From an uncultured Succinivibrio sp. (lineage in GTDB: Bacteria > Pseudomonadota > Gammaproteobacteria > Enterobacterales > Succinivibrionaceae), in the NCBI GenBank assembly GCA_902785325.1, contig CACZXZ010000020.1, positions 1 through 32,836 on the forward strand: 32,836 nucleotides of DNA, written 5' to 3'. Shown in pieces: positions 1 through 32,836 of the stretch. Under the pieces are notes generated by a model that saw only the letters and a list, made by a program, of their open reading frames with translations, had not been told where the DNA came from and searched no databases. Position numbers and translations under genes: made by a program. Position 1 is the first letter of the stretch, and each line of letters starts with the position of its first letter.

Positions 1-54
1 TTTTAAAGAACTTTTTAAACGCTTGGTTTATTTACGTTGTCTTGCGTGACAACG
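1..54 (-). other. rRNA operon leader with hairpin and boxA-like element (partial)
   Basis: Read on the minus strand, transcription starting near position 54 would first make a hairpin from GTTGTC and GACAAC (36-41 and 48-53). It would then reach a boxA-like antitermination element at 13-1 (AGTTCTTTAAAA on the minus strand; the E. coli boxA is TGCTCTTTAACA). This order of strong promoter, 5' hairpin and boxA is the usual leader of gammaproteobacterial rRNA operons. The 16S gene would lie just left of the window; that is inferred and not seen. Confidence 0.6.
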
Positions 55-61
55 GAATGGC

Positions 62-118
62 ATTATAGTCTTTTATTTTTTCTTGTCAAATATTTTTTTG
101 ATCTTTTTCAAACTTTTG
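62..118 (-). promoter_or_regulatory. rrn P1-type promoter with UP element
   Basis: The minus strand carries a perfect -35 TTGACA (89-84) and a perfect -10 TATAAT (67-62) separated by 16 bp, the spacing of E. coli rrnB P1. The bases after the -10 (GCCATTCC) sit where the GC-rich discriminator of stable-RNA promoters lies. Upstream (90-118) the minus strand has three A-tracts roughly one helical turn apart, as expected for an UP element. Together with the boxA-like leader this points to a ribosomal RNA operon leaving the window leftwards. Confidence 0.7.
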
Positions 119-640
119 AGACGCTTCTTGCCACTAAATCGCTTATTTATGCCTTTCTTATTTTTGTAAATTTTATTTTTCTCTTTTTTTTACTGAAAAC
201 CTTATCCTTTTAGATTATTTGCTAACAATTTTGATTTGCGCACATGTTGCGAACACATTTATTTTTTTTCGTCAATTCTTACATTTTAATCTTCTTTTTA
301 TAAATCTACTTTTTTTGTAGGTTTTATCACTAGTTTTTTTCATTGCTGATCATGTAAGGCATATTTGATACTTAAAGTTCTTTTATTTGCACTTTTTAAG
401 TGATCATTTTCACGATTTTTCAATTTAATTTTTTTTACTAAAACGGTTTTCGTTGTCGGTCTAGACTTAGCATTCTTAACACCGTTTAAGGCATATTTTC
501 ATTTTTTCTACTAGTAGTAACCATTATCACTAATCTAATTTTTCTTCTGTTTTTCAATAAATTGGCTTTTATTAGGCATTTATTAAGGTTTGAACTATGA
601 TAAACAGTGCGATTCTTACGATCTTCTAAAATCAATATCA
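119..640. other. AT-rich intergenic region, no gene seen
   Basis: This is about 520 bases with a strongly T-rich plus strand, lying between the divergent rrn promoter and the chemoreceptor gene. I see no convincing reading frame, tRNA or terminator. It probably holds upstream activator sites for the rrn promoter and the promoter of the chemoreceptor gene, but no clear -35/-10 pair could be assigned to the latter. Confidence 0.5.
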
Positions 641-663
641 AACAAACATAAGGCAACTCATAT

Positions 664-2277
664 ATGAAAGAATTACTCAGATCATGCTCGATAAAATCCA
701 AACTGATTTTCAGTTTCCTTTTTATCGTTCTTTTAACTATTGTCCTCGACTTCTTCGCAATCAAAAGTCTTAACGAGGCAAAAGAATACGGTCAAGCAAA
801 AGTAGAACATCTACAGCAGCGTTATGGAAGAACCAGAAGAACTCTTGATGATGTTGGTATGATTCAGCATAACGTCATCAAAGCTTTAGATAATCCAAGC
901 CAGGCAAAAGTTTTTCTTGATGAGAATAATGAGATTATTGCAAAGTTAGCTGAGCACGCAAAAGCATTGCAACTTACAAGATATCCAAAAGAGATTGGCG
1001 AAGTTAAAAAGGCAACTTTAGAGTATATTGATTTCTATCAAAAAGAATTTCTACCAGCTTTCACTCAAGGAGATCTTCAAAAAGCATCTAAAATCTTTTT
1101 CGATAAATCCTGCACACCTTTCTTTATCATTTTTGAAAACATTAAACTTGTTAATGGTTATCAAATCAAAGATTCTAAAAAGGCTCTAGAAGCTATTGAA
1201 AATGGTAGTACTATCTTCGTAATTATCGTATGTACCGCAATTCAAGTAGGTATTGCTATCTGCTTGTGTGCTTATATTCCTTTTGTAATCACAAGACAAT
1301 TAAAAGGTATTTCTCAGCATGCAAAAGAAATCTCTAGAGGTGATTTAACAAGACTAATTCACACCAAGCGTAAAGACGAATTTGTAACTTTAGTTACCGC
1401 GCTTGAGAGTATGCGCTCCTCCTTAAAAGATCAATTAAATAACATTACTAGTGTATCTCACGGTGTTTCTCATAGTGTTGATACTTTATCTTCAACAGCT
1501 GCAAAGATTGGAGAAATCTCAACAGATAACCAATCTCGTGCTTTAACTGTATCAGCAGCCTCTGAGGAAATGGTTTCAACCACTAATGATATTGCTAAAA
1601 ACTGTGAAAATGCCTCTCAAATTGCAGATACTTCAGCAAAGAGAACAACTGAAGGCATAAACATGGTTCAAAATGTTATTGAAAGACTTAATAACCATGC
1701 AGTTCGTTGCCGTGAAGATGCTGACTTAGTAAAAGCTTTAACCGAGCAAGCTCAGCAAATTGGTGCAATTGTTAACACCATTGATGACATTGCAAATCAA
1801 ACTAACTTGCTTGCTCTAAACGCTGCAATTGAGGCTGCAAGAGCTGGTGAAGCAGGTAAAGGCTTTGCTGTGGTAGCAGATGAAGTTCGCGCTCTAGCTT
1901 CTCGTACTTCTAAATCTACCCAAGAAATTACCGACATGGTAACTAGAATTCAACATGAGGCTACCGCTGCTAATGATGCAATGCAAGAATCCGTAAATCA
2001 AATGGAAGGTATTACTGAGGAAGCTAACGGTGTTGAGGAGATTTTCGACGACATCACTCAAAAAGTTCAAGTCGTTCATACACAGATCTCTCAAATTGCA
2101 ACTGCTGCAGAGCAGCAAACTGTTGCAACTTCAGAAATATCTTCAAACATGAAGAGTATTACAGATGGTTCTCATTTACTTGCTAATGAAATTGTTGATA
2201 TCAACAAGTGCATCGAAAACTCAATGCAAGAAGTAGAGGATCTATTAAAAGTAATTTCTTACTACAAATTAAGCTAA
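664..2277 (+). CDS. methyl-accepting chemotaxis protein
   Basis: This is a 537-residue inner-membrane chemoreceptor. TM1 spans about residues 13-33, followed by a mostly helical periplasmic sensor of about 150 residues resembling a small four-helix bundle. TM2 spans about 184-208, then a HAMP segment (about 209-262) and a long cytoplasmic coiled-coil signalling domain. The highly conserved hairpin tip that contacts CheA and CheW is obvious ([18 protein letters not shown], about residues 379-396). There is no C-terminal NWETF-type pentapeptide, so it probably does not tether CheR/CheB directly. The start follows an AAGG about 10 bases upstream. The gene stands alone, with no other che genes nearby, and the ligand cannot be read from the sequence. 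It ends at a hairpin shared with convergent recD. Confidence 0.95.
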
Positions 2278-2300
2278 CCTTAGTTTCACGTTATGTTTTT

Positions 2301-2335
2301 ATCATTAGGAGCTAAACGCTCCTAATGATTTATTT
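2301..2335 (+). terminator. rho-independent terminator after the chemoreceptor gene
   Basis: A perfect 12-bp stem (2301-2312 with 2318-2329) and a 5-base loop are followed by a T-rich run on the plus strand. The stem abuts the recD stop codon at 2330, so convergent transcription may also be affected. The minus-strand side lacks a T-tract. Confidence 0.7.
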
Positions 2336-4573
2336 CGCTAGCATTAAAGCAAGACCACTTTCTCTTTCTACTTTCTTTACAATAGCTTGTAAGAAAACTT
2401 CCTTATTAGACACGATAATGACTTTATCGTTTGTATCTCTTGGCTTAGCTCTAGTTAAACCTGTATAAACTAATTCTTTAGTTAATACTGGGTTTAATTT
2501 ATCTGATAAAACCATACAGATATTTTGATATTCACTACCTTGAGATTTGTGAATAGTCATCGCAAAACCTTGAGTGTAATTAGACAATCTTTCAGGAGAA
2601 ATTTCTCTTACCTTGTTACCATCTTTTGGTGGGAAGAAAATACGAGCTTTTGAATTTTCTTTATCTTCTTCACTGCTGTAAGCCACAAAGCCGATTTCAC
2701 CGTTATCAAGATTTAGGTTTCTGTCATTTTTGGTAACTAAGACTACTTGTCCTGGGAAAAAGACATCGTCGGCTAATAATTTATACTCAGTACTGTTCTT
2801 ATCAAACTTTTGCTTATAAATTGCTTTAAGCTTTTTACTTACAGCTTCATTTAAGGCATTTACACCTAAATCACCATCTTTGTTAGAACACAGAATTCTA
2901 AATTCATCTAATAGCTTGAAAGGATTATTAGCTTTTGATGCAAAATCCTCATTGCTAATGACAAATTTCTTATCTACTAATAACTTTATAAAACCTGTTT
3001 TGGCTTTATCTCTTGGGTTGTAATAATCCACCATAGTCTTAGCAATCAAATCAGAGAGTTTAGAGATAGCTTTTTTATCACCTTGCTCTACAGGATTGAA
3101 GATAATTTCATCACTGCCAACCCTTGGATTGATAAGATTGTGATTGGTTAAAACCTCTTTGTTCTCATAGAGTAAATCTGACTCAAAAATCTCACGATTT
3201 AAATCTTGGCCTGCATGAGCTTGATTTACCAATTTTGCAAGATTACCAAGTTTTGAATCATCAGAGAAACGGTGAGTAAAGGTCAATAAACTTACATATT
3301 TACCAACAGTATAGCTTTGACCAAATTGCTCTAAAAACTGCTCTTTTGAAAAACCAGTCATACTCTCAAGGATTTTTGATAAATTATCCTCAATAGGAGT
3401 ATTTAAGTCACAACAAATATCTGACAACACAGAGCCTGGCTCTACAGAGCTTAACTGATCTTTATCTCCTAACATGATTACTTTGGTATTAGGTCCAATA
3501 GCATCAAGTAATTTAGAGAATAAGGACAGAGAAATCATAGAGATTTCATCTACCACCAAAATGTCACAAGGCAGATGATGATCTGGGTTGTATTTAGGTA
3601 CTTCTTGGTGAGGGTAAATTCCGATTAAAGAGTGAACTGTACTTGCAGTATCTGGGATCAATTTTAATTTTTGATTATATAAATCCTCATTCTTGAATAA
3701 TGGTAAAGCTTTTGCTTTTAGACTCTCATTACCTTTACCACTCTGAATTGATTCAATCATTCTTCCTGCAGCTTTTCCTGTTGGAGCTGCTAGCAGAATA
3801 CGAGGATCGCTCATTCCACTATTAGCAAGTAACAATAACAGCAGCTTTAATACAGTGGTAGTTTTTCCTGTACCAGGACCACCACAAATCACTGTAAAAG
3901 GAGAAAGAGTTGCTAAAGCCACAGCTTTCTTTTGACCATCAGAATTTATCTCATCCTTAAATAACATTGCTATTTGAGCTTTATATTTCTCAATAGTGTC
4001 ATTATCAATTTCTGCAGCTGAACTTACACGCTCTTTAATAAAGGCTGACACATTTTCTTCATATTGATAAAAACGTCTAAGATAGACTCTAGCCTCTGCT
4101 TTATTGTCAAAATCAAAAGCTACTAAAGGACTATCATTACAAGCTTGGCAATTTATAAGTTGGCATTTTTTAACATCTTTATTAAGAAGAAAAGTTAAGC
4201 ACTCTTCAAGTAAGGATTCAAATTGAGCTTCCCAAAGTGTTTCAAGATTGCTATCGCCTAATAAAATCTTTTCTTTAACTAGTTCAAGTAAACTATCCTT
4301 TTTTAGACGAATGCAAATATCACCATTATCAAGTTTTAAGCTCATCAGCAGGAATAGAATATAAAACTCTAATGAAAACTCCTTTGGAAATTGACGTTTA
4401 CAAAAGTTGCTCATGCCTATGGCTAAAGGGCTTACAAAAGATAAGTCTGTACTTTCTCTAAGTAAAGTATCTAACTTATCTGCTTGAGAGTCTGTAGCAT
4501 CAATTTGGTTAATGGTGTTAAAGAATATAGTTAATTGCTCATTTAACTTGTCTATTTTTGTTTGCTTGTCCAT
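2330..4573 (-). CDS. recD: RecBCD enzyme subunit RecD (5'-3' helicase)
   Basis: RecD is the superfamily 1B helicase subunit of exonuclease V and unwinds the 5'-ended strand during break processing. An N-terminal domain that binds RecB is followed by Walker A GGPGTGKT (about residues 231-238), Walker B with DILVVDEISM, motif III LGDKDQLSSVEPGSV, and C-terminal motifs HKSQGSE and YTGLTRAK. The last residues (ERESGLALML) match the RecD family end. At 747 residues it is longer than E. coli RecD (608); the extra length is spread over the N-terminus and the region between motifs III and V. It is the last gene of recC-recB-recD and starts 8 bases after recB, with an AGAGTAGG-like ribosome site formed by the recB stop region. 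Confidence 0.95.
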   Translation of the reverse strand: MDKQTKIDKLNEQLTIFFNTINQIDATDSQADKLDTLLRESTDLSFVSPLAIGMSNFCKRQFPKEFSLEFYILFLLMSLKLDNGDICIRLKKDSLLELVKEKILLGDSNLETLWEAQFESLLEECLTFLLNKDVKKCQLINCQACNDSPLVAFDFDNKAEARVYLRRFYQYEENVSAFIKERVSSAAEIDNDTIEKYKAQIAMLFKDEINSDGQKKAVALATLSPFTVICGGPGTGKTTTVLKLLLLLLANSGMSDPRILLAAPTGKAAGRMIESIQSGKGNESLKAKALPLFKNEDLYNQKLKLIPDTASTVHSLIGIYPHQEVPKYNPDHHLPCDILVVDEISMISLSLFSKLLDAIGPNTKVIMLGDKDQLSSVEPGSVLSDICCDLNTPIEDNLSKILESMTGFSKEQFLEQFGQSYTVGKYVSLLTFTHRFSDDSKLGNLAKLVNQAHAGQDLNREIFESDLLYENKEVLTNHNLINPRVGSDEIIFNPVEQGDKKAISKLSDLIAKTMVDYYNPRDKAKTGFIKLLVDKKFVISNEDFASKANNPFKLLDEFRILCSNKDGDLGVNALNEAVSKKLKAIYKQKFDKNSTEYKLLADDVFFPGQVVLVTKNDRNLNLDNGEIGFVAYSSEEDKENSKARIFFPPKDGNKVREISPERLSNYTQGFAMTIHKSQGSEYQNICMVLSDKLNPVLTKELVYTGLTRAKPRDTNDKVIIVSNKEVFLQAIVKKVERESGLALMLAK

Positions 4574-4581
4574 GTTGATAC

Positions 4582-7500
4582 CTACTCTTCTGCCTCAAAC
4601 AACTTATCTAAACGCTCTACTAACTCAAATTTAGGCTTAATTTGATAGATACCTGTACTTATACTGTCTGTGCCTTTTTGTAAACCACGCAAGAATAAGT
4701 ACATCACACCACCAAAATCTTTCTCATAATCATAGTCTTTGACAATGGTCTTTAAGAAACGATGCAAAGCTACAGAGTAAATTAAAATCTGTACATCATA
4801 ACGGGAGGTAAAAATAGATTTGAACATCTGTGATGGGCTGTAATCTTTAAAACCTCCACCTAGGAAATTTGATTTGTAGTCAATTAAGAAATACTGATTT
4901 CCAATGTTAGTTTCAAAATTAGCCACCAAATCTATACTACCTTTCATAAAGCCTTTAAAGTCATTAGCTTTTAACATAGGTAAATCAGCTTGAATGGCAT
5001 CACCAAATTTCTCAACTTCGCTTTGATAGAACTCGTCACAAATTAAGTTAAACTCATCCATCTTAAACTGTTTACAAGGCATAAAGTATTCAAGCTCGCA
5101 GGCACACTTATCAGAGGTTAAACAAGATAAAGACAATGGATGAGAGTTACTGTCTACAATACCTAAATTAGCGTGTACGATTGAGGATAACCAATCAGTA
5201 AAATCTGCATTGAAAGTACTTATATCTTGATCATATGGTTTGAGTAAACTGCCATATTTCTTATTTTGAGTGGTTTCTTCAACAAACTTTAGTAAACAAC
5301 CATCATCATTTTTATCAAAATTAGTACGAGACAATAAGTATTCCATCAACTCATGCAAAAAATCACCTGCGATATTGCCTTTAGTAAAGGTAAATTGCAG
5401 TGGATTCTTTGATGAGGAATCATCTACTTGTACTTTAGGATCACTACTTAAATTCTCACCATTCTGCTCTGTGAACATGTGATTGTGATTGCCACTAGTA
5501 ATAGTAGAGTAAGAGGAGATTGTGTAGGATTTATCAATATCGCCTGCATTTAAAGTATTAACACTTAAGCTTGAAGTTTCTTTATTATTTAAAGCTTTTT
5601 CTTTTGCTAAATAGTCTTTATATTCTTTCTTACAAGCTTCTACAGAGCTATCTTCTAAAAGTTCATCTGCCTTTAAATGCTCTTTATATAAAGGCTTGAA
5701 CAAATCTAGATTGGATACAGCCTTTAGAGTACCATCTTCAGCTTTTGGATTGATGATTCTATTAAAGACTTTATAGTTACTACCTGTAAGGTTATTAAGA
5801 TAAATAAAATTAGCAGCTTGAGCTCTAGTTAGAGCCACATACAATAATCTAACTTCTTCTTGAAGACTTGCTTGCTTAGCAATCTCCTTGGCATCTTTTG
5901 TTTTTTCTTTTGCATTGAAGTCTGAGGTCAAAGACATGTTTGTAACAGTGTTTGTCTTTTCATCCATTTGAAGATAAAAAGTTTCGTTATTTGGAACTAT
6001 AGTTAAATGAGCTGAATTTACATCATAAATCTTAAAGTTTGAGCTTTGAGAGCCTCCAGGTTCTTTTCCATAAGGTAAATAGAAGTATGGTAAAAAAACG
6101 ATAGGATACTGCAGACCTTTTGACATATGCACAGTATAGATTTTGATAAGCTCTTGCTCTGATTCTAGATGTTTTTTAGTTTCATCTTCACTAAAACAAG
6201 CATTTTTACTATCACTTTCAAGTGCTACAGATTTAAACCAAATCAACTGAGCTTGAGGACCTATTACCTTTGCATCAATACTTTGAATTAACTCTGCTAT
6301 TTGATAATAGTTTGATAAAGCGCGCTCTCCACCTTCTGTATCAAGCATTGATTTGATACCGTCATGACTTTGTAAGTAGTGAGTAAAAGCACTTATGAAT
6401 CCATGTTTTTCCCACTTTAAATAGCAATCGTGTAACAGACGAATCTCTTTATCAAAGTTGTCATCCTCAGTATTAAGAACAATCTCCTTACTGTTGTCTC
6501 TTAATAAAGAACATGTAAGTAATCTATTTACTAGGGAAACATTAGAGTTATTACACATAGCTTCCATAAAATAGATAATATTTACAGATTCACAAGATGG
6601 CTTATATTCACTTGAACGGTAGGAGGTTTGAACATCACCACCAATCACTGATGATCTGTCAGAAAAGTACACTGACTTTAATCCAACTTCTTCTAAAGCA
6701 GTCTGAATTTGGGAACTTTCTTGTCCTGACTTTACTAAGATTGCTATATCGCTAGGTTTAATTTTGCGCTTTTTTGTTCTATCAGAGGATTTGTCTAAAA
6801 TTCCATGAGTTAACACTTTTACAACATCACAAGCTAAAGCTCTTGCTATTGCTACTTGATATTGATCTTTGTTGGATTCTGATTTTTCAAACTCAAGAGT
6901 GTTTACATAATTTGAAATTGGACGTTTATAAAAGTCGTCGTCGTTGTATTCATCGTCAAAATAGAATCTACAAGAGCCAGCTAATTTCTTATCTTCCTTT
7001 GGATAATTAACTCTCATAAAATCAATATTTGAAGGAATAAAATCAGCCTCACAATCTAAAGGTCTAGCTTCAAATCCTGGAACATCTTGTTCAAAAATTG
7101 CATTTACACCTTCAATAATATTGCGAGAAGATCTGAAATTAGTATCTAGTGTATAGAGTTTTTCAACTTTAGCTTTTGCTTTGTTGTAAGAGTTGATATC
7201 TGCATTTCTAAAAGCGTAGATTGACTGTTTAGGATCGCCAATTAAATAGCAAACTGCTTTTGATTTCTCCTGCTTTTTATCCTCAAGATACAATTTATTA
7301 AAGATTTCAAATTGAATAGGATCTGTATCCTGGAACTCATCAATCATAGCTACAGGATATTGATTACGAAGAAGCTTTGCTAAGTTGTCGCCTCTTTTTT
7401 TATCAACTGTTAAAACTATAGCTAATTGACGAAGTAACTCATCATTAGAAATTACATTATCGCGAATAAACAGAGAATCTAATTTGTTAATGCAAAGAAT

Positions 7501-8751
7501 GGATAGTACATACCAGATGGTTTTAGAGTTTAAATCTAGTTTGTCTCTTACTTCTTCTAAATTATTTACTAGCTGATAGAGATTTTCTTCAAATTCCTGC
7601 GCTTCTAGAGGTAATTTAAATCTGCTATCTTTTCTAGCTCTTGATATCAAAGATCTATTGTCATTTCCTTTGCTAAGGATTTTTTTTGTTGCTTTTCCAC
7701 TAGCAAATAAAAGCTTTACAAGCTCCTTATTAAAATCCTCTGTTTCTAAATCTTTAAGATCTTCTATATTTGTAAACAGAGCATAAATTTCATCAGTAAA
7801 TCCTGTAACGCTTTCATAAAAAGGAGACTGATTGCTTTCTGTAACGACAGTATGTTTCTTAAAGCATTCGTGTATTTGCCATAATAAATCTGCATTCTCT
7901 CCTTCAAGAAGCTCTTTAATTATCTTTTCATAAGCTTTAATTAAATCGGTAAGCTCTTTTTCTAGAGTGTTATTTGGATGTTGCTTTTTAAGGTTATAAA
8001 TTGCATAACCAAAGTAACCGTCTTTAGGATTAAGATTACGAACACTCTTTAAGAGTTTAATTGTATCTTTAAGGGAAGTAGGATCTTGAGTGCCTAAAAT
8101 TTCTAATAAAGTAGCTCTTTTGTCACCTAATTTATCGGTATAAAAAAGATCTCTCCACACAGCAAACATTGCTTCATCTTGCAATGCATTAGACTCTTGC
8201 TCTTGAATAAGTTGTACATTAAAGGCTTTACCTGATTCAAAAGCATAAACTTGGTTTAAAGCTCTGTTACAAAACGAATGAATGGTACTAATAGGAGCGT
8301 TATCGATATTTCTCTCAGCTCTATTTAGTAACCTTGCATATTTCTTTGCAAGCTCTTGTTGGTTTTCACTATTAAGATAATTTTCTAAAAGCTCTTTTAA
8401 GTTCTCATCACAATCAAGACTTACTAAAGAAGCGCCTTTACCTACAGTTTCAAATAGGATTCTGGTATCGTGAATTTTTTCTAAAATACGTGCTCTTAAA
8501 TCAGAAGCTGCTGCATTAGTAAAAGTAACAATTAAGATATTCTCTATAGAAAGAGGATTTCCTTGATTGATATATAAAGAAGTATTCTGCTCTTTATTTA
8601 ATTGACCTAGTAATAGTCTTATTACAAGATTACTAATGGTGTAAGTTTTACCAGTACCTGCTGAAGCTTCAATTAAGGAGGTACTGTTTAGATCAAAAGT
8701 ATTTACTTTAAGTGGAGTCATTTCTCTTAAGTTATTTTCTTGATTTTGCAT
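4582..8751 (-). CDS. recB: RecBCD enzyme subunit RecB (3'-5' helicase/nuclease)
   Basis: RecB is the helicase-nuclease subunit of exonuclease V. The N-terminus carries the family signature LIEASAGTGKT with Walker A at about residues 29-36; the UvrD-type motif II reads MIDEFQDTDPIQF. Further on are HMSKGLQYPIVFLP and LYVALTRA (motifs V and VI). The C-terminal RecB-family nuclease domain has GDFLHELMEYL (its His corresponds to a catalytic residue), GSIDLV with Asp1274, and DYKSNFLG with Asp1291 and Lys1293, so the nuclease should be active. At 1389 residues it is about 200 longer than E. coli RecB (1180). The start lies 12 bases downstream of the recC stop with a GGGA site. Unlike in E. coli, no ptrA lies between recC and recB. 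Confidence 0.96.
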   Translation of the reverse strand: MQNQENNLREMTPLKVNTFDLNSTSLIEASAGTGKTYTISNLVIRLLLGQLNKEQNTSLYINQGNPLSIENILIVTFTNAAASDLRARILEKIHDTRILFETVGKGASLVSLDCDENLKELLENYLNSENQQELAKKYARLLNRAERNIDNAPISTIHSFCNRALNQVYAFESGKAFNVQLIQEQESNALQDEAMFAVWRDLFYTDKLGDKRATLLEILGTQDPTSLKDTIKLLKSVRNLNPKDGYFGYAIYNLKKQHPNNTLEKELTDLIKAYEKIIKELLEGENADLLWQIHECFKKHTVVTESNQSPFYESVTGFTDEIYALFTNIEDLKDLETEDFNKELVKLLFASGKATKKILSKGNDNRSLISRARKDSRFKLPLEAQEFEENLYQLVNNLEEVRDKLDLNSKTIWYVLSILCINKLDSLFIRDNVISNDELLRQLAIVLTVDKKRGDNLAKLLRNQYPVAMIDEFQDTDPIQFEIFNKLYLEDKKQEKSKAVCYLIGDPKQSIYAFRNADINSYNKAKAKVEKLYTLDTNFRSSRNIIEGVNAIFEQDVPGFEARPLDCEADFIPSNIDFMRVNYPKEDKKLAGSCRFYFDDEYNDDDFYKRPISNYVNTLEFEKSESNKDQYQVAIARALACDVVKVLTHGILDKSSDRTKKRKIKPSDIAILVKSGQESSQIQTALEEVGLKSVYFSDRSSVIGGDVQTSYRSSEYKPSCESVNIIYFMEAMCNNSNVSLVNRLLTCSLLRDNSKEIVLNTEDDNFDKEIRLLHDCYLKWEKHGFISAFTHYLQSHDGIKSMLDTEGGERALSNYYQIAELIQSIDAKVIGPQAQLIWFKSVALESDSKNACFSEDETKKHLESEQELIKIYTVHMSKGLQYPIVFLPYFYLPYGKEPGGSQSSNFKIYDVNSAHLTIVPNNETFYLQMDEKTNTVTNMSLTSDFNAKEKTKDAKEIAKQASLQEEVRLLYVALTRAQAANFIYLNNLTGSNYKVFNRIINPKAEDGTLKAVSNLDLFKPLYKEHLKADELLEDSSVEACKKEYKDYLAKEKALNNKETSSLSVNTLNAGDIDKSYTISSYSTITSGNHNHMFTEQNGENLSSDPKVQVDDSSSKNPLQFTFTKGNIAGDFLHELMEYLLSRTNFDKNDDGCLLKFVEETTQNKKYGSLLKPYDQDISTFNADFTDWLSSIVHANLGIVDSNSHPLSLSCLTSDKCACELEYFMPCKQFKMDEFNLICDEFYQSEVEKFGDAIQADLPMLKANDFKGFMKGSIDLVANFETNIGNQYFLIDYKSNFLGGGFKDYSPSQMFKSIFTSRYDVQILIYSVALHRFLKTIVKDYDYEKDFGGVMYLFLRGLQKGTDSISTGIYQIKPKFELVERLDKLFEAEE

Positions 8752-8763
8752 TTTTCTGTCCCA

Positions 8764-11700
8764 CTATTCCTTAATTGAGGCTTTGATGATTGATACTAGA
8801 TCTGCCTTTATTGATCCTTTAATAATTGGTACAAGTTTTTCTTTAATATATTCAAAGAAGGAAATGATTAAATTCTGCTGATCATTTGATAACTCATCAA
8901 AATGATTAAAGATATCTGAGCCTTCAAATAAAAAGGCTACAGCATTATCTTTTCTAAATAACACAGCCTCGCTGTTGTCATTCCAAAGCTTGACAAGAGC
9001 ATCTTTCACCTCTAGTTCTTGATATGCTTTGGACTTTTTATCATCATTGTATTGAACAGAGAAATAATCTTCGATTAGTTTAGAGCTTACAGGTGTAGGG
9101 ATAGAGCTAAACCTAATGTAAAATTCAATTAAATCATTTAAAAGTAACTTTAGATTAGCTACAGAATACTGTTCTCTATCAAAGACAAATCTTGTACACT
9201 CGCCATCCTTAGTAAAGATGTAATGAGTAATTGGGGTATGAGGCTTTTCAATTGCATAAATTACAGAATTGATTAAAGCTTGCATGTAGCAATTAAATGA
9301 AATCTCGTCTTTTTTATGCCATAAATCCAAGATAATATTGCTGTTTTTCAAAAGAGTGCCACTAAATACTGCACTTACAACTTTAGTCTTATCCTTAGTT
9401 TCTTCTATAGGAATAGGAAAATCTAACTTGAATTCAGTGTCTTGAATATTATTGCCATTCTTTAATGCAGCTTTAGCTTGCTGTACTAAATCTTCAGCTT
9501 GTTTTACAAAGTCGTCTTTTTGATTTTCTTTTAATTGACCAAAAGGAATACAACCTTTTTGATACAACATCTCAAAATAATCACTTGCAACAGTGTAATT
9601 TGATGAGCTTAAATTCTTATCAAGATAATCCTTTAGATAAGAATTCTTATCTTTAAAATCAATCTCAAAAGGCTCTTCATCTTGTAAAGTATTACTATAG
9701 TTTACGTTTAATGAAATATTAAAACGCTCTTTTAAAAATTGTCTTGAACAGCCTCTAAACAGCTGTAAAAGATCGTTATAACCTACTTGATATTGATCTT
9801 TAATTTCTATTTTTGATTCTGCTCTCAAGCCTAAAGGCTTAATTTTCTGAAGTTCACCTTGAAGTTTTCCATCCCAAAAACTACCAACGTTAAAGGACAA
9901 TACAGCATTATCAGCTTGATAGTTTTTAGGATCGTATGAGTTTAATGTTTCCTTATGGAAAATTGCTTCATAAGGTGTTTTGTCGTTTGACTCAAGCTTA
10001 AAATGATCGTTTATATAATCTTTAAGCTCAGTTAATACTACAGATGGATTTAGCTCTGCTTTATTAGTTGGAGATTCACCTAAATAAGATAAATACAAAC
10101 TCTCTTGAGCAGATAATATTGCTTCTAAAAAGATAAATCTGTCATCGATAATTCTTGATCTGTCATTCTTTCTCTTAAAAAGAGGATTGCCCATTAAATT
10201 AAAGCTTGGAGCAGTATCTTTTCTTGGGAAATCAGTATCATTTAAACCTAAGATATAAATATGCTTGAAAGGCACAGCTCTCATCGGCATTAAAGAGCAG
10301 AAATTGATACTTCCACGCAAATATTGATTAGAGTCATGAGTATTGCCAAAAGCATGGATTAGCTTTGCTCTAAATACAGGTAAAGTGATCTTAATTTGAG
10401 AGTCTTGATCTTCACTATCATTTTTCAAATGGCTAACAGCTTCATTCATCTCAACTAAAATCTCTTCTACTAAAGAGCATTCATATTGAGTTTTCGGATC
10501 TTGAACAAAGCAACCATCTAAAATTAAGGTCTTAAGTTTATAAGTCCAAACTGCAGTTTCACTTGAATCTAAATTAGGATCAAACTCTGCTCTTATTTGA
10601 TTTAACTTATCAATAAAAGCATATAACTTGCCTAATAAAGTGTAATCAGAGGAATCAAAGTTCTCAAAACCAAAAGTGTCATGACCAGAGCCTGTCATAA
10701 ATCCATAGAATAATCTATCTAGACCTGCTTCAATGGTCCAAGGAAGATTGATCTCCTCCTGTGTATGTAATTGAGAGCAAACATCCTTTTGATTAAAGCC
10801 CCAGTGAATCTTGGTGTTATTAAACCAACTAATAATCACTGACAATTCTTCAGTGCTTATATTAAATTTTTCTGCAAGTGGCTTTACGGAAAGTAATTCA
10901 ATGATCAAATTAGCGCTAATAGGACTTATACCAATAGACAATAATTTGATGATAGCATCAGCTACTTCATTTGAAGATTGAGTGGATTTATCACTAACTG
11001 TGTATGGTAAATAGCAAGGATCCTCTTTTTCAATAGAGCCAAATACAGAATCAATGTAAGGAGCGTAGGTTTCAATATTTGGAACCATCACCAAAATATC
11101 TTTTGGCAATATTGGCTTATCACTGTTTTTGATGCTATTTAAGATTGAGTCTCTTAAGACCTCTAACTCTCTTTTTATAGTATGACAAGCGTGTACCTGC
11201 AAAGATAGATCATTGCCTTTTATAGTTTGCTTTTCTTCAGTTTGAGAGGTCAAATTAAGTAAACTGTCTTTTACATAATTTAATAGCGTATGTGTTTTCT
11301 CATCGTCATTAACGCTATTGGCAAAACAATGAGTAAAATCAATCTCATTATCTTTAGATAACAATACGTTGAGGGTATCCTTACCCTGAGTTCCCATAGA
11401 AACAAGAAGAGAATTTCCATCTACAAGTTCACCTATATTGTTCTCTTCATTATTGTCTTCATAACAATTTTTGACAGACTCTAAATATGCTTCATCAGTA
11501 GAACGGGGATTAACAACTGTAAAGTTATTTACAGTTGCAGTCTTTTTAACGTCAAAATGCTTAATTAAGGCATTAGCTTTAATAAATTTAATAATTTTTT
11601 TCTTTTCATCAAGCCAATACTTTTTGCTGTTATCTAAGTCACCCCAGTAATCCTGACAAGGATTTAGGTGCATAAAGAACACTGGAATGTCTTTGCCTAA

Positions 11701-12549
11701 ACTTACAAATAAATCTATTACGATGTTTGGAAGAGCTGATACACCAAAAATAAAGAGTTTTTTAGGCAGTTTTGCACGTAAATTAGCAGGAATAGTTCCA
11801 TTAAAGGAATCAAATTTTTTAATTAAATTTGTTACTACTGTAGGTCTGTCATATAAGGACTCTACTGTATTAGCAGGAACTAGGTTATCCCTTAATAACA
11901 CCCATAGCTTAATTTGCCAAAGATTCTCTATTAAAGTAGAAAATTTTCGAGGATTTTTCTTTGATTCACTCTCAATAAACTCTTTAATTTTGCCACTTGG
12001 AAGTTGAATTTCTTGGTTAGAGTCTACGGTAATGCCTTCAAAATCAGCTAATTCGATTTTATCCCAAGCTAAGATCCATTCAGGGCGGTACATTTGATAT
12101 TGATCATATGTATCAGCAATTACGCCTGCTAATTGATAGGCGCGCTCTTTATCAATTTGTCCATCTTCACTTTTAATGTAAGTAGACATTTGCTTAAAGA
12201 CTAAATCATCTTGATTAGACCATTTATCAACTAAAGAATAAATTGACCAGGTAAGATGCTCATGAGAGAAACGGTTATATTTATCAGCATTATTAAAAGC
12301 TTTATGAAGATCCCAAATAAAACCCCAGATTTGCTCAAATTCAACACCAGAGCAAATGCCGTTTAAAGAAGCTATTTTTTGCTGAATATAGGTTTGCATA
12401 CCTTTATTCATAATGATGACTTTATCTAATAATAAAGGAGATACACTTGTATCGTTAAATACCTCACTTTTCATTAGATCTGCACACAAGGTACACAATA
12501 AACTTACATCATTAGAATCAATAACATTCAATACTTTCTCTTGAGCCAT
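8764..12549 (-). CDS. recC: RecBCD enzyme subunit RecC (Chi-scanning)
   Basis: RecC holds the RecBCD complex together and scans the 3' strand for Chi through an inactivated helicase fold. Recognition rests on family landmarks: an N-terminal MNKGMQTYIQQKIA segment, the mid-region INFCSLMPMRAVPFKHIYILGLNDTDFPR-like block (about residues 755-785), and position directly upstream of recB. A frame opens at TTG (12564), but ATG at 12549 is preferred because AGGA lies 7 bases before it; this gives 1261 residues (E. coli RecC has 1122). It is the first gene of the recC-recB-recD operon, 12 bases before recB. The Chi sequence this enzyme uses cannot be deduced. Confidence 0.95.
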   Translation of the reverse strand: MAQEKVLNVIDSNDVSLLCTLCADLMKSEVFNDTSVSPLLLDKVIIMNKGMQTYIQQKIASLNGICSGVEFEQIWGFIWDLHKAFNNADKYNRFSHEHLTWSIYSLVDKWSNQDDLVFKQMSTYIKSEDGQIDKERAYQLAGVIADTYDQYQMYRPEWILAWDKIELADFEGITVDSNQEIQLPSGKIKEFIESESKKNPRKFSTLIENLWQIKLWVLLRDNLVPANTVESLYDRPTVVTNLIKKFDSFNGTIPANLRAKLPKKLFIFGVSALPNIVIDLFVSLGKDIPVFFMHLNPCQDYWGDLDNSKKYWLDEKKKIIKFIKANALIKHFDVKKTATVNNFTVVNPRSTDEAYLESVKNCYEDNNEENNIGELVDGNSLLVSMGTQGKDTLNVLLSKDNEIDFTHCFANSVNDDEKTHTLLNYVKDSLLNLTSQTEEKQTIKGNDLSLQVHACHTIKRELEVLRDSILNSIKNSDKPILPKDILVMVPNIETYAPYIDSVFGSIEKEDPCYLPYTVSDKSTQSSNEVADAIIKLLSIGISPISANLIIELLSVKPLAEKFNISTEELSVIISWFNNTKIHWGFNQKDVCSQLHTQEEINLPWTIEAGLDRLFYGFMTGSGHDTFGFENFDSSDYTLLGKLYAFIDKLNQIRAEFDPNLDSSETAVWTYKLKTLILDGCFVQDPKTQYECSLVEEILVEMNEAVSHLKNDSEDQDSQIKITLPVFRAKLIHAFGNTHDSNQYLRGSINFCSLMPMRAVPFKHIYILGLNDTDFPRKDTAPSFNLMGNPLFKRKNDRSRIIDDRFIFLEAILSAQESLYLSYLGESPTNKAELNPSVVLTELKDYINDHFKLESNDKTPYEAIFHKETLNSYDPKNYQADNAVLSFNVGSFWDGKLQGELQKIKPLGLRAESKIEIKDQYQVGYNDLLQLFRGCSRQFLKERFNISLNVNYSNTLQDEEPFEIDFKDKNSYLKDYLDKNLSSSNYTVASDYFEMLYQKGCIPFGQLKENQKDDFVKQAEDLVQQAKAALKNGNNIQDTEFKLDFPIPIEETKDKTKVVSAVFSGTLLKNSNIILDLWHKKDEISFNCYMQALINSVIYAIEKPHTPITHYIFTKDGECTRFVFDREQYSVANLKLLLNDLIEFYIRFSSIPTPVSSKLIEDYFSVQYNDDKKSKAYQELEVKDALVKLWNDNSEAVLFRKDNAVAFLFEGSDIFNHFDELSNDQQNLIISFFEYIKEKLVPIIKGSIKADLVSIIKASIKE

Positions 12550-12800
12550 AGCAATTTCCTGCAACTAAACTATGTAGTTAGTATAGTATATTTAATATAT
12601 TATTTCTATATAAATAGGTTTTAATGCAGATATATTAAATACATCTATTCAGCAAATACTAGTTTAATAACTTATAAACTAAATTACGTTTACGTAAATT
12701 TTTTGAAAATTAGGAAGTTAAGCTAATATTAAAGGATAATTAAAAGAAATTACCTATCAGAGATCTTAGATTTAGAAGAAAGTTTGGTGAGAAGATTTTG
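12550..12800 (-). promoter_or_regulatory. AT-rich recC upstream region
   Basis: This is about 250 bases without a gene between the lpp terminator and recC. On the minus strand a TATACT -10 candidate lies near 12579-12590, close to the recC start, but the matching -35 is poor. A small palindrome with TTACG and CGTAA arms lies near 12685-12698. Nothing else is recognisable. The recCBD promoter must lie here because the upstream lpp unit ends in a strong terminator. Confidence 0.4.
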
Positions 12801-12804
12801 GGTA

Positions 12805-12834
12805 CAAAAAAGCCCACTTACGTGGGCCTTTTTT
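12805..12834 (-). terminator. lpp rho-independent terminator
   Basis: GCCCAC (12812-12817) pairs with GTGGGC (12822-12827) around a 4-base loop. A-tracts and T-tracts on either side give a U-run when read on the minus strand. It lies just after the lpp stop and isolates recC from lpp transcription. Confidence 0.9.
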
Positions 12835-12850
12835 ACCGTCAAGGCAAGAA

Positions 12851-13075
12851 TTACTTCTTGTAACGACGAGCTAGGTTATCTAAACGCTCGTTAGCACGTG
12901 CAGCGTCTGACTTAACGAAAGCAACATCGTTAGCTAGCTTTGATTGTTGAGCCTTTAAAGCGTCAACATCAGCAGCGATAGCGTCGATCTTAGCCTCTAA
13001 ACCAGTGTTTGCACAACCAACTAGTACTGATGAACCTAAAGCAACAACTGCTAAAGTAGCTTGAAACTTATTCAT
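12851..13075 (-). CDS. lpp: major outer membrane (Braun) lipoprotein Lpp
   Basis: This is a 74-residue lipoprotein that forms trimeric coiled coils and covalently links the outer membrane to peptidoglycan. The signal peptide ends in the lipobox LVGC with acylated Cys21. The mature part is a heptad-repeat helix, the segment SDAARANERLDN closely matches E. coli Lpp, and the C-terminal Lys is where L,D-transpeptidases attach it to murein. The mature chain is 54 residues against 58 in E. coli. ATG at 13075 is chosen because TTGGAG lies just upstream; a TTG four codons earlier is part of that ribosome site. It is a single-gene unit with its own strong promoter and terminator, as expected for a very abundant protein. 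Confidence 0.95.
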   Translation of the reverse strand: MNKFQATLAVVALGSSVLVGCANTGLEAKIDAIAADVDALKAQQSKLANDVAFVKSDAARANERLDNLARRYKK

Positions 13076-13133
13076 TTTATTCTCCAAAACTGTTTAAACA
13101 GAAAATTAAAAATGGTCTCTACCATTTCTTTGT

Positions 13134-13170
13134 ACACGCTCATTATAGTATCAAAAAATTACAATGGCAC
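13134..13170 (-). promoter_or_regulatory. lpp promoter with 5'-UTR hairpin downstream
   Basis: On the minus strand a perfect TATAAT (13147-13142) lies 17 bp from GTGCCA (13170-13165), a 4/6 match to the -35. The predicted 5' UTR of about 60 bases contains a perfect 7-bp hairpin, AAATGGT with ACCATTT (13110-13116 and 13121-13127), which could stabilise the mRNA. Confidence 0.65.
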
Positions 13171-13311
13171 ATTTTTTTCAAAATTTTTAGAAAAAAAATT
13201 TATCATTTATTTGATTTTTGTATGTTCAACTGTTGTGATTTTTTACTATCCTTTTGATTTATATGGACATTTCACGAACATTAGATCACATTATTATCTA
13301 AAACTTTGTTG

Positions 13312-13866
13312 TTACTTTTTTTCAATTTCTAAATTTTGCACCATTTCGGACAGATCTTGATAGCAAAAACAGCCTTCTATCAGCTCTTTTTCAGTCTTGA
13401 TATGCTCTCCTACAAGATAAAGTTTACTAATGCCAGCATTCTTTGCAGCTATCAAATCAGTAGCATGATCTCCAACCATAATTGATTGACTTAAATCGAT
13501 ATCTAAATCAATCGCAGCCTTTTTAAACATACCTGGCTTTGGTTTTCTGCACTCACAGTCTTGTCTATATTGAGCTAAAGGAGCCTCAGGGTGATGTGGA
13601 CAGAAATAAATTCCATCAAAACACGCATCAGCTATTCTTAAGTTCTCTTGCAAAAATTGAGTAACTTTAAAAAAGTCAGCTTCAGTATATTTGCCTCTTG
13701 CAATACCTGATTGATTAGTAACTAATACCAATAAAAAGCCAAGTTCTTTTAAGTGATGTAAAGCTTGTGGCACCCCTTGAACTAAATCATAATTCTCAAT
13801 TTTGCCAACAAAACCATAATCAATGTTTATGACTCCGTCTCGGTCAAAAAATACTGCTTTTCTCAA
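13312..13866 (-). CDS. gmhB: D-glycero-beta-D-manno-heptose 1,7-bisphosphate 7-phosphatase
   Basis: This 184-residue HAD-superfamily phosphatase removes the C7 phosphate from heptose bisphosphate in the ADP-heptose branch of LPS core synthesis. The HAD nucleophile motif is FDRDGVIN (Asp8, Asp10), motif II TNQSGIARG, and motif IV VGDHATD. The structural zinc site is visible as Cys89-x-His91 and Cys104-x-Cys106, a hallmark of GmhB and the related HisB-N group. The start codon is TTG at 13866, supported by GGAG 7 bases upstream and by the motif lying right at the N-terminus. No clear terminator follows. The downstream gene lpp has its own promoter. Confidence 0.93.
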   Translation of the reverse strand: MRKAVFFDRDGVINIDYGFVGKIENYDLVQGVPQALHHLKELGFLLVLVTNQSGIARGKYTEADFFKVTQFLQENLRIADACFDGIYFCPHHPEAPLAQYRQDCECRKPKPGMFKKAAIDLDIDLSQSIMVGDHATDLIAAKNAGISKLYLVGEHIKTEKELIEGCFCYQDLSEMVQNLEIEKK

Positions 13867-13949
13867 GTTATTACTCCAAAAAAATTTTTAATACTTTTAC
13901 ATCAACTTAAAAGGTTTGAGGATATAAGGGAAGGTAAAGATGGGTCTTT

Positions 13950-13977
13950 AAAAAAAGGCGTGTAGCCACGCCTTTTT
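13950..13977 (-). terminator. luxS rho-independent terminator
   Basis: GGCGTG (13957-13962) pairs with CACGCC (13967-13972) around TAGC, flanked by an A-tract and a T-tract. Read on the minus strand it ends in a run of seven U, 8 bases after the luxS stop. Confidence 0.9.
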
Positions 13978-13984
13978 ATACTTA

Positions 13985-14500
13985 CTATGAATCAAAGAAG
14001 GTTAAACCTTTTTCAGTGTTAATACGCTTTGACTGAGGATAATCAAAGCATGGGTTTTCCTTTAAAATCTTTACAAATAAATTAGCTTCATATTTTGCCA
14101 TTGGCAAATCGTGTAATAAGTAATTACCACAATTTACTGCTTGAGCACCAGGGATAACATCGTCATAATCACGAAGATACTCAAAAGCACTAATCATAAG
14201 TGGTAGTAAATCCTGTGGAGCAGGTTTGCCTTTCATGATTAAGTAACAACCTGTAAGACAGCCCATAGGCCCCCAATACACTACTTGATCTTTCCACTTA
14301 GGCTCGTTTCTTAAATAAGTTGCTACTACATGCTCAATAGAATGCATAACATTTGGGTGGATCACAGGCTCTAAATTTGGTTTCTTCATGCGAATGTCAA
14401 AGGTGGTTACAAAAGAATCACCAACTGTATCTACACGTGAAACATAAATGCCTGGAACTAACTTGGTATGATCAACTTGGAAACTTGGGATTAGATCCAT
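13985..14500 (-). CDS. luxS: S-ribosylhomocysteine lyase (autoinducer-2 synthesis)
   Basis: LuxS cleaves S-ribosylhomocysteine to homocysteine and DPD, the AI-2 precursor, in the activated methyl cycle. The metal site is visible as His53 and His57 in HSIEH plus Cys124 in NCGNY; the catalytic Cys81 lies in WGPMGCLTG. At 171 residues it has family length. The motifs WGPMGCxTGxYL and IPGAxxxxCGNYLxH recall, from memory, LuxS of clostridia and Bacteroides more than the E. coli or Vibrio type, which could indicate transfer. The start has GGAG 7 bases upstream. It is a single-gene unit with a promoter over the end of the upstream SLT gene and a strong terminator after it. Confidence 0.95.
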   Translation of the reverse strand: MDLIPSFQVDHTKLVPGIYVSRVDTVGDSFVTTFDIRMKKPNLEPVIHPNVMHSIEHVVATYLRNEPKWKDQVVYWGPMGCLTGCYLIMKGKPAPQDLLPLMISAFEYLRDYDDVIPGAQAVNCGNYLLHDLPMAKYEANLFVKILKENPCFDYPQSKRINTEKGLTFFDS

Positions 14501-14525
14501 ATTAAAACTCCATCTATTCCTACTA

Positions 14526-14573
14526 TATCTATAGGTTTATAGATATTCTATTTAATTATCTTATGACTATCAA
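14526..14573 (-). promoter_or_regulatory. luxS promoter with palindromic operator-like site at +1
   Basis: On the minus strand TTGATA (14573-14568) and TAGAAT (14550-14545) are 17 bp apart. Just downstream, overlapping the expected start of transcription, is a perfect inverted repeat TATCTATA-GGTT-TATAGATA (14526-14545). It could be a repressor operator or a 5'-end RNA hairpin. Confidence 0.6.
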
Positions 14574-14577
14574 GCTA

Positions 14578-15168
14578 CTAGTACAAATTGCAATGCTGTA
14601 GCTGTTGCTTATACTTTAAAGCTCTGATTTGAACCTTTTTAGCTACTTTTTGTAACCAATCTTTGCTACGGTAGGTTTTCTTTTTGTAACCAGTCCATCC
14701 TTCATGATAATTTAAATATTGATTGTAAGCATCATTAAACTGAACGTGATTTAAACGTTTAGTCTTAGTCATATACCAACCAATAAAATCTAAAGAATCT
14801 GCAAAGTTTGAACGTGAGGAAAAGAATGATCCTTGATCATCTTTATAATCTTCCCATACAGGATCTTGAGCTTGTGCATAACCATAGGCAGAGCTTCCTC
14901 TACCATAAGGAATAAATAAGAACCATCTCATAGGTGGTTGAGCATCTTCTCTAAAGCCTGATTCCTGAGCCATAATTGACATAGCAACATTGATTGGTAC
15001 ACCATATCTACGATGTACGTCATGAGCTGCAACATACCAACTATCTTTCTCTTGGAAGATTGAACATAAGTCTTCAGTGTTTGATGGAGGGGTTGTAGAA
15101 CAACCTGACATCATAGCCACACCAAACACGAGTGCGGCTAAACTTTTATAAGATAGGAATTTCTTCAT
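14578..15168 (-). CDS. SLT-domain lipoprotein (putative lytic transglycosylase)
   Basis: This is a 196-residue predicted lipoprotein. The signal peptide ends in a lipobox with Cys23 (MMSGC), so it should be anchored in the envelope facing the periplasm. The core resembles the small transglycosylase SLT group: MAQESGF supplies the likely catalytic Glu69, and DAQPP and SSAYGYAQAQDPVW are conserved in the family as I recall it. It probably cleaves peptidoglycan glycan strands during wall remodelling; the activity is inferred. It begins 5 bases after glnB stops, and I see no Shine-Dalgarno sequence before its ATG, so it may be translated by coupling to glnB. The luxS promoter overlaps its 3' end. 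Confidence 0.8.
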   Translation of the reverse strand: MKKFLSYKSLAALVFGVAMMSGCSTTPPSNTEDLCSIFQEKDSWYVAAHDVHRRYGVPINVAMSIMAQESGFREDAQPPMRWFLFIPYGRGSSAYGYAQAQDPVWEDYKDDQGSFFSSRSNFADSLDFIGWYMTKTKRLNHVQFNDAYNQYLNYHEGWTGYKKKTYRSKDWLQKVAKKVQIRALKYKQQLQHCNLY

Positions 15169-15173
15169 GTAAA

Positions 15174-15850
<677 letters not shown>

Positions 15851-15867
15851 TTGGCACAACAATTGCT
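15851..15867 (+). promoter_or_regulatory. sigma-54 (RpoN) -24/-12 promoter
   Basis: TTGGCAC followed after five bases by TTGCT matches the sigma-54 consensus, with the conserved GG (15853-15854) and GC (15865-15866) exactly 12 bp apart. The predicted start near 15878 leaves a 5' UTR of about 35 bases with TAGGAG 6-7 bases before the ATG at 15913. Confidence 0.75.
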
Positions 15868-15912
15868 AGTAATTAAACATATTGTAATTGTGACAAAATT
15901 TAGGAGTCTATT

Positions 15913-16590
15913 ATGAGCACAACAAATTCTGCAATGCGTTCTATCAACACCATCATGATGTGGTTATTCTGCTTAACAGTTTTAATGTTAATCATGCCTT
16001 GGGAGCAAGTTTCTACAGAATTTGCAAGTAAGATTGATGCAAACCGTATTTATTTATACTTTGCTTTAATTATCGAAGTTTCAAACATCCTAGCTCAAGG
16101 TTGTTTAACTCTAGTTCAGGCTTATTCAAAGAAGTCTTACAACAAGAGATTAGAAGAATTAGTACAAACTACCGTAAATCATTTTGATTTTGCTGAAAAA
16201 GCATTATTAAGAGAATTTGTATTACAGAGAAAGTCAGTATTAAATCTACCTGTAACTGAGCCTACTGTACGTAATTTAATTGACGGTGGTGTACTAAAGA
16301 TTGTTCACATTACCGATGCTGAAAACAAAATTGCACAAGTTATCATTTCAAAGGTTGCACGTCCTTACATTACCTACAAAGCAATTGGTCTTACCTTAGG
16401 TAAAATGACTGAAGAACAAATCTCAGCTATCATGACTGCCCGTCCTGTATATGCTAAGAATAAAATCAAACCACAAAACAAAGTGGTTGTAGGTTCAAAG
16501 ACTATCAACTCTTTATTTAAGTCTCCTGTTGAGGATGAGACTGAAGAGGTTTTAGATACTGCTAAAGATAATCACAATGTAGCAGCATAA
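15913..16590 (+). CDS. two-TM membrane protein, SieB-like (superinfection exclusion B family)
   Basis: This 225-residue protein has two hydrophobic segments (about residues 13-31 and 45-67) and a cytoplasmic domain of about 110 residues. The segment AEKALLREFVLQRK, then LPVTEPTVRNLIDGGVL, resembles the conserved region of chromosomal 'superinfection exclusion B family' proteins (EEKA-LREF, then LxxxxxVxxLxxxGIL). That is recognition from memory and moderately sure. The acidic C-terminal tail looks disordered. The family name comes from phage SieB; the role of chromosomal members is unclear and I do not assign one. It is a single-gene unit with a sigma-54-type promoter, TAGGAG ribosome site and terminator, head-to-head with glnB. 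Confidence 0.6.
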   Translation: MSTTNSAMRSINTIMMWLFCLTVLMLIMPWEQVSTEFASKIDANRIYLYFALIIEVSNILAQGCLTLVQAYSKKSYNKRLEELVQTTVNHFDFAEKALLREFVLQRKSVLNLPVTEPTVRNLIDGGVLKIVHITDAENKIAQVIISKVARPYITYKAIGLTLGKMTEEQISAIMTARPVYAKNKIKPQNKVVVGSKTINSLFKSPVEDETEEVLDTAKDNHNVAA

Positions 16591-16608
16591 TTACAATGAC
16601 TCCAACAC

Positions 16609-16635
16609 AAAAGGGCGCTTTAAGCGCCCTTTTTA
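16609..16635. terminator. bidirectional terminator between the SieB-like gene and glpX
   Basis: GGGCGCTT (16613-16620) pairs with AAGCGCCC (16622-16629), in practice a 6-bp GC stem with a TTTAA loop. An A-run lies on the left and a T-run on the right, so it can end transcripts from both convergent genes. Confidence 0.88.
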
Positions 16636-16659
16636 TATTGTTTTAACTTTGTTAAATGA

Positions 16660-17646
16660 TTAGTACTCAATAGTACTCATCTTTGATAACTTAGTTCTAT
16701 CATGCCAAGCTTGAATGTAACGACGAGTACCAGTTCTGCCTCTTGAAGAGATAGAAGATGTAATAGCATAACCGCCTTTATACTTAACACCATCTAGTAA
16801 CTCACCTGGAGTTACACCAGTTGCAGCAAAGAAGCACTGATCGGTAGTTACTAATTCATCAATTGAACGAATTGCCTTTAAATCAACGCCATCTTTAATG
16901 ATAGCTTCGCGCTCTTGCTCTGTTTTTGGAGCTAAACGGGTTAACATTTGACCACCAGTACCTTTAATAGCACAAGCTGTTACTACAGCCTCAGGGGTAC
17001 CACCGATACCAATTAACATATCGATATCATTAGTAGGATCCACTGCCATTAAAGCACCTGCGATATCACCGTCAGAATGTACCATTACACGAGCACCTGC
17101 GTTGTGGATATCGTTAATTAGTTTATCGTGACGAGGTTTGTCTAATACGAATACCTTTAAATCGCCAACTTTTTTGCCTAATGCTTTAGCAACGTTGATA
17201 AGGTTATCTTTTACAGGAGCATCTAAATCAATTACGTTTGCAGCCTCAGGACCTACTACTAATTTTTCACAGTAGTAGCTATGACCAGGATCAAACATGG
17301 TGCCAGCAAGAGAAATACCTACAGCTGCAATACCATTTGGTCTACCACCTGCAACACAGCTAGTTCCATCAATAGGATCAACAGCAATATCAAAGTCTAA
17401 GCCATCACCAAAGCCCACCTTTTCGCCAGTGTATAGCATAGGAGCTTCGTCCTTTTCGCCTTCACCGATAACAATGGTTCCTTTGATGTGAAGACTTTGG
17501 AAAGCAATTCTCATTGCATCTACAGCAGCTCTATCTACAAGGTTTTTATCACCAAGTCCTGTAAATTTAGCAGAAGCTAAAGCTGCAGCTTCAGTTACTC
17601 TAACTAGATCTAAAGCAATATTTTTGTCAGCTAAATGTTGTTGCAT
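16660..17646 (-). CDS. glpX: class II fructose-1,6-bisphosphatase
   Basis: This 328-residue cytoplasmic enzyme hydrolyses fructose 1,6-bisphosphate to fructose 6-phosphate in gluconeogenesis. GlpX-type signatures are GEGEKDEAPMLYTGE (residues 61-75), the metal-binding DPIDGT (90-95), the HSDGDIAGAL segment and IGIGGTPEAV. Length and order match E. coli GlpX (336). GAGG lies about 6 bases before the ATG. It is a lone gene, not linked to a glp operon here, so it may be the main FBPase of an anaerobe that needs gluconeogenesis. A weak minus-strand promoter candidate is listed separately. Confidence 0.95.
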   Translation of the reverse strand: MQQHLADKNIALDLVRVTEAAALASAKFTGLGDKNLVDRAAVDAMRIAFQSLHIKGTIVIGEGEKDEAPMLYTGEKVGFGDGLDFDIAVDPIDGTSCVAGGRPNGIAAVGISLAGTMFDPGHSYYCEKLVVGPEAANVIDLDAPVKDNLINVAKALGKKVGDLKVFVLDKPRHDKLINDIHNAGARVMVHSDGDIAGALMAVDPTNDIDMLIGIGGTPEAVVTACAIKGTGGQMLTRLAPKTEQEREAIIKDGVDLKAIRSIDELVTTDQCFFAATGVTPGELLDGVKYKGGYAITSSISSRGRTGTRRYIQAWHDRTKLSKMSTIEY

Positions 17647-17705
17647 TGTTACCTCGAATATTTGTGCTAAAAATGTGCTTATTTTAGCGAAAATTTGATG
17701 TGGGT

Positions 17706-17735
17706 ATAATACACTACAAATGAGTAAATTTTCAG
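17706..17735 (-). promoter_or_regulatory. candidate glpX promoter
   Basis: On the minus strand CTGAAA (17735-17730) and TATTAT (17711-17706) are 18 bp apart, a weak match to the sigma-70 consensus. It is the best pair found in the gap before glpX. Confidence 0.35.
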
Positions 17736-17780
17736 ATTATTTACATATTCTCGGTAGGTAAATTGTAAATTTGAAGTGAC

Positions 17781-17806
17781 AACCTCTGCTTTTTCTTGCA
17801 GAGGTT
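17781..17806 (-). terminator. hairpin after phoR
   Basis: A perfect 9-bp stem AACCTCTGC/GCAGAGGTT with an 8-base loop lies 5 bases after the phoR stop. No clear U-run follows on the minus strand, so it may be a weak terminator or an RNA 3'-end stabiliser for the pst-pho transcript. Confidence 0.5.
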
Positions 17807-17811
17807 ATGTT

Positions 17812-19479
17812 TTATTGCTCGATAGGAAGCGTTATTGAGAAGGTAGTACCCACATTAAGTTTTGAATCGACGTTAATGTGACCATTACATTCTTCGATAA
17901 TGTGTTTAACGATGGTTAAACCTAAACCTGTACTATCTTTATTAGAATGGCTTCTATCTACACAGAAGAAACGCTCAAAGATCCTACCAAGATCTTCACT
18001 TGGAATACCTATGCCGTTATCTTTGATAGAGATATAAAGGTTTTGATTATTAGTAGAAATGTTGCACTCTACCTTGCCACCTTCTTTATTGTATTTAATA
18101 CCATTATCAATAAGATTGTATAAAATCTCTGACATATAGCGTCTTACAAACAAGAAGCTTGCTTCTTTGCAATTGACTTGGATAGACACTTGTTTCTTTT
18201 GCGCTTTATCTTTTAAAGAATCAGCCACACTATCAACTAAAGTCTTGATATTGATTTGCTCTTTTTGAGCTTTAACACCAGACTCCACTTTAGATAAGAA
18301 CATGATATCGTTAATCATATTCAATAAAGCTTGACCTTCAGTTCTGATTTTTAAACCAAAACTCTTAAGATCATCTGGGCGCACAATACCATTTTCAATC
18401 AACTCTGCTCTACCAATAATTGACTGCAATGGAGTCTTAAGTTCATGAGATACATTTGAGGCAAATTCTTGGCGTTGTTTTTGTAATTGTTTATCTTTGG
18501 TAATATCAATAAACAACAAAACATAACCAATGATTTTTTCTTTATTGGTGATCTTACTGAAGATCAAATTAAAGAACTTACCATTGATTTCAACTTCTTT
18601 ATTAAAGTTGTCTAAAGCCTCTTTCTTCTCATAAATATCACACAATAAAGCTGATCTATCTATTTGGAATAAAGGCTTTCCGATAAGCTCCTTTTCATCC
18701 TCTAGCTTAAATAAACTTAAAGCACCTTGATTTAAAGTAATTATTTCGCCTTTTTTATTTAAAAAGAAGATGCCTTCAGACATATTTGAAGTCATTACTT
18801 TCATCTGTAAGTGCGCTGCAGTAACTTTACGTAATAATTTCTTAATGCGATGCTGATGCTCTGTAATTCTATCTAAGAAAGGACGAAGCTCTGGATACAC
18901 ATCATCCATCTGAGGTTTAGTCAAATCAATGCAATTGATAGGTTCAACGATTTTTGCTGACAATCTTTTAGCTAAAATAATTGAGATACCAATGGATAAA
19001 ACCACAATAATTAGCAAATGCAGAAATAAAGAAATGGTCTGAGAAAAGATGTTATCTGCTGTATAAGAGCAACGTAGGACATTGCCATTGTCTAATCTTA
19101 CAGCATAATAAACGGTTCTTTTATCTAAGGTTTCTGACATACGGTAGATCTTAGAACGACCATATTTTAAGGCTTGGCGAAATTCCTCTCTGTCAGAGTG
19201 GTTTTCTAAATTCTCCTTATTCACATCGATTTTAGAATCATAGAAAACATGGCCAGAAGAAGAGATTAAGTTGATACGGTAGGTATCAATGCCAAGCAAG
19301 GACAAATCTATTTCTTGATTGTCGTTAATTTTAGCTGCAAGCTTATTTGCAAATTCAGTCATTGCCTCACTATCAGTTTTCGCCATTAAATAAGACGATA
19401 TAACTAACGATGAAGCAATGCTGATTAGTAAAACTATGACGGTAGATAAAAATACTGATCTAAAGATTTTTGAAATCAT
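17812..19479 (-). CDS. phoR: phosphate-regulon sensor histidine kinase PhoR
   Basis: This is a 555-residue membrane kinase partnering PhoB. TM1 spans about residues 9-32, followed by an extracytoplasmic domain of about 115 residues, then TM2 about 150-170. A PAS domain follows (about 225-330, starting near SNMSEGIFFLNKKGEI), then HisKA with phospho-acceptor His345 in SHELKTP, and HATPase_c with N-box NLIDNGIKYN, G1 DNGIGIP and G2 STGLGLTIVK. The sizeable extracytoplasmic domain is unlike E. coli PhoR (431 residues) and more like Bacillus PhoR. The start overlaps the end of phoB by four bases (ATGA), with AAGG upstream inside phoB. It is the last gene of the pst-pho array. Confidence 0.9.
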   Translation of the reverse strand: MISKIFRSVFLSTVIVLLISIASSLVISSYLMAKTDSEAMTEFANKLAAKINDNQEIDLSLLGIDTYRINLISSSGHVFYDSKIDVNKENLENHSDREEFRQALKYGRSKIYRMSETLDKRTVYYAVRLDNGNVLRCSYTADNIFSQTISLFLHLLIIVVLSIGISIILAKRLSAKIVEPINCIDLTKPQMDDVYPELRPFLDRITEHQHRIKKLLRKVTAAHLQMKVMTSNMSEGIFFLNKKGEIITLNQGALSLFKLEDEKELIGKPLFQIDRSALLCDIYEKKEALDNFNKEVEINGKFFNLIFSKITNKEKIIGYVLLFIDITKDKQLQKQRQEFASNVSHELKTPLQSIIGRAELIENGIVRPDDLKSFGLKIRTEGQALLNMINDIMFLSKVESGVKAQKEQINIKTLVDSVADSLKDKAQKKQVSIQVNCKEASFLFVRRYMSEILYNLIDNGIKYNKEGGKVECNISTNNQNLYISIKDNGIGIPSEDLGRIFERFFCVDRSHSNKDSTGLGLTIVKHIIEECNGHINVDSKLNVGTTFSITLPIEQ

Positions 19480-20147
19480 GCGTCAGCCTTATAACCAATA
19501 CCACGTACAGTTTGAATAATAGAATCAAATGATCCTAATTTTGAGCGTAAGGCTCTAATGTGAACATCTACAGTACGATTTTCACCATCATAATCAATTC
19601 CCCAAATTAAGTTTAATAGCTCATCTCTGCTATAAACACGACCTGGGTGTTTGATTAACAATAGTAACAACTCAAACTCTTTTAAGGATAAATCAAGCTT
19701 GTTGTCTTCAACTAAAGCAGTGTGCTTTACTTCGTTGATTACAATTGGACCAAACTTAACTTCACCTTTAGTCTCTTTATTGTTTTGAGTACGACGTAAA
19801 ATAGCTTTGATTCTAGCTACCATTTCCATCATAGAAAATGGTTTAGTCAAATAATCATCAGCACCAAGATCTAAAGCTTTGATCTTTTCAAATTCAGCAC
19901 CACGAGCTGTAGCCATAATCACAGGAAGATCAGCAGTTTTAGGATTGGACTTTAAGCGTTTTAAAACATCCACACCACTGACATCTGGTAACATCACATC
20001 AAGTACTACAAGATCTGGTTTTTCAGCATTTAACTTTTCAAAAAAGCTTTTACCATCCACAAAACCTTGTGCTTCAAAGCCCATAGAGCTTAAAGTGTAA
20101 AGTTCAAGCTCACGAATATCAGCATCATCTTCAACACAATAAATCAT
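19476..20147 (-). CDS. phoB: phosphate-regulon response regulator PhoB
   Basis: This is a 223-residue OmpR/PhoB-family regulator. The receiver domain (about 1-118) has acidic residues Glu6/Asp7/Asp8, phospho-acceptor Asp50 in VVLDVMLPD, Thr80 in MATARG and Lys102 in YLTKPF. The C-terminal winged helix (about 128-223) has the recognition helix in RTVDVHIRALRSKLG and ends IQTVRGIGYKA. When phosphorylated it should activate the pst genes and other phosphate-starvation genes. CAGGAG within the end of phoU precedes its ATG, only 3 bases after the phoU stop. The location directly between phoU and phoR supports the PhoB assignment over other OmpR-type regulators. Confidence 0.92.
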   Translation of the reverse strand: MIYCVEDDADIRELELYTLSSMGFEAQGFVDGKSFFEKLNAEKPDLVVLDVMLPDVSGVDVLKRLKSNPKTADLPVIMATARGAEFEKIKALDLGADDYLTKPFSMMEMVARIKAILRRTQNNKETKGEVKFGPIVINEVKHTALVEDNKLDLSLKEFELLLLLIKHPGRVYSRDELLNLIWGIDYDGENRTVDVHIRALRSKLGSFDSIIQTVRGIGYKADA

Positions 20148-20150
20148 GTA

Positions 20151-20801
20151 TTACTCCTGATCTTTTAACTTACCAGTTAACACGTACTGTGTGCATTTTG
20201 CCACATTACAAGCATGATCACCAATACGCTCTAAGTATTTGGCAATCATCAATAAATCTAGTGAGAATTCTGCATCATCATTAGACTTTTTAATAGCTTG
20301 TACTAAGGCGTTTTTTACCATGAAAAAGTATTTATCTACAACGGTATCACGTTTGATTACAGAGCTTGCAAGCTCTGAGTCTTTCTTAATAAAAGACACA
20401 ATACAGTTTTTTACCATGGTAATAGCTTCATTACTCATTTTCTCCACAAGAAGAATATCATCACCTTGATGTGAAAAATCAAAATTAGTAATGATTTCTG
20501 CAATCGCAATAGCTTGTGTACCGATACGCTCAACATCGGAGGCTAATTTTAAAGTTGCAGAAATGATTAACATGTCTTTAGCAACAGGCTGTTGGCGCAT
20601 CATTGCTTTAACGCATAAAGCTTCAATTTCACGAGCTTTAGCATGAATATCGTAGTCTTTATTGTAAATAGAAAGTGCTTTTTCTTTGTCGTGAGCTTTA
20701 AATGCATCAAAAGCATTAGTTAAGCTCTCCTCACAAGCTGAGGACATTAAAATCAAAGAATTTGAGATTTGAGCTAAGAGCTCATCTAATTGATAACGCA
20801 T
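20151..20801 (-). CDS. phoU: phosphate signalling protein PhoU
   Basis: This 216-residue all-helical protein is made of two repeated three-helix PhoU domains (about 1-105 and 110-216). It links PstSCAB to PhoR and keeps the kinase off when phosphate is plentiful. Metal-binding-type clusters are visible as DVERIGTQA in the first repeat and YLERIGDHACN in the second. The frame opens upstream at a TTG, but ATG at 20801 is preferred because AAGGAGAG lies 6 bases before it. It starts 19 bases after the pstB stop. Its place between pstB and phoB fits a regulatory bridge between transporter and two-component system. Confidence 0.93.
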   Translation of the reverse strand: MRYQLDELLAQISNSLILMSSACEESLTNAFDAFKAHDKEKALSIYNKDYDIHAKAREIEALCVKAMMRQQPVAKDMLIISATLKLASDVERIGTQAIAIAEIITNFDFSHQGDDILLVEKMSNEAITMVKNCIVSFIKKDSELASSVIKRDTVVDKYFFMVKNALVQAIKKSNDDAEFSLDLLMIAKYLERIGDHACNVAKCTQYVLTGKLKDQE

Positions 20802-20820
20802 TTGTCTCTCCTTATGTTTA

Positions 20821-21579
20821 TTAACCAAATCTACCTGTTACATAATCCTCACAACGCTTATCCTTTGGCTTTGTAAAGATATTGTCAGTAGTATCCATCT
20901 CGATTAAATCACCTAATAAGAAGAACGCAGTCTTATCAGAAATACGCAAAGCTTGTTGCATATTGTGAGTAACAATAACGATGGTGTATTTTTTCTTAAG
21001 CTCACAGGTAAGCTCTTCTATCTTGCCTGTAGAAATAGGATCTAATGCTGAGGTTGGCTCATCCATCAATAGAACTTCAGGCTCAACAGCTAAAGCTCTA
21101 GCAATACACAATCTTTGCTGCTGACCACCAGATAAACCTAAAGCAGAAGTCTTCAATCTGTCTTTTACTTCATCAAAAATAGCAGCACGTTTTAAAGACT
21201 TTTCTACAATCTCATCTAAAGCAGAACGATTCTTAATGCCATGAATCCTTGGACCATAAGCAATATTGTCATAAATTGACATCGCAAAAGGATTAGGCTT
21301 TTGGAATACCATGCCAACAGACTTTCTAAGCGCGCTCACGTTAATTTTGGAGTTTACTAACTCTTGATCTTTATAAATGATAGAGCCTTCAAGTTTAACG
21401 CCTTCAATTAAATCATTCATACGATTTAAACAACGCAAGAAGGTGGATTTACCACAACCTGATGGACCAATTAAAGCGGTAATTTCATGCTCGCAAATTT
21501 GCATGTTGATGTTATGCAAAGCATGGTTGTCACCATAGTATAAGTTAAAGTTTTTTACATCAATTAAGGTCTTATTCAT
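20821..21579 (-). CDS. pstB: phosphate ABC transporter ATPase PstB
   Basis: This 252-residue ATPase powers high-affinity phosphate import through PstC/PstA. It shows Walker [10 protein letters not shown] (residues 38-46), a Q-loop in [14 protein letters not shown], signature LSGGQQQRL, Walker [13 protein letters not shown] and switch His in VTHNMQQA. The PNPFPMSIYDN-like segment is typical of PstB specifically. Length matches E. coli PstB (257). AAGG lies about 6 bases before the ATG, and the pstA stop is 11 bases upstream. Confidence 0.97.
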
Positions 21580-21590
21580 TTAAACTACCT

Positions 21591-22445
21591 TTAAGCGTAT
21601 CTTTTGTTTTGAATTTTCTTTGACAACTTGCTTGCAATATAGTTAATGAGCAAACTCATAAACAACATAATGGCAGCAATCACGAAGGCAACATCAAACT
21701 GACCTTGCTCTTTTGCATATACGTACAAAGCTACAGTTAAAGTTGAACCTGAGGAAGATAAGGCATCAATAAAGCCATTTAATTTATGGGCAAAGCCTGC
21801 GGTAAATAACAAGGCTGCAGATTCACCTAACATTCTACCGATGGCTAAAATACAACCAGTCACAATACCGTCAATACAGCATGGCAATACTACGGTTCTA
21901 ATGGCATACCATTTATTAGCACCTAAACCAAAAGAGCCTTCTCTATATGAAGGTGGTACAGAATCTAAACTTTCCTGAGTGGTTCTGATAATGGTTGGCA
22001 AATTCATAATGGTTAAGGTCAAGGCACCTGCTAGTAGTGAGGTTTTTAAACCAAAGTACTGACAGAAAATTAACATACCCACCAAACCATAAATAATTGA
22101 TGGAATACCAGCTAAACTTTCAATTGCATACTCAATGACTCTTTTAACCTTGAGATTCTTAGCATACTCAGACAAATAAATGGCTGCACCTACACCTAAA
22201 GGTAGGACAAAGCACAAAGTTGCAATGACGATATAAATGGTATTTAAAATATCTGGCAATACACCAATGGTTTCGTTGATGTAACTTGGTTTGGAGGTTA
22301 ATAATTGCCAAGAAAAATGTGGGATAGCGCGAACAAACACATAAACGATAATAAAACCTACCACAAACACAGTCATCACTGTGGCAAGGTAAGCTAAAAA
22401 CAACATTATCCTAGTGTAGATTCGTCTTTTTAATTCGTTATTCAT
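21591..22445 (-). CDS. pstA: phosphate ABC transporter permease PstA
   Basis: This 284-residue inner-membrane permease has about six transmembrane helices and the BPD-type EAA loop (SYREGSFGLGANKWYAIRTV). Family features include LAGIPSIIYGLVGM and GESAALLFTAG. With PstC it forms the phosphate channel. Its ATG directly abuts the pstC stop codon, so translation is probably coupled; AAGG inside the pstC end serves as ribosome site. Confidence 0.95.
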   Translation of the reverse strand: MNNELKRRIYTRIMLFLAYLATVMTVFVVGFIIVYVFVRAIPHFSWQLLTSKPSYINETIGVLPDILNTIYIVIATLCFVLPLGVGAAIYLSEYAKNLKVKRVIEYAIESLAGIPSIIYGLVGMLIFCQYFGLKTSLLAGALTLTIMNLPTIIRTTQESLDSVPPSYREGSFGLGANKWYAIRTVVLPCCIDGIVTGCILAIGRMLGESAALLFTAGFAHKLNGFIDALSSSGSTLTVALYVYAKEQGQFDVAFVIAAIMLFMSLLINYIASKLSKKIQNKRYA

Positions 22446-23324
22446 TTACTTCTTGCCTTTTCTTTCTTTTAGCACCAGATTCAAAAGTGCATTGATGATC
22501 ATGATGAAGACAAATAGCACTAGAGCAATAGAGAACAGAGCTTGTCTTTGCAAACCTGCTGAATAGGACATTTCTGAGGCAACTGCGGTAGTTAAGAAAC
22601 GAACTGATTCAAAGAGATCAGGCATATTAGCTACGTTACCTGCAACCATCATCACCGCCATAGCTTCACCTATAGCTCTACCTACGCCTAATACAACAGC
22701 AACACCAATACCACGACGAGCAGCTGGAACCATTACTTTGTAAACTGTTTCTACTTTGTTAGCACCTAAAGCTAAAGAGCCTAATTCATATTCTTCAGGA
22801 ACTGCTTCAATTGCACCTATAGATACCTTAATAATGGAAGGTAAAATCATGATGGACAATACTAAAATTGCAGCTAATAAAGAGGATCCGTCTGGAACAT
22901 TAAAGAAATATTGAATACCAGGTACTAGCACTAACATACCGATAAAACCAAATACTACAGAAGGGATACCTGCTAATAGATCTACTGTAGATTCGACAAA
23001 TTGTTTGATTTTTAAAGGTGCAAATTTTGCTAAATATACTGAGGTAAAAAAGCCGATTGGAAGACCTAATAAAATGGCTCCAAAAGTACCGTATACGGAA
23101 GTTAAAATAAAAGGCATGATTCCAAATTTTGGTTCACTTGCAGTAGATGCCCACTGAGTACCAAAGATGAAATCTACAAAACCAATTTGTCCAATTGCAG
23201 GAATACCTGATATCACAAGATACAAGCAAATAACTGCAACAAAGACAATATTCAAATAACCTAGTACTGTAAAAACTACAGTAGCTATTTTATCTGTACA
23301 TTCTTGATGGGATTTTAATTGCAT
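22446..23324 (-). CDS. pstC: phosphate ABC transporter permease PstC
   Basis: This 292-residue permease has about six transmembrane helices. It shows LAGIPSVVFGFIGM and the EAA loop EYELGSLALGANKVETVYKV, then GVGRAIGEAMAVMMVAGN, all typical of PstC. It pairs with PstA. No Shine-Dalgarno sequence is seen before the ATG; instead a strong hairpin ends 12 bases upstream, in the gap after pstS. There is no better downstream start. The stop abuts the pstA start. Confidence 0.95.
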   Translation of the reverse strand: MQLKSHQECTDKIATVVFTVLGYLNIVFVAVICLYLVISGIPAIGQIGFVDFIFGTQWASTASEPKFGIMPFILTSVYGTFGAILLGLPIGFFTSVYLAKFAPLKIKQFVESTVDLLAGIPSVVFGFIGMLVLVPGIQYFFNVPDGSSLLAAILVLSIMILPSIIKVSIGAIEAVPEEYELGSLALGANKVETVYKVMVPAARRGIGVAVVLGVGRAIGEAMAVMMVAGNVANMPDLFESVRFLTTAVASEMSYSAGLQRQALFSIALVLFVFIMIINALLNLVLKERKGKK

Positions 23325-23336
23325 AATCTATAAAAC

Positions 23337-23358
23337 AAGTAGGAGCAAGCTCCTACTT
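23337..23358 (-). terminator. intra-operon hairpin between pstS and pstC
   Basis: AAGTAGGAGC and GCTCCTACTT form a 10-bp inverted repeat with almost no spacer (a practical 4-base loop), followed on the minus strand by TGTTTTAT. It is probably a partial terminator or 3' stabiliser that lets the binding protein PstS be made in excess over the membrane components. Confidence 0.65.
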
Positions 23359-23378
23359 TTTCCTAGAATTTAAATCTC

Positions 23379-24173
23379 TTAGTTCTTAGCAGGAACTACA
23401 CCAGCTTTAACAATGAAAGGCTTTGCCTCATCTGATAAAGAGTAGTCTAAGAAGGTTTGAGCATCCTTTGATAGAGCCTTATTCTTAGGAGTTACAAATA
23501 CAAATGGACGTTGTAACTTGTAAGTCTTATCAAGTACAGTTGCCTCTGAAGCCTCAACACCGTTGAAAGTTAATACCTTAACAGTGTCATTTACAGCTGA
23601 TAAAGAAGCATAACCTACAGCGTTCTCATTTTGACCTACAGTAGTGATAACATCACCAGTTGAGGTTAACTCTTGACGATACTTGCAAGCATTTTTAGTG
23701 TCAGTTACAGATTCAAAACCGTCACGAGTACCTGAACCTGCTTCACGACCAATTAGAACAACAGGAGCATCAGCACCACCTAAATCTTTCCAATTAGTGA
23801 TCTTGCCAGTGTATAAGTCTTTAACTTGCTCAGTTGTAATATTTGCTAATGAATTGTTCTTGTTTACAACAACTACAATTGCATCGTATGCTAAATCAGT
23901 ACCTACTAATTTTTCTTGCTCTTGAGCTTTTAAAGCACGAGATGATAAACCGATATCAGCTCTGCCTTCTAATACAGCAGTAATACCTGAACCTGAACCA
24001 GTTGGATTGTATGTAACATCAATGCCATTGCCTTCAAAAGACTCAATTAGCATACCCATAACTTTTTCCATTGAGGTAGAGCCATCGGTAATTACTGAGC
24101 CAGCATTAGCCATTGAAGAAAAACCCATTGCACAAGCGCAAACTGCTGTTAAGAAAGTCTTTTTAAATTTCAT
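23379..24173 (-). CDS. pstS: phosphate-binding periplasmic protein PstS (short type)
   Basis: This 264-residue periplasmic binding protein captures phosphate for PstCAB. A Sec signal peptide likely ends after Ala24 (SMANA). The mature protein begins with the binding-loop region ITDGSTSMEKV. Phosphate-contacting motifs include TGSGSGI and GREAGSGTRDGF. At 264 residues it is the short PstS type (E. coli PstS has 346). GGAG lies about 8 bases before the ATG. It is the first gene of the array, behind a region with multiple CTTAAC-type repeats and followed by a hairpin before pstC. Confidence 0.94.
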   Translation of the reverse strand: MKFKKTFLTAVCACAMGFSSMANAGSVITDGSTSMEKVMGMLIESFEGNGIDVTYNPTGSGSGITAVLEGRADIGLSSRALKAQEQEKLVGTDLAYDAIVVVVNKNNSLANITTEQVKDLYTGKITNWKDLGGADAPVVLIGREAGSGTRDGFESVTDTKNACKYRQELTSTGDVITTVGQNENAVGYASLSAVNDTVKVLTFNGVEASEATVLDKTYKLQRPFVFVTPKNKALSKDAQTFLDYSLSDEAKPFIVKAGVVPAKN

Positions 24174-24204
24174 TTTATATCTCCGTTTCTAGCGACGTTT
24201 TTAA

Positions 24205-24320
24205 GATATAAAAGGTGTGTTAAATTGTTTTAGGACAAATGTTAAGTTTAGGTAAATTACTTAACATTAAATGTTAATTATTTGAATTTACTTAACTTTT
24301 TCAAGTTAAAAACTTAATTA
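24205..24320 (-). promoter_or_regulatory. pstS promoter region with CTTAACAT-type repeats (candidate PhoB sites)
   Basis: A -10 candidate TATATC lies at 24220-24215 on the minus strand, about 40 bases before pstS, with no good -35. Upstream are several copies of CTTAACAT in both orientations (24239-24246, 24260-24267, 24271-24278, 24291-24298, 24303-24310). These include a near-perfect palindrome with TTAACATT and AATGTTAA arms (24261-24277). Absence of a -35 and presence of repeats fit an activator-dependent Pho promoter, but the repeats do not match the E. coli pho box well. Confidence 0.5.
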
Positions 24321-24348
24321 ATTAAAGAAAAGTTTTTTAGGCAGGACA

Positions 24349-24376
24349 AATGGAGGAGATTACTCCTCCATTTTTT
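24349..24376. terminator. terminator hairpin after the GH13 gene
   Basis: AATGGAGGAG (24349-24358) pairs with CTCCTCCATT (24363-24372) around ATTA, a 10-bp stem. It lies just beyond the amylase stop (24379). The T-run is on the plus-strand side; on the minus strand the tail is weak. Confidence 0.7.
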
Positions 24377-24378
24377 GC

Positions 24379-26112
24379 TTAACGATAAATTATAAAGCCA
24401 CCAGCTTCTAAAGTAGATGCTTGATATTTGTAGCTATATAAAATTTGATTTACTTTAGGATCTATCTTGATATCAGTTGTATTAGCGTTAATTACTACGT
24501 TTATAGGAGCTTTATCGCCATCACCTGTTCTTGTATACCAAATAGTTCTATCTTGTGAATTTACATGCCATTCAATAACTGTACCTAGTAAAGAAGGCTC
24601 TGCCTTTCTTAAAGCAATCAAGGCTTTTACAGCTTGATAAGTCTTTAAAGCATCAGGAGAATTTACTTTATCCCATGGCATTGGTAATCGATTGTAAGGA
24701 TCATTTTCTCCTTCAAGACCTAACTCTGTACCATAATAGATACAAGGAGATCCTGGCATAGTAAAGAGCACTGCTAATTGTTGTAAAAACTTATCATAGC
24801 TTTTAGATCTTGTCAGTAATCTATCAATATCATGGCTATCTAATAAGTTGAAAATCACCTTGTTAGCTTGCTTGTTATAAAGGGAATAGCAGTAATTTAT
24901 CCAGTACTCAAAATCTTTAGCACAAGTACTTTCATCTAAGAAGAAATTACCCACACTTTGCAAGAAAGGATAATTCATCACTGAATCATATTCATCTCCC
25001 ATCATGTACATTGAGGAGTCCATCCAAATCTCACCAAGTAAGTAAATATCTGGCTTTATAGCTTTTATGTGGCGACGTAAAGTTTTGATAAAAGAATGAG
25101 ATATCTCATTACCCACATCAAAACGAATACCATCTAGATCCCATCTTGTAAGCCAATCTTTAGTAACATCTAAAAAGTACTGAACAACCTTTGGATTGTT
25201 AGTATTCAATTTAGGCATTTCTTCTACGAAGGCAAAAGTAAAATATCTGCCATCTTTAGTACTCTTTTTTTGAGTCAAATTGCTAGGATCATTGATATAG
25301 AACCAATCAAAGTAGGCTGAGTCTTTACCGTGTTTTAAGACATCCTGCCAAGCAAAAAAGTTAGTACCAGAATGGTTAAACACAGCATCAATCATGACCT
25401 TAATACCAAGGCTATGAGCTTTTGAAATAAACTCTTGCATATCCTTGTCATCACCAAAATCTTTATCAATTTTAGTGTAGTCTGTGGTGTTGTATTTATG
25501 ATTTTCAGTAGACTCAAAGATAGGATTGAAATAGACACCTGTCACACCAAGATCTTTTAAATACTCAAGCTTAGTAGTAGCGCCTTTAATATCACCACCA
25601 TAGAAACAATGTCTATCAATTGACTTAGTGGCATCCCAAGCTAGTAGTGGATGGGATTTTGGACTACCAGATGTTGCAAAACGCTCTGGGAAGATTTGAT
25701 ACCAAATAGTGTTCTCAACCCACTTAGGAACTTTGAAAATGTCAGAATCATTCATCCAACCAAATTTAAAATAGTGTTTGTAGTATTGATTATTCTTAGT
25801 AACACCATTTTCGTAAACATACCTACTCTCATCTTTTGAAAAGACTACAAAGTAGTACATCAAGCGCTTGAATTTTGGCTTTAAAGTAATAGTCCAAATA
25901 TTCTCATAACGAAGCTCTAAATCAAGTTTCATTGATTTTTCGATACCATCCCATGGAGCACCTACAACACAGTCGTTAAGGTAAGGATCTTCGTAATAAA
26001 TTAAAACCTTATCTACGCTCTTATTAGCATGTAAATTGATGACTAGCTCATCCTCATTTAAAGCATAGCAGTCATTAAAACCGCATTTATGAAAAATACC
26101 TTCACAGTTCAT
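24379..26112 (-). CDS. GH13 alpha-glycosidase (neopullulanase/cyclomaltodextrinase type)
   Basis: This 577-residue enzyme has no signal peptide and is expected in the cytoplasm, hydrolysing maltodextrins or cyclodextrins. An N-terminal beta-sandwich of about 125 residues (CBM34-like) precedes WYQIFPERF and the GH13 barrel. Conserved regions are DAVFNHSG (I), GIRFDVGNE with nucleophile Asp332 (II), LGEIW with acid/base Glu361 (III) and LLDSHD with Asp428 (IV). Length and N-domain fit subfamily GH13_20. The frame opens at 26127, but ATG at 26112 is preferred because GAGGA lies 8 bases before it. It is divergent from an AraC-family regulator, probably its activator. It could equally be annotated alpha-amylase or maltogenic amylase. 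Confidence 0.9.
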   Translation of the reverse strand: MNCEGIFHKCGFNDCYALNEDELVINLHANKSVDKVLIYYEDPYLNDCVVGAPWDGIEKSMKLDLELRYENIWTITLKPKFKRLMYYFVVFSKDESRYVYENGVTKNNQYYKHYFKFGWMNDSDIFKVPKWVENTIWYQIFPERFATSGSPKSHPLLAWDATKSIDRHCFYGGDIKGATTKLEYLKDLGVTGVYFNPIFESTENHKYNTTDYTKIDKDFGDDKDMQEFISKAHSLGIKVMIDAVFNHSGTNFFAWQDVLKHGKDSAYFDWFYINDPSNLTQKKSTKDGRYFTFAFVEEMPKLNTNNPKVVQYFLDVTKDWLTRWDLDGIRFDVGNEISHSFIKTLRRHIKAIKPDIYLLGEIWMDSSMYMMGDEYDSVMNYPFLQSVGNFFLDESTCAKDFEYWINYCYSLYNKQANKVIFNLLDSHDIDRLLTRSKSYDKFLQQLAVLFTMPGSPCIYYGTELGLEGENDPYNRLPMPWDKVNSPDALKTYQAVKALIALRKAEPSLLGTVIEWHVNSQDRTIWYTRTGDGDKAPINVVINANTTDIKIDPKVNQILYSYKYQASTLEAGGFIIYR

Positions 26113-26256
26113 TTCGTATGTCCTCATATCTGAACTTTGTATAGAGCCATTTTAATCAGAAAAAATATCATTAAATTGCACAATAAAGCATTAAAAATAA
26201 CACAATACTATCATATTAGGTAAAATAGCATTGTATACTTAGGAGTTATTACGATC
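26113..26256. promoter_or_regulatory. divergent amylase / AraC control region
   Basis: A direct repeat CACAATA occurs at 26179-26185 and 26201-26207, exactly 22 bp apart (two helical turns), as often seen for AraC-family half-sites. TAAAAT and TATACT -10 candidates for the regulator lie near 26221-26240. No clear -35 elements are seen, consistent with activator dependence. The regulator's AGGAG is about 11 bases before its ATG. Confidence 0.45.
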
Positions 26257-27144
26257 ATGGCTCACATTAACTACCACGAATCTATAAATCACGGTACTTT
26301 AGATTTACCTTACGCGATTTATCACACCAAAATACCAGACTTTTTCAAAGTTTATCCCCTACATTGGCATGACGAGTTTGAAATAATCTATGTGCAGGAT
26401 GGTAGCTCCTGTTTTGTGGTAGATAACTTAAAAATTACTGCTTTTAAAGGAGATCTGATTGTAATTCCGCCTCAAGTACCTCATAGCATTGAACAACACC
26501 TTGATAATAAAGCAGACTTTTTTAACTTTTTATTTAGGGCTGATGCTATTGTGGATAAAAGCACTTGTAGTTACCTTTATGAAAAGTACATTGAGCCTTT
26601 TGTGTCAGGTTTTAAGCAAATTACTTACTACCAAAAGCAATATTCTCCATTAAATAAAGAAGCAACGCCTCTGCTACAAGAGCTAATCGACAAAAGGCAC
26701 GATGTTTACTCAAAAGATGAACTTTTAGTAATTTCAACTATTTTCAAATTACTTCAACTTATCAACAAATACGCTAAAACTACGCATACACCTTCTAATA
26801 TTGATAAATCCTTAGGTTTTATCAAAGATGCTGTTTTTAAAGTGCAACAAATGTACCCGCAAGACTTGTCAATTGAATATATGGCTCAAAGTTTGAATGT
26901 CTCCAAAAGCCATTTCATGAAAACCTTTAAGAAAACTATGGGAGTAAGTTTCACTCAATACTTGATTGACTATCGTTTAAAAATTGCCGCAAGACAGCTT
27001 AAAGAGGGAAAATTAAAGATATTTGAAATTAGTAATAATTGCGGATTTAATAACGGATCATATTTCATCAGATCCTTTAAAGAAAAATACAAAACTAGTC
27101 CCAAAAATTATCAAAAGATGTTTAAAATAGAGAAAAGAAAATAA
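26257..27144 (+). CDS. AraC-family transcriptional regulator
   Basis: This 295-residue regulator has an N-terminal cupin-type sensing domain (about residues 15-105, with HWHDEFEIIYVQDG and GDLIVIPPQVPHSI) and a C-terminal pair of helix-turn-helix motifs (about 195-292). The first HTH is LSIEYMAQSLNVSKSHFMKTFK; the second ends with the family signature ISNNCGFNNGSYFIRSFKE and SPKNYQ. The architecture is that of sugar-responsive activators such as MsmR/RhaS-type regulators. Its divergent position suggests control of the adjacent GH13 gene in response to maltodextrin; the effector is inferred. An AT-stem hairpin follows the gene. Confidence 0.92.
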   Translation: MAHINYHESINHGTLDLPYAIYHTKIPDFFKVYPLHWHDEFEIIYVQDGSSCFVVDNLKITAFKGDLIVIPPQVPHSIEQHLDNKADFFNFLFRADAIVDKSTCSYLYEKYIEPFVSGFKQITYYQKQYSPLNKEATPLLQELIDKRHDVYSKDELLVISTIFKLLQLINKYAKTTHTPSNIDKSLGFIKDAVFKVQQMYPQDLSIEYMAQSLNVSKSHFMKTFKKTMGVSFTQYLIDYRLKIAARQLKEGKLKIFEISNNCGFNNGSYFIRSFKEKYKTSPKNYQKMFKIEKRK

Positions 27145-27156
27145 GTTAAATTTTCG

Positions 27157-27186
27157 ATAAAAATGCTTGTTTACAAACATTTTTAT
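27157..27186 (+). terminator. AT-rich terminator-like hairpin after the AraC gene
   Basis: ATAAAAATG and CATTTTTAT (27157-27165 and 27178-27186), with inner TTGT/ACAA pairing, form a long AT-rich hairpin 12 bases after the AraC stop. It would separate AraC transcription from the cassette that follows. Confidence 0.55.
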
Positions 27187-27214
27187 TGTCCATAATTTAT
27201 CATACATATAAAAA
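27186..27214 (+). promoter_or_regulatory. candidate promoter of the McrBC-like cassette
   Basis: TTGTCC (27186-27191) lies 15 bp before TATAAA (27207-27212) and 17 bp before TAAAAA (27209-27214). The match is modest. It is the only -35/-10 pair seen in the short gap before the cassette, whose first ATG is at 27253 with AGGA about 9 bases upstream. Confidence 0.4.
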
Positions 27215-27252
27215 TATATTCAGCCCATTCATTAACTTACAGGAAGAAACTT

Positions 27253-30200
27253 ATGACCTCACTGGCTCAAACAATAGCAAAAAGTATGACTCAACATGAC
27301 TGTCCAAAAGAAAATAGAGCAGAAAAATCTGAAATTCTGTTAAAAATTGGATTACTAGAAGTTATCTTTAAGCTTACAGAGCCACTGAATATAGATAACT
27401 TATTATTTAAAAAAATTGTTTATAAAAATGGACGAAAAATAACCAGTAGGTTATCTATGATAAATTGCATTTATGCAAATCCTACTGATTTATGGACCTG
27501 TGTCTGTCCTTTCGTTATGAATGCCACCTCGGCAATCTTTCATACTGACAAATTAAAAAGCAAAATTATTCAAGATGGTATCGTAGGCAATGTGATTGAA
27601 AGATTTTACAATCTTGCAAAACAAGAATACCCAGACGATCCTAAAATGCATTTGTTAGCCATTGCAATGGCGGTTATTCTTCCATCCCATGATGATTTCT
27701 TTGCAAATCTTAGCTGTAATAGAATAAGTCTTTATGTCAAAGAGTTAAATGCTCCTGACACCACAGAACTTGGTGAAATTACTGAAGAATTTTGTGATAG
27801 CTTATTACACCCTAAGACTTTAACTGAAGAAGAGAAAGATGATCTTGATACCTTGGTTCAAGTACTAAATCTTCCTGAAACACCAATCAGTATTTTTAAC
27901 ATTTTTAATCCTGTTAAAAAGAACCAAAACCATCAAAATAATTTAGAAGAAAAAACACTCCATACTCCATCCGGTGAGATTTCTGTAAAGGTAACAAAAG
28001 TAGAAACTCCAAAAGTTAAAGTTGATGTTAAAGCTGAACAAAAAGAATTAAATGCTCTAATTAAACAGTTGTCAGAATCTAAACGCGTAACTTTAATTGA
28101 CGGCAAGTTAGATAAAACAGTTGTAGAAGAAGATACCTCTTTAAATGACAATGAAATCAAATATGTAACTGGTATTTTAAATATCGTTGAAATCAACAGA
28201 AGTAAGTTCTACAACTTCTACCCTTTACTAAGTTGGAATGGCAACGAGTACTACGTGGTTGCTAATGAAAGAAAAGAGCTCTACTCTGCTGACGGTTTTA
28301 TCAAACTTGAATACAACGATATAGGATCTTCTGCTCAAAAATTCTTACAGAATTTAGGTAATCACTCTTTAGTAAATTTAGCTTACTACAGCAGTGAAAT
28401 TGTGCCTGATAGCCATCGTGAAGTTGGTAACATGATTGTAGTTTCAGATGCTGTAAAAGAAAAACGTATCTGTGCTGCCGCAAAAGATCCTAACCTTGCA
28501 CACCGCTTATATTGTGTGGTTACCCCAAAAGATACAGATGAGGAATTTGATTTTTATAAATCAAATCTTGTGATCTTCAACGATGACGATCCAAAAAATT
28601 TGCCTACTTATTTCAACCAAGACACAGTAGTTTTAAGATTAGGCAAAAACTATTATGGTCCTTTTAAAGTTAAAAAGAATAGCTTTGGTGATTTCTCATT
28701 AACAGCTTGCTCTTCAACTAATAGTGAATCATTCTCAGCTAAGTTAGATGTTATTCAAAAGCTCACCCCTCTTTCACTTGAACAAAGTACTTTCAATCCA
28801 AGTAAACTTATCCTACATCCTCAGTTTACTGATTTAGATATTATCCTAGCTGGTGAGCACTACATTAAATATCAAATTGAAGATGTAATTCCTGATGAGA
28901 AATTATTAGATATTTACGTTGAAGAAAAGCATCTTAACTTAAGTGATGTTGAAGAAACAGAAAAAGGCTCTAATGAAATCCTAGAAGCCTTAGATATGAG
29001 TTCTTCTCTTTACTGCGAAGGTTTTGATGATTTTACTCAAGGCAGATTCACAAGAATTAAGCAATTAGTATCTAAGATTGAGTATAGCCACAAGAACTTA
29101 GAGCGCTACTATGAGATCTTTAAATACTGCGCAAGTTCAGATGAGAAATTCATAAGCCAAGTATGTGGCGTAATTGAGCAAGATAAAAAACTAAAAGAGG
29201 ATTTTGCAAAGAACCTTCATTTAGAAGAGATTTCCTCCCAAAAGAAAAACGAAGTTAAAAAGCTAGAAGCAAAACTAAAAGAATTAAAAGAAGGCATTAA
29301 GGATTTAGATAATGAAACTCATGAAGTAGACAATCTTCTAAATGAGAAAAAAGAGTTACTTGTAGCCTTTAACAACATTAGTTTAGCTCAAGCAGAACTT
29401 ACAAGACTTGAAAATGAACAAAAGGAATTAGAAGCTAAGATCACCAAAGCAAAGGAAGACTATGAATCCTTTGATAATGGCATTGGCAAATATGAAGAGC
29501 GCTTAAAGAACACTACTTCAATAGTGGCAAGTCTAGCTTTTGACAATGAGATCACTTCAAAGATCATGAGAGCTGCTAACGGTGCTAACGCTAAGATAGA
29601 AATTGATAATGACAACAGACGTTTAGAAATTATCAAGAGCATAAATCCTATCAATAAAAAAGATAATGATTTAATTCATTACCTTTGCTCAAAGCTTAGT
29701 GAAATCCGTCGTTACGAGAACTCAAATATTGAATACATCAACTTACTTGCTTGTATCACCCAAGGATTTTTAACTGTTTTATCAGGTGCTCCTGGCTCTG
29801 GAAAAACTAGTATTTGTAATATTCTAGGTAAAGCTCTAGGTCTTTGTGACATTGATAAAACCTGCATTCGCGACAATTGGAAGGGTGATAAAGAATTCTT
29901 TAATCGCTACTTACAAGTGTCTGTTGAAAGAGGTTGGAACTCTAAACGTGACTTTATTGGTTACCACAATCCTTTAACAGGAACCTTTGAAAGTCCTGAT
30001 CCTAAACGCTATGAGTGCTTCAAGCTCTTAGAAGCAGAGTACCAAAATGGCATGGATAAACTTCCTTATCTTGTACTATTTGATGAGGCTAACCTATCCC
30101 CTATGGAATATTACTTTGCAGACTTCATGAATATTTGTGACAGAAGAGATGCAAATAGTACAATTTCCTTAAGTGGTACCCAAAGATATCATATCCCTGA

Positions 30201-30753
30201 TACCTTAAGATTCTTAGCAACTATCAATAATGATCACACTACCGATAGATTATCTCCTCGTCTTTTAGATAGAGCTTTTGTGATTACACTACCTAACAAT
30301 GGTGTTCAAAATAAAGATATTGAGGACTTCACTTTTGAACCTATCAATTGGAATGCGCTAAAAGAAGCCTTTACTCCACGTGGTAGCATGACTCAAAAGT
30401 GCAAGGATATCTATGCAAAAGTTGAAGATATCTTAATGAAGCTCAATTTACAGTTATCTTATAGATGTAAGAATGCGGTTGATAAATATGTAGTTGCAAC
30501 TTCAAGATATTTATCTGATCCAAAACTTGAAACAAAACTCACTGGTAATGAAGCTTCTGTAACAGCCTTAGATTACGCTATTGCCCAAAGAGTACTACCA
30601 CAAATTGATGTTTTAGGTGAAAGCTATTTAGATGCTTTAGAAGAGTTATATGAGCTATTTGATCTTAATAATATGAACAAATGTGCCAATATTATTAAGC
30701 GCATTATCAACTCTGGAAGTGAAATGGCGGACTATAGATTCTTTAAGTTTTAA
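27253..30753 (+). CDS. McrB-like AAA+ ATPase with coiled coil and unassigned sensor region
   Basis: This is a 1166-residue protein. Residues 1-220 look helical and match nothing I recognise. A charged linker spans about 220-300. A beta-rich region follows at about 300-600, with two aromatic-rich stretches (FYNFYPLLSWNGNEYYVV and KNYYGPFKVKKN). A long coiled coil lies at about 655-752, and the AAA+ domain at about 830-1080. Motor motifs are Walker A GAPGSGKT (845-852), an McrB-type RDFIGYHNPLTGTFE segment, Walker B LVLFDEAN (Asp944, Glu945), sensor 1 TINND (990-994) and SPRLLDR with arginine-finger candidates Arg1003 and Arg1007. The tail is helical. The next gene is a McrC-like nuclease, so this is the likely motor and target-recognition subunit of a type IV restriction-like system. 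Function is inferred. It has no signal peptide or TM segment. Confidence 0.75.
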   Translation: MTSLAQTIAKSMTQHDCPKENRAEKSEILLKIGLLEVIFKLTEPLNIDNLLFKKIVYKNGRKITSRLSMINCIYANPTDLWTCVCPFVMNATSAIFHTDKLKSKIIQDGIVGNVIERFYNLAKQEYPDDPKMHLLAIAMAVILPSHDDFFANLSCNRISLYVKELNAPDTTELGEITEEFCDSLLHPKTLTEEEKDDLDTLVQVLNLPETPISIFNIFNPVKKNQNHQNNLEEKTLHTPSGEISVKVTKVETPKVKVDVKAEQKELNALIKQLSESKRVTLIDGKLDKTVVEEDTSLNDNEIKYVTGILNIVEINRSKFYNFYPLLSWNGNEYYVVANERKELYSADGFIKLEYNDIGSSAQKFLQNLGNHSLVNLAYYSSEIVPDSHREVGNMIVVSDAVKEKRICAAAKDPNLAHRLYCVVTPKDTDEEFDFYKSNLVIFNDDDPKNLPTYFNQDTVVLRLGKNYYGPFKVKKNSFGDFSLTACSSTNSESFSAKLDVIQKLTPLSLEQSTFNPSKLILHPQFTDLDIILAGEHYIKYQIEDVIPDEKLLDIYVEEKHLNLSDVEETEKGSNEILEALDMSSSLYCEGFDDFTQGRFTRIKQLVSKIEYSHKNLERYYEIFKYCASSDEKFISQVCGVIEQDKKLKEDFAKNLHLEEISSQKKNEVKKLEAKLKELKEGIKDLDNETHEVDNLLNEKKELLVAFNNISLAQAELTRLENEQKELEAKITKAKEDYESFDNGIGKYEERLKNTTSIVASLAFDNEITSKIMRAANGANAKIEIDNDNRRLEIIKSINPINKKDNDLIHYLCSKLSEIRRYENSNIEYINLLACITQGFLTVLSGAPGSGKTSICNILGKALGLCDIDKTCIRDNWKGDKEFFNRYLQVSVERGWNSKRDFIGYHNPLTGTFESPDPKRYECFKLLEAEYQNGMDKLPYLVLFDEANLSPMEYYFADFMNICDRRDANSTISLSGTQRYHIPDTLRFLATINNDHTTDRLSPRLLDRAFVITLPNNGVQNKDIEDFTFEPINWNALKEAFTPRGSMTQKCKDIYAKVEDILMKLNLQLSYRCKNAVDKYVVATSRYLSDPKLETKLTGNEASVTALDYAIAQRVLPQIDVLGESYLDALEELYELFDLNNMNKCANIIKRIINSGSEMADYRFFKF

Positions 30754-30761
30754 GGTTCAAA

Positions 30762-32618
30762 GTGATTAAATCTATACAGCTTATTCAAAATCAGAATAAT
30801 GCACTTTTAGAACAAGTATGTTGCACTTGGACTTTAAGTGATAATAACGATTTTGATTTAAATGTAGCTATCAGTCCTTCTTCCTATGAGCACTATATTT
30901 TAAAGATCTGCTCTGAAGATAGTTTTGTCTCTGATACCGAGCAAGATCTTTTTAAAGGTAAAAGATCATATCAATTAAGCAAGGACGAATTTGCTCTTAC
31001 GATAAATCAAGAGCCAATACAAACCATAGCTTATATTCCTCATGACGATACTAAGTGTTTGAATATAGTTATCGATGGTCAGTATTTTGATCATTGCTTA
31101 CTATATGTAGAATTTTCCTTAAAATTGGCATTTGCAGGTCAAGTAAGAACTCTACCTAATTTTGGTTTTGAATATGACAGCATTACTAAAGAAATGGAAG
31201 ATATGATTGAGTATGTTCAATCCTACGCTTCAAAATACTTCTTTAGCCAAGAAATTGATGAGAATAAAACTAAAGTATTACATAAGCAGAAAACAGAGCA
31301 TCTTGAATTTAACTCCCTGCTAAAAACTCTAGGTAAGATTGCGACTGTTTATGAACAGGAATTAGGCTTTTTCAAAACCAATGCATACTTTAAACTAAAA
31401 CAAGAAGGCATCGTTGATAACTTCTATAGAATAAAGTCTTTTAGTCCTGAAACGCTACACTACATAGCAAATCATCCAGATGAGTTAACTCCTTTTGATG
31501 ATGAGACAGGCATTAAGTTTAGAGGCAGAAATTACATTCCTAAGCATACTTTAATGATTACCAATGTAAGAGATCTGTCTATCTATGAAAACAGAGCGTT
31601 AGTAAGCTTTTTACATAAGATCATCAATGATATCAAAGCTATTAGCCTTGCAATTCAAGCAAATTACCACAATTACTCTAATCAATTTGCTTCCTACATT
31701 AAATCCTATGAAGGAATACTTAATTTCAATGCGATAACTGATGAGGAAAAGAAAAAGCTCAGTGATTTGCGTACACGCCTTGTAAGGCTATACTCTCAAT
31801 ACCGCACCTTGCTTCCAGTAGAAGAAATTGGAGTTAAAAAGCTCCCAAGACCAACCCCTGTGTTCTTGTCAGTACCTGCTTACAGACTAATCTACACTCA
31901 AATGAAACAGTGGTACTCACTAGATATCACAACTATTGAAAGCAATGACTTTATTATCAATGCAATTTATAAGAGTAGATTGTACGAATACTATTGCTTA
32001 CTAAAGATAGTCAAAGCCTTCGAAAGTAATGGTTTTACTTTTACTGGTAACCAAAAGAGTGAGGATGACTATACTAGTTTATATAGTACCTTTGAACCTG
32101 AGTTTAACGAGATCTTTAATCTAGACTCAGAATCCTATGCTGCTAAAGTAATCTATCAACCAGTTATATACTCCCAAAGAGAAGGAAACACAGGACTATA
32201 CAGAAGCACCTCTTTGATAGTAAACAATATTACTTCTCCTATATGGGGAAGCGAGAGCTATGAGCATTTTTACACACCAGATTTTGCAATTGTAGTAACC
32301 AACAAACAAACGCAAATTAAATCTGTATTACTTATAGATGCAAAGCATAAAGATCTTGAGTCGGTTAAGCTTCAAGATATTATTCCTTGTACTGTAAAGT
32401 ATCAATTGTCAGTAAAGCCTATTAAAGAAACCACTAAATATATAGGACTTGAAATCTTATGCGGAAAAGGTAAACAAGCTGATACTTTCTCTCCTTTTGA
32501 CAATATCCATAATCCAAGAAGTGAAGAGGTAATCGAGAACTCTTTTGTGAAGGTATTAACCTTGAATGAGAATTCACAGAATTGTAACTATCAATTACAA
32601 GAGGAATTGTTTAAGTAG
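30762..32618 (+). CDS. DUF2357 / PD-(D/E)XK nuclease protein, McrC-like partner
   Basis: This 618-residue protein starts at GTG, with AAGG overlapping the stop of the previous gene and only 8 bases between the two. The N-terminal and middle part resembles the DUF2357 region found with McrC-type nucleases (RGRNYIPKHTLMITNVRDLSIYENRALVSFL area, about 250-285). A helix with YEYYCLLKIVKAFESNGF (about 406-423) resembles the start of the PD-(D/E)XK_7 fold. The nuclease core is Pro506-Asp507 in YTPDFAI and Asp526-Ala-Lys528 in LLIDAKHK, so the catalytic residues appear intact. It is probably the effector nuclease docking on the AAA+ ring made by the upstream protein. The target (modified DNA, phage DNA or RNA) is unknown. 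Confidence 0.75.
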   Translation: MIKSIQLIQNQNNALLEQVCCTWTLSDNNDFDLNVAISPSSYEHYILKICSEDSFVSDTEQDLFKGKRSYQLSKDEFALTINQEPIQTIAYIPHDDTKCLNIVIDGQYFDHCLLYVEFSLKLAFAGQVRTLPNFGFEYDSITKEMEDMIEYVQSYASKYFFSQEIDENKTKVLHKQKTEHLEFNSLLKTLGKIATVYEQELGFFKTNAYFKLKQEGIVDNFYRIKSFSPETLHYIANHPDELTPFDDETGIKFRGRNYIPKHTLMITNVRDLSIYENRALVSFLHKIINDIKAISLAIQANYHNYSNQFASYIKSYEGILNFNAITDEEKKKLSDLRTRLVRLYSQYRTLLPVEEIGVKKLPRPTPVFLSVPAYRLIYTQMKQWYSLDITTIESNDFIINAIYKSRLYEYYCLLKIVKAFESNGFTFTGNQKSEDDYTSLYSTFEPEFNEIFNLDSESYAAKVIYQPVIYSQREGNTGLYRSTSLIVNNITSPIWGSESYEHFYTPDFAIVVTNKQTQIKSVLLIDAKHKDLESVKLQDIIPCTVKYQLSVKPIKETTKYIGLEILCGKGKQADTFSPFDNIHNPRSEEVIENSFVKVLTLNENSQNCNYQLQEELFK

Positions 32619-32674
32619 GGGACTTATAGACAAGAGACAAGAGTTAGAGGGCTGATTTCCTCAACTTCGGATGC

Positions 32675-32704
32675 AAAAAAGCCAGGCAATGCCTGGCTTT
32701 TTTT
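32675..32704. terminator. bidirectional terminator between the cassette and tuf
   Basis: GCCAGGC (32681-32687) pairs with GCCTGGC (32691-32697) around AAT. Six A on the left and seven T on the right make it a good terminator on both strands, ending tuf and insulating the convergent McrBC-like cassette. Confidence 0.92.
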
Positions 32705-32722
32705 AAGCGTTAGTGCTTGATA

Positions 32723-32836
32723 TTATTCAATGATAGTACCAACAACACCAGCACCTACGGTACGACCACCTTCACGAATAGCGAAGCGCTCGCCTTCTGC
32801 CATTGCTACTGGGTGGATTAAGGTTACTGTCATGTC
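32723..32836 (-). CDS. tuf: elongation factor Tu, C-terminal end (partial)
   Basis: The minus strand encodes the last 37 residues of EF-Tu, with VTLIHPVAM and the strongly conserved [16 protein letters not shown] ending IIE before a TAA stop at 32723-32725. This is the end of domain III, which contacts tRNA and EF-Ts. The gene continues past the right edge. A terminator follows 18 bases after the stop. Confidence 0.97.

Follow-up and report, generated by a model that had tools for sequence, protein, structure and literature searches.

The McrB branch that contains the CoCoNuTs carries a shortened form of the sensor-1 motif, NxD, and, according to the CoCoNuT paper (Bell et al. 2024, PMC11090510), no NxD McrB GTPase had been characterised. 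As described there, the GTPase gene is adjoined by that of a DUF2357 McrC homologue, and either the McrC nuclease is active or another nuclease is encoded in the operon. In Type I systems, the N-terminal part of CnuB includes a CSD-like OB-fold, and CnuC has an Ig-like beta-sandwich at its N-terminus. Among them, Type I-A has a helical insert between Walker B and NxD, and Type I-B has a separate coiled-coil protein, CnuA, and a CnuB without a coil. Type I-C consists of two genes, encoding CnuB and CnuC, with an OB-like domain and a coiled coil; a YTH-like domain often, but not always, lies between the CSD and the coil. In Types II and III, an SF1 helicase, CnuH, and an effector, CnuE, are found beside the pair. 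Among the published reference CnuB proteins are ROR86958.1, GED20858.1 and, for Type I-C, GFD85286.1.

Here, we describe a two-gene locus in a window (the whole stretch of DNA analysed, 32,836 nucleotides) from a gut bacterium, an uncultured Succinivibrio sp. We consider it probable (about 0.72) that the pair is a horizontally acquired restriction system of the CoCoNuT type, that is, an NxD McrBC system built of CnuB/McrB- and CnuC/McrC-type subunits. Judged by sequence features, the best reading is a type IV-like system that appears closest to Type I-C and carries a putative variable sensor at its front.

A two-gene insertion between araC and tuf

The locus is arranged as follows:

26257..27144, plus strand: araC-type regulator, flanking the insertion on the left
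27253..30753, plus strand: ORF1, CnuB/McrB-type AAA+ protein of 1166 aa (ORF call, motifs, tree)
30762..32618, plus strand: ORF2, CnuC/McrC-type protein of 618 aa with a GTG start (ORF call, profile matches in the family)
32723..32836, minus strand: 3' end of the tuf (EF-Tu) gene, right neighbour; the contig ends inside the gene

The cassette comprises ORF1 and ORF2 on one strand, with 8 nt from the ORF1 stop to the ORF2 GTG start, just where an earlier reading of the DNA without database searches (the sequence-only reading) had placed them. That reading had also reported ordinary flanks and the lack of a methyltransferase, and both observations held: no methyltransferase gene is adjacent to ORF1 or ORF2, and the genes that adjoin the pair (araC-type, amylase, tuf) are of ordinary kinds. 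The contig ends inside the minus-strand tuf gene, 218 nt past ORF2. The araC-to-tuf gap is 53, 83, 95 or 414 nt in four genomes of the same genus and about 5.6 kb here. Given that araC and tuf lie close together in those four genomes, the pair represents an insertion of about 5.6 kb. One SieB-like gene was found about 11 kb upstream of the pair.

Relatives were sought in genome contigs, and the best 80 of 225 loci were kept; 79 of them had a called ORF1 gene (L075 was without a call), and L132 and L133, whose contigs equal those of L051 and L054 in length and which were therefore regarded as duplicates of them, were omitted from the relative counts. The two genes co-occur in other genomes: among the best 80 of 225 loci, the ORF1-type and partner genes were adjacent in 74, where adjacency was defined as a partner start from -200 to +700 nt from the ORF1 end. 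The spacing was -19 to 42 nt in 66 of the 74 adjacent pairs.

ORF1 carries an NxD McrB-type AAA+ domain and a coiled coil

29218..29604, plus strand: ORF1 residues about 656-784, coiled coil (heptad contrast, coiled-coil family matches)
29689..30747, plus strand: ORF1 residues 813-1165, NxD McrB-type AAA+ domain (motifs, tree)

The sequence-only reading had described ORF1 as a McrB-type AAA+ protein with a coiled coil, and our analyses agreed. Walker A (GAPGSGKT) lies at residues 845-852, Walker B (DEAN) at 944-947 and sensor-1 (NND, of the N-x-D form) at 992-994, with Arg1003 and Arg1007 in the same AAA+ domain. N-x-D was present in the AAA+ domains of all 79 relatives with a called gene among the best 80 of 225 loci; a script detected it in 78 of them, and L103 was read by eye. 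The distance from the Walker B match to the sensor match in ORF1 is 38 residues; from the start of Walker B to NxD it is 51-55 residues in the 78 relatives, out of the 79 from the same best 80 of 225, for which it was measured. Nothing like the Type I-A helical insert was visible in this interval in ORF1 or its relatives, and Type I-A was rejected for lack of it. For the coiled coil, heptad contrast gave z 3.8 at residues 645-700 and values of 3.6-6.2 across the windows that span 687-784; the signal dipped at 673-728. The coiled-coil family matches were weak and under the family cut-offs. Type I-B was likewise rejected, since the coil is inside ORF1 and the neighbours are araC and tuf. With araC upstream and tuf directly downstream, the locus is without CnuH or CnuE, so Types II and III were rejected as well.

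As in E. coli K-12 McrBC, an AAA+ subunit and a McrC-type subunit are encoded in one operon in the same order. However, ORF1 has N-x-D where E. coli McrB has NTAD (NxxD) in the same columns, and, unlike McrB, it has a long coiled coil and a much larger N-terminus. No Pfam match to the DUF3578/ADAM domain was obtained in ORF1. The NxxD motif and DUF3578/ADAM are features of canonical McrBC that ORF1 does not show. In PADLOC, ORF1 matched the candidate defence family PDC-M26A (E 5e-21), as did all five related ATPases tested, whereas ORF2 and five related partners matched nothing; a text search of the literature for PDC-M26 gave no paper.

In a careful AAA+ tree of 57 rows, 55 rows were separated (100/100) from E. 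coli McrB and this genome's own second McrB-like protein, both of which are NxxD. NxD was found in 54 of the 55 non-outgroup rows and was lost in L038. ORF1 fell inside a 43-row clade (100/99) of two-gene coiled-coil systems. Thus, in the tree comparison that the sequence-only reading had proposed, ORF1 groups with NxD McrB proteins, apart from E. coli McrB. The CoCoNuT-like rows of the tree were chosen by gene context: a Priestia plasmid row was I-B-like, L045 (with a UPF1-like helicase) II-like, and L040 and L043 (with helicase and DUF2357 proteins) III-like.

ORF2 is a McrC-type partner with intact nuclease residues

31182..31976, plus strand: ORF2 residues about 141-405, DUF2357-like region, borders approximate (by family)
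31977..32402, plus strand: ORF2 residues 406-547, PD-(D/E)XK nuclease (PDDEXK_7 match, alignment)

The predicted catalytic-type residues of ORF2 are Glu409, Pro506-Asp507, Asp526-x-Lys528 and Tyr547. Glu409 was identical in all 75 covering rows, and the others in all 72 covering rows (three rows were gapped), ORF2 included in each case; the earlier statement that Asp507 and Asp526/Lys528 are intact was thereby borne out. PDDEXK_7 matched ORF2 right at the cut-off (22.1 bits). When 55 of the 75 aligned partner rows were scanned for domains, DUF2357 was found in 38 and PDDEXK_7 in 26. DUF2357 was not detected in ORF2 alone, so that its earlier assignment to this partner stands at the level of the family and not of the single protein. 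In a further difference from E. coli McrBC, the McrC-type partner profile scored E. coli McrC at an E of only 0.12 in a 15-sequence test. McrC was absent from the PDB matches listed for this profile.

A conserved beta-rich module precedes the coiled coil

27253..27867, plus strand: ORF1 residues 1-205, fast-changing N-terminal domain, helical by prediction (model of low confidence, pLDDT mostly 40-70)
27868..28152, plus strand: ORF1 residues 206-300, mostly disordered linker, in which about 259-275 form a short helix (model)
28153..28422, plus strand: ORF1 residues 301-390, beta-rich domain weakly resembling an OB-fold (SSB-like), which makes up the first half of the conserved module (model, fold search)
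28423..28887, plus strand: ORF1 residues 391-545, second beta-rich domain with a conserved GP(F) motif (model, alignment)
28888..29217, plus strand: ORF1 residues 546-655, helical segment ahead of the coiled coil (model, alignment)

The sequence-only reading had left the N-terminal half of about 600 residues without assignment. It comprises at least two parts: residues of about 301-545, which form a conserved module common to the clade with weak OB-fold resemblance, and residues 1-205, to which a single distant relative could be linked. In the GP(F) motif, G469 is invariant and P470 nearly so; in the helical segment, R598 is invariant and L551 nearly so. The fold search that had been suggested for this half was uninformative with a 660-aa ORF1 model (mean pLDDT 66; 0 of 235 matches at E <= 0.001). 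The predicted structure of residues 296-562 was good (pTM 0.82), and with this module model Foldseek gave a best E of 0.009 in PDB, with 0 of 532 matches at E <= 0.001 and low TM-scores, and a best E of 8e-4 in BFVD. The best rows were mainly OB-fold proteins. When the module profile was run against 19 proteins (two-gene ATPases, I-B proteins and partners), L031 alone was matched besides ORF1 (4.7e-7), and no relation between the module and the Priestia I-B CnuB was detected. A single profile-profile comparison of the module with the N-termini of nine sister rows gave 91% probability and E 9e-7 at 7% identity. PHROGs yielded no convincing match, the best being 0.011 for the front.

Set against the published description of Type I-C (PMC11090510), the locus shares the restriction to two genes, the fusion of an NxD GTPase to a coiled coil, the McrC-type partner, a beta-rich, possibly OB-type module ahead of the coil, and the lack of an insert between Walker B and NxD. 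It differs in that a YTH-like domain was not detected in ORF1, and the extra variable N-terminal domain (residues 1-205) was not found in that description. One may ask whether the pair is a CoCoNuT-like NxD McrBC system outside the published types, whose OB-like module would contact nucleic acid in place of the CSD and YTH domains. We regard this as possible, though doubtful. The 43-row clade lies apart from the context-assigned I-B, II and III rows, and the helical insert is not seen. Moreover, the module (residues 301-545) had no Pfam match to the YTH/EVE or cold-shock families, and YTH/EVE was not named among the 50 Foldseek matches listed. However, Type I-C also has two genes, an OB-like domain and a coil and may be exactly the 43-row clade, and the second beta domain (residues 391-545) could be its authors' YTH-like domain.

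Relatives are patchily distributed and occur on plasmids

As expected from the sequence-only reading, the homologues are not universally conserved core genes: only 21 of 295 genomes of the order, this one included, had any match, and not all of these were of the two-gene kind. Plasmid relatives were found in Klebsiella pneumoniae (L136) and Acinetobacter baumannii (L169) and, for the ATPase, in Vibrio rarus (L135), and all three belong to the 43-row clade of ORF1. The McrC-type profile matches the next gene in both L136 and L169 (E about 1e-43), and of these two pairs one lies by restriction-modification genes and the other by integrase genes. The plasmid ATPases are shorter than ORF1 (839-855 aa) and about 26-33% identical to it where they match. 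A plasmid search with ORF2 gave no match at 1e-5, no relative was found in viral contigs in one scan with a single-protein query, and phage records gave one match, weak and partial.

The neighbour scan took two genes from each side, with a minimum of 110 aa, and omitted those of at least 1500 aa; 150 were drawn at random and the longest then dropped, leaving 140 of the 235 eligible. Most neighbour Pfam families look housekeeping among the 25 of 135 listed, and the PADLOC matches were scattered, without a baseline. Ruminococcus-type relatives showed a recurring arrangement with protease and YceG genes.

The housekeeping neighbours and the Ruminococcus-type arrangement could also be accommodated if the pair served stress response or nucleic-acid quality control as an AAA+/nuclease pair rather than phage defence, and a stress role has been proposed for Pseudo-Type I-B in PMC11090510. 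Such a function is unlikely here, given the patchy distribution, the insertion between araC and tuf, the plasmid relatives and the fast-changing front.

AAA_5 was found at 16 places in this genome, ORF1 not among them. The top score of the AAA+ profile against PDB sequences was midasin (E 3.6e-5), through the P-loop stretch only; McrB was the longest match among the 60 listed, at a weak E of 0.029. The sensor-1 and arginine stretch of ORF1 bears a superficial resemblance to MoxR. A quick tree against RavA and two other AAA proteins served as a thin test, in which grouping with MoxR-type ATPases, named beforehand by the sequence-only reading as evidence against it, was not found. Because these three outgroups lay on very long branches, they were dropped from the careful tree; three further proteins of this genome could not be aligned by the P-loop. 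That ORF1 is a MoxR-type chaperone beside an unrelated nuclease, for which the AAA_5 and midasin results might be cited, is very improbable in view of NxD in 79 of 79 relatives (best 80 of 225), the DUF2357/PD-(D/E)XK-type pairing and the grouping with NxD McrB-like proteins.

Proposed mechanism and variation of the front

For the CoCoNuT-type restriction system that we favour, we infer an anti-phage role and a target that may be RNA, ssDNA or modified DNA. By analogy with McrBC as summarised in PMC11090510, the pair would form a ring, use GTP, become activated and cleave. The NxD GTPase domain of ORF1 would mediate its assembly into an AAA+ ring; contacts with nucleic acid or partners may be made by the OB-like module and the coiled coil of the protein, and its variable helical N-terminus may help to set recognition. 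ORF2 would dock on the ring by its DUF2357-type region and stimulate nucleotide hydrolysis, and its PD-(D/E)XK domain would cut nucleic acid. The 43-row clade is compact, with two genes and intact nuclease residues, and here without a helicase or effector partner. More tentatively, and at less than even odds, the locus may belong to a separate branch of two-gene NxD McrBC systems that is common in gut bacteria. In this branch, the OB-like module, the coiled coil, the NxD motor and the intact nuclease would make up a constant chassis, joined to a fast-changing, lineage-specific N-terminal sensor. Recognition would then be changed by replacement or rapid divergence of the front, in a manner that may be likened to the specificity subunits of other restriction systems.

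Front extensions differed strongly between relatives. Among the best 80 of 225 loci, they were absent in 17 of the 79 relatives, whose proteins begin directly with the module and, in 16 cases, are 844-885 aa long. Given that these 17 start at the module and the others carry extra fronts, the relatives constitute a natural set in which module binding, the contribution of the front and an RNA versus a DNA target could be compared. By blastp clustering, which placed 26 members in one cluster, ORF1 residues 1-299 matched no relative's front. When it was aligned locally with 42 extension sequences and the scores were compared with those of shuffled sequences, ORF1 residues 28-186 matched L051 residues 18-177 (z 8.0, 0 of 300 shuffles); the second-best z was 2.2. 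This stretch of the L051 protein, at about 18-177, was the only relative detected for residues 1-205, and single-sequence hhalign gave the two fronts a probability of only 1.9% (E 0.025). Eight other fronts were compared in 28 pairs, of which L055 and L072, both from Sutterella, aligned at z 6.2 and L052 and L055 at z 3.4, with 0 of 100 shuffles each. Since these three pairs of fronts could be aligned, pure module swapping was rejected, and the variation of the front is at least partly due to fast divergence.

The gene pair and its ATPase motor

The cassette comprises two genes separated by 8 nt, and the contig ends inside tuf, 218 nt past ORF2.

27253-30753, same direction as ORF2: ORF1, McrB-type AAA+ protein with a coiled coil, 1166 aa
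30762-32618, same direction as ORF1: ORF2, McrC-type partner, 618 aa, GTG start
32723-32836, minus strand: 3' end of tuf (EF-Tu), the contig ending inside the gene

The Walker A motif that the sequence-only reading had placed at residues 845-852 of ORF1 was borne out by the sequence, and Walker B was located at 944-947. The claimed McrB-type sensor was also found, in that sensor-1 reads ATINNDHTTDRLSPRLLDRA, i.e., N-x-D. According to Bell et al. (PMC11090510), replacement of NxxD by NxD marks the McrB branch containing the CoCoNuTs. NxD was present in 79/79 AAA+ domains of relatives taken from the best 80 of 225 (78 by script, L103 by eye). When ORF1 was compared with Pfam, no family scored above cut-off; the PADLOC candidate defence family PDC-M26A matched at E 5e-21 (best stretch, 649-973). 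Among the 60 PDB matches listed for the AAA+ profile, midasin ranked first via its P-loop (E 3.6e-5), and McrB, weakly scored (E 0.029), was the sole long match.

In a careful AAA+ tree of 57 rows, which has several long end branches and unsure deep forks, ORF1 was placed among 55 rows (100/100) opposite E. coli McrB. On the other side, E. coli McrB (NTAD) was joined by L003 (contig C50; 788 aa), a second McrB-like AAA+ protein from the window's own genome; L003 reads NDVD, an NxxD form, and groups with E. coli McrB at 100/100. NxD was read in 54/55 non-outgroup rows and was lost in L038. The L038 ATPase (7942-10434, minus strand) has lost both NxD and Walker B residues (FDNAD, ATVSQS), such that its motor is possibly inactivated, and it adjoins a 934-aa McrC-type protein (5111-7915, minus strand). 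ORF1 lay within a 43-row clade (100/99). Outside this clade, judged by gene context, L045 (UPF1-like helicase gene) looks like Type II, L040 and L043 (helicase plus DUF2357 proteins) look like Type III, and a Priestia plasmid system (separate 498-aa protein in front) looks like Type I-B; L044, L047, and L048 were grouped with these rows by the tree, not by gene content.

The suggested two-gene unit was found to recur among the best 80 of 225 relatives obtained by a search of genome contigs: an ORF2 relative started -200 to +700 nt from the ORF1 end in 74/80 loci, and 66 of these 74 partners lie at a spacing of -19 to 42 nt. Four partners started 313-512 nt off and may be broken genes. The six loci without a counted partner comprised three contig ends, one locus without an ORF1 gene call, and two others (L080 and L094) in which a search for an ORF2-type partner detected none. 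ORF2 matched PDDEXK_7 exactly at the curated Pfam cut-off, and at the family level DUF2357 and PDDEXK_7 were detected in 38/55 and 26/55 members tested, respectively, which agrees with its description as a DUF2357/PD-(D/E)XK partner. Asp507 and Asp526/Lys528, reported as intact, were each identical in 72/72 covering rows (window included), as were Pro506 and Tyr547; Glu409 was identical in 75/75 rows (window included), and Lys546 was less strict (68/72). McrC was not among the PDB matches listed for the ORF2-family profile. In a test of 15 sequences, this profile barely scored E. coli McrC (E 0.12); the plasmid partners scored at about 1e-43.

The N-terminal half of ORF1

The ~600-residue N-terminal half had been called unassignable; this held for the front, which matched no Pfam family, and was partly resolved for residues 301-545, a module of ORF1's clade whose first domain weakly resembles an OB-fold. 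An HMM of residues 301-495 found the module in 60/79 relatives (E < 1e-10, start covered). Because it begins within the first 9 residues in 17/79 relatives, the module is the basic front of the clade; sister rows outside the clade share it at profile level only. The predicted structure of residues 296-562 was good (mean pLDDT, 82; pTM, 0.82). Foldseek searches of PDB with this model yielded weak matches (best E 0.009; 0/532 at E <= 0.001), mostly to baculovirus LEF-3, bacterial SSBs, lysyl-/aspartyl-tRNA synthetases, and RPA, all of them OB-fold proteins; BFVD yielded LEF-3 and phage SSBs (best E 8e-4; 1/542 at E <= 0.001). Since these weak matches are dominated by OB-fold proteins, the module is tentatively called OB-like. 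Residues 391-545, a second and unassigned beta domain, carry an invariant G469. YTH/EVE was not detected in the module by Pfam or among the Foldseek matches listed.

Residues 1-205 were predicted to be helical in a low-confidence model. Of 369 class genomes searched with residues 1-300, all 368 besides the window's own were without a match, and neither plasmids nor Pfam gave one; a search of 56 family genomes with residues 1-640 gave nothing within 1-250 outside the own genome, and residues 1-660 matched no PDB sequence. Identity between the window protein and its nearest relative, L051, falls from 59% (AAA+ domain) through 34% (OB-like domain) and 24% (second beta domain) to 21% (front); the front diverges much faster than the motor, which would fit a role in recognition. 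Because forced alignment of unrelated fronts also reaches 19-28% identity, kinship of the two fronts rests on a shuffle test, which linked residues 28-186 to the L051 front (z 8.0). Clustering of 46 front extensions (43 after removal of duplicates) gave one cluster of 26 and two pairs, with 13 singletons that include the front of ORF1; the 12 names listed for the large cluster included Ruminococcus, other clostridia, and one record titled Alistipes. Extensions of 779 aa (L088, 5773-10773) and 529 aa (L118, 6469-10443) precede the module in two relatives, and neither had a Pfam family above cut-off.

Class assignment and proposed mechanism

By comparison with the published description (PMC11090510), the pair is filed as CoCoNuT-type without assignment to a subtype. 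Type I-C is nearest by features (two genes, coil within CnuB, no helical insert); YTH was not found in ORF1. The pair is filed as a variant because of its additional fast-changing front domain, which the available text of Bell et al. does not mention. In the literature library searched for later work, the only items on CoCoNuTs, judged by title and abstract opening, were the CoCoNuT paper, the corresponding preprint, and a preprint on the YprA helicase.

By analogy with McrBC as summarized in PMC11090510, ORF1 would form a ring, hydrolysis would be stimulated by the DUF2357-type region of ORF2 through contact with the NxD region, and cleavage would fall to the ORF2 nuclease. The predicted OB-like fold suggests that the module may contact RNA or ssDNA.

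Insertion site and distribution

Four same-genus genomes (G145, G181, G319, and G320) share the amylase-araC-tuf order of the window, with araC 35-54% identical and araC-tuf distances of 53, 414, 83, and 95 nt, respectively (three of the four tuf ends being taken from alignment ends). Since araC and tuf lie only 53-414 nt apart in these genomes, the cassette, judged by gene order, is an insertion of ~5.6 kb. G320 has a relative (L164) elsewhere in its genome, and its araC-tuf site is empty. Further contigs of G242 and G319 carry a more distant amylase-araC pair, with neither tuf nor cassette within the fetched stretch; in all, the survey covered 6 contigs from 5 of 19 genomes searched. In four same-genus contigs tuf adjoins araC near or at contig ends, and tuf, as a repeated gene, may explain the assembly break.

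Any match was found in 21/295 order genomes (own included), and relatives occur in Succinivibrionaceae, Sutterellaceae, several Bacillota families, Spirochaetota, and others. Distant relatives are plasmid-borne; restriction-modification genes adjoin one of these, and integrase genes adjoin another. The family itself, its patchy occurrence, the insertion, and the presence of relatives on plasmids lead us to infer a defence role.

On an Acinetobacter baumannii plasmid (L169, 5492-13683), a two-gene relative, its partner McrC-type by profile, adjoins genes for a restriction endonuclease, a cytosine methyltransferase, and a very short patch repair endonuclease. PADLOC matches among neighbours were scattered, with no baseline for comparison. 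Ruminococcus-type loci such as L101 (1946-11311) have a trypsin-like/PDZ protease gene on one side of the pair and, on the other, a 196-aa gene plus a YceG-domain gene, with all of these genes on one strand. Among 140 scanned, the neighbour tally recorded YceG in 8, trypsin in 7, and rhomboid in 7; the 196-aa gene is probably this rhomboid, and common descent of the site may account for the recurring arrangement. Elsewhere in the window, a SieB-like superinfection-exclusion gene (15913-16590, plus strand; PF14163, E 1.3e-21), with weak matches only in PHROG, lies among ordinary genes. Three large consecutive genes (2330-12564, minus strand; 747, 1389, and 1266 aa), the first encoding an SF1 helicase with RecD-like domains, may be a recBCD operon, judging from their sizes and their order.
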